A stretch of 45,208 bases of DNA from a virus. The stretch lies in IMG/VR virus record IMGVR_UViG_3300024346_000133, positions 1 to 45,208 of that record; one strand, written 5' to 3'. Under the pieces are notes generated by a model that was not told where the DNA came from, ran no database searches, and saw nothing but the letters and a program-made list of their open reading frames with translations. This document shows positions 1 through 45,208 of this stretch, one piece after another (positions within the stretch are counted from its first letter, which is position 1; every line of letters starts with the position of its first letter). A program made the translations under genes and the position numbers.

Positions 1-2740
1 CACCTGTATCACCTTTAGCACCGTTAGCACCAGAAGTACCAGATGTACCTGCAGCACCTTGAGCACCTTGAGCACCTGTATCACCTTTAGCACCATTAGC
101 ACCTGAAGTACCAGATGTACCTGCAGCTCCTTGAGCACCTTGTGCACCTGTATCACCTTTAGCACCGTTAGCACCAGATGAACCTGATGAACCTGAAGTA
201 CCAGATGTACCTGCAGCACCTTGAGCACCCTGTGCACCTTGTGCACCTGTAGCACCTTTAGCACCGTTTACACCAGATGAACCTGATGAACCTGAAGTAC
301 CTGCAGCACCTTGAGCGCCTTGAGCACCTGTATCACCTTTAGCACCGTTAGCACCAGAAGTACCAGATGTACCTGCAGCACCTTGAGCACCTTGAGCACC
401 TGTATCACCTTTAGCACCATTAGCACCTGAAGTACCAGATGTACCTGCAGCGCCTTGAGCACCTTGTGCACCTGTATCACCTTTAGCACCGTTAGCACCA
501 GAACTACCAGATGTACCTGCAGCACCTTGTGCGCCTTGTGCACCTGTATCACCTTTAGCACCGTTTACACCAGATGAACCTGATGAACCTGAAGTACCAG
601 ATGTACCTGCAGCACCTTGAGCGCCTTGTGCACCTTGAGCACCTGTATCACCTTTAGCACCGTTTACACCAGATGAACCTGATGAACCTGAAGTACCAGA
701 TGTACCTGCAGCACCTTGAGCACCTGTATCACCTTTAGCACCATTAGCACCTGAAGTACCAGATGTACCTGCAGCGCCTTGAGCACCTTGTGCACCTGTA
801 TCACCTTTAGCACCGTTAGCACCAGAAGTACCAGATGTACCTGCAGCACCTTGAGCGCCTTGTGCACCTTGAGCACCTGTATCACCTTTAGCACCGTTTA
901 CACCAGATGAACCTGATGAACCTGAAGTACCAGATGTACCTGCAGCGCCTTGAGCACCTTGTGCACCTGTATCACCTTTAGCACCGTTTACACCTGAAGT
1001 ACCGTCAGTACCTGAAGAACCATTAGTACCAGAAGTACCGTCAGTGCCAGAAGTACCAGCTGTACCAGATGAACCTGAAGAACCAGATGAACCTGAAGAA
1101 CCATCAGTACCATCAGTACCTGATGAACCATGAGTACCATCTACACCTGATGTACCAGAGTATCCAGAAGTACCGTCAGTACCAGAAGTACCAGCTGTAC
1201 CAGATGAACCTGAAGAACCAGATGAACCTGAAGAACCAGATGAACCTGATGAACCTGATGAACCTGAAGTACCAGAAGTACCAGAAGTACCTGCTGAACC
1301 TGAAGAACCGTTTGAACCTGAAGAACCAGATGAACCTGAAGTACCAGCTGTACCAGAAGTACCAGCTGTACCAGATGAACCTGAAGAACCATTTGAACCA
1401 GATGAACCTGAAGTACCTGCTGTACCAGAAGTACCTGCTGTACCAGATGAACCTGATGAACCATTTGAACCAGATGAACCAGATGAACCTGAAGTACCAG
1501 CTGTACCAGAAGTACCAGCTGTACCAGATGAACCTGATGAACCTGATGAACCTGAAGAACCTGAAGAACCGTCAGTACCAGAAGTACCGTCAGTACCTGA
1601 AGAACCTGAAGAACCTGAAGAACCGTCAGTACCAGAAGTACCGTCAGTACCAGAAGTACCCGCTGTACCAGATGAACCAGATGAGCCAGATGAACCTGAA
1701 GAACCGTCTGTACCATCAGTACCTGAAGAACCGTGTGTACCATCTACACCTGAAGTACCAGAGTATCCAGATGTACCATCAGTACCAGAAGTACCAGAAG
1801 TACCAGCTGAACCTGATGAACCTGAAGTGCCTGAAGTACCAGATGAACCAGATGAACCTGATGAACCTGAAGTACCTGCTGTACCAGAAGTACCGGAAGA
1901 ACCAGATGAACCAGATGAACCTGAAGTACCAGAAGTACCAGATGAACCTGAAGAACCGTTTGAACCAGATGAACCAGATGAACCTGATGAACCTGAAGTA
2001 CCTGAAGTACCAGCTGTACCAGAAGTACCTGCTGTACCAGAAGTACCAGATGAGCCAGATGAGCCTGATGAACCTGAAGTACCAGAAGTACCTGCTGTAC
2101 CAGAAGTACCAGATGAACCAGATGAACCCGATGAACCTGAAGTACCTGCTGTACCAGAAGTACCGGAAGAACCAGATGATCCAGATGAACCTGAAGTACC
2201 CGCTGTACCAGAAGTACCAGCTGTACCAGATGAACCTGAAGAACCTGATGAACCGTTTGTGCCATCAGTACCAGAAGTACCCGATGAACCTGAAGAGCCT
2301 GACGAGCCATTTGTACCGTCTGTGCCTGAAGAACCTGAAGAACCTGATGAACCGTCTGTACCATCAGTTCCGGCTGTGCCCGAAGTTCCTGCAGTGCCAG
2401 ACGAACCGGACGAACCGTCCGTACCGTCAGTGCCTGAAGAACCCGAAGATCCGTCCGTACCGTCTGTTCCTGAAGTGCCCGAAGAGCCTGAAGAACCAGA
2501 AGTACCAGATGAACCTGAAGAGCCAGATGAACCTGATGTTCCAGCAGTACCAGATGAGCCAGATGAACCAGATGAGCCAGAAGAACCTGAAGTGCCTGCT
2601 GTACCAGAAGTACCTGCAGTTCCAGAAGTTCCAGCTGTACCTGATGATCCGCTAGTACCGTCTGTTCCAGATGTGCCGTTAAAGCCGTCTACACCAGATG
2701 AACCTGAGGTACCAGTTGTTTTAATTAAAGGTATTGCCAT
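1..2740 (-). CDS. Giant collagen-like fibre protein, 3' end outside window
   Basis: The ATG at 2740 opens a frame that stays open for 913 codons to the window edge, so the C-terminus is missing. After about 10 unique residues ([10 protein letters not shown]) the whole protein is Gly-X-Y triplets. Residues about 10-580 are mostly Gly-Thr-Ser and Gly-Ser-Ser with some GTA, GTD and GTN. From about residue 580 (nucleotide 1000 downward) the pattern changes to [16 protein letters not shown]-type units in longer period repeats of about 24 residues. This is typical of collagen-like stalks of phage fibres, which form trimeric rods. It follows the 2772-3530 virion gene after a 31-nt gap, probably in one operon. 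The very high Ser/Thr content and nearby glycosyltransferases make glycosylation plausible (inference). The receptor-binding tip, if present, lies outside the window. Confidence 0.85.
11..1000 (-). repeat. Long-period collagen repeat array inside the fibre gene
   Basis: The segment is built from near-identical units of about 72-100 bp encoding blocks such as [19 protein letters not shown] separated by TSGTSG or SSGSSG spacers. Units differ by swaps such as GAN to GVN and by the number of GAQ triplets, as expected from unequal recombination. It is coding, not CRISPR. Confidence 0.8.
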
Positions 2741-2771
2741 TTTTCTTTATTTCTATTTTGTGTTTAGTTTT

Positions 2772-3530
2772 TTAATCTAGTGCAGATTTAGAGTAAATAA
2801 TGTCAATATTATCAGTAGTTGATAGCTCGTAACCTGCAATGTTACCATTCCAGTAAAGCTCGTCACCTGCTTCAATATTAGCATTCAATTTAGCTGTTGC
2901 ACCACCGTCATTTGAAAAATAACAGTCCGAAGTTTTTACACCATCACCTTCAGATACACCTACACCGTTAACAATAATGTCAACCGCTGAATCCAAGAAT
3001 GGAGTGTATGTGATTGTAATGCCAGTTGGAGATGCGTCACCATTTGTATTTGCTGGTGAAAGATCTCTTTGATAAACTTCAACGCCTGTATCCACCGGTG
3101 CACCACCAACAGATGGTCTCCAAGGAAGTACATGTGCAGTCGTTTCAGTGATGGCTTGCATGATAGGATTACTATATGCATACGCGTCATTAACTGTGAA
3201 CTCTACAGGTACACCAGTACCTGAATCGTCTACTACGTAGAAAGCACCTGGAATAAGATTCCATGTTGGTACTGTAACTTTACCAACTTGAACACCGATA
3301 AATGTATCTGGTGAAGAAATCGATTCAATTACAATTCTACCTAGTGAGTCCTCAGTCGAAGCGTCGGCAAGGATCCATGTTGCACCGTCATAAGCAACTA
3401 CTTGACCAGCAGAAAATCCGTGTTCAACCTGTGTGAACGAAGATTTAAGCGAGCCAGAGGTGATCGCAGTAACAATAGCATCAAGAACGTCTTGCAAGCC
3501 CTCAATTTGTTTGATTTTGATCTGAGACAT
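2772..3530 (-). CDS. Virion fibre/adapter protein with duplicated C-terminal domain
   Basis: 252 aa. The N-terminus MSQIKIKQIEGLQDVLDAI resembles the start of the fibre at 6979-8925 (MAQIRSKQIADF), suggesting a shared attachment peptide. The C-terminal ~90 residues (about 165-252, with YTPF, VNGV, WNG, AGYEL, then a short Ile/Tyr-rich tail) match the C-terminus of the 9066-11021 protein, so this is a domain reused in the same particle. The middle is beta-rich. I infer a tail-fibre or baseplate-attached structural protein, although no exact T4 counterpart is recognised. It probably leads the operon that includes the giant collagen-like gene. A TATATATA stretch at 3583-3590 could be its promoter, 53 nt upstream. 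Confidence 0.6.
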   Translation of the reverse strand: MSQIKIKQIEGLQDVLDAIVTAITSGSLKSSFTQVEHGFSAGQVVAYDGATWILADASTEDSLGRIVIESISSPDTFIGVQVGKVTVPTWNLIPGAFYVVDDSGTGVPVEFTVNDAYAYSNPIMQAITETTAHVLPWRPSVGGAPVDTGVEVYQRDLSPANTNGDASPTGITITYTPFLDSAVDIIVNGVGVSEGDGVKTSDCYFSNDGGATAKLNANIEAGDELYWNGNIAGYELSTTDNIDIIYSKSALD

Positions 3531-3665
3531 AACTTAGATTTTTTTTATTTGTGATATGTTTTTGGGGGTTTTCTCACTACTGTATATATACACTAAATAA
3601 TGTCCAATGTTTACAATCGAGCCATAAAAAATTAACCCGTGTTACTTTTTTATAGTATATTTCGG

Positions 3666-3680
3666 TTTTGTATCATTTGA
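3666..3680 (+). promoter_or_regulatory. Possible promoter of the plus-strand fusion gene
   Basis: TTTTGTATCATTTGA starts like the TTTTGTATATTAG core of the second promoter class and lies 16 nt before the ATG at 3697. The upstream TGTC element is missing, so this is weak. Confidence 0.25.
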
Positions 3681-3696
3681 GACTAAATACTTTTAA

Positions 3697-4878
3697 ATGC
3701 CATCTAATCCATCTAAAGCTATAGAATTCAAGAGGATTCTAAGACAGTACGAATACTCGCTAGAAGATCTTAAGGACCTTAAGGACTTGGAGTCTCATAT
3801 TAAAAGTGAATTTGGAAGTGCTCTTGCAGCATTAGAACGACATGATCTTTTTGATCAGACACCTAAAATCCCAGAAGAATCGGATGTTGAGACTATTATA
3901 CCTGATACTGAAAGGGACCCTGCCTTTAAAAAGCTTTTTAGGAAGGTTGTTGTTAGGTGTCATCCTGATAAACTAAGTGATAAGCTTACTATTTTACAGA
4001 AGGCCGAAAAGAAGGACCTTTACGAAAAAGCAATCAAGGCTAATGATGATTATAATTGGGCAATGCTTATTATTGTTGCGATAAAATTAGAGTTAGAACT
4101 TCCTGAAGAATATTATGAGTATATTGAAAACCTTAAAAGTGAATCTGTTAAGGTGTCTGAAGAGATTGAAACTATTCAAGGCTCTGTTGCATGGAAGTGG
4201 TATCACACTGAAAGTGTAGAAGAAAGAGCTCAAATTCTAAAATTATACATTGCTTTTATAGAAAAGCAAAAGTATGAGAACGTCAAAGAATCTAAACTCA
4301 TACTTGGTTTGGGTCATCCAAGAACCGGAACTGGTTATACTTCTAATCTTTTAAAGACTTGGGGTTTGGATGTAGGCCATGAAAAAATGGGAGCTGATGG
4401 GATTATTGCATGGCAACTTGTTAGTGATATAGAACCTAGGATCTTTATGGAAGACTTTGACTCTTCTAGATATACTTATAAGTATCTTATTTATAATGTA
4501 AGAGATCCAAGGGGATCTATTCCTTCTATTGCATTAACTGAAAATGAAACTATAGGCTATCGTTTTAGAAGTCTTGGATTGTTTCAATCTTTTAGCCATG
4601 TTGAAAATGCTGTTAGATCTTTATTGGAATGGGATAAGATTATAAGATCTAAGAATCCTGACTTTGTTTATAGAATCGAAGATCAAGCAACTGAGCTTCA
4701 CAGATTTTTAACTTCTAAAAATATTGAAGTATCTGAATTTAAAGATAGTGATTTAAGAAATAAAAGGAAACACGGTGGTCTAGATAAAATCAAAGACGAT
4801 ATAATGTCTTTAAGTCCTGAACTTAAACAGGGTCTAGATGAATATTGTGAAAGGTATGGGTATCCTAAGATGTTTTAG
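3697..4878 (+). CDS. J-domain / sulfotransferase-like fusion protein
   Basis: 393 aa on the plus strand, against the flow of its neighbours. Residues about 75-145 look like a J domain: a basic helix FRKVVVRC, then the HPD motif at 89-91, then helices containing KAEKKDLYEKA and ANDDYNWAML. J domains bind and stimulate Hsp70 (DnaK). Residues about 200-390 resemble a P-loop sulfotransferase: a nucleotide-loop-like GHPRTGTGYT at 206-215 (5'-PAPS loop position) and RDPRGSIPS at 269-277 (3'-phosphate motif position). Sulfotransferases move sulfate from PAPS to sugars or proteins. It ends directly against the converging glycosyltransferase at 4879, so the two stop codons abut. The substrate is unknown; host surface glycan or glycosylated phage fibres are inferences. 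The J-domain call is fairly firm, the sulfotransferase call moderate. Confidence 0.65.
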   Translation: MPSNPSKAIEFKRILRQYEYSLEDLKDLKDLESHIKSEFGSALAALERHDLFDQTPKIPEESDVETIIPDTERDPAFKKLFRKVVVRCHPDKLSDKLTILQKAEKKDLYEKAIKANDDYNWAMLIIVAIKLELELPEEYYEYIENLKSESVKVSEEIETIQGSVAWKWYHTESVEERAQILKLYIAFIEKQKYENVKESKLILGLGHPRTGTGYTSNLLKTWGLDVGHEKMGADGIIAWQLVSDIEPRIFMEDFDSSRYTYKYLIYNVRDPRGSIPSIALTENETIGYRFRSLGLFQSFSHVENAVRSLLEWDKIIRSKNPDFVYRIEDQATELHRFLTSKNIEVSEFKDSDLRNKRKHGGLDKIKDDIMSLSPELKQGLDEYCERYGYPKMF

Positions 4879-5670
4879 TTAATGGTCCCAAAGTTTTGAC
4901 CAATGACATCTTACATAATAATGTACTTGAATATGATCTAGATTAGATCTGTGATTCTTAATAGTATTATTTGCAAATTCAATATCCTCACTTGTTCCTT
5001 TTTCAGAAACATCGGACCATTTATGGTCAGGGAAACCTTTTTTATGCCACATAGCAACAGTTCCCATTGTTTTACCACCAACTGAGATCCATTCACTAGG
5101 AAGTCCTGGTATTTTAAAGATATCGCTTTCAATAGTTGCAACACTTTGCAACTTAGCAGGATCATCTTTAAAGCGTTCTCTTTGTAACTTTAAAATTCCC
5201 AAATAAGCAAAGTTTTCAATGATCCTGGTATTAAACACCATTTTAATCTTTCTTTCTTCTGGTCTATCTTCAGAAATTTTATCTGCAATAGAAAGTTGCC
5301 CTATCAAGCCATTAACTGCACTATTTAGAATAAAATCATCAGAGTCTACATAACCGATCCAATCACCAGTAGCCATTTCCACACCAACCTGTCTTGGATA
5401 GCCTCTATGAAATACAGCACCATCATTATTTTCATACATTCTATTTTCAGCAGGTTCGACAAACTTAAATTTAATTCTAGGTTCATGTGTAAAATTTAGC
5501 AAGTATTGTTCTTCTGTGATTTTACAACCGTCAGATACAATAATCAGTTCCCAATTAGGGTTTATTTGATCAATAAAGCTATTTACAACTCTATTAAACT
5601 TTTCAATAGGATTTGATCTTGCACCTGGATAATCACCAAGATACGATTGCATTACAAAAGAAAGCTTCAT
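4879..5670 (-). CDS. Family 2 (GT-A) glycosyltransferase
   Basis: 263 aa. The N-terminus has the GT-A Rossmann pattern: a beta strand KLSFVMQSY, then ELIIVSDG (residues 41-48), a donor-binding SDG typical of GT2 enzymes. The metal-binding DxD motif lies in YVDSDDF at 107-113, after GYPRQVGVEMATGDWIG. A later GTSEDIEFANN segment is at the usual place of the acceptor-side acidic motif. It transfers a sugar from a nucleotide-sugar donor; the acceptor is unknown. Its ATG overlaps the stop of the upstream DUF2827 gene by one base (TAATG), so the two are translationally coupled. It is the middle gene of a likely decoration island among fibre genes. Confidence 0.85.
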   Translation of the reverse strand: MKLSFVMQSYLGDYPGARSNPIEKFNRVVNSFIDQINPNWELIIVSDGCKITEEQYLLNFTHEPRIKFKFVEPAENRMYENNDGAVFHRGYPRQVGVEMATGDWIGYVDSDDFILNSAVNGLIGQLSIADKISEDRPEERKIKMVFNTRIIENFAYLGILKLQRERFKDDPAKLQSVATIESDIFKIPGLPSEWISVGGKTMGTVAMWHKKGFPDHKWSDVSEKGTSEDIEFANNTIKNHRSNLDHIQVHYYVRCHWSKLWDH

Positions 5671-6869
5671 TATCTATTATATAGGTTTGTTTTCCAGTCT
5701 AACTCCCAGCTCATTGACTTTTTAAGATCTTCATCAAACAAAGAATGTAAAAGCATTGTATACTCTTCTTGCAGTTCTTTATTTTCAGGTCTGTATCTAA
5801 AGATCTTTTCCATTGAATCTTTTTTATACTCTCTAATATTTTTATCATGGTTTTCAGCAGCATTAATAATTTGGTTTGCTGCATCGTCCATATTAAATCC
5901 CTCATAGTAGTAACCCAGATCTGCGATTAATTCAGCATTGTGAACTAATGGATATCCAAGGTATAGTGCATCTAAGTACAGATAGTTTAATGGATTTCCC
6001 CACTGGTGTGAAACTACGATATCCGTTCTTGATTCTAAATAGTGTACGATTGGGTATCTAGAAGTGAATTGAGCCTTACTATCTCTGACAATATCTAATT
6101 GATTCATCAAGGCCTTAAAAAGATTAATGTCTACAAGTTTATTAGTATTACTAGCATACATAAATGATATAAGATCTGGTCTCTTTCTATAAGCTTGTTC
6201 AGTTGCCAAAATACATGGCATTGAATACTTAACAATATTAATGTTAGGTTCAAACATAGAAATCCTTTTAGAAGGACCTTCATTATTATAATAAGGATCC
6301 TTAGTAGGATCTGCTTGAATTATTTTAATGTGTTCATCGATAAACATAGGGTCCCATACAAATGGAATTGCCCTTGGATCTTTTCTTAAAAGAATCTTAT
6401 AGTAATCGTGATTATTGAACTTTTGTTGTGGAACATACCATACATCATCAATTGCATGATCTAGTTTCATTAAAATGTTGTGTCCCTCTCTTGATTGAAA
6501 CAGAATATCTTCCATATCGTTTACATAGTTATTACCACATTGGTATGTAATAACTTTTAGATTTGGATTCATACCTTTCCATAAAAGAGTTTCTGATTCA
6601 TTAGATGCTGTCTGTAAATGGATAAGGACATCTAGATTTTTAGGGTAATCAGGCTCTTCAAAAATGTTTACAGTTTTATATTCGTTAACATCCCATGGAA
6701 ACTTCTCCATGGCATTATTTTTCTGGAAGTTTAATATAGAGACTTCATGACCTGCAAGTTTTAATAACTTGGCTAGCATCATACCATTTTGTCTGATTCC
6801 ATTTGAAAAAACAGAATGACCAGTTTCTAGAACTACAGTGATACCTACTTTATAAGAATCTTTTCTCAT
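5670..6869 (-). CDS. DUF2827-type glycosyltransferase (GT-B-like)
   Basis: 399 aa. The start, VGITVVLETGHSVFSNGIRQ with NGMMLAKLLKLAGHEVSIL, is the hallmark of the DUF2827 family, which is thought to be GT-B glycosyltransferases found in capsule/LPS loci and phages. The C-terminal half has SHQWGNPLNYLYLDALYLG followed by PLVHNAELI, matching the nucleotide-sugar-binding half of GT-B enzymes. Donor and acceptor are unknown. It is coupled to the GT2 gene by a TAATG overlap. A strong terminator at 6914-6941 sits upstream, so it probably has its own promoter between 6870 and 6914, where I see no clear motif. Confidence 0.75.
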   Translation of the reverse strand: MRKDSYKVGITVVLETGHSVFSNGIRQNGMMLAKLLKLAGHEVSILNFQKNNAMEKFPWDVNEYKTVNIFEEPDYPKNLDVLIHLQTASNESETLLWKGMNPNLKVITYQCGNNYVNDMEDILFQSREGHNILMKLDHAIDDVWYVPQQKFNNHDYYKILLRKDPRAIPFVWDPMFIDEHIKIIQADPTKDPYYNNEGPSKRISMFEPNINIVKYSMPCILATEQAYRKRPDLISFMYASNTNKLVDINLFKALMNQLDIVRDSKAQFTSRYPIVHYLESRTDIVVSHQWGNPLNYLYLDALYLGYPLVHNAELIADLGYYYEGFNMDDAANQIINAAENHDKNIREYKKDSMEKIFRYRPENKELQEEYTMLLHSLFDEDLKKSMSWELDWKTNLYNR

Positions 6870-6913
6870 TACTATTATAACGTATGTTATTTGGTTTGTT
6901 TATTTATCTTAAT

Positions 6914-6941
6914 AAAAAAGGGGGCCTCTTGCGAGGCCCCC
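6914..6941 (-). terminator. Rho-independent terminator after the coiled fibre gene
   Basis: Read on the minus strand: GGGGGCCTC, loop GCAA, GAGGCCCCC, then TTTTTTATT. This perfect 9-bp GC-rich stem with a U-tract lies 38 nt past the stop of the 6979-8925 gene and separates fibre genes from the glycosyltransferases. Confidence 0.93.
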
Positions 6942-6978
6942 TAAGGAACTTAAGTGTTAAGTGTTATTTCAATAACTA

Positions 6979-8925
6979 TTATTGAACTGCAACACCAAGA
7001 ACAATAACCTTATCAGTCTCTTCTAGATCGTAAACGATGCTTAGATCGAAATTTTGGCCGTCAATCATAGTGTATTTAACTCTTAGACCGTTAACGTAGA
7101 TTTCTAGGTCTTGATTACCACCGTAGAACATGTTAGCAGTCGTGATTTGTGTACCACCTTCAACACCAGTTACTAGTTCTTCTGCCATCCAGTCAGCAGC
7201 CATTCTATTGTCAATTTCAATAGAAAGTGCTGTAGATAGAGTAGCGTCAGCAGTAGTTCTGTTAACAACTTCTGTAGATAGGTTGTTAGAAAGAACAACG
7301 TCAGCAGCAGCTCTTGCAGCAACTTCTGTAGATAGGTTGTTAGAAAGAACAACGTCAGCAGCAGCTCTGATAGAAGCCTCTGTAGATAGTTCTGTAGAAG
7401 CGTGAAGCTTAACAGACTGGTCACCAGAAATGTGGTGATCGTGCTCTAGGTTGATTGCAGAGATTCTTGCAGAAATTTCAGCAGAAAGAGCTGTATCTAG
7501 AGAAGTATCGCCAGAGATTCTAGAAGAAATTTCAACAGAAAGTGCGTTTGTTAGAGATAGATCGCTAGAGATTCTTGCAGACTCTTCTGCAGAAACTTCA
7601 GCATTGTGCTCAGCTAGAACAGCTATGATAGAAGCCTCTAGGTCACCGTCAACTGATTGGAATGCAGAAACGATCTCAGTTAGAGAATCTAGAGCTTCTG
7701 GATCGATGTTAGAGATAACGAACTCAATCTTCGTGTTTAGAGAAGCATCAGCAGAGATTCTTGCAGATGTCTCAGCAGAAACAAGGCCGTCAGCGTAAAG
7801 CTTAACAGATGCATCACCAGAAAGTCTTGCAGAAGCTTCTGAAGAGATTTCTGTAGAAGCGTAAAGCTTAACAGAAGCATCACCAGAAAGTCTGTTAACA
7901 ACTTCTGTAGATAGGTTGTTAGAAAGAACAACGTCAGCAGCAGCTCTGATAGAAGCCTCTGTAGATAGTTCTGTAGAAGCGTGAAGCTTAACAGACGCGT
8001 CACCAGAAACGTGGTGATCGTGCTCTAGGTTGATTGCAGAGATTCTTGCAGATGTCTCAACAGAAACTGCATTTGTTAGAGATAGATCGCCAGAGATTCT
8101 TGCAGCAGCCTCTGTAGAGATACCGTTAGATGCCCAAGTCTTAACTGAAGCGTCGCCGCTTGTTCTGTTAGTAACTTCTGTAGATAGGTTGTTAGAAAGA
8201 ACAACGTCAGCAGCAGCTCTTGCAGCAACTTCTGTAGATAGGTTGTTAGAAAGAACAACGTCAGCAGCAGCTCTGATAGAAGCCTCTGTAGATAGTTCTG
8301 TAGAAGCGTAAAGCTTAACAGACGCGTCACCAGAAACGTGGTGATCGTGCTCTAGGTTGATTGCAGAGATTCTTGCAGAAATTTCAGCAGAAAGTGCGTT
8401 TGTTAGAGATAGATCGCCAGAGATTCTTGCAGATGTCTCAAAAGAAACTTCAGCGTTGTGCTCTGAAAGAACAGCTAGGATAGAAGCCTCTAGATCACCG
8501 TCAACAGACTGGAATGCAGAAACGATCTCAGTTAGAGAATCAAGAGCAGCTGGATCAACGTTAGCGATGATGAAATCTACTTTAGTATTTAGAGAATTAG
8601 CACCAGCGATTCTTGCAGCAACTTCTGTAGATAGGTTGTTAGAAAGAACAACGTCAGCAGCAGCTCTGATAGAAGCCTCTGTAGATAGTTCTGTAGAAGC
8701 GTAAAGCTTAACAGAAGCATCACCAGAAAGTCTGTTAACAACTTCTGTAGACATTTCTGTAGAAGCGTAAAGCTTAACAGAATTATCAGCAGAAACTCTT
8801 TGAGAAGTTTCAGTAGATACTAGGTTGTAGATGTCTACTGCAGGTGCGATTGCAGCGCTGTCAACTGTTGTCCAGTCTAGGATTGCTGCGAAATCCGCGA
8901 TTTGTTTAGAACGAATTTGTGCCAT
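6979..8925 (-). CDS. Repetitive tail-fibre protein with HDHH motifs
   Basis: 648 aa. Short N-terminal peptide MAQIRSKQIADFAAILDW, as in other fibre proteins here. Residues about 35-580 consist of repeated units such as SGDASVKLYASTELSTEAS and IRAAADVVLSNNLSTEV, which look like a long alternating coil/loop trimer shaft. Two larger modules (about residues 108-143 and 395-431) contain VDP.ALDSLTEIVSAFQ, a motif common in marine phage fibres. Three INLEHDHH(V/I)SGD segments lie at about residues 191, 300 and 495. The last ~70 residues (ENMF-like YGGNQDLEIYVNGLRV, ending VLGVAVQ) form a small beta cap. It has a strong terminator downstream and a possible late promoter at 8987-8994. Confidence 0.75.
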   Translation of the reverse strand: MAQIRSKQIADFAAILDWTTVDSAAIAPAVDIYNLVSTETSQRVSADNSVKLYASTEMSTEVVNRLSGDASVKLYASTELSTEASIRAAADVVLSNNLSTEVAARIAGANSLNTKVDFIIANVDPAALDSLTEIVSAFQSVDGDLEASILAVLSEHNAEVSFETSARISGDLSLTNALSAEISARISAINLEHDHHVSGDASVKLYASTELSTEASIRAAADVVLSNNLSTEVAARAAADVVLSNNLSTEVTNRTSGDASVKTWASNGISTEAAARISGDLSLTNAVSVETSARISAINLEHDHHVSGDASVKLHASTELSTEASIRAAADVVLSNNLSTEVVNRLSGDASVKLYASTEISSEASARLSGDASVKLYADGLVSAETSARISADASLNTKIEFVISNIDPEALDSLTEIVSAFQSVDGDLEASIIAVLAEHNAEVSAEESARISSDLSLTNALSVEISSRISGDTSLDTALSAEISARISAINLEHDHHISGDQSVKLHASTELSTEASIRAAADVVLSNNLSTEVAARAAADVVLSNNLSTEVVNRTTADATLSTALSIEIDNRMAADWMAEELVTGVEGGTQITTANMFYGGNQDLEIYVNGLRVKYTMIDGQNFDLSIVYDLEETDKVIVLGVAVQ

Positions 8926-8986
8926 TTAATTGGTTTTTTATTTTTGTTCGTGTTTATTGAACACTACTTTAGCGTAGTATTCTAGT

Positions 8987-8994
8987 TATATATC
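8987..8994 (-). promoter_or_regulatory. Possible late promoter (GATATATA)
   Basis: GATATATA on the minus strand, 62 nt upstream of the fibre start at 8925. It has the same sequence as the recurrent late motif but is further from the ATG than usual. Confidence 0.35.
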
Positions 8995-9006
8995 GAATAT
9001 AACTTT

Positions 9007-9027
9007 ATTGAAAAGCCCATTTTCAAT
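9007..9027 (-). terminator. Weak hairpin after the 9066-11021 gene
   Basis: ATTGAAAA and TTTTCAAT pair around a 5-nt loop about 40 nt beyond the stop of the 9066 gene. It lacks a U-tract, so it may be an RNA end or processing hairpin. The 140-bp gap 8926-9065 holds this, a second small hairpin (ACTAC/GTAGT near 8965) and the GATATATA motif, and no ORF. Confidence 0.3.
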
Positions 9028-9065
9028 ATAATATGATGTTATTTTGCAATAAATTTTTAAGAAAT

Positions 9066-11021
9066 TTACACGTCAAATGAAGATGCCTGATAAGTGATAT
9101 CGACATCATCTGAAGTGTCTAATTCATATCCTGCAGCAGAACCATTCCAAATAAGAATGTCACCTGCAGTAATATCTTTAATAAGTCTTGCTGGCATAGG
9201 ATTACCAGAAGTATTATATGCTGGATCAGTAGGATCTGTAAAATAAGAGTCCTCTGTATTATCAGCATCGCCAACATTAATTTCAACACCATTAATCTTT
9301 ACAATAACGTCGCCGTCTGCAAAAGGTGTGTAATCAATATTAATACCTGTAATAAAGTGATCGTGTGTTGTATTAGCAACAACTGTTTGATTTTTATCAA
9401 CAGAAACATTTACACCAGTTTCTTGTTCAACTGCACCACCAGTTTCTAGCATTAGAAGAATTGCAGATGAACCAGCAGAAGAAGATGTAATACCGTTGTT
9501 ATTAATATATGTGCCAGATCCTGAGATCATAATGTCACCGCCGTCTTCTCTTGAAAGAACAAGGTATTCTACAGAACCGGCTGCAGTAAATGCTGGAAGA
9601 CCAACACCTGTAATAAATGAATCGCCAAGAACCTCAATGTCAGTTCCTGAAATATTGATTGATGCTGTAGGTGCTGTAGCCTGGATGGTTAGTTGACCAT
9701 AAACAGATGGATGTGCACCATCACCAGGATAAACTGAGTTAGCTTCTAGGTTTAGGCCATCTGCAATAAATGCAGCATTAAGTACCGTTGCCATAGTTGC
9801 AGCAGTGTATGTAAGATAGTTTGTTGAATCAGGATATTCAACCAAAGGAACTCCCTGATTTTCATCGAAAGTAACTGTTGTTGAATTTGTACCATCAGAG
9901 AAAGTTACTGTAAGTGGATTATATGTTGCACCTGAATCTTCAGAGATCGCAATAATTGATACACCGTTTGTAGTAGTAGCTGAATCTGAGATTGTAGTTG
10001 CATACTCAGCAAGTTTAGAAGCTACAACCTTATGAGTTGCAGTACTCGTGTTGATAAGATTTACAAATGCATCAACATTAGCAGGTACAATATGAATAGA
10101 ACCGTCAAATACTGTAATGTTATTAATCTTAAGAAGATCTGATGCAGTTGGTAGGTAGTTAGGGGCTGTTGCCTGAATAGCCGTTTGAACAGCATCTTTT
10201 ATTTGTAGGAAAAGTGGATTTGTACCCGGAGTCTTTATAACTGAAAGCGCACCTGGATTTAGAGGATCTGCATAATAAACTTCACCTGCATTTCCTGTTA
10301 AAAGTTCAGGAGATGTGTGGTTATCAATAATAGTATTGAAAGGCTTAATGTAGATAACTGTATTGTTCATGATCTTCTCTAGAACAACACCTACTGGAAT
10401 TGGAGAAGCATTAACAGCACCAAACTTTACAAAGTCACCTGTTGTTTGGTCAACTGTGATAATATCACCTTTTTCAAACGATGTTTGTGGAGTTGCAAAT
10501 TCAAATCTGTATCTTTCTGTTTCTTCTTCAGCTGCGAAACGACCTTGGATTTTATCAATAGATGCTGGAGTAGCAAAGAATGATTGAACACCTTGTGTTG
10601 TAAGCATCGGGACTCTGTTATCAGATACCTCGAAGAATGCAATCTTTTCATTAGTTGAAATGAAAGTATTTGAGTATGTCTTATAAGAGATCATATCTAT
10701 ATCCTTTGCAACAAGGTTAATAGAGTTTTCAGTCTTACTTGTAATAGAAACAATTTGAAGAACAATTTGGCCGTCTTGTGTTGTGATCCAATCACCAGTC
10801 TTAATATCTAGTGCATTATATTGCTTAGTATTACCCGATCTTGTTTCTGCAGTACCAATAGTCTGGTATGAAATCTGCTCAACTGAAATGTTATATGTAA
10901 TGTATGCGCCTGTAAATGAGATCTTCGTCTCATCAACATAAGAGTACAATTCTTTACCCGTTACTGTTACTGCAGTACCAGAAAGAAACATTGGTGGGGT
11001 TACTGGATTATAGATTGCCAT
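9066..11021 (-). CDS. Large virion fibre/baseplate-type protein
   Basis: 651 aa, beta-rich, with Thr/Ser/Asn-rich composition typical of phage fibre proteins. Residues 1-250 contain segments about defined values (FEKGDIITVDQTTGDFV, PIPVGVVLEK) that resemble the decoration/fibre-attachment domains seen in phage structural proteins. The middle contains repeated beta-sandwich-like stretches. At about residue 551 a THDHF motif precedes a C-terminal domain (555-651: YTPF, KINGVEI, WNGSAAGYEL) also found in the 2772-3530 protein. It starts 2 nt after the stop of the giant 11024-14002 gene (TAATTATG), so it belongs to that operon. No specific T4 gene is assigned. Confidence 0.65.
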   Translation of the reverse strand: MAIYNPVTPPMFLSGTAVTVTGKELYSYVDETKISFTGAYITYNISVEQISYQTIGTAETRSGNTKQYNALDIKTGDWITTQDGQIVLQIVSITSKTENSINLVAKDIDMISYKTYSNTFISTNEKIAFFEVSDNRVPMLTTQGVQSFFATPASIDKIQGRFAAEEETERYRFEFATPQTSFEKGDIITVDQTTGDFVKFGAVNASPIPVGVVLEKIMNNTVIYIKPFNTIIDNHTSPELLTGNAGEVYYADPLNPGALSVIKTPGTNPLFLQIKDAVQTAIQATAPNYLPTASDLLKINNITVFDGSIHIVPANVDAFVNLINTSTATHKVVASKLAEYATTISDSATTTNGVSIIAISEDSGATYNPLTVTFSDGTNSTTVTFDENQGVPLVEYPDSTNYLTYTAATMATVLNAAFIADGLNLEANSVYPGDGAHPSVYGQLTIQATAPTASINISGTDIEVLGDSFITGVGLPAFTAAGSVEYLVLSREDGGDIMISGSGTYINNNGITSSSAGSSAILLMLETGGAVEQETGVNVSVDKNQTVVANTTHDHFITGINIDYTPFADGDVIVKINGVEINVGDADNTEDSYFTDPTDPAYNTSGNPMPARLIKDITAGDILIWNGSAAGYELDTSDDVDITYQASSFDV

Positions 11022-11023
11022 AA

Positions 11024-14002
11024 TTAGAATATAAACATTAGGTAAGCGTGGGCGTTTCTAGAAGAAGCACCGAGACCTGCTGAGTTACCGTATTTAATAA
11101 AGTTTTGTCTAACATCCAACGTTATTGTAGATGTAAATGCACCGAAGAAGTTAGGAACAAACTGCCCAGAACCCTGGTTTGTAAAGTTAGCAGATACTGA
11201 ATCAATCTTACAATCTGCAGCATCTACTCTATATGGATGCACTTCATACTTATATGTTGAAGGTTGCCATGCCATAACTTGGATACCAGTTGGTGGGTGA
11301 GATTCACTAAATTGAACCGTAATAGAATAGATTGCATTAGCAGTATCTACGTTAACACCTGTGATTTGTGCGTTAGCTGTTAGAAATCCATCAGCTGTTA
11401 CAAATAAGTGTGAACCCGTACCTGCAATCAGGTGTTCAGAAGAGTCATAGTTTAGTCTTAGTAGGTACTTGTTAGAACCCGAGCCCGATCCACCCGTTGG
11501 TGTGACCCATGTTGTGTTGTATGGATTTGAATCAACTTTTGAAAGAACCTGGCCTGAAGTACCACCTGAAGGGATACCAATACCATTAGCACCTGAAGTA
11601 CCAGAAGTTCCATTGACACCAGAAGTACCTGATGTACCTGCAGCACCTGCTTCACCATTAATACCTGAACTACCTGATGTACCTGCAGTACCATTAACGC
11701 CAGAAGTACCAGATGTACCTGCAGCACCTGCTTCACCATTAACTCCAGATGAACCAGATGAACCATCAGCACCTTGAGCACCTTGAGCACCATTAACGCC
11801 AGAAGTACCAGATGTACCTGCAGCACCTGCTTCACCATTAACTCCAGATGAACCAGATGAACCATCAGCACCTTGAGCACCTTGAGCACCATTAATGCCA
11901 GAAGTACCAGATGTACCTGCAGCACCTGCTTCACCATTAACTCCAGATGAACCAGATGAACCATCAGCACCTTGAGCACCTTGAGCACCATTAACGCCAG
12001 AAGTACCAGATGTACCTGCAGCACCTGCTTCACCATTAACTCCAGATGAACCAGATGAACCATCAGCACCTTGAGCACCTTGAGCACCATTAACACCAGA
12101 AGTACCCGATGTACCTGCAGCACCTGCTTCACCATTAACTCCAGATGAACCAGATGAACCATCAGCACCTTGAGCACCTTGAGCACCTTGAGCACCTGCG
12201 ATACCAGAAGTACCAGATGTACCTGCAGCACCTGCTTCACCATTAACTCCAGATGAACCAGAAGTACCCGATGTACCATCAATACCATTAATACCTGAAG
12301 TACCATCAGCGCCATTTACGCCAGAAGAACCTGATGTTCCAGAAGCACCAGCAGGACCTTGAATAGAACCGCCATCAACCCACTGAGAACCATCCCATAT
12401 GTATAGGACATCAGTATCATCTGATAGATAAGCATCTCCAATTTGTTGTCCAGATGTTGGAAGTGATGCAGAAGTTGCAATAGCACCTTTAAACGTGATA
12501 CCCATACCTGGAGCACCATCTACACCAGAAGTACCCGATGTACCATCTACACCAGTAATACCAGAAGTACCTGATGTACCGTCGATACCGTTAATACCAG
12601 AAGTACCTGATGTACCGTCGATACCGTTAATACCAGAAGTACCATCAGCGCCATTTACGCCAGAAGTACCTGATGTACCGTCGATACCGTTAATACCAGA
12701 AGTACCATCAGCGCCATTTACGCCAGAAGTACCTGATGTACCGTCGATACCGTTAATACCAGAAGTACCATCAGCGCCATTTACACCAGAAGTACCATCA
12801 GCACCATTAATACCCGAAGTGCCATCAGCACCATCAGTGCCATTTACACCAGAAGTTCCTGAAGTACCGTCAATACCATTTGCACCATCAATACCATCAG
12901 CGCCATTTACGCCAGAAGTTCCTGAAGTACCGTCAATACCATTTGCACCATCAATACCACTAATGCCTGAAGTACCCGAAGTACCATCAATACCATTTAA
13001 ACCAGATGTACCATCAGCACCAGAAGTACCTGAAGTACCTACTGCTCCTGGAATACCATCAATACCTGAAGTACCTGATGTACCAGCAACACCAGAACCT
13101 GTAGCTCCGCCATATGCATCAATATTATATGTGATTGTCTGTCCTACTTCAAAAGTATAAGAATTATTAACAGGTGAATATGAATTATCTTCATAAGTTA
13201 CTAAAACTTCAGTATAATCATTATCGTTATCATCGCCTCCGCCAACTTCGGCATTAATTCTATTGTATCCTGTAATCTCATAGATTGCATACTCATTAGG
13301 TGCATTAACATTAACAACTGTAATAGTTGCACCGATATTAGAAGCACCAGCATCTCTCTTTGATAGGTAATTTTCTAGAAGTACGTTTCTTACGTTATTT
13401 TGATCTAGATTGTAGAACTTAATAGAAGTTACTTGTGTTGGATCTGCAGAGTCAAACGTAACAGACTTAAGTGCTGGATAAACACCATTAATAGCTGAAA
13501 CATTATACTTAATATAAGGAGATGAACCAGAACCATTGCCCGATGTAGAGCCTGGATTAGTTACATTTCCACCACCGCTAGGACCAGAGATCGAAGAACC
13601 TGCTACAGATCCAATTTCCAGTTGTGGAAGAACATATGTTTTTGCACTTGGGTAGTAGTTAGAGTATGTAATAGTTACTTGCGCGTAAAGTTTTCCATTC
13701 GCAAGGTTATTAGACTGTGCTGCTGTAATATCAAAGGAAATGTGACCTTGTGTATTTGAAGCTGGTTGTCCAAGTGTTAGGTAGTCAGTGACACCAGAGA
13801 TAACTGGGTTTGAGTACTGATACATCTTCTGACCAAATGAATTATAAAGAGATACTGTAATGGAATTAGCATCTGCGGCATTCAGTTGATTATTGATATA
13901 ATCTTTGTATAAAATAAGTTCGACATTCTTTGGTGTTCCTGCTGTAACTGTGACATTAGAGCCGATAAACGCCATTATATCGTCTTTTGCAACGTAAGGC
14001 AT
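11024..14002 (-). CDS. Large collagen-like tail-fibre protein
   Basis: 992 aa in four parts. Residues 1-140 (MPYVAKDDIMAFIGSNVTV and the following beta-rich part) and 165-290 (ALKSVTFDSADPTQVTSIKF, then YTFEVGQTITYNI) are two globular attachment domains. Residues about 294-811 are a Gly-X-Y collagen-like stalk, interrupted at about 495-551 by a small domain with GDAYLSDDTDVLYIWDG, like a carbohydrate-binding or beta cap insert. Residues 811-992 are a C-terminal globular domain, probably the trimerisation or receptor-binding head. The stalk contains five tandem 99-bp repeats. A GATATATA late promoter sits 29 nt upstream. I infer a receptor-binding or accessory fibre. Confidence 0.8.
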   Translation of the reverse strand: MPYVAKDDIMAFIGSNVTVTAGTPKNVELILYKDYINNQLNAADANSITVSLYNSFGQKMYQYSNPVISGVTDYLTLGQPASNTQGHISFDITAAQSNNLANGKLYAQVTITYSNYYPSAKTYVLPQLEIGSVAGSSISGPSGGGNVTNPGSTSGNGSGSSPYIKYNVSAINGVYPALKSVTFDSADPTQVTSIKFYNLDQNNVRNVLLENYLSKRDAGASNIGATITVVNVNAPNEYAIYEITGYNRINAEVGGGDDNDNDYTEVLVTYEDNSYSPVNNSYTFEVGQTITYNIDAYGGATGSGVAGTSGTSGIDGIPGAVGTSGTSGADGTSGLNGIDGTSGTSGISGIDGANGIDGTSGTSGVNGADGIDGANGIDGTSGTSGVNGTDGADGTSGINGADGTSGVNGADGTSGINGIDGTSGTSGVNGADGTSGINGIDGTSGTSGVNGADGTSGINGIDGTSGTSGINGIDGTSGTSGITGVDGTSGTSGVDGAPGMGITFKGAIATSASLPTSGQQIGDAYLSDDTDVLYIWDGSQWVDGGSIQGPAGASGTSGSSGVNGADGTSGINGIDGTSGTSGSSGVNGEAGAAGTSGTSGIAGAQGAQGAQGADGSSGSSGVNGEAGAAGTSGTSGVNGAQGAQGADGSSGSSGVNGEAGAAGTSGTSGVNGAQGAQGADGSSGSSGVNGEAGAAGTSGTSGINGAQGAQGADGSSGSSGVNGEAGAAGTSGTSGVNGAQGAQGADGSSGSSGVNGEAGAAGTSGTSGVNGTAGTSGSSGINGEAGAAGTSGTSGVNGTSGTSGANGIGIPSGGTSGQVLSKVDSNPYNTTWVTPTGGSGSGSNKYLLRLNYDSSEHLIAGTGSHLFVTADGFLTANAQITGVNVDTANAIYSITVQFSESHPPTGIQVMAWQPSTYKYEVHPYRVDAADCKIDSVSANFTNQGSGQFVPNFFGAFTSTITLDVRQNFIKYGNSAGLGASSRNAHAYLMFIF
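11700..12194 (-). repeat. Five 99-bp tandem repeats in the collagen stalk
   Basis: Five nearly identical 99-bp units encode the 33-residue block [33 protein letters not shown]. Only a few silent changes separate units, so the array is recent or kept uniform by recombination. It stays in frame. A 63-bp unit (GADGTSGINGIDG, TSGTSGVN) recurs about three times near 12590-12780. Confidence 0.85.
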
Positions 14003-14030
14003 ATTTATGCTATCTTATTTTCTGTTTCTT

Positions 14031-14038
14031 TATATATC
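14031..14038 (-). promoter_or_regulatory. Late-promoter motif of the collagen-like fibre operon
   Basis: GATATATAAA on the minus strand, 29 nt upstream of the ATG at 14002 and just past the stop of the preceding gene (14043). Confidence 0.6.
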
Positions 14039-14042
14039 AAGC

Positions 14043-14744
14043 TTAAAAAGTGAAATCCTTCATTAAGCTAGAGTATAAAACGCTTTTTGCCACTGGCATA
14101 ACAGCGTCTAAAAATGGATAAGATGTTGTATAATCTATCCGAGCAAAGAGAACCTTTTCGTTGGTTTTAGATACTTCCTTGTGAAATTCTGTTAGTTCTG
14201 TTGGGTCAAATGGAACTTCTTTTACAAGATCTATATTAAATGATCTCCAATCACTTCCTAATTTAGCAGGCTTTTTGAATGAATAGAAGTAGATTGTATT
14301 TCTATTGTGTATGATTGCAACGTATCCATCTGCAAGACTTGACTTCTTTTCAGGAATCCAAGTTAACTTTAGTTGTGACTCTACTTCTCTCCAAGTAAGT
14401 CTTGCATCCATATAAAGATCCTCGAATTTAATAATAGCCTCGTTTGCAAGGTCATGCATAACTTGCATACTCTCGCTTAAAGGATCTTTAGGGACTTCAT
14501 AAATAATTTGAAAGTTGACAAAGTCAATATCTTTGGCAACCTTCATCTTGTCATCAAGACTTTCTTTCTCGTATTTAAACCTATAAAGAAAGTCTAGTTG
14601 AAATTCTAACTCTTCAATTACAGGCCATATAAGACCGTGCTGCAGGAAACCGGAAAGTCTTTTAAGCTTTGCCAGCATAATATACCTTTTGAACTCCAAG
14701 TCCATAGGCCCTGATACAAACCAATCACGGTCAAATTCTCTCAT
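14043..14744 (-). CDS. Conserved-looking hypothetical protein
   Basis: 233 aa, not recognised. It is mixed alpha/beta, with an N-terminal helical region (LEFKRYIMLAKLKRLSGFLQ) and a beta-rich C-terminal half (DGYVAIIHNRNTIYFYSF). No signal peptide or membrane segment is visible. A GATATATA motif at 14749-14756 lies only 4 nt before the ATG, so either the mRNA is almost leaderless or the true start is Met14 at 14705. It lies between the fibre operon and the 14772-15368 gene and could be a baseplate or virion accessory protein (context only). Confidence 0.6.
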   Translation of the reverse strand: MREFDRDWFVSGPMDLEFKRYIMLAKLKRLSGFLQHGLIWPVIEELEFQLDFLYRFKYEKESLDDKMKVAKDIDFVNFQIIYEVPKDPLSESMQVMHDLANEAIIKFEDLYMDARLTWREVESQLKLTWIPEKKSSLADGYVAIIHNRNTIYFYSFKKPAKLGSDWRSFNIDLVKEVPFDPTELTEFHKEVSKTNEKVLFARIDYTTSYPFLDAVMPVAKSVLYSSLMKDFTF

Positions 14745-14748
14745 GGTG

Positions 14749-14756
14749 TATATATC
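14749..14756 (-). promoter_or_regulatory. Late-promoter motif before 14043-14744
   Basis: GATATATA on the minus strand in the 27-nt gap after the 14772 gene. Its closeness to the ATG at 14744 suggests a downstream start (Met14, 14705). Confidence 0.45.
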
Positions 14757-14771
14757 ACCTGAGACATGTAT

Positions 14772-15368
14772 CTAGTATGTACCGAGGTCCATTGTTGGTA
14801 TGTTTTTTTCTTTGACTACTTCGTCCCAAAGTTGTTGATACTGTCTTTCACCGTGCTTGAGTACATGCCTTGGTTGTGGCTCAACAGCCCTAGGAATCAT
14901 TTGAACATCTTCAGCAGTAGGCAGTGGTTTACCATATTTTATAGCCATAAGGTGGAAAAACAAATGTCTTGTAGTTCCATCAAATTCTTCCATAACACCT
15001 TCAACAAACTCAGGATCCATATCGAATTCGGCTGCAAGACTCAATCTAAAATCATTTAAAAGATTAAACTCTGTGATCAAATGTTTCTCGAAAATAATAT
15101 TTAGACGCTTATTTTTTTTGATACGATTGTCTCTGATCTTCTCTTCAATAGTCTCTCTGGTAGATCTTTCAAACTTTTTTCTGATCTCTTTGGACTGTTC
15201 TTCATGAATAGCATCCTCTAAATACATTTCATATCCTAGGTGATTGTACTCGAATTCTCCGAACTCGATTCGTTGTAAAAGTTTAGAGTAACCCTTCCAA
15301 AAATGCTGTGGCTTTAATTTTAATGTTGAATAAAATCTACGCCACCATGTAAACTGCCTACTACTCAT
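14772..15368 (-). CDS. Hypothetical basic helical protein
   Basis: 198 aa from the ATG at 15368. A longer frame back to 15446 exists, but its extra 26 codons run through a terminator and promoter, so I reject it. The protein starts SSRQFTWWRRFYSTLKLKPQ, very basic and aromatic. It is then highly charged and helical (EEQSKEIRKKFERSTRETI, EKIRDNRIKKNKRL). The end carries a VEPQPRHVLKHGERQYQQLW segment. Function is unknown. It has a class 2 promoter (TATATTAGTA at 15392-15401), shared with other non-virion genes, so it is probably expressed early or in the middle phase and is not an obvious virion part. Confidence 0.65.
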   Translation of the reverse strand: MSSRQFTWWRRFYSTLKLKPQHFWKGYSKLLQRIEFGEFEYNHLGYEMYLEDAIHEEQSKEIRKKFERSTRETIEEKIRDNRIKKNKRLNIIFEKHLITEFNLLNDFRLSLAAEFDMDPEFVEGVMEEFDGTTRHLFFHLMAIKYGKPLPTAEDVQMIPRAVEPQPRHVLKHGERQYQQLWDEVVKEKNIPTMDLGTY

Positions 15369-15391
15369 TATTTGTTTATCTTTATTTGTAC

Positions 15392-15418
15392 TACTAATAT
15401 ACAAAAAAAACCCGACAT
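15392..15418 (-). promoter_or_regulatory. Class 2 promoter inside a terminator
   Basis: On the minus strand TGTC, then 12 nt, then TATATTAGTA, ending 23 nt before the ATG at 15368. The TGTC element is part of the stem of the endolysin terminator, so the two signals overlap. Confidence 0.6.
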
Positions 15419-15434
15419 AAAAAAATGCCGGGTT
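15403..15434 (-). terminator. Terminator of the lysis operon
   Basis: Minus strand: AACCCGGCAT, an A/T loop, ATGTCGGGTT and then TTTTTTG. The stem has one mismatch. It lies 30 nt past the endolysin stop at 15464. Confidence 0.85.
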
Positions 15435-15463
15435 AGTTATTTTCAAAAAAAGTTACTAATACG

Positions 15464-16387
15464 TTATAGGCTTGTTAACATGTCCATCAATTCTTGTTGT
15501 GGAAACATATCAACTTTGTCCTTTCGTGTGTTTGTGTGCGTCCAAAGGCCCTTTACTCTACCGTAGTATGCATCTTCGTTAAACTCAAATGCTGCAGCAC
15601 CGTTCTTTTTAATAAGTGCAGGCAAACCTGCTCTAACATCAATACCGTCTCTTTCAGCAATCCAAAGAATCCATTTATGCAAGACTTCAATCTGCTTATC
15701 AGAGTATCTGTGCCATTCTGTGTGACCTCTAAATGGTTTTGCCAACTTAACGATCTGTGAATCTGCAACTGCTGCACCTGCGTAAGTTTTGCCACTTACA
15801 ACGTATCCAAAGTTACAAACCTCGATACCTACTGAGTTTTTATGCATAGTCTGGGATCCATTTTTACCCAAGTGCCATGCATAGTTTCCTGTTGGAAATG
15901 CTTGTACTAGTACTCCATCAAAGGATTCATCGTCACCCTTACAAGAAGGTCCACCTAAAACAAACTCAGTTGCAATCTGTCCTTGAGTATCAGCATCCCA
16001 TGCTTTAATCGTGTTAAAGGGATTATGCCAGCCGGCTGTGTGGTGCAAGAATAACCACTCAGGTTTGATTGGTCCAGCTTTATATTCATCCTTTGGCATG
16101 AAGTATTCAATTACTTCAAGTCCATTAGGTGATTGATAACTTGATTTAGTATAGTTACCCTTTGCAGCTTCTGGTTTAGCTTCTGATTTTGAGATGTCAG
16201 TATCTGCTAATCCCATTTTACCCCAAGTTGCAGGTCCAACAATTCCATCGGCTGTTAAGCCATTGGCAACTTGCCATTTTTTTACGGCAGCTTCAGTACC
16301 ATTACCAAAGATACCATCGGCATTTAATTTAAGAAATTGTTGTAATTCCTTTACATCAGAACCCTTAGATCCATTTTTTAGTATCAT
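15464..16387 (-). CDS. Endolysin: peptidoglycan-binding domain plus N-acetylmuramoyl-L-alanine amidase
   Basis: 307 aa. Residues 5-60 are a PG_binding_1 domain (LKNGSKGSDVKELQQFL, NADGIFGNGTEAAV, NGLTADGIVGPATW). Residues about 90-295 are an Amidase_2 (T7-lysozyme-like) domain: the first zinc-ligand region is FLHHTAG (His115/116), WHLG is at 171-174, a GIEVCNFG segment holds Glu189, and the C-terminal WTHTNTRKDKVDMFPQ supplies another His (284) and the Lys/Asp usually near the active site. It cleaves the amide between MurNAc and L-Ala. It has no signal peptide, so release needs the holin encoded just upstream, whose stop overlaps this start by 4 nt (ATGA). Confidence 0.93.
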   Translation of the reverse strand: MILKNGSKGSDVKELQQFLKLNADGIFGNGTEAAVKKWQVANGLTADGIVGPATWGKMGLADTDISKSEAKPEAAKGNYTKSSYQSPNGLEVIEYFMPKDEYKAGPIKPEWLFLHHTAGWHNPFNTIKAWDADTQGQIATEFVLGGPSCKGDDESFDGVLVQAFPTGNYAWHLGKNGSQTMHKNSVGIEVCNFGYVVSGKTYAGAAVADSQIVKLAKPFRGHTEWHRYSDKQIEVLHKWILWIAERDGIDVRAGLPALIKKNGAAAFEFNEDAYYGRVKGLWTHTNTRKDKVDMFPQQELMDMLTSL

Positions 16388-16659
16388 TCCTCGTCTGTAT
16401 TATCTTTTTTACTAATCTCATCAATTAGTTGTTTTTCTTTTTCAGAGTCTTTGAACCAGTGATCAACCACTTTACCAAAAGCTCCAATAAGTGCTCCTAA
16501 TAGTAGTAGCAGTATTTCTTTCCACTCGCTGGATATTTCAGTGTCAGTGTGCATTGCATGGCCTATGCCGATGATTACTCCAAAGAAGGAGAATACAATG
16601 GTAAAACTAAGTACAACTTTGCCTAATAACATTCTTTTGACTATATCTACAAGTTTCAT
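16384..16659 (-). CDS. Holin-like membrane protein
   Basis: 91 aa with two hydrophobic segments: residues about 15-35 (VVLSFTIVFSFFGVIIGIG) and about 47-66 (EILLLLLGALIGAFG). They are joined by a short polar loop, and a charged tail (DHWFKDSEKEKQL to DNTDEE) follows. Size, two-TM layout and charged end match class II holins. It overlaps both neighbours by ATGA, so it is translated together with the Gly/Ala-rich protein upstream and the endolysin downstream. This operon position supports a lysis role. Confidence 0.75.
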   Translation of the reverse strand: MKLVDIVKRMLLGKVVLSFTIVFSFFGVIIGIGHAMHTDTEISSEWKEILLLLLGALIGAFGKVVDHWFKDSEKEKQLIDEISKKDNTDEE

Positions 16660-17516
16660 TTCTTCTTTTTCTTATTTCCACCAGTGATGCCACCGATCAT
16701 ATTACCAGCTTTTTTACCAGCATCTTTAGCACCACCGACAGCAGCATTTCCTGCATCTTTAGCACCACCGACAGCAGCATTTCCTGCATCTTTAACACCA
16801 CCGACAGCAGTATCTACCGCCTTTTCGGTTTCATTAGCAACTGCTTTACCAGCATCTACTACAGCTTCTTGTGCAGGATTAGTATCTACACTTACTGAAA
16901 GATCTAAATCAACACCAACTAGTAGAGCAACCTTACCATCAACACCGACAGTTGCAACACCGTCATCCATTGTAGCACCACCGCCGACTGCAGCACCAAC
17001 TTGTGCTCCAACAGATGCACCAGCACCTGCTTCAACTCCATTTCCATTCTTATCGTATGTACTATTAGATACTCCACCGCCAACGGATGCGCCAGCAACT
17101 GCACCTGCATGACCTTCAACACCATCCATTCCCACTTGTCCACTTGCACCGACATAGGCCTTAGCTTCAGCGCCGGCATGAACTTCAGTTGTATTGGTTA
17201 CACCACCATATTCTACTGCGTTAGATGCTCCAACTCCAACTGATGCTCCAACTTCTGTGTGTGCATCTACTGCTGCATTTCTTCCATCCCAACCTGCTTC
17301 AGCAGTTGCTTCAGCGTGAACTTCAGCACCCGCATGTGCTTCTTGTGAAACGGTTACATCACCAATTTGATTTTCATTTTCTACGCCAGCATGTGCTTCT
17401 ACGCCTGCTTCAGCACCGGCTTTTACTGATGTATCTGTTACTTCTGTTCCGGCACTTGCATTTGCAGATACTCCTAGGTTTTCATCACCCACTGAGTTGT
17501 TTGTTTCTTCTGACAT
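16656..17516 (-). CDS. Gly/Ala-rich repetitive protein of the lysis operon
   Basis: 286 aa, not recognised. It is strongly rich in Gly, Ala, Val and Thr, with almost no Cys. The first half alternates AGAEAGVEAHAG-type segments. The middle has hydrophobic glycine-rich stretches (GASVGAQVGAAVGGG, VALLVGVDLDLSVSV). The end has three 11-residue repeats AVGGAKDAGNA (33-bp DNA repeats near 16710-16810), a pattern like LEA or glycine-zipper proteins, and a KKKKK tail. It is translated first in a three-gene operon with holin-like protein and endolysin (ATGA overlap). It could be a virion or cell-wall adhesive protein, or a helper in lysis. It has no lipobox, so a spanin is not supported. Confidence 0.65.
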   Translation of the reverse strand: MSEETNNSVGDENLGVSANASAGTEVTDTSVKAGAEAGVEAHAGVENENQIGDVTVSQEAHAGAEVHAEATAEAGWDGRNAAVDAHTEVGASVGVGASNAVEYGGVTNTTEVHAGAEAKAYVGASGQVGMDGVEGHAGAVAGASVGGGVSNSTYDKNGNGVEAGAGASVGAQVGAAVGGGATMDDGVATVGVDGKVALLVGVDLDLSVSVDTNPAQEAVVDAGKAVANETEKAVDTAVGGVKDAGNAAVGGAKDAGNAAVGGAKDAGKKAGNMIGGITGGNKKKKK

Positions 17517-17538
17517 AATTTTAGATATATTAATATAT

Positions 17539-17546
17539 TATATATC
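17539..17546 (-). promoter_or_regulatory. Late-promoter motif of the lysis operon
   Basis: GATATATAAT, 23 nt before the ATG at 17516, between the terminator at 17547-17572 and the gene. Confidence 0.6.
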
Positions 17547-17572
17547 TAAAAAATCCAGCTGAAAGCTGGATT
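17547..17572 (-). terminator. Terminator after 17597-17923
   Basis: Minus strand: AATCCAGCT, loop TTC, AGCTGGATT then TTTTTTAG. It is 25 nt past the stop at 17597 and is followed directly by the late motif of the lysis operon. Confidence 0.9.
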
Positions 17573-17596
17573 CTATAATACCTGTTAAAGTCGTGA

Positions 17597-17923
17597 TTAG
17601 AAGTTGTAATCGTAGAACTTGCGAGGGCTATCGCTAATACGCTTCCAGTCGTATCTACCAAGGGTCATCTTAACCTCGATGATATCACCTTGCTCTTCAA
17701 AGATCCACTCTTGAGAGCGGTTGTTTGTGCAATGGAACGAAAAGCCACCAGGAACAAAATCCATTTTAGTCTTGTTCTCAATCGCTACAACAGGTTGAAC
17801 GTAAAGAATAGTCTTAGACTTGATGCCAACGATCTTACCGATCGGATTAACGTCTGAGTAAAGAACTTCGTTGATGTACTTACCAATCATGTCCTCTGTT
17901 GCTGTAAAACCACGTCTTGTCAT
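17597..17923 (-). CDS. Hypothetical protein
   Basis: 108 aa, not recognised. It begins TRRGFTATEDMIGKYINEV and is rich in short beta strands (KIVGIKSKTILYVQPVVAIE, then a QGDIIEVKMTLGRYDW segment), perhaps a small beta-barrel such as an OB-like or Tudor-like fold (guess from pattern). It stands alone between a class 2 promoter (17945-17970) and its own terminator, so it is a monocistronic unit. The leader GATAAACAA before the ATG lacks a Shine-Dalgarno site. The promoter class suggests early or middle expression. Confidence 0.65.
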   Translation of the reverse strand: MTRRGFTATEDMIGKYINEVLYSDVNPIGKIVGIKSKTILYVQPVVAIENKTKMDFVPGGFSFHCTNNRSQEWIFEEQGDIIEVKMTLGRYDWKRISDSPRKFYDYNF

Positions 17924-17944
17924 TTGTTTATCTTTTAATTATAG

Positions 17945-17970
17945 TACTAATATACAAAATTCCGGTGACA
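17945..17970 (-). promoter_or_regulatory. Class 2 promoter before 17597-17923
   Basis: On the minus strand TGTC, 12 nt, TATATTAGTA, 22 nt before the ATG. An upstream CATTTTTTTA may act as an UP-like element. Confidence 0.6.
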
Positions 17971-17998
17971 TAAAAAAATGTTTGCAAAACTTTTTTAG
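17945..17998. repeat. Promoter direct repeat, copy A
   Basis: About 54 bp nearly identical to copy B at 18171-18227. Both carry the TATATTAGTA class 2 promoter, the ATGTCACCGGAATTTTG spacer and the CATTTTTTTA stretch. They differ by one substitution and a small indel in the TTTTTTAGCA end. Confidence 0.8.
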
Positions 17999-18153
17999 CA
18001 AATTTGTCTTTGACCTGTAAATGGACCGATCTTAAAACAGCTTGCATTATTAGCAACTATGTTATCGGCCTGCTCTTTGGTCAAACCTGTGGTGCATGCA
18101 CCGTTGGCAGTATTACGCACCTGCCAGTACTGAAAGTATTCGATGTTTTCCAT
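17995..18153 (-). CDS. Small hypothetical protein (52 aa)
   Basis: A longer frame reaches 18270, but its extra codons cross a promoter and a terminator. The start Met at 18153 (MENIEYFQYW) is chosen because it lies 18 nt after the class 2 promoter. The peptide is short and polar, with three Cys residues (ANGACTTGL, NNASCFKIG and the last residue Cys). It may be an inhibitor-like or regulatory phage peptide, but no family is recognised. It lies in copy B of a duplicated promoter cassette. Confidence 0.5.
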   Translation of the reverse strand: MENIEYFQYWQVRNTANGACTTGLTKEQADNIVANNASCFKIGPFTGQRQIC

Positions 18154-18170
18154 ATCTCTGTTAATTATAC

Positions 18171-18196
18171 TACTAATATACAAAATTCCGGTGACA
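18171..18196 (-). promoter_or_regulatory. Class 2 promoter before 17995-18153
   Basis: TGTC-N12-TATATTAGTA on the minus strand, 18 nt before the ATG at 18153. Confidence 0.6.
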
Positions 18197-18227
18197 TAAA
18201 AAAATGTTTGCGAAACTTTTTTGCAAA
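18171..18227. repeat. Promoter direct repeat, copy B
   Basis: See copy A at 17945-17998: same TATATTAGTA promoter and GTGACATAAAAAAATGTTTGC stretch read on the plus strand. Confidence 0.8.
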
Positions 18228-18249
18228 AAAAAGCCCACCGAAGTGGGCT
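18224..18249 (-). terminator. Rho-independent terminator
   Basis: Minus strand AGCCCAC, loop TTCG, GTGGGCT, then TTTTTTT. It ends the 18946-18302 operon and the candidate small RNA. Confidence 0.93.
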
Positions 18250-18290
18250 TATGGTCTCGGAATATCTCATCCGAGGTGGTTATTGCAATG
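18224..18290 (-). ncRNA. Candidate small RNA between promoter motif and terminator
   Basis: The GATATATA motif at 18291-18298 is followed by about 65 nt with two hairpins and no ORF. The first stem pairs CTCGGA (about 18270-18275 in minus sense) with TCCGAG around an 8-nt loop. The second is the terminator AGCCCAC/GTGGGCT with a T8 tract. This would be a complete small transcription unit. Confidence 0.4.
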
Positions 18291-18298
18291 TATATATC
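18291..18298 (-). promoter_or_regulatory. Orphan late-promoter motif
   Basis: GATATATAC directly after the stop of the 18302 gene and before a terminator; the nearest start codon (18153) is 138 nt away beyond the terminator. Confidence 0.4.
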
Positions 18299-18301
18299 GC
18301 T

Positions 18302-18607
18302 TTAGTTCTTTGCTTTGATCTTCTCTGCTGATACAGAAGCATGGATAGCCTCTGGATTAGTAGTCAAACCCCATTGAATGATAAACCAAGACATTTCTTT
18401 TTCGGCATTCTTCTTTGTTAGGTCCAATTCTTCCATAAGAAGATTAACACCCCATTCCATGAATGACTTTTCTTCTTCAAGAGTTGTTGAAAAGCGCAAG
18501 TACCACTGTGGATCTTGCTTAACATCTTTGTATGTTTTGCCATGTGGCAAGAGTTGCCTGTTTACAAGCTGAGTAAAGACCTCTTGTTGTTTTTCTTTAC
18601 GGTCCAT
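18302..18607 (-). CDS. Hypothetical protein (101 aa)
   Basis: Start Met at 18607 (MDRKEKQQEVFTQLVNRQLL) is chosen because the stop of the upstream gene (18610-18612) lies 2 nt away; the longer frame back to 18688 overlaps that gene. The protein is helical, with many Trp/Lys/Glu residues (SFMEWGVNLLMEELDLTKKN, SWFIIQWGLTTNPEA). It is the last gene of an operon with two very small genes. Function is unknown; a small DNA- or host-protein-binding phage protein is plausible. Confidence 0.65.
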   Translation of the reverse strand: MDRKEKQQEVFTQLVNRQLLPHGKTYKDVKQDPQWYLRFSTTLEEEKSFMEWGVNLLMEELDLTKKNAEKEMSWFIIQWGLTTNPEAIHASVSAEKIKAKN

Positions 18608-18609
18608 TT

Positions 18610-18813
18610 TTAATTCTGAATTAATTGAGATTGATAGATCGAACCTTGATCTTCTAGATATACGAATGTATCGATGTCGATTGAACACATAACAGTTCCT
18701 GGAACATGTTGTTCAAAGTATTCTACTGAAACACCACCAGCATCACCAGATGATGCAATGATACCGTTTAACGTAACGACCTCTGATCTTGGTACGTAAA
18801 TATAAATATTCAT
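18610..18813 (-). CDS. Small hypothetical protein (67 aa)
   Basis: The ATG at 18813 (MNIYIYVPRSEVVTLNGIIA) follows the stop of the zinc-ribbon peptide by one base (TAATATG), so it is chosen over the longer frame. It contains beta-strand-like segments (VSVEYFEQHVPGTVMCSIDI) and a short C-terminal SIYQSQLIQN tail. Not recognised. Middle gene of a three-gene operon. Confidence 0.6.
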   Translation of the reverse strand: MNIYIYVPRSEVVTLNGIIASSGDAGGVSVEYFEQHVPGTVMCSIDIDTFVYLEDQGSIYQSQLIQN

Positions 18814-18814
18814 A

Positions 18815-18946
18815 TTAGCTATAAATTTTGTCTGCACATGAAGGGCAAAGCTGACCAGCACCTTCTACATAATTAATACGATTATCGATATGAGTTGTTT
18901 CATCATATTGTGTTTCGATACCGCAAGATACACATGAATCTTTCAT
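18815..18946 (-). CDS. Tiny zinc-ribbon-like protein (43 aa)
   Basis: A 43-codon frame runs from ATG 18946 to TAA 18815. It has two CxxC knuckles: CVSC at residues 5-8 and CPSC at 34-37, a spacing that fits one bound zinc. The leader AATAAAGC precedes the start, as at other genes here. It starts an operon with the 18813 gene, which begins one base after its stop, and the 18607 gene. The tRNA-Glu gene lies just upstream. Function is unknown; small phage zinc-ribbon proteins often bind nucleic acid or host enzymes. Confidence 0.65.
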   Translation of the reverse strand: MKDSCVSCGIETQYDETTHIDNRINYVEGAGQLCPSCADKIYS

Positions 18947-18971
18947 GCTTTATTAAATTAAATTAAACAAG

Positions 18972-19045
18972 TGACCCGTACGAGATTCGAACTCGTGATC
19001 TTCTCCGTGAAAGGGAGATGTCCTAAACCGCTAGACGAACGGGCC
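18972..19045 (-). tRNA. tRNA-Glu (TTC)
   Basis: Cloverleaf on the minus strand, acceptor GGCCCGT with ACGGGTC, anticodon loop CTTTCAC (TTC). 74 nt to the discriminator A; no CCA encoded. Read-out of GAA codons. Confidence 0.93.
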
Positions 19046-19084
19046 GTTTAGTGTTTATATGTGTAAAATGTAAAATGTTTCAAA

Positions 19085-19345
19085 TTACCACAAACCCCTT
19101 GGACATACCGTCTTTGTTGCTAGGGTTTTTGCAGGAAGATTACAACCGCATCCCTTTACAAGATTTCCTGTTACTGTATGTGGTGCTACTTTCGATGGAT
19201 TACATATAGATCCAAGTCTTAATTCACATGAATCACATATAGACATTCTCTTAGAGGCAACTTGCTTTGTCTCTTCATCGAGTCTGTCAAACTTGTCTGC
19301 TACAAGTCTACCCCAACCTTCTAATATATTTAGAATACTATTCAT
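19085..19345 (-). CDS. Small Cys-rich (zinc-binding) protein
   Basis: 86 aa. The N-terminal ~33 residues are helical (EGWGRLVADKFDRLDEET). The rest carries CDSC (residues 37-40), a single Cys near ICNPS, GCGC (66-68) and a terminal CPRGLW, a pattern for a structural zinc site. A family of small bacterial and phage proteins of this shape exists, but I do not assign a name. It sits alone between tRNA-Glu and tRNA-Ala, just downstream of the hairpin at 19360-19393, so how it is transcribed is unclear. Confidence 0.65.
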   Translation of the reverse strand: MNSILNILEGWGRLVADKFDRLDEETKQVASKRMSICDSCELRLGSICNPSKVAPHTVTGNLVKGCGCNLPAKTLATKTVCPRGLW

Positions 19346-19351
19346 TACATT

Positions 19352-19393
19352 AAAAAATAAACCCTAATGTATAGAAAACTATGCATTAGGGTT
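19352..19393 (-). terminator. Long hairpin with U-tract between tRNA-Ala and 19085-19345
   Basis: A 15-bp stem (AACCCTAATG with CATTAGGGTT extended by CATAG/TATAG) around an AAAA/TTTT loop, followed on the minus strand by TATTTTTTA. It likely ends tRNA transcripts or serves as a processing signal. Confidence 0.75.
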
Positions 19394-19448
19394 ATTCAAT
19401 TGCCACATTAGCTCCACTTTGTTTTGCCAGAGAACAAAGAAACTCTTG

Positions 19449-19522
19449 TGGAGAATAACGGAGTCGAACCGTTGACCTACTGCGTGCAAGGCAGTCGCTC
19501 TAGCCAGCTGAGCTAATCCCCC
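19449..19522 (-). tRNA. tRNA-Ala (TGC)
   Basis: Acceptor GGGGGAT pairs with ATTCTCC (two G-U), D arm AGCTCAGCTGGCTAGAGC, anticodon loop CTTGCAC (TGC), T arm GGTTCGACTCC. Followed by A73 then CA rather than CCA. Confidence 0.94.
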
Positions 19523-19589
19523 ATCTATCCGTTATCTTTAGGTGGATAAAACCCGTCGTAGCCGTAATTACGAACATCTGACTGCGTTG

Positions 19590-19662
19590 AGCGAAAGACC
19601 GGGTTCGAACCGGCGACCCTGACCTTGGCAAGGTCATGCTCTACCAACTGAGCTACTTTCGC
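19590..19662 (-). tRNA. tRNA-Gly (GCC)
   Basis: Acceptor GCGAAAG pairs with CTTTCGC, D arm AGCTCAGTTGGTAGAGC, anticodon loop TTGCCAA (GCC), T arm CCGGTTCGAACCCGG. T73 then CA. Confidence 0.94.
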
Positions 19663-19701
19663 ATTGGTATCATTTATATGATATAAACTATCGGGTGTTT
19701 C

Positions 19702-19738
19702 AAAAAGTGAGGGTAAATATTTGCAACTATTTACCCTC
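19702..19738 (-). terminator. Terminator between tRNA-Thr and tRNA-Gly
   Basis: Perfect 10-bp stem GAGGGTAAAT / ATTTACCCTC with a 10-nt loop, then ACTTTTTG on the minus strand. Placed inside the tRNA array, it suggests separate processing or termination of the Thr end. Confidence 0.7.
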
Positions 19739-19745
19739 GTAAAAG

Positions 19746-19786
19746 ACTTACTCTGGTGCGCTAATCTAACGAAAAGCGTAGTAAGT
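19746..19786 (-). other. Two-level stem-loop downstream of tRNA-Thr
   Basis: ACTTACT pairs with AGTAAGT over 41 nt, with an inner CGCT/AGCG stem and a 12-nt loop. It is right after the tRNA-Thr 3' end and before the terminator, probably a processed spacer RNA. Confidence 0.35.
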
Positions 19787-19793
19787 ACTGTTG

Positions 19794-19866
19794 AGCCTCC
19801 TGTCGGACTCGAACCAACGACCTACTGATTACAAATCAGTGGCTCTACCAACTGAGCTAAGGAGGC
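19794..19866 (-). tRNA. tRNA-Thr (TGT)
   Basis: Acceptor GCCTCCT / AGGAGGC, D arm AGCTCAGTTGGTAGAGC, anticodon loop TTTGTAA (TGT). T73 then CA. Confidence 0.93.
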
Positions 19867-19982
19867 ATTTAGGAAGGTTTTCAACAGACACTTATTCGAT
19901 AGCGTACTTCCAACTGCTTTCTTTTCCCGAAAGTCAACCACAGTAAGTGTACTTACGTGGATTTTTTAGGCTAGACTCAGTC

Positions 19983-20144
19983 TTATTGTGCGACTTCTTC
20001 AGCCACTACTTCTTCAGTTGCTACTTCTTCAGTTGCAACACCTTCTTCAACTACAGTTTCTTCAACTACAGTCTCTTCTACTGCAGCTTCGTTACAAGCT
20101 ACAGCAGTGAAAGCTAGAAGAGCAAAAAGCATAAACTTTTTCAT
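19983..20144 (-). CDS. 53-aa secreted lipoprotein inside the tRNA array
   Basis: A 53-codon frame from ATG 20144 to TAA 19983. The N-terminus KKFMLFALLAFTAVAC is a type II signal peptide: two Lys, a hydrophobic stretch, and a lipobox-like AVA-C with the acylated Cys at residue 17. The mature 37 residues are an acidic low-complexity tail of VEETV and TEEV repeats (about 14 Glu, no Lys or Arg), starting CNEAAVEE. In Bacteroidota, acidic residues just after the lipid Cys can export lipoproteins to the cell surface. The gene lies between tRNA-Ser and tRNA-Thr and is most likely a moron that alters the infected cell surface, for example superinfection exclusion (inference). Confidence 0.75.
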   Translation of the reverse strand: MKKFMLFALLAFTAVACNEAAVEETVVEETVVEEGVATEEVATEEVVAEEVAQ

Positions 20145-20204
20145 ATTACTCTTATTTGATAATTAAACCTGAAAGTGATCTTCCGTAAGATCATGCTTTC
20201 ATTG

Positions 20205-20289
20205 CGGAGGCGGTAGGATTCGAACCTACGGACCTGTTACAGTCAACAGTTTTCAAGACTGCCGCGATCGACCACTCTGCCACGCCTCC
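20205..20289 (-). tRNA. tRNA-Ser (TGA)
   Basis: 85 nt with a long variable arm (TGACTGTAACAGG region). Acceptor GGAGGCG / CGCCTCC, anticodon loop CTTGAAA (TGA). G73 then CA. A hairpin (GATCTT/AAGATC) at about 20179-20194 sits just downstream, before the lipoprotein gene. Confidence 0.93.
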
Positions 20290-20367
20290 TTGCACTATTT
20301 TTAAGGAATAGTTAAACCTTTTTTGGAGCCAATATGTCAAAGAACTCTGAGTTACACGCCTGGGTTG

Positions 20368-20441
20368 TGAACCGCTCAGGAATCGAACCTGAAACCTACG
20401 CATTAGAAGTGCGTTGCTCTATCCAATTGAGCTAGCGGTCC
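20368..20441 (-). tRNA. tRNA-Arg (TCT)
   Basis: Acceptor GGACCGC / GCGGTTC, D arm AGCTCAATTGGATAGAGC, anticodon loop CTTCTAA (TCT), T arm CAGGTTCGATTCCTG. A73 then CA. Reads AGA codons. Confidence 0.94.
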
Positions 20442-20464
20442 AAATCTTATTAGATTTAGACTTG

Positions 20465-20546
20465 TGCGGATGAAGGGAATCGAACCCCCACTTCGTAAGA
20501 AACCAGATCCTAAGTCTGGCGCGTCTACCAATTTCGCCACATCCGC
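20465..20546 (-). tRNA. tRNA-Leu (TAG)
   Basis: 82 nt with a type II variable arm. Acceptor GCGGATG / CATCCGC, anticodon loop CTTAGGA (TAG), T arm GGGGTTCGATTCCC with a mispair. A73 then CA. First gene of the tRNA array. Confidence 0.93.
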
Positions 20547-20548
20547 AT

Positions 20549-20570
20549 TAAAAAGGGAGGCTAGCCTCCC
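20549..20570 (-). terminator. Terminator just upstream of the tRNA array
   Basis: GGGAGG, loop CTAG, CCTCCC then TTTTTAAT on the minus strand, 3 nt before the tRNA-Leu 5' end. Confidence 0.75.
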
Positions 20571-20649
20571 GCCTTTGTATGTGTAACCAAAAAACAAAGA
20601 ACTTAATTCATTTACTGTATTTATACTCCACAGTGGGAGTTTGTTTCAG

Positions 20650-20883
20650 TTAAACTGAAACTTTTTCGTTAATTTTTTCGAACTCGAATTTGCCTTTGAT
20701 AACAGCATTCAAGGCAGTACCCTGTGAGCTAGCATTAGCAAATTGGTTGTATGATTCAACATCTACATTGCTGTAAACGTAAGTAGCATGGTTAAAGTGA
20801 ACCGTCAAAATCTTATGTTCGTAGTTATAACTACTTGAGAGCACTGTAGAGCTATCGTAATGGTTTGTTTGAGACTTAATCAT
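20650..20883 (-). CDS. KTSC-domain protein
   Basis: 77 aa. Nearly all of it matches the KTSC domain pattern: SSTVLSSSYNYEHKILTVHF, then YVYSNVD, SYNQFANASSQGTALN and AVIKGKF. KTSC domains are small single-stranded-nucleic-acid-associated folds (named after KTSC in a lysyl-tRNA synthetase-like protein) and are common as lone phage proteins. Its exact role is unknown. It follows the tape-measure candidate and precedes the tRNA array. The leader AATAACCAATG is A-rich without a Shine-Dalgarno site. The stop is followed by two small hairpins, one of them GTTTCAGTT/AACTGAAAC. Confidence 0.8.
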   Translation of the reverse strand: MIKSQTNHYDSSTVLSSSYNYEHKILTVHFNHATYVYSNVDVESYNQFANASSQGTALNAVIKGKFEFEKINEKVSV

Positions 20884-20953
20884 TGGTTATTTAATCTTGA
20901 TACAAGTATTATACAACGCGCTTTAAAAATGTTTCAGGGTTGGTGTAAATAAA

Positions 20954-23431
20954 TTAACCGTTACTTAATACCGTTCCAGGTGCAAGCGCAACTGTTAGCG
21001 TGCCTTCAAGTCTTGACTTCATTAGATTAACTGCCTCAAGAAGTTCAGCATATGATTCAGGATTACCACCAGTAGCTCCAGCAGGTTTACTTCCGGCAGT
21101 TGAACTAGATGCAGGTGCAGCAGCAGGGGCTGTACTTCCACCACCCTGTCCACCAAACTTAGCTAGTGCTTCAGATAGTGCTTCAATAGCTTCAATCAAA
21201 GATTCACCAAGATCCTCAATAAGAGTATCTCCATTATTCTTCGAAAGGTATGCAAGACCTTCATAAAGCTTTCTTACCTCTGTTACCTTTTCAAGATCAA
21301 GATCATTAATAGACTCTTTCCAGTCTTCCATAGATGTTGCCATGCGACCATACGAATTTGCAATGGTTGTCATAGTAAGTCTTGTATTAGCATCAAACTT
21401 CATGCTTCCTTCACCTGCAAAAATACTAGCCATTGCAGATATGATGTTCTGTGACTTTGTAATAAGTGCAGTAGTATCAACGTCTGTTTCGTTAAATATT
21501 TTTACAAACTCGGCAAGTTTAAATAGAGGCTCTGCGATTCCAGTTACAATAGAAATACCTTCTTCAATTACAGAGTTACCAAACCAACCCCAGTTATCTT
21601 CTGCTTCAGGCATTGCACCAACTTGTCCAAATGTACCTGTCATAGCAAAAATGATGTCTTGTGTCTTTTTAGTTACTAGTGCAGTATCAACTTTAATCTT
21701 TCCAAATTCATTGATAAATTTAGCAAGACCCATTAGAGGTTCGGCAAAGTCTCTTGCAATCTGAATACCTTCTTCAATTGCAGAATGACCGAACCAACCC
21801 CAACTATCGTTAGCAGCATCAGAAGAGCCAATCTCACCAAATGTTTCACTTAATGATTTTACAATCATTTGTGTATTTGTAGTAACACGAGCAAAGTCAG
21901 CATCTGTAAGCGTTCTAAACTGAGTAGGATTACCATTCTTATCCCAAGCTGTAGGAAACTTAAGGTCTGACATGTATTGAATACCCATTGCAATACCAGA
22001 AAGTGCTTTACCCATTCCATGTACTGCCTTAATACCCTGGTATACTGGAGAAGCACCTGAATAATCACCTAAGAAAATCGTTGAAAAAGTTGGACCTGAT
22101 CCTGGATACTTTGCTCCGATTTCACCAAATGCATCTGCAATAGCATATACTGCTTTGCCTATTTGTTTTCCTAGAACACCATAATCAATCTTAAGATCTT
22201 GAAACTTTTTAATACCGGTTCCAACCCACCAAAGTGCCATACCTGCCATAATCATTGCTGGAGCTCCAACATACATACTAGCAATTGCAGCAGGAGGTAA
22301 CATAAATGAACGTGCAATAGAAAGAAGTGCCCATTCAATTTTAGACATTGGGCGGCCGCCTTCAATGATTTGTATACCCAGTACAGAGAAACCTTTAGTA
22401 GCATGGCCTGAATCTTCAAATATAGACTCAGATCCTGATATTGCTTTTGCAAACATTGAGATACCAAGGCCTATTAATATAATAGCCAATCCAGCAAAAA
22501 TCATAGAACCTGCACCAGCAACAATAAGAGCTGGAACTGGTGGAATACCTGCAAGAGCCATAACAGTACCGACTGTTAAAATAGCCAGTCCTATTTGTCC
22601 AATTGTAGTAAATCCATCTGCATTAGGTGGAACAAACGCTGCAAATAGTGCAGTACTAAGAGCTATGATACCAACTGCAAACGATGCTTCAAGCATGGCT
22701 GTAGCACCTAGTGCAATTTGTGGAGCAAAGTTTCCTGCAAGCCAAAATATTCCGGCAACAGTAACGATTGTCAATGCCATAAGCCCTAGGGCAGCAAGCG
22801 GATTATTTACTATTGCTACTATTACAGCAAATGTAGCAAGGGCAAGTCCTGTGATAGCAACTCCGATAGCAGCATCCTTTAGGGCAGGAACTGCTGTATT
22901 AACCTTTTGATCAAATTTATTCTTATCTAGTAGATCAAAGATGGTATACAATGTATACATCTGCAATGCAAATAATCCAACACCTACAGAACCTATTGCA
23001 AGTAATACAGTAGCACCGACCATCCATAATCCAAACTTGAATATAGCTTTACCAAGTTGTTCAATCTGCTTTATACCTAGAATGAGTACTCCCATTCTCT
23101 TTTGCGCCTCGCTTGAATCGCCGACCATTTGTAGGGCTTCAGCAATCTTTTTAAGACCTTCACCTATACCATCTAATCCAACACCTAATGCTTTAGCAGA
23201 AGCATTGCTTACTTTAACAAGTACGGTATTTCTATTACCGAATAAACCCCCACCCTTTTTCTCTTTAGTTTCTCCATTAGCTATCATCTTAAGATACTTC
23301 TCCATATTCTTGAATATAGAGAATAGTTCACCACCACTAGTAAGCGTTGATACAAGGACAAATGAATTATCATTTATACCTTTTAATTCTTGAAGTGCTA
23401 ATTTTTCAAATGGAGATTTAAATAGGTTCAC
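20954..23431 (-). CDS. Tail tape-measure protein candidate
   Basis: 825 aa with a GTG start at 23431 (first residues NLFKSPFEKLALQEL), 23 nt after a GATATATA late motif. The middle (about residues 130-400) holds many hydrophobic, Ala/Gly-rich helices such as VGVAITGLALATFAVIVAIV and LIVAGAGSMIFAGLAIILIG, as in myovirus tape measures, which transiently line the tail tube. The C-terminus is less hydrophobic, with a PAAAPASSSTAG linker and a final helical tail. Position after tube and two chaperone ORFs is the canonical order. T4's gp29 is 590 aa; this is longer, so the tail may be longer (inference). A membrane transporter is excluded by the context. Confidence 0.7.
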   Translation of the reverse strand: MNLFKSPFEKLALQELKGINDNSFVLVSTLTSGGELFSIFKNMEKYLKMIANGETKEKKGGGLFGNRNTVLVKVSNASAKALGVGLDGIGEGLKKIAEALQMVGDSSEAQKRMGVLILGIKQIEQLGKAIFKFGLWMVGATVLLAIGSVGVGLFALQMYTLYTIFDLLDKNKFDQKVNTAVPALKDAAIGVAITGLALATFAVIVAIVNNPLAALGLMALTIVTVAGIFWLAGNFAPQIALGATAMLEASFAVGIIALSTALFAAFVPPNADGFTTIGQIGLAILTVGTVMALAGIPPVPALIVAGAGSMIFAGLAIILIGLGISMFAKAISGSESIFEDSGHATKGFSVLGIQIIEGGRPMSKIEWALLSIARSFMLPPAAIASMYVGAPAMIMAGMALWWVGTGIKKFQDLKIDYGVLGKQIGKAVYAIADAFGEIGAKYPGSGPTFSTIFLGDYSGASPVYQGIKAVHGMGKALSGIAMGIQYMSDLKFPTAWDKNGNPTQFRTLTDADFARVTTNTQMIVKSLSETFGEIGSSDAANDSWGWFGHSAIEEGIQIARDFAEPLMGLAKFINEFGKIKVDTALVTKKTQDIIFAMTGTFGQVGAMPEAEDNWGWFGNSVIEEGISIVTGIAEPLFKLAEFVKIFNETDVDTTALITKSQNIISAMASIFAGEGSMKFDANTRLTMTTIANSYGRMATSMEDWKESINDLDLEKVTEVRKLYEGLAYLSKNNGDTLIEDLGESLIEAIEALSEALAKFGGQGGGSTAPAAAPASSSTAGSKPAGATGGNPESYAELLEAVNLMKSRLEGTLTVALAPGTVLSNG

Positions 23432-23453
23432 GAAGGTTAGACTATATTTAAGC

Positions 23454-23461
23454 TATATATC
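23454..23461 (-). promoter_or_regulatory. Late-promoter motif before the tape-measure gene
   Basis: GATATATAGC on the minus strand, 23 nt upstream of the GTG start and overlapping the end of the chaperone ORF region. Confidence 0.6.
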
Positions 23462-23708
23462 AAAGCTTTGGCATCTTCATAGAAGGCATGCTAGGTGATT
23501 TTAAGCCGCTTCCTAATCCTGACATGCTAGGCATCTTAGGCATCTGTGGTTGCTTGAATGAGTTTTTCTGATCTTGGAAATCGTCTTCTTGCTGCTTTTG
23601 ACCTTTTTGTTGTTCTTTGAGCATATCTGAGAGTTCTTTAACGATGTAGAAGTACTCATAGTATGGGAGTGCTTCAACCTCGCTAGGTTGAATTCTCAGA
23701 TGATGCAT
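23460..23708 (-). CDS. Tail-assembly chaperone-like small protein (second ORF)
   Basis: 82 aa if started at the ATG 23708. The start MHHLRIQPSEVEALPYYEYF followed by IVKELSDMLKEQ is typical of small phage tail-assembly chaperones. The tail is QKGQKQQEDD then a Met/Pro-rich end (MPKMPSMSG). The frame is open further back to 23822, overlapping the first ORF by 98 nt in the +1 frame. It probably pairs with 23725-24669 as a G/GT-like system just upstream of the tape measure. Start uncertain: it may be made by its own ATG, by a frameshift fusion, or both. Confidence 0.6.
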   Translation of the reverse strand: MHHLRIQPSEVEALPYYEYFYIVKELSDMLKEQQKGQKQQEDDFQDQKNSFKQPQMPKMPSMSGLGSGLKSPSMPSMKMPKL

Positions 23709-23724
23709 CAAATAAAACTTAGTC

Positions 23725-23730
23725 TTAAAG
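23725..23730 (-). other. Candidate +1 frameshift site (CTT TAA)
   Basis: The first chaperone ORF ends ...GAA CTT CTT TAA G. A +1 slip of the P-site CTT to TTT would read AAG ACT AAG TTT TAT TTG ATG and enter the 23460 ORF. It is the same CUU-stop logic as the prfB frameshift. No Shine-Dalgarno-like stimulator is seen. Confidence 0.4.
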
Positions 23731-24669
23731 AAGTTCTGAAGAGAGATCTGAAATAATGAAAAGACTCTTGATTCCACCTGGAAAGTTAAGCGGTACGAGG
23801 ACCTCCTCACCCTCGTGATCAACTTTAAGTTCTGGCTTAACTCCGATCTTCATTTGTTCAGCAAGTCTATAAACGACCATGTATTTCTTTTCAGTCCAAC
23901 CCTGGAATTCAATCTCTTTGTCAAAGATAGCTTTAGTATTGAAACCTCTCCAGTCTTGTGTAATGTATGGTAGAATTTGGATGAAAGACTGATCCCAGTT
24001 TTTACGCTCTCTTTGACGAGTTTGCATAAACTTAGTGATTTCTTCCATAACACCAATTGTAGGTGGTGCCATTCTAACTTCACCTGCTGATTTAGTTTGG
24101 ATTAAGAAAGCTCTTGCTTCCTCATCATAGTATGATTCGATTTGATCAGAGATCTTCTCAACATCAAGGTGCTCACTCTTAAGTTCAACCTTAAATGGCT
24201 TACCATTTGAATCGCTTGCTTCGATCATTAGCTTGTTCTCAGTTTCTGGGAACGTAAGATCTCTAATAGCTAGAAGGATAAAGATTCTATCTTCTTCAAG
24301 GAAATCCTTGTAAGAAAGAACTCTTGAACCCACTGTGAATTTAGCACACGCCTTAACGATTGAGTTTAGTTTCTCTTCAATATCGACAATGTTTTGTTCA
24401 TCAATTGTTGAAAAGTGTCTGATTTCAGCAACTCTAGCCGATCTGATTTTTAGTTCAGCTCCGATTGGATAAAACCTTCCTTCAGATGGTAGATTCTCAA
24501 CATTCATGCTAATCCATCCTAGATGGTGATCCGAAGATTCAACATCATTTAGGAATCTTGACATAGTTGCCTTTCCTAGACCTTGAGACTTAATCTCTTC
24601 CGCCATTGGATTAGAAGTCTCCTTTTCTTCGACCATTTGTTTATAGTCGTCTTGATTGTAATCGCTCAT
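23725..24669 (-). CDS. gp26-like baseplate hub / tail-assembly chaperone
   Basis: 314 aa. Residues about 50-130 resemble T4 gp26-type proteins: ENLPSEGRFYPIGAELKI, then EEKLNSIVKACAKF, then SYKDFLEEDRIFILLAIRDL, a pattern of a hub or chaperone family that also includes long tail-chaperone ORFs. The rest is charged and mixed. T4 gp26 is 208 aa, so this is longer. It sits between the tube gene and the tape measure, where chaperone ORFs lie, and its end overlaps the next ORF in another frame. The start is 3 nt after the ribbon-helix-helix gene stop. Baseplate-hub identity is moderate. Confidence 0.6.
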   Translation of the reverse strand: MSDYNQDDYKQMVEEKETSNPMAEEIKSQGLGKATMSRFLNDVESSDHHLGWISMNVENLPSEGRFYPIGAELKIRSARVAEIRHFSTIDEQNIVDIEEKLNSIVKACAKFTVGSRVLSYKDFLEEDRIFILLAIRDLTFPETENKLMIEASDSNGKPFKVELKSEHLDVEKISDQIESYYDEEARAFLIQTKSAGEVRMAPPTIGVMEEITKFMQTRQRERKNWDQSFIQILPYITQDWRGFNTKAIFDKEIEFQGWTEKKYMVVYRLAEQMKIGVKPELKVDHEGEEVLVPLNFPGGIKSLFIISDLSSELL

Positions 24670-24672
24670 AAT

Positions 24673-24897
24673 TTACTTGTTTTTAAGTTGCTTTAACTTG
24701 GTTTTGTCAAATGTTTTTTGGTCGTCTGACGTCGACTCTATCTCTAATCTGATTAATTCTCTAATAAATGCTGACATAGAAATCGGGCGTGAACCCTCTG
24801 CTATTGCTTTATTGAGAATGATCCTGTTCAAGATAGCAACTTCATCTTCTGATAGAAGAACTTGAAGTTTCTTTGTCAATTTACTTGAATCATTCAT
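24673..24897 (-). CDS. Ribbon-helix-helix protein
   Basis: 74 aa. KKLQVLLSEDEVAILNRII looks like the beta ribbon plus first helix, and SMSAFIRELIRLEIE the second helix, of a MetJ/Arc/CopG-type fold. This suggests a small DNA-binding dimer, probably a repressor. It is placed between the tube and chaperone genes after a terminator (24934-24966) and is co-transcribed with the chaperone gene, an unusual place for a regulator. An imperfect GATAATATAT motif upstream at about 24907-24916 may be a promoter. Confidence 0.65.
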   Translation of the reverse strand: MNDSSKLTKKLQVLLSEDEVAILNRIILNKAIAEGSRPISMSAFIRELIRLEIESTSDDQKTFDKTKLKQLKNK

Positions 24898-24933
24898 ATT
24901 ATGTTGATAATATATTATCTTTTGAAAGGTGTT

Positions 24934-24966
24934 AAAAAAGAGGGGAAGCGTTAACTACCCCCTCTT
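24934..24966 (-). terminator. Terminator of the tube/sheath operon
   Basis: AGAGGGGG and CCCCTCT pair on the minus strand around a GTTAACG-containing loop, followed by TTTTTTAAC. It lies about 20 nt past the tail tube stop at 24986. Confidence 0.92.
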
Positions 24967-24985
24967 TATAGTTAATTAAGTTAGA

Positions 24986-25540
24986 TTAAAGAATCTCTTC
25001 TTTCCAAGAGTCACATCTCCAAGTAACTTCCATTTCTTGTGGATCAGCAGCTGAATAGTCACCGCCCTCTAGGAATGGTAGACCTGAAGAGATAAAACAA
25101 TCTTCAAGTGTTACAGTTCTGAAGATAGCTCCAGTTCTGTCAAATTGTGTTACGATGATAGTACCAACGTAATCTCTCTTTAAACCAAAAGTACCTGTAT
25201 TTGGATTGTAAATCAAATTGTACCATTGCTTTAGAGTTTTGTACACGTATGCCTCGTTAGCCTCGTTTAGGTTAAGCGTAAATGCGATAGCTACATCTAG
25301 TGCAGTTGTGTCTGGCTGTGACGCGAATGAACGAGTTACAAACTTGAACTTCTGCTCTTGAGTACCGATCTCTTTATTGATCGCTAGACCCGAAATAGTC
25401 TTAACATGCTGTAAAAGCATGTTAGCACCCTGTACACCAGCTGGGGGAAGGATTGTTACTTCAAACAGGTTCTGTTGAACTGGTTCAAAGTTTCTACCTT
25501 TCTTGCTAGTTTGGTCGTTTGAATAGTGTGGTAATGGCAT
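24986..25540 (-). CDS. gp19: Tail tube protein (gp19)
   Basis: 184 aa, close to T4 gp19 (163 aa). It shows the tube fold features: a beta-rich core with NLFEVTILPP near the N-terminus, KFVTRSFASQPDTTALDVAI in the middle, then TLKQWYNLIYN, and the end GGDYSAADPQEMEVTWRCDSW. Hexamers stack to form the DNA channel inside the sheath. It follows the sheath gene and has its own GATATATA motif 20 nt upstream. The terminator at 24934-24966 follows it. Confidence 0.88.
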   Translation of the reverse strand: MPLPHYSNDQTSKKGRNFEPVQQNLFEVTILPPAGVQGANMLLQHVKTISGLAINKEIGTQEQKFKFVTRSFASQPDTTALDVAIAFTLNLNEANEAYVYKTLKQWYNLIYNPNTGTFGLKRDYVGTIIVTQFDRTGAIFRTVTLEDCFISSGLPFLEGGDYSAADPQEMEVTWRCDSWKEEIL

Positions 25541-25559
25541 TTCTTCTAAAAGCTTTTTT

Positions 25560-25567
25560 TATATATC
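25560..25567 (-). promoter_or_regulatory. Late-promoter motif before tube gene
   Basis: GATATATAAA on the minus strand, 20 nt before the ATG at 25540, between sheath stop and tube start. Confidence 0.6.
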
Positions 25568-25570
25568 TGT

Positions 25571-27898
25571 TTAGCTGAAGTTACCTGTCGCAATTTCACC
25601 TGTGTTTAGAACAGTTGTTCTGTGAACAACGATTTCTAGACCCTTAACTGGTTCAACATAAGTATCGATGATACCCATATTTGCGTCAATCACATCATTT
25701 GTGTTATTAGTTGTGTCCATTACGTTTTTGTAATCATAAACACCAAAATCAGCCTTAACTGACTCTAGGAATGAATCCGCAAGAGTCTTGATCTCAAGTC
25801 TTGTTTGTGCAGTGTTGAACTCAAATACGTAGTTCTTCAGAATTGCTGCGATACCATCTTGTATGTAGATCAACACCTCCCTAACATGCGCTGACGATAA
25901 TGCTGACTGAACAGACTGTTGTGCAGTCTTGTTGCCAAGAATTGTTAGACCAACGCCTCTTTGGAAGACGATCGGGTTGTAGCCGAATGGCTCAAGGATG
26001 TCTCTGTCTGACTTGTCGAATGCATACTCTGCACCAACAACACCAGCACCTGAAACAACACCTCTTCTTGGACCAGCAACGATTGCCCATGGTAGAGAAT
26101 CAGTGTACTTGTCGATGAAGTTATTTGAAACATAAGCTGCAGGTGGAACAACGATATCCTTATTGTTCTCTCTTACGATTAGACCTGGGCCGTAGTAGAA
26201 TGCATAGTTAGCACCATCTGTGATCGAAGGTAGAGTGTATAGAGCAGAAGGATTCTTATCTAGGTTACCACCAGTTGCAACGTAGTTAACGTTAAATGCA
26301 CCGTTTGCATCAGTAAATGAAGGATTTGTAGAAGATCTAAAGTCCTTGATGAATGGAGCGTTTACGATAGCTGAAGCATTTTGTCTATTCTTAGCTAGAG
26401 ATGCAAGCTGTACTTTGTTTAGAAGGTTACCAGCGTCATAAGAAGCGAATGTATCAACAATGTATCTGAAAGTGATATTGTCTTTGTCAGCTAGTGCTGT
26501 TCCAAGAGAAGTTGCAGAACCTACTGCGTTTAGGCAGTCCTCAATGCTTTGATTACCTACAACTGCACCTGCGATAACCATAGGAGCGTATACTGTAGAA
26601 GCCTCTTCGAAAGTTTTGTATGCACCACCGAATGCAGCTGCTGGAGTTGCAACAGTGTATACTGTGTAAGTTTGAACGTCGAATGCGCCTGAGTCATCTA
26701 CACTCTTGATGATTCTTGTCACCTTAGTGATTCTAGCAGCTTCAGCTGCATCAATGTATTGACCAACTTTTAGACCGAATGCAGGAACTGCTGCGTCTGT
26801 ACCGCCGTTAACAGTTAGGTTAGCCTCATCATATGTAAATGTTGCAAAAGATGCTGTTGCAGCGTAAACCCATTCAGCACCCATATCAACATTTCTGTCG
26901 CCAGCCCCTACCTTGTAAGATAGAAGATCATATGCTAGTGAGTCATTGTATACGTGACCAACAAGATCAAGCATAGTGCCCGCGTCGTTAGTTACTGCAT
27001 CTTCATGAACTGCGCAGAAAAGACCTGTTCTTCTTGCTTCAGAGTTGATGATAGTTTCGATGTATAGTTGTGTACCTTCTAGATCTACAAAACCTGGTAG
27101 TAGTGAACCTGTGTATTGTGCGATTAGAGATACTTGTCTTAGGTTAGCGAAATCAGCTAGCTTGTCAGATAGAAGACCATCTGCATTGAATAGTTCACCG
27201 TAAACTGGATCTGTATCCATGTCAGCAGCATTGAAACCGCCCTTGAATACGAAAACGTCTACCATGAAATCAGAAATTAGATCGAAATCATTTAGGTATG
27301 AAGGAACATTGCCCTCGCCATACCATTCTCTTGCAGTAACATCAAAAGGTTTAACGCTTTGCGCCTTTCTAATGAAAACTGTAATGTTATCTTGCTTGAT
27401 GTTGATGAAACGGATTAGGTAATCTTCGAACATACCAGCAGTACCAACTACTGAGTTAACTGCATCGTCAGATGGAGTCCAGAATTTTTCAGTGTTGAAA
27501 AACTTGCGGTACTCATCATCTGTTGTAGCTGCAGGAGAACCGATGAAATCTAGAGCCTCTGTTGAACCGTTTGTTGCAGGAGCTACATAAGAAATTTTAT
27601 CATCTGAGTCAAATGCAGCTGTGTTAAGGGCCAAAATAGGACCTCTTGTTAGAGCTGCTAGTGCAGATCTGTGGAAGAACATGCCTTTCTTCTCCAAGTT
27701 ACGGTCAATGCTACCAAAAACATTGATGAACTGTTCAACAGACTCTACTAGTACCGGAGTATTGTAAGGACCCTTTTTAGAGTGACCTACAACCAATCTG
27801 ATAGTCTCAGCAGGAATGTTAACAGTCTGTGACTTATCGAATTCAAGACGGTATACACCAGAGCTCTTGTATTGTAAAAGTTGTGGACTTAGTGCCAT
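25571..27898 (-). CDS. gp18: Contractile tail sheath protein (gp18)
   Basis: 775 aa, compared with 659 aa in T4. N-terminal SSGVYRLEFDKSQTVNIPAE and VVGHSKKGPYNTPVLVESVE with QFINVFGSID is the classic sheath start. The C-terminal part contains DILEPFGYNPIVFQRGVGL and the final domain with AHVREVLIYIQDGIAAIL and VFEFNTAQTRLEI, which form the conserved inner domain facing the tube. Extra length is probably in outer insertion domains (about residues 200-500). The sheath contracts on infection to drive the tube through the envelope. It follows a GATATATA motif 33 nt upstream. Confidence 0.93.
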   Translation of the reverse strand: MALSPQLLQYKSSGVYRLEFDKSQTVNIPAETIRLVVGHSKKGPYNTPVLVESVEQFINVFGSIDRNLEKKGMFFHRSALAALTRGPILALNTAAFDSDDKISYVAPATNGSTEALDFIGSPAATTDDEYRKFFNTEKFWTPSDDAVNSVVGTAGMFEDYLIRFINIKQDNITVFIRKAQSVKPFDVTAREWYGEGNVPSYLNDFDLISDFMVDVFVFKGGFNAADMDTDPVYGELFNADGLLSDKLADFANLRQVSLIAQYTGSLLPGFVDLEGTQLYIETIINSEARRTGLFCAVHEDAVTNDAGTMLDLVGHVYNDSLAYDLLSYKVGAGDRNVDMGAEWVYAATASFATFTYDEANLTVNGGTDAAVPAFGLKVGQYIDAAEAARITKVTRIIKSVDDSGAFDVQTYTVYTVATPAAAFGGAYKTFEEASTVYAPMVIAGAVVGNQSIEDCLNAVGSATSLGTALADKDNITFRYIVDTFASYDAGNLLNKVQLASLAKNRQNASAIVNAPFIKDFRSSTNPSFTDANGAFNVNYVATGGNLDKNPSALYTLPSITDGANYAFYYGPGLIVRENNKDIVVPPAAYVSNNFIDKYTDSLPWAIVAGPRRGVVSGAGVVGAEYAFDKSDRDILEPFGYNPIVFQRGVGLTILGNKTAQQSVQSALSSAHVREVLIYIQDGIAAILKNYVFEFNTAQTRLEIKTLADSFLESVKADFGVYDYKNVMDTTNNTNDVIDANMGIIDTYVEPVKGLEIVVHRTTVLNTGEIATGNFS

Positions 27899-27930
27899 AA
27901 TTATATAGACTATATTTTTTTTGCTTTATG

Positions 27931-27938
27931 TATATATC
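27931..27938 (-). promoter_or_regulatory. Late-promoter motif before sheath gene
   Basis: GATATATACA on the minus strand, 33 nt before the ATG at 27898, just after the acetyltransferase stop. Confidence 0.6.
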
Positions 27939-27944
27939 AGCCTT

Positions 27945-28586
27945 TTAAGATAACTCTTTGATTTTTTGGATGAAATCCTTAACGTCGTGTGAAAACAAAA
28001 GGTCTTTGTTTTCTAAAAGTATACTTTCTTCTACATCCCACCATTTTATGTCTAAAAGATCTTTAATAGTTTCATCATCGAATCTTTTTTTGATTGGTTT
28101 TGCTGGTGAACCACCTATTATTGTATAGGGCTCAACGTCTTTTGTTACAATTGCATCTGTTGCTATAATTGCTCCATGGCCAATAGTAACCCCTGACATA
28201 ATAGTTGCTGCATGTCCAATCCAAACATCGTTACCTATATTTATGTCTCCATTTGAAAATATAAAATCAGATGGATCATATTCAGTGTCAAATGGTAAAT
28301 ATGTTGTAACGTTTTTATAGTCATGATTTCCGCTTAGCATAAACTTACAACCCCCTGCAATTGAAACATATTTACCTATATTGATCTTATACTTATCTAA
28401 GTGGAATAATTCAGTGTATATCTTAGAGTTAGTGCTTTTAATTATCTCATAGTCTCCAGTGGCCCTAGCCCTAAGAACACTATTTATAAACCCGTCTTCT
28501 TGTTTTTTGGTTATTTGAACATTTACAATACTAGGCTTGTTATTAAGGGCTAGCATCATCTGTTGATTAAGATCTAGTGTTATCAT
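27945..28586 (-). CDS. CatB-like O-acetyltransferase (left-handed beta-helix)
   Basis: 213 aa. The C-terminal part shows hexapeptide repeats INIGND VWIGHA ATIMSG VTIGHG AIIATD AIVTKD (residues about 115-150), then the conserved GGSPAKPIKKRF, as in xenobiotic/CatB-like and maltose acetyltransferases. The SGNHDY motif (85-90) has the catalytic His88. Such enzymes acetylate hydroxyls of sugars or small molecules using acetyl-CoA. It starts 3 nt after the large-terminase stop, so it is part of the packaging operon, but it has no T4 counterpart. Target could be LPS or capsule sugar of the host or fibre-linked glycan (inference). Horizontal gain from a bacterium is likely. Confidence 0.85.
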   Translation of the reverse strand: MITLDLNQQMMLALNNKPSIVNVQITKKQEDGFINSVLRARATGDYEIIKSTNSKIYTELFHLDKYKINIGKYVSIAGGCKFMLSGNHDYKNVTTYLPFDTEYDPSDFIFSNGDINIGNDVWIGHAATIMSGVTIGHGAIIATDAIVTKDVEPYTIIGGSPAKPIKKRFDDETIKDLLDIKWWDVEESILLENKDLLFSHDVKDFIQKIKELS

Positions 28587-28589
28587 AGC

Positions 28590-30419
28590 TTATTTCAAAA
28601 GGTCGTAAATATCGTATTGTAGATCACCATCAATATCTTGATCCTTGTAAAGGATTTGTTCCATCTCGGTATGCATTTCATCTTCAATAACATCTAGAAG
28701 TTCTTCTACGAAGTCAGCATAATCAATTGTTTGCAAGAATTCTGATATTGTAACGCAAGACATTAATGTATCGTCATTTCCGTGTTGAGCTCCGTAAGAA
28801 CCATTTGCCTTTACACCAAACATCGATGCCTCTTTAATAGTTTCATTTTCTGTAAAGTTGATTCGGTTTTCTTCTACCATCTTTTTAAGATTCTGGCACA
28901 TTACAGCCTTGTTATCTGACTTAATTTTAATGCCAGGCTTAAATGTTCTTGCATCATGACGGTGTTTAAACCTAACGATCATTTCTTCATCAAATTCGTT
29001 TCTTTGCGGGAACAGAGTTGTCAGATACTTAATCAGGATAGAACCATATGTGTTGAATTCAATGATCAACTTAACGTTTTCTGGATTAAACACCTCTACT
29101 GAAAGTGTATAAAGTACTTTTGCAAAGTCTTCAATAGTATGTTCATTGGATCTAAATAGTCCAACTTGCTCTAACCTAAAGAAGTCATACATAGCCCCTG
29201 GATTTGGAAGCAACTTCATGTGTTTATTCTGCATCGGAACAATCTGGAACATATTAATAACTGAATAGTCACCTCCATTTCCTTCGGCAATATCTACTGA
29301 GAATACAAAATAGTTCTCACTATCGGTAGCACTCTCAATATCAAAGCCTGGTCTAAATCCAAGGTATCCCTTGAGGTCCATGTTGATGTTTTCGAAATCT
29401 TCTAGATCTTCATACTCATATTTGATCATGCCCTTACGTAGCTTCTTCATAGTCTGTGGATCGAATAGAAGGTTTGATGAACTAACGAACTCATTACCAT
29501 ACTGTCGGTTAAACGCATCCTCTGAGCCAAGGTTCTTCAGCTCTCGTTGGTACCATGTATCATCTCTATCAGGGTGTTGCCACCAGTCGATACGCATCGG
29601 CTTGTAAGCATTAAGACCCTTATCAGCAGCATCATAGATTTCATAAAACTTATTAAATCCGTTTGGTGTTGATGTGATAATGATCCTAGAAACTTTAGAA
29701 GCTGAAAGTGTAGGATAAACGTTTTCATAGAATGAATCTACGATAGAAGGGTGGATGTGAGCAAACTCGTCAAGGAACAGGGTGTGGATCGTAAAACCGA
29801 TACCTGCCTTTGCAGTTGTTGCTTGACCAACAAGACGACATCCGTTATCACACTTAACGTTCATGACATCATACTTAACAATACCAGGCTTCATAAAGAA
29901 CGGAAGGTTCTCGATAACTGTCTTTGCCTTGTCGATGATTTCTTTTGTAGAGTCTGACTTGTTGGCAAGTAGTAGTGTGTTTTTATCAACCTGAAATGTA
30001 AGGTACCATGCATTAAAGATAGAGGCTGTAACTGTTTTACCCATCTGACGAGAAGCAAGTACAATATTGAACCTCTCATTTTGGAAGTTACGTAACATAT
30101 CCTTTTGATAGTCACGAAGCTCAACTCGACGAATACCCTCGTCTGTCATAACTACAGCATACTTCTCTGCAAAGTAAACAATATCACTTGCACACTTTGC
30201 TAGTTCTTGAATCTCTTCGTCAGTATATTCAAAGACGATATTACCCTTACGAAGAAACTGTTTACCCTCGTAAAATGGCAAGGCAACCTTAGGCCTATAA
30301 CCCTGATCAAGTGCTAAAACAAGGTCATTAACCTTTTTAGTTGACCAGATAAGTTTAACTGCCTGTGTATCGCCGTCATCTTTTGGAATCCAAGCATTAT
30401 CACCTACGTAGTCACTCAT
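28590..30419 (-). CDS. gp17: Terminase large subunit (gp17)
   Basis: 609 aa, nearly the T4 gp17 length (610). N-terminal ATPase: Walker A SRQMGKT at 123-129, Walker B LFLDE at 214-218, coupling motif TSTPNG at 249-254. C-terminal RuvC/RNase H-like nuclease: Asp375 in FSVDIAEGNGGDYS, a middle acidic site near KLIIEFNTYG, and NDD in GAQHGNDDTLMS. It cuts concatemeric DNA and pumps it into the prohead through the gp20 portal. It overlaps the small terminase stop by ATGA, so the two are made together. All catalytic residues are present. Confidence 0.95.
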   Translation of the reverse strand: MSDYVGDNAWIPKDDGDTQAVKLIWSTKKVNDLVLALDQGYRPKVALPFYEGKQFLRKGNIVFEYTDEEIQELAKCASDIVYFAEKYAVVMTDEGIRRVELRDYQKDMLRNFQNERFNIVLASRQMGKTVTASIFNAWYLTFQVDKNTLLLANKSDSTKEIIDKAKTVIENLPFFMKPGIVKYDVMNVKCDNGCRLVGQATTAKAGIGFTIHTLFLDEFAHIHPSIVDSFYENVYPTLSASKVSRIIITSTPNGFNKFYEIYDAADKGLNAYKPMRIDWWQHPDRDDTWYQRELKNLGSEDAFNRQYGNEFVSSSNLLFDPQTMKKLRKGMIKYEYEDLEDFENINMDLKGYLGFRPGFDIESATDSENYFVFSVDIAEGNGGDYSVINMFQIVPMQNKHMKLLPNPGAMYDFFRLEQVGLFRSNEHTIEDFAKVLYTLSVEVFNPENVKLIIEFNTYGSILIKYLTTLFPQRNEFDEEMIVRFKHRHDARTFKPGIKIKSDNKAVMCQNLKKMVEENRINFTENETIKEASMFGVKANGSYGAQHGNDDTLMSCVTISEFLQTIDYADFVEELLDVIEDEMHTEMEQILYKDQDIDGDLQYDIYDLLK

Positions 30420-31063
30420 TGTTCTGTTGATTCGTCTTCAATTTCGGCATCCTCAATCACATTGCCAGCAATACCAGCCTGGATCTGAGCCATTAAGTCT
30501 TTAGTACCTCTTTGTACGTTTTTAGATGCACCGTCTTCTATGTGTTTATCAAGTACATCTCTATTTGTTCTTTCTTGATACATCTCAGCATCTCTAGCGA
30601 TTCGCTTCATAGATTCCTCAGTTGCCATCAAGTACATTGTTTGTGATTTGATAATATCTAGCATTGACTTCTGAAGAGTTGCTAGAACCTCAAACATTCT
30701 AGGAGCAAGATCACCTTCTTCAATAGTTTCAAGAAGTCTTGTTAGTGCTCTCTCACCGGCTTGAAGCTGGAATACCAATGACGACATTGTCATTTCGTCC
30801 ATGCGTTTCTTTGCCTTTACATATTCATTGTGTTCAATGATGTCTGCATCTAGATAGAAACGCATCAATGAATCGATAGTCTTTTTAGCCTGCTTGTCAG
30901 CACCTGACTTTACTTCTCTAAAATCAAATGGTTCATATTGTTTTGCTGGAAGCTGTGGATCAACCTCTACAATCCCATCTAATGACTCATCGTCACCTAT
31001 TAAACTGTCTAATTCGTTTCTAATCTCGTCTGCCTGCGAACGCAGTGGTTTACCTTGTGCCAT
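30416..31063 (-). CDS. gp16: Terminase small subunit (gp16-like)
   Basis: 215 aa from ATG 31063. A longer frame back to 31117 exists, but a GATATATA motif (31089-31096) lies 26 nt before the chosen start and the longer one would overlap the upstream gene. Long alpha helices dominate (AKKRMDEMTMSSLVFQLQAG, TRLLETIEEGD, LATLQKSMLDIIKSQTM), consistent with the gp16 coiled-coil ring. The C-terminus is acidic. Its place directly before gp17 with an ATGA overlap supports the call. T4 gp16 is 164 aa. It binds viral DNA to start packaging. Confidence 0.75.
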   Translation of the reverse strand: MAQGKPLRSQADEIRNELDSLIGDDESLDGIVEVDPQLPAKQYEPFDFREVKSGADKQAKKTIDSLMRFYLDADIIEHNEYVKAKKRMDEMTMSSLVFQLQAGERALTRLLETIEEGDLAPRMFEVLATLQKSMLDIIKSQTMYLMATEESMKRIARDAEMYQERTNRDVLDKHIEDGASKNVQRGTKDLMAQIQAGIAGNVIEDAEIEDESTEQ

Positions 31064-31088
31064 AAATGTTATTATGTTATTCTGATAA

Positions 31089-31096
31089 TATATATC
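31089..31096 (-). promoter_or_regulatory. Late-promoter motif before terminase genes
   Basis: GATATATATT, 26 nt before the ATG at 31063, overlapping the end of the metallopeptidase gene. It supports the downstream start of gp16. Confidence 0.6.
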
Positions 31097-31781
31097 AGAA
31101 GTTTGGAATGCCGCCAATAACTTTGGCTCTCTGTCTCCATGTATCTAGAACCTGCTGTCTAGTATCAGCATTTAAATATGTCTGTGTATCTAGGTACCTA
31201 TTAACTGTATTAGTCATAGGTTCCTTTCTACTTTTAGCCTCTCTTCTAAGGCCTTGGATATTTGCATCAATCTCTTTTGGAAGTAGTAGATAGAAGTGTT
31301 GTGGTAGAACTTCAGCCTCGATAAGCTCTCTCATACCTGAATCATCCTGGTTTGGTTTTCCAGGTCTGTAGTTACCAATGTCAGCACCATCTTGTGTAAT
31401 GTGTTCGATCTCATGTCTCATTACATCGATAAGGTGGTTATAGATCTCTGACCAATAACCCGGAAGCCATGCAGGCTCACATGTAAAGTCTACAATAATA
31501 AAAGGTGTTTGATCATCGCCTTCATCGTCAATGTCTCTACCATCAGCTCCTGTTGAATTAAGAATATTGAATCCCTTTCCTTCGAATCTAATTGTACAAT
31601 CAAGGTCAAACTCAAGCTTTTTAGGACCTAGCTCAATCTGCTCGTAAAATGAACTGCTCTTCTGTCCTTTTGAATAGTCAGAAACCCACTTCTTGATCGT
31701 TGCACCTGTTAACTTTCTTGCTAGAGAGTCGTAGCTAGATCTTTCAGTAATGTATTGTTCAAACAGTTTAATATGTTTCAT
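31095..31781 (-). CDS. HEXXH metallopeptidase with capsid-targeting-like N-terminus
   Basis: 228 aa. Residues 120-127 (VMRHEIEH) contain HEIEH, the zinc-binding HEXXH motif, on a helix after a beta-rich half. Further acidic residues (RELIEAEVLP, 151-160) could supply the third ligand. The N-terminus MKHIKLFEQYITER resembles T4's internal-protein targeting peptide MKTYQEFIAEA, cleaved by gp21 after an (I/L)-x-Glu; ITE fits that rule. I infer a protein that may be packaged in the capsid and ejected with DNA. It starts 2 nt after the neck-gene stop and is followed by the terminase genes. It could be a maturation helper instead. Metallopeptidase call is good; packaging is a hypothesis. Confidence 0.65.
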   Translation of the reverse strand: MKHIKLFEQYITERSSYDSLARKLTGATIKKWVSDYSKGQKSSSFYEQIELGPKKLEFDLDCTIRFEGKGFNILNSTGADGRDIDDEGDDQTPFIIVDFTCEPAWLPGYWSEIYNHLIDVMRHEIEHITQDGADIGNYRPGKPNQDDSGMRELIEAEVLPQHFYLLLPKEIDANIQGLRREAKSRKEPMTNTVNRYLDTQTYLNADTRQQVLDTWRQRAKVIGGIPNF

Positions 31782-31783
31782 AA

Positions 31784-33721
31784 TTATCTAGAGTTTCTAT
31801 ATCTCTGATATGATAGTGATGGGATTGCATTGTCAATAACTAATGCTAGGTGTGCATCTCTAACCAAAGTTTGGTTTAGAATATTTGAGTGTTGCTCTTC
31901 TTCAATAAGCTTCTTCCAAATACGGATATTTGTCATCTTTAGTTTACCACCGCGTAGTTGGTAACCCTTATCTAGATCCCAGATAAACTTCTGAGTTACT
32001 GGTCTAATTTCGCTAAACTGCAACTCTAGGTTGTTATCACCATCCTGTGGTCTAATGTAGTTCAACTGATCGTTTAGATAGTACATATGTAGACCGATCT
32101 CTAGGAAGTCATTTGATAGATTAACAACTACACCATACCATTCATCGGATCCAAGGATCATATTGTGTAAGAATGTATGTACCTGATTATTTACGATGAA
32201 TTCAAACCTTGTTGAAGAAATTCTCATAGTCAAACCAACACCGAAGCTTTCACCGTTGATGATTGTATATTTTTCATTATCAATGGAATCAAATGTTGGT
32301 GAAAACCAGAATGTGAACGCTAAGTTTTCATCTTGAGACTGTTTAGCCTTTTGTAGATATTCAACTGCGGTTTCATCAAATGTAATCGTACTTAAATCGT
32401 AATGATGCTTAGAGACCACAGTCCATCTGTTCTTTAGGTTGTAATCAACAATCTTAACTTCTGCATTTGCAGATGATCTAACACCATCTTCCCAAATATG
32501 TGAAACGCCTTGTAGTTGCTGTGGCTTTGTTGACTTTGTGTATTCGTCATTAATCTCAGCTCCAAAAATATCTTCAATACCAACAACTAGATTTTCTAGT
32601 TCAGCTTCAGCTGCTGCATTTTTAATAACTGCAGTTCTATCCTGGTATTTAGTAAGCATAACTCTCCAGTATGTATGGTTAACATTAAATTCGTCTGCTA
32701 ACGCAACTGATTTAACTTCATACATTTTATTATTCTTAGGGAAGTACAAGTAGTCTTTTACCCTAGGTCTTTTAAACTGTCCAAATGCTTTTTCAAACTG
32801 GTAGTCTGTGATATGAATTTCAAAGTCCTCGAACCCGATACCAAAAATATCGAATGCCATTGCCTCTGTTGGGAACTCATTATCTGGAACTGATACCTTT
32901 ACATTCTGCTGGTCAACAACATCAAACAAGGAGTACTCCATAAAGATAACATCCTTAGTTCTTTCTCTTGGTGCTGTTCTATAATAACGAACATCCCATC
33001 CAAAAATATCTGATGTGATCTCAGTCAACTGTCTATAAAGATTGCTAGACTTTGTTAATTGATATGGCTTAAAAATATTCGTATCATCAACACACGGCTT
33101 GATATTTGCACAACCAGTATATGAGAACGGGTCCGTGCAATCTAGACAGTATTGTGGGCATGAAACGATTGTACCATCAACTGCTTCAATCGTAAATGTA
33201 ATATCGATTAGAGTAATGGTAGTATTAGCTGATAAGTAGTCTACTTCAGCCTTAATATCTAGGTATACCGGATTTGTTCCATCCCATGTGATAAACATAA
33301 GATCACCCGGGTTCATATCTCTTGTCAATAGCTGAAACTCACTAAACTCTTCGTTTGTATGTGACCATCTATAGTAATATGTGAACTGGTTGTTTACGTT
33401 AGTCTCTAGCATGAACTCAACCATAGATGCTGAGAACAGGGCTGGTGTAGTCAACTCAACGTGTATTGGAGAAACTTGAACCGCTACTTCTAAAAGAGTA
33501 TTACCCACAATGATCTTATCACCTGGGTTTAAATTAAATGAAGTACCGTATCCAGAAACTGTAGTAGACCCTTCGGTAAAGCTTATTTTACCGATAGTAA
33601 AGTCATTTCTTATTCCAGCTAGAATGGCCCAATCGACAACACGAATAATGTTCTCGTATGGCTCAACTAACTTGGCAATAAACTTGTCTCCAATTGCGCT
33701 TGCTGTAGTACCGTTAACCAT
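31784..33721 (-). CDS. Neck protein, gp14-like, with Cys cluster and LamG-like C-terminus
   Basis: 645 aa, far longer than T4 gp14 (256 aa). The FGQFKRPRVKDYLYFPKN and KMYEVKSVALADEF segments (about residues 315-345), then YWRVMLTKYQDRTA, resemble the conserved core of cyanophage neck proteins (PREGDLIYFP, then FEIKFVEH). Residues 188-210 carry five Cys (CPQYCLDC then C then C), suggesting a metal or disulfide cluster. Residues about 430-640 (LAFTFWFSPTFDS, DEWYGVVVNLS, LKMTNIRIW) look like a LamG/concanavalin-like beta sandwich. The neck connects head and tail; the extra domain could attach whiskers or bind glycans. A TATAAATA sits 4 nt before the ATG. Confidence 0.6.
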   Translation of the reverse strand: MVNGTTASAIGDKFIAKLVEPYENIIRVVDWAILAGIRNDFTIGKISFTEGSTTVSGYGTSFNLNPGDKIIVGNTLLEVAVQVSPIHVELTTPALFSASMVEFMLETNVNNQFTYYYRWSHTNEEFSEFQLLTRDMNPGDLMFITWDGTNPVYLDIKAEVDYLSANTTITLIDITFTIEAVDGTIVSCPQYCLDCTDPFSYTGCANIKPCVDDTNIFKPYQLTKSSNLYRQLTEITSDIFGWDVRYYRTAPRERTKDVIFMEYSLFDVVDQQNVKVSVPDNEFPTEAMAFDIFGIGFEDFEIHITDYQFEKAFGQFKRPRVKDYLYFPKNNKMYEVKSVALADEFNVNHTYWRVMLTKYQDRTAVIKNAAAEAELENLVVGIEDIFGAEINDEYTKSTKPQQLQGVSHIWEDGVRSSANAEVKIVDYNLKNRWTVVSKHHYDLSTITFDETAVEYLQKAKQSQDENLAFTFWFSPTFDSIDNEKYTIINGESFGVGLTMRISSTRFEFIVNNQVHTFLHNMILGSDEWYGVVVNLSNDFLEIGLHMYYLNDQLNYIRPQDGDNNLELQFSEIRPVTQKFIWDLDKGYQLRGGKLKMTNIRIWKKLIEEEQHSNILNQTLVRDAHLALVIDNAIPSLSYQRYRNSR

Positions 33722-33757
33722 GCTTTATTTATACCTCAATATTTATGTTGGATGTTA

Positions 33758-34189
33758 TCATGATCCTTGTACTTTCTTGATTTGATCTTGTGGCTTATAA
33801 ACCTCACCAGCAATCCAAGATGCAACAAAACCTGTTAGAGAAACAAAGTAAACTGCTAGATCATTTAGATTAGCCTGGTACCAAATAGCAAACGCTCCGA
33901 CAATAGCCCATAGAACTACCATGGCATAAATCATAACCTCTCTCCTAGAATTTGGACCCGTTTTCATTAAGCCTGTCTTCTCTGAGGGTCTCTTTGATTC
34001 ACTCCAGATATATGTAGCTACGTAAGCAGTGAGTGAACCGAAATAGGCACCTAATTGGCTGAAGTTAACTTCTTTAATTGCGCCAAAAATACCCATCGAT
34101 ACCCAAAGAAGAACTACAATATAAACCAGTTCCTCTCTTTTACCGAATCCACTAAAGAATGCTTTGATCTTCTCTATAATCTTATTCAT
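33758..34189 (-). CDS. Duplicated four-TM membrane protein (holin-like)
   Basis: 143 aa from ATG 34189. It is a tandem repeat of the same two-TM unit: REELVYIVVLLWVSMGIFGA with YFGSLTAYVATYIW, then RREVMIYAMVVLWAIVGAFA with YFVSLTGFVASWI. About four TM segments and a short C-terminal KVQGS tail. A phage-encoded integral membrane protein in a virion operon may act as a second holin, an antiholin or an anti-superinfection protein. It has a late motif 22 nt upstream and precedes the neck gene by 36 nt. Confidence 0.6.
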   Translation of the reverse strand: MNKIIEKIKAFFSGFGKREELVYIVVLLWVSMGIFGAIKEVNFSQLGAYFGSLTAYVATYIWSESKRPSEKTGLMKTGPNSRREVMIYAMVVLWAIVGAFAIWYQANLNDLAVYFVSLTGFVASWIAGEVYKPQDQIKKVQGS

Positions 34190-34210
34190 CAAGAAAGTAA
34201 TCCTTTCTTG

Positions 34211-34218
34211 TATATATC
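34211..34218 (-). promoter_or_regulatory. Late-promoter motif before the membrane protein
   Basis: GATATATACA, 22 nt before the ATG at 34189 and overlapping the stop codon of the 34218 gene. It starts the neck/terminase unit. Confidence 0.6.
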
Positions 34219-34865
34219 TACCAATCTGTGACGAATAAGATGTCTGGATTGTCGCCTTCTAGCTTGTTATCAATAACATCCAGAATGAACGAAAGGATTT
34301 CAGCTGAGGTATCATCTACTGTGTCAGAATTCATTGCCATTTCAATTTGCATAACTAGATCTCTAGTTGCATGTGTCTTATATGGCTTGTCTATAATGAT
34401 ACCAATCTGCTTTAGTGGTTTGTTTATACGATTAATATCCGCCACCGGTAAAAAGTCTGAAAGACGCAAAGTAGCCTTTAATATTTTATAAGAGTATTTG
34501 ATCTGTCTATTACCGCCTTCAAAGTCTTCTACCATTCGACTAAAGCTTCTTGATTTTGAAAGAGACAATTTAATCCACTTAAGGTTTTCAAACTCTTCTA
34601 CAATCTTATCTAAGAAGAAGATGGAAGATGCATCTCGGTGGATTAGTTCAAACGTGGTTGCCTTAATACGCTTAATTTCTCTACCAAAGTTGGAATCCAA
34701 TAACAATTGCATTTGCTCAGGACTGATGATAATAGAATTATCATCTGCCTGTAGATAGTCAAGTTGATTTAGAGCCTTTGTCCAAATCAAGTTATCGTAG
34801 TGGTTAAATTTAAATAGAGTAACGTCGATGACATCACACATTGCAGCAGCGCTATAGACTCTCAT
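34218..34865 (-). CDS. Hypothetical protein near replication genes
   Basis: 215 aa, not recognised. Alpha-rich: an N-terminal part with FKFNHYDNLIWTKAL, a middle with DKIVEEFENLKWIKLSLS and SYKILKATLRLSDFL, and an acidic C-terminus (EILSFILDVIDNKLEGD). One base separates it from the stop of the upstream gene (TAAGATG), so they are coupled. The gene stops within the late motif before the neck genes. It could be a replication or regulatory accessory (context only). Confidence 0.55.
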   Translation of the reverse strand: MRVYSAAAMCDVIDVTLFKFNHYDNLIWTKALNQLDYLQADDNSIIISPEQMQLLLDSNFGREIKRIKATTFELIHRDASSIFFLDKIVEEFENLKWIKLSLSKSRSFSRMVEDFEGGNRQIKYSYKILKATLRLSDFLPVADINRINKPLKQIGIIIDKPYKTHATRDLVMQIEMAMNSDTVDDTSAEILSFILDVIDNKLEGDNPDILFVTDW

Positions 34866-34866
34866 C

Positions 34867-35295
34867 TTAATATACTTTCATGCTATTTTCAATCATCTGC
34901 AAATCAGCATTAAGCTTTTCTGCTGCAAACTGTTGTAGTTCTTTAAACTCTCTTTTACCTATTTCATTGCGCTCCATATAAACACGAATCGCATCATCTG
35001 AAGGTATATATTGATCTTTAGCTTTAGCCACTGCCGGGGCTTTCTTTGTCTTAGTATAGATCCATGCTGGAACTCCCTTGAATCTTTGAGCTACCATATA
35101 CCATGAATCAATTACATTAGAACCCTCGATACCATTAAGATTAAACATATTGGCATTATCTGGAAACTTAATGGCAAAGAATCGATTGATCATAAATGTA
35201 TGGCGCTTTTTAGTGTGTTGCTTAACAAGCTTCCACTCTTTAGGGCGCTCGAACATGATCTTAATAAAATCAAAAAGCTTAGTATCGTCTAACAT
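34867..35295 (-). CDS. Hypothetical protein near replication genes
   Basis: 142 aa, not recognised. It has a beta/aromatic segment EWKLVKQHTKKRHTFMINRF followed by AIKFPDNANMFNLNGIEGSN, then a long C-terminal helical tail (RVYMERNEIGKREFKELQQF). It lies directly behind the RNase H-like exonuclease gene (29-nt gap) and beside gp44, so a small clamp-loader subunit (gp62-like) was considered, but its sequence does not resemble T4 gp62 visibly. Leader AATAAACATG. Confidence 0.55.
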   Translation of the reverse strand: MLDDTKLFDFIKIMFERPKEWKLVKQHTKKRHTFMINRFFAIKFPDNANMFNLNGIEGSNVIDSWYMVAQRFKGVPAWIYTKTKKAPAVAKAKDQYIPSDDAIRVYMERNEIGKREFKELQQFAAEKLNADLQMIENSMKVY

Positions 35296-35324
35296 GTTTA
35301 TTATATGATTTAAACGATATAAGT

Positions 35325-36560
35325 TTAAAATAACTCGTTTAGCTTCTTGGTTTTAGGTTGATCTTGCTTCTTTGACTTATCATCCACTAATTTAAGGCCT
35401 GAGAACGCATCAAACTCGACAGGAGCACCCATCTTATCTCTATCAGTGAAACCAGTACCTTCAAGGATACGTTCCATAGAACTAAGGTTATGGAGATCTG
35501 GTGAGTTATAAGGCTTGCTAATCTCTTTATAGATTGCTTTAAGGATTGACTCAGGAATGGTTCTAACATGAAGCAACATTAGCTGAATGTTCTGCATAAG
35601 ATTGCTCTGAATCTTTTCAATAGTAGAGTTACCTACAACACGATAGATTGCATCACACATCTTCTCACGAGATTCTTTAACAAACAACTGCTCAACCTCA
35701 AACTGTCCAAAGTCCTTCTCATACTGTGATAGAATCTTCTCAGCCTGCTTATCAGTGATTGAATAAGTTCTAATCTTACCGTTAGACATCTTCTTATCGT
35801 AGCTTACTACAGAAGCAATGTTATCACTGCGGTCACCTGTTAAGATCTTTTTAAAGATGAACTCACGGCTCTGGATCTCTTCTACCTTAACACGATTCTT
35901 TTTAGACCATTCGCGAATCTCTGCTTTAACACCGCCTGAAATCGATTCATCACTTGCCATGTTAAACAAGAGATCGTCATTTGACTTCTCTTCTACAGCT
36001 TCTGGCTCTGCAAGAACGTCAGCAAAACCCTCGAATGCAACGAGTGTGCGCTTTGTGTTGTAGTACCAAAGGGTGTAACCGTCAGTTGCTTGAGTATAAT
36101 CTACAAGTTGAATAAGGTCACGATCACCAGTCCATACAATACAGTTCTTACCAAGGTTATTAAGCTCAGTAGACCATGCAAAGAGAATGTCATCTGCCTC
36201 TGCACCATTGGTCTGCTGGACAATAACACCCTGCTTTGCCATGACCTCACGGAATGTATCATAGATACTATAGACAGCATCCCAATTAACAGTTGAGTCG
36301 ACTGTACGGGTTCCCTTGTATTCTGCATCAGGGAACAAGTCCTTACGCCAAGACTTAGAGTCAACGGCAACTACAACCTGGTCAATGAACGGGCGCATCT
36401 TACGAACTTCTGAAGCAAAGTCAATGCACAATTTACGCAAGAACTGCGCTTGCTCTTTCTCTTCTCCTAGCAATACTCCCTTGCTACGAGGCATAACGTA
36501 TAGTCTACTGTAAACAAAGTAGTTACCGTCGATCATTAATGTGTGCTTGCCTAGCTTCAT
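35325..36560 (-). CDS. rnh: 5'-3' exonuclease / RNase H (FEN-like)
   Basis: 411 aa, longer than T4 RNase H (305 aa). FEN-nuclease motifs in order: LMIDGNY (8-14), VVVAVDSKSWRKDLFP then YKGTR (62-84), GAEADDI (119-125), VWTGDRDLIQL (142-152) and a later TGDRSDNI. These bear the conserved acidic residues that bind two Mg ions. It removes RNA primers from Okazaki fragments and chews 5' flaps. The C-terminal tail ends KKLNELF, similar to short clamp-binding motifs (Leu-x-x-Leu-Phe). It has a class 2 promoter 17 nt upstream and lies beside gp44, so replication genes are grouped here. Confidence 0.9.
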   Translation of the reverse strand: MKLGKHTLMIDGNYFVYSRLYVMPRSKGVLLGEEKEQAQFLRKLCIDFASEVRKMRPFIDQVVVAVDSKSWRKDLFPDAEYKGTRTVDSTVNWDAVYSIYDTFREVMAKQGVIVQQTNGAEADDILFAWSTELNNLGKNCIVWTGDRDLIQLVDYTQATDGYTLWYYNTKRTLVAFEGFADVLAEPEAVEEKSNDDLLFNMASDESISGGVKAEIREWSKKNRVKVEEIQSREFIFKKILTGDRSDNIASVVSYDKKMSNGKIRTYSITDKQAEKILSQYEKDFGQFEVEQLFVKESREKMCDAIYRVVGNSTIEKIQSNLMQNIQLMLLHVRTIPESILKAIYKEISKPYNSPDLHNLSSMERILEGTGFTDRDKMGAPVEFDAFSGLKLVDDKSKKQDQPKTKKLNELF

Positions 36561-36576
36561 ACTAAATGTTTTATTT

Positions 36577-36602
36577 TACTAATATACAAAATAAATTTGA
36601 CA
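36577..36602 (-). promoter_or_regulatory. Class 2 promoter before RNase H gene
   Basis: TGTC-N12-TATATTAGTA on the minus strand, 17 nt before the ATG at 36560. The same spacing as at 15392, 17945 and 18171 suggests a shared regulator. Confidence 0.6.
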
Positions 36603-36610
36603 TATGACAA

Positions 36611-37567
36611 TTATTCGCGAATAATTGTTTGAATTTTATACACACAGCTCAGCATTGTGATCACGGGATCTACAACAAAGTTTCTCTGAGCCTGGTGTTC
36701 TGCTACTGTAATAATGATTTGAGGAATAAACCTCACATGTTGTGACTTCTCTTGCTTAATGTATTCAATGAAGTCTTGTCCAAGTGATTGAAGTACTTCA
36801 TCAACGCGATTTGAATAGTCACTAACAAGAACCTTATAGTTCTGTACTGGGTCCATCTGGTTAAAGATTAACTCAAACACATCTTTGTATACTGAGTTAA
36901 AACGTTTAACGTCCTCAATACCGATGTTTGATGTACCTTGTGTTTTATAACCCTGTAGTTTGTTGAGAGTTGATCGAAGATCCGGAAAGTTACGGCGAAC
37001 AAACTCAACTAGGGCATCCTTTTCAATCGACATGTCCTCTGCCTTTGTAACCTCATGGATTCTGCGGATATACTTCTTAGTCAACTCGGCCTCTTCAACC
37101 TTATCAAAGTCAAAGTTAATCACTTCGAAACGACTAAGGATTGGATCCGGCAACTTATTAATATAGTTACATGTTGCAATGAATCGGCTGTTTGATGCAA
37201 ATTGCTCCATAGTAGCACGAAGTGCCTTAAAGAACTGGTCAGATACACCGTCAACCTCATCGAGAATAACAACCTTAAACTTATTTCGGTCGTCAAGAAT
37301 AGACATTGTTGAACAAAAGTCTGTGATTCTTGTACGAATAACATCCACAGAGGTGTCCGTAGATGCATTAATATATAAGTAAGGTAACTCGAATTGATTT
37401 ACAATTGCCTTTGCAGTGGAAGTCTTTCCAGTACCAGGAGAACCCGCAAACAACATGTTTTGTGTGATCCCGTCCTTAAACTTGGCCATTACTCTTTCAG
37501 GAAGAATAAGATGCTCTAGTGTTTTTGGACGATACTTCTCAGTGAAAAGCTGGTTTGTCGATTGCAT
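36611..37567 (-). CDS. gp44: Clamp loader large subunit (gp44-like AAA+ ATPase)
   Basis: 318 aa, the same size as T4 gp44 (319 aa). AAA+ motifs: TEKYRPKTLEHLILPE at the start, Walker A GSPGTGKTS (42-50), Walker B VVILDEVDG (99-107), sensor 1 ATCNY (131-135), and a DPILSRFEVI box with the Arg finger Arg146. It loads the sliding clamp onto primed DNA. The ATG at 37567 is divergent from the plus-strand gene at 37621; the 53-nt gap must contain both promoters. A TATATATTATG start region resembles the late -10. Confidence 0.93.
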   Translation of the reverse strand: MQSTNQLFTEKYRPKTLEHLILPERVMAKFKDGITQNMLFAGSPGTGKTSTAKAIVNQFELPYLYINASTDTSVDVIRTRITDFCSTMSILDDRNKFKVVILDEVDGVSDQFFKALRATMEQFASNSRFIATCNYINKLPDPILSRFEVINFDFDKVEEAELTKKYIRRIHEVTKAEDMSIEKDALVEFVRRNFPDLRSTLNKLQGYKTQGTSNIGIEDVKRFNSVYKDVFELIFNQMDPVQNYKVLVSDYSNRVDEVLQSLGQDFIEYIKQEKSQHVRFIPQIIITVAEHQAQRNFVVDPVITMLSCVYKIQTIIRE

Positions 37568-37620
37568 AATATATAAGTTTACTTAACATTATACGTATAA
37601 GCCCTCGACTTGTTTCATCA

Positions 37621-38124
37621 ATGGCATACTCAAAGAAATACCCTAAGATAGAATACAACCGCGGAGTTCGTGGGAGATTCGGCGTGTCTTTTAAGACCCT
37701 GTTAAAAGGACAGAAGAGATTCATCATGGATCACCATAATATCAAGGAGTTGATTAATGATGAACAGGCACTGAAGGCCATCATGGGTATTTACCGTGGA
37801 ACTAATGACAGTTCAAAGGTTAAACTGTTCTATGACTGGACTGAAGGTGACCTTAAACTAAAGTCAGATCTAAATGAGTCTTACTCAATGGTCGACTGGA
37901 AGTGTGCAATATCTGGAAGACCTATTAAAAGTAAGATGGGCGAATTCGACGCCAAGAACTTTGTACACCCTGAATACTGGGAGTCTTTAGAGGGGTCAAT
38001 CAATCAAAATGTACTTAAGTCTTCACTTGAGTTTCGTCTAAAATGTCAAGAGCTCCTCCTGAATCAACAGAAGGAGCTCATGAAAGTGTTTAAAAAGAAC
38101 GCTAATCCTCGAAAGGAATTATAG
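37621..38124 (+). CDS. Hypothetical plus-strand protein
   Basis: 167 aa, not recognised. Start 37621 (MAYSKKYPKIEYNRGVRGRF) keeps a basic N-terminus; a shorter start at Met36 (37726) is possible. It is charged, with a DWTEGDLKLKSDLNESYSMV segment, a VDWKCAISGRPIKS loop and a helical tail (LKCQELLLNQQKELMKVF). It is one of only two plus-strand genes and shares a divergent intergenic region with gp44. Its stop codon overlaps the stop of the minus-strand gene at 38119 by 6 nt. Confidence 0.6.
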   Translation: MAYSKKYPKIEYNRGVRGRFGVSFKTLLKGQKRFIMDHHNIKELINDEQALKAIMGIYRGTNDSSKVKLFYDWTEGDLKLKSDLNESYSMVDWKCAISGRPIKSKMGEFDAKNFVHPEYWESLEGSINQNVLKSSLEFRLKCQELLLNQQKELMKVFKKNANPRKEL

Positions 38125-40020
38125 GCCTGCTTGACCCTTTGCTAGTGCAGCGAACTTTTCTCTAACAGAAATATTCATAACAGGATTGATACCCTCGTTT
38201 AGAGAAGTTCTCATTTCCTTAGTTGTGATTTCTGTATTGATCTTTTGATATAGTGCAGTGTTATCAAGCTGCCACTCCTCTTTCTCGTGGATGTAAACAA
38301 CTAGATCTTCCATACCAGCGTTAAGAGCTCTTACAATTAGAGATTCCTTTGGAGTAAGAATCTTCTCTAGCTTCTGTCTTTCAGCCGATAGTGCTGCAGT
38401 GATCATTGCAATCTTATCTTTAGACGCTTTGTCAGAATTCTTAGCAAGATCTTGAATCGCTTGCTCATATTCAGCAATCTTAGCCTTAATAGCCTTAGCT
38501 TCAGGAGTCTCTTCTACTTTAGTTGTTGTAGCTGGGGCTGGAGCTGGAATTGGTTCCTCAGATGGCTTTGGAGCTGGGGCTGGAGCTGCTTTCAAATCTG
38601 TAAGCTTCTTTTGAGCTGCCATAACCTTACCTTGTAGGTCTTGAACACCTGCTGTATCGCCTTGTGTTGACTTGATTCTCATCTGAAGATCTAGAATATT
38701 AAGATCTGCTTGAGCTAGTACAACCTTATCAGCCTTATCGATATTGCCTTTAGCCTCTTTAGCTGCATCAAGTTCGTTCTTAAGTGCAACAAGTTCGTCG
38801 TCACCTTTAACATCAACCTCTTGATCTGCCGCAGCATCTTTAAATTGTTGCATTGCAACAATCTCTTCTTCTTGGCGTCTCTTAAGATCTTCCATTCTCT
38901 GACCAAGATCTTTCTTCTTACCTGGATCGTCAGATAGACCTGTCATGTGCTTGATAAGAGCCATTTGACCGTCCATTCTTGCAACATCAACTGCTTTATT
39001 AACATAAGGAGTCTTATCCTTAATTCTGTCCATAAGCATTGCTTGAAGTTCTTTAATCTGATCTTCAATCATTTTCTTCTTAAGGTTTAGAGCAGAAACT
39101 TTATCAGCTACTTCAGCAGATCTACCTAGGTTTGAAGCAGCAAAGCCAAGATCGAATGCATTCATCTTCATTTGGTTGATTCTCTTTTGAATCTTGATGA
39201 ACTTGCTAGCACCTCTCAACCAGTCGATAATACCTTCATTTACTAGCATCTCAGTGATTTCTAGATCTTCGAAGTTCTTAAGTGTTTTGTTATATAGTGA
39301 TTCGTTGCTGCCGGCAGTTGCTTCTGGCTTTTCGTAAGGCATCTTACCGTTCATGTCGTTTTTCTTACCCTTTGTCTTTTCCTTCTTTTCCTTGTTCATG
39401 CCAGATTCTTTTTCTAGCTTTTTAAGTGCAGCATTTTCATCCTTTAGTCTAGTTGCAACCTCTTTCATTCTCTTCTTAAGGTCTGCAGTTTTATTTGGAT
39501 CGTCAGATAGACCTGACATGTGCTTAATAAGTTCGAATTGACCTTCTAGCTTAGTCTTGCTAAGTACTTTTTTAACATATGGACCTCTTTCTGTAGACTT
39601 ATCATCTACCATTTTCTGAAGTTCTTTTACTTGAATGTCAACTGCCTTCTTTTTATCTTTTGCAGCTGCTTTTCTATTTGGATCTTTTTCAGCCATTGCG
39701 GCCATTTGAAGATCCGCAGAGTTCATTTTCATTTGGTTAATTCTCTTCTGCATCTTTCTAAACTTACCAGCGTATAGTAACCAGTCAGCAACCTTAGATG
39801 GACCTTCTTTACCTGCTTCAACAACTGAAAATTCAGTAGATTCTAGATCTTCAACAATAGAATTAGAAAGAGTTTCAAGTGAATTAATAATAGTATCTAC
39901 GTCTTTAATGATTATTTCTCTAGAAACAGCTGGAGCATCTACTACAACTGGAGACTCTTCATTAACGTTGTTCATGAATTGCTCATGCAACATGATAGAC
40001 TTCCTTAGATTTAATTTCAT
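38119..40020 (-). CDS. Coiled-coil virion/core-type protein with duplicated domain
   Basis: 633 aa. Two homologous ~125-residue domains: residues about 80-210 (WLLYAGKFRKMQKRINQMKM and LIKHMSGLSDDPN) and about 260-400 (WLRGASKFIKIQKRINQMKM and LIKHMTGLSDDPGKK). Both are helical and very charged. A linker rich in Ala/Pro (APAPAPKPSEEPIPAPAPA) follows, then a helical end. The N-terminus SIMLHEQFMNNVNEES resembles the capsid-targeting-like starts of the 31095 and 43927 proteins; Met10 has an AAGGAAG before it and may be the real start. It follows the capsid gene after a terminator and a GATATATA motif (32 nt), so it is probably a late head-internal protein. Confidence 0.6.
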   Translation of the reverse strand: MKLNLRKSIMLHEQFMNNVNEESPVVVDAPAVSREIIIKDVDTIINSLETLSNSIVEDLESTEFSVVEAGKEGPSKVADWLLYAGKFRKMQKRINQMKMNSADLQMAAMAEKDPNRKAAAKDKKKAVDIQVKELQKMVDDKSTERGPYVKKVLSKTKLEGQFELIKHMSGLSDDPNKTADLKKRMKEVATRLKDENAALKKLEKESGMNKEKKEKTKGKKNDMNGKMPYEKPEATAGSNESLYNKTLKNFEDLEITEMLVNEGIIDWLRGASKFIKIQKRINQMKMNAFDLGFAASNLGRSAEVADKVSALNLKKKMIEDQIKELQAMLMDRIKDKTPYVNKAVDVARMDGQMALIKHMTGLSDDPGKKKDLGQRMEDLKRRQEEEIVAMQQFKDAAADQEVDVKGDDELVALKNELDAAKEAKGNIDKADKVVLAQADLNILDLQMRIKSTQGDTAGVQDLQGKVMAAQKKLTDLKAAPAPAPKPSEEPIPAPAPATTTKVEETPEAKAIKAKIAEYEQAIQDLAKNSDKASKDKIAMITAALSAERQKLEKILTPKESLIVRALNAGMEDLVVYIHEKEEWQLDNTALYQKINTEITTKEMRTSLNEGINPVMNISVREKFAALAKGQAGL

Positions 40021-40051
40021 ATTTTTGATTTATATTTTAACAATCTTAAAC

Positions 40052-40059
40052 TATATATC
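40052..40059 (-). promoter_or_regulatory. Late-promoter motif before 38119-40020
   Basis: GATATATAGT on the minus strand, 32 nt before the ATG at 40020 and 3 nt after the gp23 terminator. Confidence 0.6.
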
Positions 40060-40061
40060 AT

Positions 40062-40091
40062 AAAAAAAGGGACGCATTTCTGCGTCCCTTT
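40062..40091 (-). terminator. Terminator of the major capsid gene
   Basis: AAAGGGACGCA, loop GAAA, TGCGTCCCTTT then TTTTATG on the minus strand, 25 nt past the gp23 stop at 40116. Confidence 0.95.
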
Positions 40092-40115
40092 AAGGATATT
40101 AGTGTAATTCTAAGA

Positions 40116-41558
40116 TTACGCTAGGTTGATTAGGTTATTCCATGTTGTTTTTAGGATGTTGAAAGTAACATACTGAGTTTCTGGGTGGAAACCTGCCTCA
40201 ACTAGAGCGAATCTAGACTTAACAGCAATTTTAGGAGCCATAGTACCCTCAGCGATTGTCTGTACTGATTCAGCCATTAGGTATGGCATGAATACTAGAC
40301 CTGGAGAGTTACCATCACCTTTTCTACCAACTACAACTGAGTAATCGTCCCATGCTTTTCTTGGGTCAGTGTATACGTTGATACCAGCAACTGAACCTAC
40401 AGGGTAGATTGCACCAGCAGCTTGAGAGAAAGTGTTAGCCATTGGGTTTGCAACGAAACCAGCAACAGACTGAAGAACAGTAGCAACTTGTGGGCCTACA
40501 ACCGCGAAGTTACCAGCACCTCTTCTACCTCTGTTAGCGATTAGGTTAGCAGCAGCTAGAACTTGTGTTAGGATTTGTCTGTGTGCAGATGCAACAGTCT
40601 CACCACCTGCTAGAGCAGCAGCAGCTGGAAGAGTGATATCCATACCACCAGAAGTTAGAGCAGCAGTAACGTTTGCAACACCTAGAGTAGCCATTTTAGC
40701 TAGGATTAGGTTGTTGATTGACTGAGTTAGTTCGTTAGTTAGAACAGCCTCAACTTGAGCAACAGCGTCAACGCCGAATTGCTTAAGATCTTGAACTTGC
40801 TCTCTAGTAACTGCAGCAGCAACTTGGAAAGTTTCAGCAGCAACGCTCTTAGAGAATAGAGATAGACCCATGATGTTCTCAGGAGTCTGCTCACCTAATG
40901 CTCTATTGAATGGGTTACCATCCTTATCAGCAGCAGAGAAACCTGGGATGTGGTCTTCTAGAGCCTTAACTAGTTCAACTGTTGCAGCTGGAACAGCTAC
41001 AGCCAATCTGAAGTCAGCCTGTACGTTAGCAGCGATTAGTGCAGTACCGATCACCTTGTAGATGTCGTTACCGTCGATTCTTGAAGTACCAATGAACTCG
41101 TATGCAGCGTAAGTAGCAGAACCAGCGATATCAGCACCAGTACCTGAATCAGTTGAGAAGTAGTATACGTTATTAGCATTTGCAACATTTCTTGCAGAAC
41201 CACCGTCGTATACGAAGTCTAGGTAAGAAAGTAGACCCATTGGACCAGCCATAGGAACTACAGGAACTAGATCTAGACCTACAGTTTGAGCAGCAACTTG
41301 CATTGCTAGTGGAAGTAGAGATGGAGCCTTGTCACCAGAACCTTGAGCACCTGTCAAGATGTTTGGAAATTCAGCAGCGCCCATACCTTTTAGCATCAAC
41401 GGCTGTACAGCTGATAGAGATGCTTCTTCATAAAGCTTGTGATTGTGGCAGTATTCTGACATCCAAGCTAGTTTGTTTGAATCGCTGATACCTGTAGCTG
41501 ACTCGATGATTGGAGCCCATGTTGCCTTGATTTCAGCTTCATTAATTAAATTTGCCAT
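40116..41558 (-). CDS. gp23: Major capsid protein (gp23)
   Basis: 480 aa (T4: 521). The start NLINEAEIKATWAPIIESAT with GISDSNKLAWMSEYCHNHKL is the gp23 signature. The middle has LVPVVPMAGPMGLLSYLDFV, a match to the T4 region near the maturation cleavage. The C-terminal P-domain-like part (IMGLSLFSKSVAAETFQVAA, LTNELTQSINNLIL) is typical HK97-fold. It forms the hexamers of the head and is probably cleaved at a Glu near residues 45-65 by gp21, as in T4; the site is not certain. A strong terminator follows it, matching its need for heavy expression. Confidence 0.95.
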   Translation of the reverse strand: MANLINEAEIKATWAPIIESATGISDSNKLAWMSEYCHNHKLYEEASLSAVQPLMLKGMGAAEFPNILTGAQGSGDKAPSLLPLAMQVAAQTVGLDLVPVVPMAGPMGLLSYLDFVYDGGSARNVANANNVYYFSTDSGTGADIAGSATYAAYEFIGTSRIDGNDIYKVIGTALIAANVQADFRLAVAVPAATVELVKALEDHIPGFSAADKDGNPFNRALGEQTPENIMGLSLFSKSVAAETFQVAAAVTREQVQDLKQFGVDAVAQVEAVLTNELTQSINNLILAKMATLGVANVTAALTSGGMDITLPAAAALAGGETVASAHRQILTQVLAAANLIANRGRRGAGNFAVVGPQVATVLQSVAGFVANPMANTFSQAAGAIYPVGSVAGINVYTDPRKAWDDYSVVVGRKGDGNSPGLVFMPYLMAESVQTIAEGTMAPKIAVKSRFALVEAGFHPETQYVTFNILKTTWNNLINLA

Positions 41559-41641
41559 TTTGTTATATTATTATTTTTTTGGCGTTTTAAAGTCGACATT
41601 GCTTAGACGTTTTGCTTCTTTCGTCTTTTAGTCGATTAGTG

Positions 41642-41649
41642 TATATATC
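41642..41649 (-). promoter_or_regulatory. Possible late promoter of gp23
   Basis: GATATATACA on the minus strand, 84 nt before the ATG at 41558 (long leader). The 225-bp gap 41559-41783 also holds a T-rich stretch and the weak hairpin at 41739-41762; no ORF is supported. Confidence 0.45.
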
Positions 41650-41738
41650 CTATTAATAAACTAACTTTTTACACTTTTTTTTTAAAAAAATGGAAAATTA
41701 CGTTTTTTAATAACAGAGTATGTTTTGGTTTAAATTAA

Positions 41739-41762
41739 GGCTGGAGTATTTCTACCCCAGCC
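41739..41762 (-). terminator. Weak hairpin after protease-scaffold gene
   Basis: GGCTGG and CCAGCC pair with a 12-nt loop, with only a weak U-run on either strand. It may partly terminate or process the 41784 transcript before gp23. Confidence 0.4.
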
Positions 41763-41783
41763 CTTTTAATTAAATTTATTGGA

Positions 41784-43868
41784 TTACTTCTTGAATCTAG
41801 CTGCAAGTGCTGCTGCGATTTCAGTTGTATCGTATGTGATTGATGTCTTCTTAGGAGCCTCAACGTTTGTTGATTCCTTGATCATCTCAACCTTTTCCAT
41901 AACTTGAGACACTTCTCTTAGGTCTCTTGTCTGCCAGAAGTTTCTAACTTGGTAAGGAGTTGACAACTTAACCATCTTAGATTGCGCAGTTAGTTGGTTT
42001 CTCTTAGCTTCAGATAGAGTGTTCCATAGCTCTTTGTATTCTGATGGAGCAGCTTCTACAAAGTATGGAGTTGTTTGATTAGCAACCTCAACTAGAGCAC
42101 CTTCCATTAGAGTAACAATTTGAGACTCAGTTAGGTAACCTCTGCCTTCGATAGAAGAAATAACCTTCTCTCTATCAGAAACTTCTAGTTCGTTGAATCT
42201 AGTTTGTGTAGACTCAGAAACAAACTTGAAGAAGTGTGGGTCGTTTGTCTTCTTCTCTGTTGCCTTGTTGATTAGAGCAGATAGCTTCTCAGAAATCTCT
42301 TTCTTATAAGAATCTAGTGCAGACTCTTCAGCCTCAACTACTTCTTTAGCACCTTCTTCGCCCTCGTCAGATGGTATCTCTTGGTCAGCAGTATCGATGA
42401 TCTTCTTGTCATCTTCAGAGTTAACCTCTTTCATGTCAGCCTTGATATCTTCAGCTGGTAGACCAGCCTCTTCACCATTAGCCTCAACTACTTCCTTAGC
42501 ACCTTCTTCACCCTCATCTTTAGGCATTTCTTGGTCACCAAGTTCAACTTCTTCCTTAACCGTTACAGGGTAAGTCTTGCCGTCGAATTCAAACTCCTCT
42601 TTACCTTCGTCTTTAGCTTTCTTAGCAGCTTCAGCGAATGCTCTACCTTCTACTACTTCTTTAGCACCTTCTTCACCTTCGTCAGATGGCATCTCTTGGT
42701 CAGCAGTATCGATGATCTTCTTGTCATCTTCAGAGTTAACCTCTTTCATGTCGGCCTTGATGTCTTCAACTGGGATGCCAGCTTCTTCACCCTCTTCTTC
42801 CATGATTAGGTTAGAGTTGATAGTTTCAGCGATGTAATCTGCATATTCAGAGATTGACTCGATGTTTTCTTTTAGGTAGTTCAAGTACTTAGCCATATTC
42901 TCTGAAGTAGTTGCACCTTCGTTGTAAGCCTCAGCTAGATAGTTAGCGTAGTCTTTAACGTTGTTAACTGATTCAGCAATGTGCTCAGAGTATTCGATAC
43001 CTTGATCTAGCTTTTCAGCGATGTAGTTTGAATACTCGATATTGCTGTCAAGTTTTTCAGCAATGTATTCAGAGTATTGGATGCCTTTGTCAGCTCTTTC
43101 AGCAACGTATTCTACGTAATCTGTAAGAGCTTTCATTTTCTCTTCGATAGACTCAGTAGAAACGCCTGCTAGAGAACCCTTAAGTGTCTTGATTTCTTCA
43201 GCAAGATAAGTTGAATACTTATTGAAATCTTCAACACTTACAAATCTAGCGTTGTTTTCCATGATTGTGTCGTTATTATTTTGAGTGGATGTTTCGCTTG
43301 TTAGCAGGTCTTCAGCTGTAGCATCAGTCATCTCATAAATAAGAAGACCGTCATTTGAATCGATGCCATAGGCTTCGTTCATTCTCTTTAGTTCAGCGTT
43401 TTCAAAACCTGGATCCGCAACTAGATCGTAAGTGAATAGTTGCTTAATTTTTACTTTACCATCAGACTCAACAACACCAGCTGCTCTAGAAGAGATGTGC
43501 AATGGAATACCAGCATCAACAAGCGCTTTAGCCTGCTTACCAGCATCTGTATCAAGAAGTCTGATTCTTCCCTTAATAAGATTTGTTTCTTTGTCGTATG
43601 AAAGTTCTTCAATAACGTGAGAAACACTCTTTAAAGAGATATCGAATTTCTGTGGGTGATCTAACTCACCAAGAAGCTTCGATGATTTGATTTTGTCCTG
43701 TAGAGCTTCGATCTGTGGTAGGTACTCTTCAGCAGTATAGATACGATTGTTTCTATTCTTTTTGTCAAGTTCTCCAAAAACACCTTCAAGAATGTATGAG
43801 CCGTTTGCAGCTTCTACAGTCAGTGTGTTAGATGATCTCTCTAGGATCAGTAGATTATGTTGATTCAT
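41784..43868 (-). CDS. gp21: Prohead protease fused to scaffold (gp21-gp22-like)
   Basis: 694 aa, about the sum of T4 gp21 (212) and gp22 (269) plus extra. Residues 1-190 are the prohead protease: LGELDHPQ (His71), HISSRAAGVV (Ser126/127) and DLVADPGF (Asp148-Asp152) give the His-Ser-Asp catalytic set. Residues about 230-355 have five 14-residue repeats like YSEYIAEKLDSNIE, heptad-based scaffold coils. The C-terminal half is acidic, with two large repeats (GEEAG.P.EDIKADMKEVNS then DDKKIIDTADQE) near residues 355-405 and 462-512. The final region is helical. It would cleave itself and gp23 during maturation. A late motif sits 22 nt upstream. Confidence 0.85.
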   Translation of the reverse strand: MNQHNLLILERSSNTLTVEAANGSYILEGVFGELDKKNRNNRIYTAEEYLPQIEALQDKIKSSKLLGELDHPQKFDISLKSVSHVIEELSYDKETNLIKGRIRLLDTDAGKQAKALVDAGIPLHISSRAAGVVESDGKVKIKQLFTYDLVADPGFENAELKRMNEAYGIDSNDGLLIYEMTDATAEDLLTSETSTQNNNDTIMENNARFVSVEDFNKYSTYLAEEIKTLKGSLAGVSTESIEEKMKALTDYVEYVAERADKGIQYSEYIAEKLDSNIEYSNYIAEKLDQGIEYSEHIAESVNNVKDYANYLAEAYNEGATTSENMAKYLNYLKENIESISEYADYIAETINSNLIMEEEGEEAGIPVEDIKADMKEVNSEDDKKIIDTADQEMPSDEGEEGAKEVVEGRAFAEAAKKAKDEGKEEFEFDGKTYPVTVKEEVELGDQEMPKDEGEEGAKEVVEANGEEAGLPAEDIKADMKEVNSEDDKKIIDTADQEIPSDEGEEGAKEVVEAEESALDSYKKEISEKLSALINKATEKKTNDPHFFKFVSESTQTRFNELEVSDREKVISSIEGRGYLTESQIVTLMEGALVEVANQTTPYFVEAAPSEYKELWNTLSEAKRNQLTAQSKMVKLSTPYQVRNFWQTRDLREVSQVMEKVEMIKESTNVEAPKKTSITYDTTEIAAALAARFKK
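42331..42475 (-). repeat. Acidic-domain direct repeat, copy 2
   Basis: About 140 bp, roughly 93 percent identical by eye to 42650-42790. It codes the ADMKEVNSEDDKKIIDTADQ block of the scaffold region. A partial copy, QEMPKDEGEEGAKEVVE, lies near 42482-42534. Confidence 0.8.
42650..42790 (-). repeat. Acidic-domain direct repeat, copy 1
   Basis: Partner of 42331-42475; in-frame duplication within the protease-scaffold gene. Confidence 0.8.
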
Positions 43869-43889
43869 GAACCTTTTAATATGTTTCTT

Positions 43890-43897
43890 TATATATC
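43890..43897 (-). promoter_or_regulatory. Late-promoter motif before protease-scaffold gene
   Basis: GATATATAAA on the minus strand, 22 nt before the ATG at 43868. Confidence 0.6.
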
Positions 43898-43926
43898 GTG
43901 CTTAAAAAATGGAAAAATAGATTTTT

Positions 43927-44289
43927 TTACAAATCAGCCATTAGATCGGCAGTATCACCGCCTTCACCGCCTTCTTTCTTTTTCTCTTCTTCCTTCTCTT
44001 TTTCTTTAATTTCTGCTTGATATGCGTTCCAATAACCAACTACCTTAGAAATATCTGCTTCAGCAAATGTAGTCTGTCCAAACTTATCGTACATTTTATC
44101 CTTTACTTCCTCTTCTGTTTCAGAAGAAATAACAATACCTAGAAGTTCTTCAGAAGAGATTTCAGTACCGTTTGTTGTGATCATATCGTCGATTACAACT
44201 TCTGATTCTTCACCTGCTTTGATAGCATCTTCATTTGTAGTTGCCGCTCTATTAGAAGCAAACTGTTCGAATGTAAGTATCTTTTTCAT
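43927..44289 (-). CDS. Prohead core protein (gp67/gp68-like position)
   Basis: 120 aa. It lies between portal and protease genes, the T4 place of gp67 and gp68. The N-terminus MKKILTFEQFASNRA resembles the 31095 protein and T4 capsid-targeting peptides. A central helical part (ISSEELLGIVISSETEEEVK) is followed by a very charged tail (EKEKEEEKKKEGGEGGD). It is likely a core protein cleaved during head maturation. The leader GATAAATAAACAATG is A-rich. The assignment is by position and composition, not clear sequence identity. Confidence 0.6.
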   Translation of the reverse strand: MKKILTFEQFASNRAATTNEDAIKAGEESEVVIDDMITTNGTEISSEELLGIVISSETEEEVKDKMYDKFGQTTFAEADISKVVGYWNAYQAEIKEKEKEEEKKKEGGEGGDTADLMADL

Positions 44290-44305
44290 TGTTTATTTAT
44301 CTATT

Positions 44306-45208
44306 TTAAAAGCCTCCTAGGCCGGCACCGCCACCTAGACCACCCAGCATTCCCATTGGGTCATCATCATCACCGGCTTTATCAGCTTCAGCTCTTTTCT
44401 TGTAAGCATCATTAGCTTCTTTATCGTCTGGAGACAACTTCAAGTATCTATCGACTAGGAAGTCTAGATCGAAGTATGGTGTTTCAGACATTGTTGCAGG
44501 ATCAGATATTGATAGATTGTCTTTCAACTGACCGATGAACTCGATTCTACGCTCCATGATTTCCATGTTCTTCAATTCAGCAAACATGTTCTCTTCGTTA
44601 AATCTTAGAGCAATTTGAGTTCTAAATGAAGCATCATTAGTAAATTCAGGGTACTTTAGACACATTTGAATGTATAGTGGCTTAACTAGAATCTCTTGGA
44701 AAGCTGATCTTAGACGTCTAATAAACTTAGAGAACTTGATCTCGTCTCTAATCATACCGTCAGCTGCAAGGTTGAATTCACCACCGCCATCTTCGTACAT
44801 GAATCTGTTAAATGGAATCTTAGATACAGCCTTAAGCTTATCGTTAAAGTACTTAAGAGCTTCTGTATCTGATAGGTCTGGTCCATCACCACCAAGAGTT
44901 TCAATCTCTGGTGATTCACCTTCTTTAGAAGGCAACCAGTATTCTTTGTTGAACTGCATCATTGGCTTACCGTCAGTTTGCAATGAAGCTGATTCCCAAT
45001 CGAAGTCAACCACTTCCTTATAGTTGTTCATCAATTGTGCAAGAGATTGCTTAGCTCTTGTCTTTGATTTACCACCCATTGGAATCACAAACTTCATTCT
45101 AAATGAAGCGTTAGTCACAGCCCAGATAACTCTGGTGTGTTCCATGATTCTCATTAGGTTAAATGCTCTAATCAATCTCTCAACATAAGAAACTCTTGAT
45201 GCTGTTGT
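44306..45208 (-). CDS. gp20: Portal protein (gp20), 5' end outside window
   Basis: 300 C-terminal codons are visible; the frame is open through the window edge, so the internal TTG at 45175 is not the start. ASRVSYVERLIRAFNLMRIM and VIPMGGKSKTRAKQSLAQLM match the gp20 stem/wing region. Further on LAADGMIRDEIKFSKFIRRL, then FQEILVKPLYIQMCLKYPEF, fits the clip/crown. The C-terminus is acidic, then Gly-rich (DDDDPMGMLGGLGGGAG). Twelve copies form the ring at the packaging vertex. It is followed after 16 nt by the core-protein gene. Confidence 0.9.
   Translation of the reverse strand, partial: TTASRVSYVERLIRAFNLMRIMEHTRVIWAVTNASFRMKFVIPMGGKSKTRAKQSLAQLMNNYKEVVDFDWESASLQTDGKPMMQFNKEYWLPSKEGESPEIETLGGDGPDLSDTEALKYFNDKLKAVSKIPFNRFMYEDGGGEFNLAADGMIRDEIKFSKFIRRLRSAFQEILVKPLYIQMCLKYPEFTNDASFRTQIALRFNEENMFAELKNMEIMERRIEFIGQLKDNLSISDPATMSETPYFDLDFLVDRYLKLSPDDKEANDAYKKRAEADKAGDDDDPMGMLGGLGGGAGLGGF

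Follow-up and report, generated by a model that had tools for sequence, protein, structure and literature searches.

A candidate glycan-decoration cassette with a DUF2827 protein, embedded in the tail-fibre module of a T4-like phage

Gene organization of the fibre module

The window, that is, the whole stretch of 45,208 nucleotides analysed here, is a linear fragment from IMG/VR that belongs to a T4-like phage with a contractile tail, whose portal, protease, major capsid, terminase, sheath and tube genes all lie on the minus strand. Its terminase is closest in GenBank to those of huge Bacteroidota-type and uncultured phages, and the source of the cassette described below is a large aquatic phage. 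The first 14 kb hold the following features:

2-2740, minus strand: P0001, giant Ser/Thr-rich (GSSGTSG) collagen-like fibre, incomplete at the window end (PF01391, E 2.7e-132)
2772-3530, minus strand: P0002, small fibre protein with the N-terminus M(S/A)QIK.KQI, at the same position in relatives (50-82% identity)
3697-4878, plus strand: P0003, J-domain (HPD) and sulfotransferase-like P-loop domain, recognized by sequence motifs
4879-5670, minus strand: P0004, soluble GT2 glycosyltransferase (PF00535, 31.3 bits, cut-off 23.3)
5670-6869, minus strand: P0005, DUF2827, probable GT-B glycosyltransferase (PF10933, E 7.8e-93, profile positions 1-362 of 362)
6874-6902, minus strand: promoter-like region with an ATAAATA late-like box, between the terminator and the DUF2827 start
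6919-6942, minus strand: intrinsic terminator AGGGGGCCTCGCAAGAGGCCCCCT-TTTTTA, between P0006 and DUF2827
6979-8925, minus strand: P0006, repetitive coiled fibre with 18-aa repeats, the invariant neighbour upstream of DUF2827
9066-11021, minus strand: P0007, fibre/baseplate-type structural protein, position kept in relatives
11024-14002, minus strand: P0008, collagen-like fibre of 992 aa with globular N- and C-terminal domains (PF01391, E 1.1e-66)

In the order of transcription these are P0008, P0007, P0006, DUF2827, GT2, P0003 (on the opposite strand), P0002 and P0001. One base is shared by the DUF2827 and GT2 genes, while GT2 and P0003, the sole enzyme gene of the island on the plus strand, converge with no gap between them. 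The Gly-X-Y repeats of P0001 and P0008 exceed the PF01391 cut-off, which makes both collagen-like fibres; the N-terminal domain of P0008 is conserved among relatives, and the C-terminal module of P0002, as read from its sequence, resembles that of P0007. P0005 belongs to DUF2827 by its full-length PF10933 match, and P0004 to GT2, with an acidic DSDD motif (DxD-type) that is kept in relatives. The initial annotation had placed two glycosyltransferases and a sulfotransferase-like fusion between two collagen fibre genes, and all of them are found there. Its description was incomplete in two respects: P0006, P0007 and P0002, which it did not name, also belong to the module, and the partner domain of the fusion is a J-domain.

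Conservation of the cassette among viruses

Single-protein scans returned few matches, and queries built from alignments were needed to recover 61 viral DUF2827 loci, 51 of which were analysed and collapse to 30 lineages at 90% identity. In 18 of these non-redundant lineages, and in several further contigs, the cassette sits after P0006 and before a collagen fibre, in the order P0009-P0008-(P0007)-P0006-DUF2827-slot-(P0002)-collagen, whereas in the other 12 the collagen-fibre cluster is absent around DUF2827. Seen from the coiled fibre, DUF2827 is the next gene after P0006 in all 34 P0006-family loci with downstream sequence, a count that overlaps with the previous one, as these contigs are mostly identical to those found through DUF2827 (a 35th stops within P0006 and is not counted). 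A 149-kb relative with low-Ser/Thr collagens (G021) carries no DUF2827, and no recognizable P0006 was found in the fibre stretch read. Two contigs that hold the cassette from P0006 and DUF2827 to the fused J-domain/sulfotransferase-like protein are assigned to bacterial MAGs, namely Candidatus Kapaibacterium (L170, 1-3597) and Bifidobacterium breve (L181, 1-7032), and are probably misbinned phage.

The gap between P0006 and DUF2827 is itself conserved in its design. In the window it contains a hairpin of ten pairs followed by a T-run and, among the fibre-linked gaps (collapsed at 85%), all 20 have an intrinsic terminator and then an ATAWATA box (ATA(A/T)ATA) ahead of the DUF2827 start, against 0% and 8% in shuffle controls, where the terminator never occurred. 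The terminator sequences differ from gap to gap, and the 21st gap tested (L159), which lies outside the fibre linkage, has neither terminator nor box. The T4 late promoter is TATAAATA, which the ATAWATA box resembles. Since terminator and box are present in every fibre-linked gap tested, the enzymes make up a unit of their own, and the likeness of the box suggests that this unit is probably expressed late. Lower, late expression would suit an enzyme encoded next to an abundant structural protein. With its recurrent gene order, its own terminator and late-like box, and the varied glycan-modifying enzymes of its slot, the fibre-linked enzyme island proposed in the initial annotation is strongly supported in many related phages.

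DUF2827 and the trimeric adhesins of bacteria

P0005 matches PF10933 alone in Pfam and nothing in NCBIfam, and in the literature searched DUF2827 is mentioned in one database paper, with no activity reported. The C-terminal half of the family aligns in register with the donor-sugar domain of GT4 enzymes (SHQWGNPLNYLYLDALYLGYPLVHN over ASHQEGLPNAVLEAMAGALPVVA) over 133 columns, a weak match with a nominal P of 0.018 (controls 0.2-0.9) and an hhalign probability of 2.5%. A PDB search with the DUF2827 alignment returned nothing usable. AF2 models based on shallow alignments were of poor quality (pLDDT 57 for P0003 and 47 for P0005), so the Foldseek matches of both proteins are uninformative. On the GT4 register, DUF2827 is a probable GT-B glycosyltransferase.

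The family is also found in bacteria, where one genome scan recovered 119 relatives, mostly from Burkholderiales and Snodgrassella. By whole-genome positions, at least 26 of 37 genomes have a DUF2827 gene no more than 12 kb from a YadA-anchor gene (0.86 expected), and at least 100 of the 143 copies in these genomes do so (2.3 expected), the genomes being related and sampled through DUF2827 and hence not independent trials. Flanks of 6 kb had given the adhesin link in 35 of 80 cases, an underestimate, and whole-genome positions were required. In the other 11 genomes every DUF2827 lies outside this distance from the adhesin anchors among the matches listed, partly on account of contig ends. Arrays of two or more copies occur in all 37, and the 20 adhesins adjacent to arrays have a median Ser+Thr content of 0.453, against 0.263 for 20 other adhesins of the same genome set (Mann-Whitney p = 7e-6). 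DUF2827 is therefore linked to Ser/Thr-rich trimeric autotransporter adhesins independently of phages.

A soluble glycosyltransferase gene beside a large surface-adhesin gene is also the arrangement of the BAHT family (AAH/TibC/BimC) and of HMW1C. The gene bimC adjoins the autotransporter gene bimA (PMC6439308), and the HMW1 adhesin is glycosylated by HMW1C (PMC3012730); BimC beside BimA and HMW1C are the nearest bacterial precedents. Unlike these enzymes, DUF2827 matches PF10933 only, is usually arrayed in bacteria and is also present in phages, and by its Pfam and NCBIfam profile matches P0005 is not recognized as a BAHT (autotransporter heptosyltransferase) related to AAH/TibC.

Phage glycosyltransferases often modify DNA, and this is the usual reading given for the core glycosyltransferases of moraphages in the available text of PMC12619734. 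Hypermodification of phage DNA is very improbable here, as the genes lie within the fibre cluster, away from the replication genes, and the bacterial DUF2827 homologues are chromosomal and adjoin adhesins. Moraphages, large aquatic Bacteroidota phages that are relatives of T4, have four core glycosyltransferase orthogroups together with DnaK/DnaJ genes (Arch Virol 2025, PMC12619734, available text) and resemble the window in the gene content described (T4-like, glycosyltransferases, DnaJ). That text does not tie the glycosyltransferases to fibre genes and mentions neither collagen nor sulfotransferases. It also cites self-glycosylating mycobacteriophages, in which phage-encoded glycosyltransferases are reported to act on proteins of the virion (Freeman et al. 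2023). There, by the same account, the C-termini of capsid and tail-tube proteins are modified, whereas the present cassette belongs to fibre genes, draws on different enzyme families and includes a J-domain protein.

The variable slot behind DUF2827

The slot commonly holds a GT2 among DUF2827 lineages. Alternatives in relatives are DUF7164, a polysaccharide pyruvyltransferase (PS_pyruv_trans, L168), a different hexapeptide acyltransferase (L144) and, all four in L142, HtrL_YibB, a cytidylyltransferase-like protein (CTP_transf_like), a hexapeptide protein and a GT_PLOD domain protein adjoining the collagen fibres (L142, 5630-6508; PF25342, E 6.9e-12). To judge from their domains, all these replacements are compatible with glycan chemistry. 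A further slot protein, of 453 aa (L144, 11214-12575), carries a second sulfotransferase-like motif, GLRKSGN, and a part that we guess from its sequence to be SGNH-hydrolase-like, without a Pfam match.

The slot also encodes a J-domain protein, usually of about 195 aa and without a sulfotransferase-like part; the HPD motif is present in all 20 complete proteins examined. The N-terminal half of P0003 matches the Sec63 J-domain in the PDB (E 0.003), and the relative in L094 reaches 22.6 bits for Pfam DnaJ, below the cut-off of 27.8. DnaK-like proteins, possible partners of the J-domain protein, are encoded near the fibre cluster in two relatives (L095, 2268-4118; L100, 8267-10123).

In the window the J-domain is fused to a C-terminal half with GHPRTGTGYT at its P-loop and VRDPRGSIPS, which together make up the PAPS-binding motif pair of sulfotransferases. 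Both the 5'-PSB P-loop (PRTGT) and the 3'-PSB (R..S at +8) of PF13469 sulfotransferases are present, each motif aligns with a sulfotransferase protein (L325), and GHPRTGTGYT, R269 and S277 are conserved across seven sequences. P0003 as a whole has no match in Pfam, and the domain stays below the Pfam and NCBIfam cut-offs; a stand-alone homologue (L096) reaches 13.6 bits for PF13469 (cut-off 27), and a PDB search with the domain alignment returned no sulfotransferase and nothing usable. The C-terminal half of P0003 is best described as sulfotransferase-like, with family membership unconfirmed by profile scores. The fused form occurs in about seven lineages (the window, L110, L142, L144, L148, L168 and L181; in L170 the protein is incomplete at the contig end), and the domain is free-standing in G021 and in phage C48C1. 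It is an optional extra on the J-domain protein and is absent elsewhere, which leaves the suggested sulfation of the fibres less well supported than the enzyme island itself. A literature search joining phage, J-domain and sulfotransferase found no relevant paper.

Several of these enzymes would also fit an alteration of the host cell surface, in its LPS core, capsule or exopolysaccharide, at a late stage of infection. Progeny might, for example, be kept from adhering to debris, or competing phages be shut out, and the proximity to fibres would be explained by a joint evolution of receptor binding and receptor masking. GT2 relatives are frequently polysaccharide enzymes, although this is weak evidence, polysaccharides are where pyruvyl- and acyl-transferases typically act, and phages that alter serotype through encoded glycosyltransferases are known (PMC12619734, available text). 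However, no flippase or membrane glycosyltransferase is found among the slot proteins examined, as far as annotation indicates, the cassette is obligately paired with one fibre gene and preceded by a late-like box, and bacterial DUF2827 tracks adhesins. This alternative, which the initial annotation had left beside fibre decoration, is quite unlikely and less favoured than the latter.

Acceptor of the modification

If the phage decorates its own fibres, either the collagen stalks or P0006 could be the acceptor. The initial annotation proposed the former, with Ser/Thr of the GTSG collagen repeats being O-glycosylated and sulfated. The composition of the window agrees with this, as Ser+Thr occupy 65.9% of the X/Y positions of P0001 (301 triplets) and 40.8% of those of P0008 (153 triplets). 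The collagen that comes first after the cassette is similarly rich (0.65 or more at X/Y) in 8 of 23 lineages, namely the window (0.66), L110 (0.76), L002 (0.82), L138 (0.85), L145 (0.75), L148 (0.75), L291 (0.87) and L324 (0.72), and the PLOD-type domain of the L142 slot, absent from the window, is known from animal collagen glycosylation, for which mimivirus offers a parallel. Over all 23 lineages, however, the values range from 0.016 to 0.87, and the enzymes are equally present in the 15 lineages at 0.016-0.31. Because the cassette persists there, the Ser/Thr of collagen is not what retains the enzymes. The rule that Ser/Thr-rich collagen always accompanies the cassette had held for the first four loci and was overturned by 50. 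The sulfotransferase-like domain is likewise independent of Ser/Thr richness, occurring with rich collagens in the window, L110 and L148 and with poor ones in L142, L144 and L168. Collagen Ser/Thr is thus weakened as the acceptor and not upheld as a general one, the constant partner being P0006 (34/34), and the collagen stalks are unlikely to be the main target.

The bacterial context of DUF2827 also points, by analogy, to trimeric coiled stalks. P0006 itself has a Ser+Thr content of just 15-30%, and no 'LST' sequon shared between P0006 and bacterial adhesins was found: LST occurs at a median of 73 per 1000 residues in DUF2827-adjacent adhesins and at a variable 0-32 in P0006 relatives.

Proposed mechanism

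On balance, we favour the reading that a glycan-decoration cassette sits within the tail-fibre module and would act on the phage's own fibres during assembly, late, in the host cytosol. DUF2827 (probably GT-B) would add a first sugar to Ser/Thr residues in a trimeric fibre. The likeliest target is the coiled stalk P0006, if this is indeed a trimer, joined by the collagen stalk where it is Ser/Thr-rich. The coupled GT2 would then extend this sugar, and lineage-specific enzymes (pyruvyl-, acyl- and sulfo-transferase-like, PLOD-type glycosyltransferase) may cap or vary the glycan. The J-domain protein, which in this phage additionally bears the sulfotransferase-like domain, could recruit DnaK, so that the long fibre chains are kept unfolded or assisted in assembly. 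More tentatively, and with somewhat less confidence, DUF2827 proteins in general may be cytosolic glycosyltransferases for trimeric fibrous adhesins, serving bacterial autotransporters as well as phage tail fibres, with the phage version being a late cassette whose J-domain (sometimes J-domain-sulfotransferase) protein couples fibre folding to decoration.

If true, this would give a function to the uncharacterized Pfam family DUF2827, account for the multiple glycosyltransferases of large aquatic phages by a role in decorating fibres, and connect the modification of phage tail fibres with that of bacterial trimeric adhesins. Should the fibres be glycosylated, predictions of host range from fibre sequences only would overlook some of the surface that binds the receptor. 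Because the P0006-DUF2827 pairing is obligate and compact, the hypothesis is open to direct testing with two genes.

Additional observations in the window

Between the tail sheath and the terminase lies a hexapeptide acyltransferase-like gene (27945-28586; Hexapep 29.3 bits, phrog_16087), whose product might acetylate glycans. A 167-aa ORF on the plus strand (37621-38124), outside the annotated set, lies between the clamp-loader gene and a minus-strand gene. The endolysin is adjoined by a repetitive protein rich in Ala, Gly and Val (16656-17516), which carries a tandem repeat of 33 bp towards its end. Seven tRNA genes are found at 18971-20546, including Gly-GCC, Ser-TGA, Thr-TGT and Ala-TGC, and the collagen genes encode 27% Gly, 21% Ser, 12% Thr and 10% Ala, using the codons GGT, TCA/TCT and ACT/ACA; it is possible that this tRNA set supplies the translation of the giant fibres.

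Follow-up and report, generated by a model that had tools for sequence, protein, structure and literature searches.

We identified a phage gene that encodes, in one open frame of 393 amino acids, a J-type region followed by a PAPS-sulfotransferase fold (residues 196-393). The gene (positions 3697-4878, plus strand; hereafter J-ST) lies in a viral sequence of 45,208 nucleotides (IMG/VR record IMGVR_UViG_3300024346_000133, positions 1 to 45,208), which we call the window. Both parts are of known kinds; the joined domain architecture is new. The original prediction had described one 393-aa protein with an HPD tripeptide at residues 89-91 that unites a J domain and a sulfotransferase-like enzyme; the open reading frame matches exactly, and family profiles together with AF2 and VIA bear out the union of the two modules. 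Computation established that both halves are present, that they are conserved as a single protein, and how the surrounding locus is laid out. We assign a probability of about 0.45 to the reading that this is a fused J-type co-chaperone and PAPS-dependent sulfotransferase, which would recruit host DnaK, use host PAPS and modify the phage's own fibres. The features discussed are collected in Table 1.

Table 1. Features of the J-ST gene and its surroundings; positions are those of the window.
Feature	Position	Strand	Remarks
J-ST fusion gene, 393 aa	3697..4878	+	same architecture in L030, L031, L032, L006, L074; truncated in L073
N-terminal long helix of J module, aa 5-45	3709..3831	+	AF2 model
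J core: helix II (75-88), HPD loop, helix III (99-118)	3919..4050	+	profile matches, AF2 model
HPD tripeptide, aa 89-91	3961..3969	+	invariant, 27/27 family members
J-module C-terminal helices, aa 121-194	4057..4278	+	conserved with standalone J proteins
Sulfotransferase-fold domain, aa 196-393	4282..4875	+	AF2 model, VIA, family alignment
Candidate 5'-phosphosulfate-binding P-loop GHPRTGTGYT (R209, T212)	4312..4341	+	R, G, T invariant in 19 members
E229, candidate catalytic base	4381..4383	+	invariant; follows H228; assigned by position only
Candidate 3'-phosphate-binding motif RDPRGSIPS (R269, S277)	4501..4527	+	R invariant, S nearly so
Collagen-like fibre, 301 Gly-X-Y triplets	2..2740	-	cut by contig end
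Fibre-locus protein, N-terminal IK.KQI motif	2772..3530	-	divergent from J-ST
Glycosyltransferase family 2 (GT2)	4879..5670	-	PF00535 E 2.3e-7; counterparts L006, L008, L035, L073
DUF2827 protein, probably a glycosyltransferase	5670..6869	-	PF10933 E 7.8e-93; most recurrent neighbour, cluster of 24
Fibre-type repeat protein, N-terminal IR.KQI motif	6979..8925	-
Second collagen-like fibre	11024..14002	-	matches PHROG tail fibre families, lowest E 6.8e-72
GATATATA, example copies	8987-8994, 14031-14038, 27931-27938, 43890-43897	-	many directly precede structural genes

Searches of Pfam and NCBIfam did not identify the J-ST protein of the window. Searching the phage collection, we found for its residues 201-392 a counterpart in Phage C48C1, a standalone protein of 196 aa (OQ984149; 42% identity, E 8e-34), which, like its marine-phage relatives, has no J module and starts where the enzyme domain of J-ST starts. 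Residues 51-185 gave a weak match to standalone J-like proteins of metagenomic phages of 635-642 kb, which end at the border where the C48C1 protein begins, so that the window protein corresponds to two whole proteins placed end to end. A scan of viral contigs with the single protein returned no relatives, but alignment-guided scans of the viral contigs yielded 25 sulfotransferase-type and 36 J-type loci. Both halves occur in one frame of about 389-415 aa in four IMG/VR contigs, with 37-41% identity to the window protein. Two further copies came from genome contigs: a full-length one (L074), whose contig was assigned to a Bifidobacterium breve MAG and is probably phage-like, misbinned sequence, and a truncated one (L073) from a Kapaibacterium MAG, which is 67% identical and has the same GT2-DUF2827 neighbours as the window. 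With the window, the four IMG/VR contigs and the one MAG contig there are six full-length fused loci and one truncated, and the fusion architecture is thus conserved across independent phages. A frameshift or assembly artefact was ruled out by the continuous ORFs, the independent contigs and the identical domain border.

Each half also occurs alone in other phages, as had been anticipated, and the expectation that the fusion would prove unusual held as well: among 50,697 phage records we found half matches only, the matches in BFVD were separate J and sulfotransferase entries with no fusion, and no J-sulfotransferase fusion was found in the literature searched; failure to find it in these three sources is no proof of absence. 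In the J tree one label change suffices for the fused proteins (74% of bootstrap trees) with modest branch support (79/25), which is consistent with a single fusion event. The J-only and ST-only phages checked never carried the other half as a separate gene in the same record. This leaves an old partnership of two genes unsupported and indicates that the two functions are separable; the coupling to a sulfotransferase therefore looks like a later addition to a J protein already present in the fibre locus.

By sequence, the N-terminal half is J-type. The DnaJ model PF00226 matches 24 of the 27 J-family members at E up to 0.1 (best E 1.8e-5) and reaches E 0.0017 on the window record (3913-3981), which is below the curated cut-off; a Pfam check of the kind first proposed therefore succeeds for most relatives and misses the window protein itself. 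The family profile retrieved the J domains of Sec63, DNAJB9 and auxilin from PDB (E 7e-6 to 7e-4), hhalign against five bacterial and phage DnaJ J domains gave an alignment spanning helix II, HPD and helix III (P 5.5e-6, probability 86), and viral J proteins were among the J matches in BFVD. In the predicted structure of the module (pLDDT 86) helices 75-88 and 99-118 flank the HPD loop, and a J fold around HPD is likely on this model. The lack of a J fold around HPD had been named as a finding that would refute the prediction, and it is countered in part: the arrangement helix II-HPD-helix III is predicted as claimed, but canonical helix I is not, since the window protein has no YxxLG-type helix, and residues about 46-69 are predicted to be unstructured. 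Foldseek searches of PDB with the J-module model gave no significant match, and VIA listed small helical bundles only (Z up to 7.3), with no solved J domain among them.

The C-terminal half was identified mostly by fold. With residues 196-393 of the full-length AF2 model (pLDDT 84), human TPST1/2 came top in VIA (PDB 5wri, 3ap3; Z 10.3, rmsd 3.9-4.0, 169-176 residues aligned), and all 50 top entries listed were sulfotransferases. A different P-loop fold had been named as the finding that would speak against the assignment; a kinase-type P-loop is ruled out by these entries. Foldseek E-values against PDB were not significant for the full-length model. The fold shared with TPST1/2 extends over the whole enzyme domain at 14-15% identity, and the J-ST domain is shorter, with no membrane anchor noticed. 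Across 19 relatives the motif GHPRTGT is conserved, as is R(D/N/H)P together with a Ser at position R+8, and the positions of the 5'-phosphosulfate-binding Arg, the Glu and the 3'-phosphate-binding motif fit TPST1/2 by spacing. The catalytic residues of TPST1 are R79, E100, K159 and S286 (PMC5562738). R209 would coincide with R79 if the start of the VIA alignment (196 to 66) is extended gap-free, and E229 lies 20 residues after R209, as compared with 21 from R79 to E100; counterparts could be fitted for these two residues only, not for K159 or S286. No Pfam or NCBIfam sulfotransferase model exceeded its cut-off for the window protein, so that the family HMM check proposed earlier fails at the level of models, while the predicted fold is of the sulfotransferase type and both PAPS motifs are conserved. 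Pfam's Sulfotransfer_3 barely detects the family (best E 0.055, 3 of 19 relatives), and hhalign against two Methylococcaceae sulfotransferases aligned the P-loop only, with probability 4.6. On its modelled fold and its motifs, the enzyme half appears to be a divergent branch, and hence we call it sulfotransferase-like.

The weak Pfam signal, and the fact that no genome checked has the two halves as separate genes, would also suit a chance joining of unrelated activities that was then retained, or an enzyme half whose sulfotransferase fold only binds a substrate. We regard this as improbable, since both active-site sets are conserved among fused proteins that share about 40% identity, which argues that both are in use.

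The window contains genes for a tail sheath, a major head protein and a T4-type terminase, and is, judging from its genes, part of a T4-like phage. Among isolated phages, those closest to it in the terminase infect Tenacibaculum, Flavobacterium and, in one case, Sphingomonas; the host is probably a member of Bacteroidota. The J-ST gene had been placed on an unusual strand, which is correct insofar as nearly all other window genes are on the minus strand, but it is not alone there: a second plausible plus-strand gene (37621-38124, 167 aa, no PHROG match) was found. J-ST is inverted amid minus-strand genes, with the fibre-locus protein and a collagen-like fibre to its left and GT2, DUF2827 and more fibre genes to its right. 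The four fused IMG/VR contigs likewise have the inverted gene with collagen-like fibre genes on one side and sugar-transfer genes on the other, and the sugar enzymes vary among them (hexapeptide transferase, PLOD-type glycosyltransferase, HtrL/YibB, pyruvyl transferase). The L074 copy is flanked by fibre-type and glycosyltransferase genes. The five nearest J-only loci (L034-L037 and L041, some of them near-identical) share this fibre-locus plan but lack the enzyme half, and J is separated from DUF2827 by two additional genes in L034 and L037. A hexapeptide acyltransferase-like gene was also seen in an unusual place of the window, between the terminase and tail sheath genes (27945-28586, minus strand); L005 and L007 have relatives of it within their fibre islands.

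Other enzymes of these loci may also act on fibres. A 2OG-Fe(II) oxygenase (PF13640) was found in three records, G002 (L067:178-756, minus strand), L037 (521-1171, minus strand) and G003 (23574-23846, minus strand), lying in G002 and L037 one to a few genes away from a collagen fibre; in J or J-ST phages with collagen-like fibres these oxygenases are possible fibre hydroxylases. In G002 the J-ST gene is adjoined by a gene with the glycosyltransferase domain of PLOD, procollagen lysyl hydroxylase (L067:9176-10057, minus strand; PF25342 E 7.3e-12, read from L007). The fibres of G002 are the Pro- and Lys-richest that we saw, and Gly-X-Y stalks elsewhere are for the most part rich in Ser/Thr and poor in Lys and Pro; in these very few cases, the modifying enzymes appear to match fibre composition. 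Gly-X-Y stalks near the J-ST gene have only 0-2 Tyr, which makes stalk tyrosine an unlikely acceptor of sulfate.

We infer DnaK binding, catalysis, the substrate and the reason for the coupling as follows. DnaK, the Hsp70 of the host, would be recruited by the J module with its long N-terminal helix, helix II-HPD-helix III and further helices, and the sulfotransferase end would take sulfate from host-made PAPS. We found no HSP70 and no APS kinase in the fused phages, some of whose contigs are fragments; host DnaK would thus be used, and PAPS would come from the host. The most likely substrate would be the tail fibres of the phage itself, which are long and largely collagen-like, or else sugars added to them by the neighbouring glycosyltransferases, since the locus supports the fibre more than anything else does. 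The earlier suggestion of a link to fibres is thereby strengthened by synteny with collagen-like fibres and glycosyltransferases, the target itself being read from this setting. DnaK may hold the fibre chain open, or aid its folding, during modification, in the way that modification of procollagen precedes the closure of its triple helix. In a more specific and tentative form, host Hsp70 would be brought to nascent collagen-like fibres, which would be sulfated, directly or via sugars, before triple-helix closure, within a movable fibre-modification island that also comprises oxygenases and glycosyltransferases. Against a fibre target stand the ST-only phages, in which the gene is not beside collagen-like fibres, the separability of the halves, and a missing upstream promoter motif (see below).

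Mimivirus glucosylates its own collagen-like proteins, and its collagen lysyl hydroxylase/glucosyltransferase L230 is a precedent for a virus modifying such proteins (PMC4691112); it differs from J-ST in its enzymes, in belonging to a eukaryotic virus and in having no J domain described. J-domain proteins have usually diversified through client-binding or targeting parts, and a J domain joined to a sulfate-transferring enzyme would tie folding directly to chemical modification. If the tail fibre is the target, J-ST would represent, in a bacterial virus, an equivalent of procollagen processing and could change the understanding of phage host-range proteins.

The surroundings of the enzyme relatives bear on the kind of acceptor. 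Among standalone forms, the L011 group adjoins a DXD glycosyltransferase and the C48C1 group lies near fibre-like genes, and in a Methylococcaceae MAG the same sulfotransferase family is likewise fused, to a GT25 glycosyltransferase instead of a J module (L075:777-2246). Glycan sulfation is therefore at least as likely as protein sulfation. Such neighbours also speak for the preferred reading, which includes sugars on the fibres. Alternatively, the glycans might belong to the host surface: O-antigen or capsule sugars would be sulfated in concert with the phage glycosyltransferases, thereby blocking superinfection, and the J part would localise the enzyme or draw DnaK for the phage's benefit. 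For pelagimyophages, it has been proposed that the glycosyltransferases of the fibre region act on the O-chain of the host and not on the virion (PMC7029224). The best viral structural match in BFVD, a Megaviridae "capsular polysaccharide synthesis protein" (27% identity), points in the same direction, as do the glycosyltransferases beside or fused with the enzyme relatives. Envelope glycans are usually completed at or beyond the membrane, however, and neither a membrane anchor nor an export signal was noticed when the J-ST sequence was inspected by eye, which speaks against remodelling of the host surface. A J module is moreover unexpected for LPS modification, and the collagen fibre, the 2OG oxygenase and the PLOD-type glycosyltransferase suggest protein modification; on balance we consider host-surface remodelling somewhat unlikely.

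The motif GATATATA occurs 13 times in the window, always on the minus strand (2.1 copies expected; none of 100 shuffles reached 13), and is likely to be a phage promoter element. The T4-type late promoter TATAAATA was not enriched in the window (5 seen, 3.5 expected), nor was ACTAAATA. The exact GATATATA is not present upstream of J-ST, and the timing of its expression may thus differ from that of the fibres. This would agree with a role like that of Rki (gp057w) of the T4-related phage RB43, an early J protein that binds host DnaK, stabilises sigma32 and helps growth (PMC3486835): an active J module would redirect host DnaK, and the sulfotransferase would be cargo or act on a host protein. 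Rki resembles J-ST in its J region with HPD, and in RB16 and KP15 its homologues form in-frame fusions with the downstream gene, so that phage J fusions have precedent. Subversion of DnaK is nevertheless unlikely in our judgement, because the J family recurs in fibre loci of divergent phages and a general DnaK decoy would not need fibre loci. For the preferred reading, modification of the phage's own fibres, Rki still provides a precedent for a phage J protein that binds DnaK. The J domain of Rki is N-terminal, whereas in J-ST a long helix and an acidic linker come first and no canonical helix I is seen; J-ST also differs from Rki in having a sulfotransferase as its fusion partner.

Standalone phage J proteins (A0A8D9CF77 of an uncultured marine phage; L034-L065) are similar to the J half of J-ST in length, helices and HPD, and most end at the helices that correspond to window residues 121-194. 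They lack an enzyme domain, unlike J-ST, and the nearest ones occupy the same fibre-locus slot; same-slot relatives with or without the sulfotransferase half thus offer a compact test system. In addition to the fusion, two of the J-ST phages have a gene for a canonical DnaJ/CbpA-like protein, about 270 aa long (L081 and L082; G002:143580-143759 and G004:1299-1478).

Follow-up and report, generated by a model that had tools for sequence, protein, structure and literature searches.

The gene at positions 31095-31781 probably encodes a head-loaded, injected enzyme that resembles zinc peptidases and carries a tag that is cut off. The window, meaning the whole stretch of 45,208 nucleotides that was analyzed, spans a virus record of 45 kb and contains a late block of T4-like type. 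Read directly from it were a leader, a cut-site motif, a co-encoded protease, conserved residues of catalytic type and a position among late structural genes. The reading we favor, with somewhat better than even confidence in the whole of it, is that of a T4-like ejected internal protein which loses its leader and is injected as a peptidase that cuts a protein in the infected cell. According to this model, the 13-residue leader would dock the protein into the prohead core during head assembly, and the co-encoded gp21-type prohead protease would cut after Ile-Thr-Glu13, freeing a mature enzyme of roughly 215 residues within the head. The mature enzyme would be injected with the phage DNA and, as a zinc-dependent metallopeptidase (HEIEH plus Glu170), would cut, in the first minutes of infection, some protein present in the cell just entered, perhaps one that serves in defense. 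Taken singly, packaging and cleavage are probable and injection is fairly likely, while a host protein as the target is a possibility to which we give slightly less than even weight.

The features of the window to which the analysis refers are the following.

31095..31781, minus strand: HEIEH metallopeptidase-like protein with a capsid-targeting-like leader, an ORF of 228 aa
31743..31781, minus strand: leader codons 1-13 (MKHIKLFEQYITE), with a predicted prohead-protease cut between Glu13 and Arg14
31401..31415, minus strand: HEIEH, residues 123-127, on helix 110-128
31263..31277, minus strand: KEIDA, residues 169-173, with Glu170 on helix 168-185 as candidate third metal ligand
31784..33721, minus strand: neck / head-closure (Hc2-like) gene, a conserved neighbor directly upstream of the HEIEH gene
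30416..31117, minus strand: terminase small subunit, a conserved neighbor whose called frame runs over the 3' end of the HEIEH gene
41784..43868, minus strand: gp21-type prohead protease (PF03420) fused to scaffold-like repeats, candidate leader-removing enzyme
40116..41558, minus strand: gp23-type major capsid protein, with N-terminal LINE-A and KLYE-E
38119..40020, minus strand: candidate prohead core protein, called from its sequence only, with a leader-like start ending NVNE
43927..44289, minus strand: small acidic protein with a MKKILTFEQF prefix, in a gp67-like position beside the portal

The late block comprises the portal end, the small acidic protein, the protease-scaffold fusion, the gp23-type capsid protein, neck, terminase, sheath and tube. 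The ATG of the HEIEH gene lies 3 bases past the stop of the upstream neck gene, and the order neck-HEIEH-TerS-TerL-sheath was conserved among close relatives. In the window and in most of these relatives the HEIEH gene stands alone, without a fused partner. A hexapeptide-repeat acetyltransferase-like gene (27945-28586) lies between the terminase large subunit and the sheath. Elsewhere, the window carries seven clustered tRNA genes on the minus strand (18971-20546; Glu, Ala, Gly, Thr, Ser, Arg and Leu), and the short ORFs that overlap this cluster are likely spurious. At 2-2740 there is a collagen-like protein, composed almost wholly of two short repeats, which ends at the window edge; the long plus-strand ORFs over its gene are antisense artifacts.

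The translated product reads MKHIKLFEQYITERSSYD...RHEIEHITQ...KEIDANIQG..., with the N-terminus MKHIKLFEQYITER and RHEIEH at residues 122-127. The original prediction had likened the leader to T4 targeting peptides with an (I/L)-x-Glu cleavage point, and had pointed to HEIEH in the body of the protein. The likeness holds, as T4 ipI starts MKTFKEFTSTTTPVSTITE, followed by Ala, and T4 gp21 cleaves after (L/I)-x-E (PMC9026906). The cleavage point is present as ITE at residues 11-13, and HEIEH is present at residues 123-127. In the T4 IPIII leader, targeting and cutting are governed by residues 4, 7, 8 and 10 (PMC9026906). A point against the favored reading is that the residue after the predicted cut (P1') is Arg in the window protein and Gly or Ser in most homologues.

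Searches of viral contigs with a DNA pattern for leader residues 1-10 (MKHIKLFE-x-F), which left positions 11-13 free, matched at least 120 stretches. At the free positions, 67 of 92 distinct proteins had [ILVM]-x-E and 74 of the 92 had Glu13, and past position 14 the sequences diverged. Among 85 of the pattern-found proteins that were of at least 60 aa there were 54 unrelated clusters, which shared residues 1-10 apart from position 9. A wider leader search of the fetched loci yielded 251 proteins in 109 clusters; its regular expression requires the cut site, so the frequency of the site rests only on the free-position test and the comparison of ORF starts with internal Met positions. In that comparison, made on loci chosen for the HEIEH protein only, the 10-residue leader form was at 132 of 2262 six-frame ORF N-termini, 101 of which continued with [ILVM]xE, versus 16 of 8436 internal Met positions, and these counts ruled out the leader as a chance N-terminus. 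The near-invariant form in this phage group is MKHIKLFEQF(I/V)NE, and the leader is common to 109-117 unrelated protein families in related phages; its bearers have it in common by descent or exchange, and the counts are thus not of independent events. Large contigs had up to 16 exact matches each, and the reversed pattern had none. By these comparisons one tag is carried by many unrelated bodies, and the leader is beyond chance.

Within the window the leader prefix was matched by two ORFs, and only the HEIEH ORF had the xxE site; the other, the small acidic protein, lacks xxE at positions 11-13. The strict leader form was found neither in 150 kb of Flavobacterium phage immuto nor in 45 kb of T4. 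A tblastn search of isolate phages with a 25-aa leader peptide gave no match, the query probably being too short. In 10 of 11 cases, a zinc-ribbon-like module (C..C.W.W...GG.D...CHKC..DN) was observed between the leader and the cut site or before an internal site (L112 5945, L014 10701, L177 8698, L225 6282 and L228 4023), and this module is perhaps part of the propeptide.

The candidate enzyme for removing the leader is encoded in the same late block. The window protein at 41784-43868 matched PF03420 at 5.4e-10 (39.5 bits versus a curated cut-off of 27), and among 26 large related contigs PF03420 was present in 24 and the Gp23 capsid protein in 23. In the window a long acidic, scaffold-like part in which (Y/H)(I/L/V)AE recurs is joined to the protease, so that a single polypeptide may serve as both protease and scaffold and cut itself; most related contigs have protease-scaffold fusions of similar size (mostly open frames of 600-830 aa). 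The capsid proteins of the clade have conserved LINE-A and KLYE-(D/E) near the N-terminus, matching the cut rule, and both they and the scaffold-like region are likely substrates of the prohead protease. The 633-aa protein at 38119-40020 had no family match above cut-off. It has a duplicated module (QKRINQMKMN...) split by EITEMLVNEG, as well as a C-terminal SLNEG, and it looks like a core protein that is cut into pieces. The window protein thus has, by sequence, the marks of a T4-type internal protein: a leader ending (I/L)-x-E, a gp21-type protease in the same window and the same leader on non-homologous proteins.

Homologues of the window protein were found at 105 loci (66 distinct sequences) from viral contigs and one isolate phage. 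The only annotated phage among them was Flavobacterium phage immuto, where the match lies within gp088 (L027 12907-15630, YP_010114595.1), a multidomain protein annotated as NadR with NTase-like and cytidylyltransferase-like domains, a HEMIH domain and a HEIEH domain. The annotated NadR function does not apply to the matching region, as the window protein aligned to the C-terminal part, outside the nucleotidyltransferase domain. A bacterial, host-derived origin was likewise not supported: bacterial genomes gave two loci only, both on MAG contigs, and at least one of these (L230) encodes a phage-type fused protein. That protein, on a Winogradskyella MAG contig (L230, from 5853), has two HEIEH domains, with the sites ELSE-GRYD and LMTE-GAYD before them. 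In a further group (L188, L193, L197, L202, L210 and L020), the HEIEH domain follows an N-terminal part that looks ParB-like (LLDGYSRAARMLR...), and the two meet at (V/L)FE-RYxKLDS.

Among 64 distinct non-fragment homologues, [ILVMF]xE stood directly before the domain in 36 stand-alone proteins (the window protein included) and 16 fused ones, two of the latter (L221, RLNE-GVYD, and L226, QLNE-GIYD) being read by eye from the printed region. Ten stand-alone homologues had no site directly before the domain, with the starts of L216 and L219 uncertain, and eight to ten distinct stand-alone homologues had no leader, which indicates that not every member of the family is delivered in the head. Three leaderless homologues begin M-(G/S)RSKYD, which is the predicted mature N-terminus.

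In the fused homologues, (L/V/M)xE-G precedes the HEIEH domain. Whole-protein counts of [ILV]NE were mixed (enriched in L221, L225 and L226, absent in L223 and L224) because L223 and L224 use MAE, VKE and LAE, and this count was replaced by a junction test in which cargo bodies, stripped of the leader, were matched against every ORF of the fetched loci. The body of 21 of 117 cargo clusters was also found within a larger protein, and [ILVMF]xE was present at 179 of the 188 internal junctions of these 21 cargo families, meaning that the motif at the end of the leader recurs between the domains of fused proteins. With one junction taken per cluster, the site was at 18 of 21 versus 27% expected at random positions (p 2.5e-8). 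When the 935-aa fused protein L226 was modeled with AlphaFold, each of its five LNE motifs fell in a segment of pLDDT below 50; for segment 345-526 the low value also reflects a thin alignment. The junction counts suggest that the fused proteins are polyproteins cut by the prohead protease. Our search of open-access papers found no report of enzyme polyproteins matured by the head protease in T4-like phages. Head targeting and cleavage after Glu13, as originally predicted, are well supported by independent sequence evidence, namely the shared leader, the protease, the predicted disorder described below, the leaderless starts and the junction sites. The same open-access literature yielded no virion proteomics or mass spectrometry for this clade, the immuto virion included.

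The original prediction depended on HEXXH being kept in homologues, and it was: HExEH and the downstream KE(V/I)DA were each kept at all 105 loci, even where identity fell to about 29%, so that HEIEH too is beyond chance. Part of this sample was retrieved with patterns touching one or other motif, and variants such as RHELEH, RHEVEH and KEVDAM, retrieved via the other pattern, still kept both. An AlphaFold model of the window protein, built from 22 sequences, had a mean pLDDT of 86.8. Residues 1-14 were below 50, and the fold opened with a helix from residue 14, the first residue beyond the predicted cut. Strands were modeled at 42-51, 56-65 and 94-101, followed by the helix of HEIEH (110-128) and that of Glu170 (168-185), both in regions modeled with confidence. 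Zincin-like domains have been described as an N-terminal helix followed by a sheet, the HEXXH helix and a helix with Glu (PMC5512222); the modeled order is close to this, with extra helices interspersed. A HEXXH motif with a conserved Glu on a later helix is the gluzincin-type arrangement, and the invariant Glu170 is a candidate third metal ligand.

Pfam and PHROGs returned no meaningful match to the window protein (one chance-level Pfam line), and Foldseek against the PDB found none at E 0.001, the best E being 0.18. VIA-align gave no Z above 4.1; its rows at Z 3-3.7 included several zinc peptidases interspersed with unrelated proteins, and the absence of Z at or above 5 shows nothing either way. 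Three matches in BFVD at E 0.001 were all to unnamed phage proteins. The zincin fold is therefore a putative assignment that rests on motif and topology. We regard peptidase activity as probable.

Few of 109 cargo representatives matched Pfam, and the names given here are family-level ones for proteins of related phages, none of them in the window. One tagged cargo matched Tad3 (PF25185, a Thoeris inhibitor family) at 5e-22. Another was a 2H phosphoesterase with two HxT motifs, which matched PF13563 at the cut-off and Acb1 (PF23474) at 3e-5, below the curated cut-off. Further tagged cargo included GNAT, zeta/AAA_33, cytidylyltransferase, ATP-grasp and a DUF2201 metallopeptidase-like domain. 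The Tad3 members have the leader and a second site, SINE-G, immediately before the Tad3 domain. Leader-tagged 2H phosphoesterase genes lie near Tad3 members in L232 and L234, and L234 shares one 256-kb contig with a HEIEH homologue. A search for Tad3 among open-access papers found none. That the window protein targets a host defense protein, as the original prediction suggested, is plausible, and becomes more so through the Tad3-family and Acb1-like proteins that carry the same tag in related phages.

The main rival to a host target is that the enzyme, packaged and perhaps injected, processes the phage's own proteins, its substrates being fused (polyvalent) cargo or head proteins. Sequence alone fits the processing of co-injected phage proteins about as well as it fits a host target. 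Distant relatives fuse the domain to a cytidylyltransferase, a Pol-beta-like NTase, a second HE(M/L)IH domain and a nucleotidase, and exactly such a role was proposed for the zincin domains of polyvalent proteins by Iyer et al. 2017 (PMC5512222), who weigh both host and phage substrates. However, the gene stands alone in the window and most close relatives, and the prohead-protease-type motif at the fused junctions means that a second processing enzyme is not needed. On balance we consider a processing role unlikely, though it deserves to be kept in view.

We think it improbable that the leader is no packaging tag and that the product is a non-virion late protein, such as a neck or terminase assembly factor, with a peptide for some other localization. 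The conserved position between neck and terminase genes and the missing leader of some homologues would suit such a factor, but the same leader on unrelated cytidylyltransferases, 2H phosphoesterases, a GNAT, a zeta-like kinase and Tad3-like proteins does not speak for one assembly role. The leader also ends as the gp21 rule would have it, with a motif seen again where domains join. The least probable of these readings, and a quite doubtful one, is a packaged but non-catalytic product, which would either have a structural role inside the head or be a pseudo-enzyme that inhibits and only looks like a metallopeptidase. It draws on the lack of a Pfam or PHROG match and of a confident structural match among known peptidases. 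Against it, both motifs are kept in every one of the 105 loci and lie within helices that are modeled with confidence.

If packaging is confirmed, the leader would allow the injected proteome of a large uncultivated phage group to be read from sequence by one simple rule, and more than 100 families, mostly of no known function, would become candidates for acting before phage gene expression. Judging from the Tad3-like and Acb1-like members, part of the counter-defense would already be loaded in the head, in addition to what is produced once infection has begun. Fusions separated by cut sites would be unusual, as a tailed phage would be maturing enzyme polyproteins with its head protease. We tentatively speculate, with rather less than even confidence, that leader and inter-domain sites make up a modular head-loaded arsenal by which any protein or string of enzymes could be packed, cut within the head into separate mature parts and co-injected, including Tad3-like and Acb1-like proteins and a host-acting metallopeptidase.

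Among the closest known systems is that of T4 Ip1-3, a precedent for injected inhibitors of host defense: these proteins share only their leader, are injected and inhibit GmrSD enzymes (PMC12373910). Both systems have a short N-terminal MKxxxxF... leader ending (I/L)-x-E, non-homologous bodies, a gp21-type protease and a gp23-type capsid. In contrast to T4, where packaging is proven, packaging here is inferred; no body homology was seen, the leader is near-invariant over 109-117 cargo families, and the cargo includes a putative peptidase. T4 Alt, a packaged ADP-ribosyltransferase with propeptides cut by gp21, is likewise a head-packaged enzyme with a removable N-terminal peptide, though of another enzyme class, the likeness being drawn from the literature (PMC9026906). 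Phage P1 DdrB and DarA are similar by description, as processed proteins packaged in the head, and DdrB bears a C-terminal MPTase (PMC5512222).

Polyvalent proteins, among which Iyer et al. 2017 distinguished 12 MPTase clades (PMC5512222), resemble the HEIEH family in the predicted zincin-like domain, in the Pol-beta-like NTase fusions of distant relatives and in adjoining late structural genes. Unlike them, most HEIEH copies are single-domain with their own leader, and fused copies have prohead-protease-type sites between domains. The window protein, being single-domain, falls outside the polyvalent definition of at least two unrelated domains, under which its distant relatives do fall. The anti-defense families Tad3 (PF25185) and Acb1 (PF23474) have members that bear the leader among the cargo of related phages; these accompany other cargo in relatives and are distinct from the window protein itself, and the Acb1 match is below the curated cut-off. 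The tag-and-cut principle is thus already known from T4, and multidomain injected proteins from the work on polyvalent proteins. What is new, as far as the sources searched go, is this family of peptidases, together with the presence of one near-invariant leader on 109-117 families of a single phage group and with fused proteins that have head-protease motifs at their junctions.
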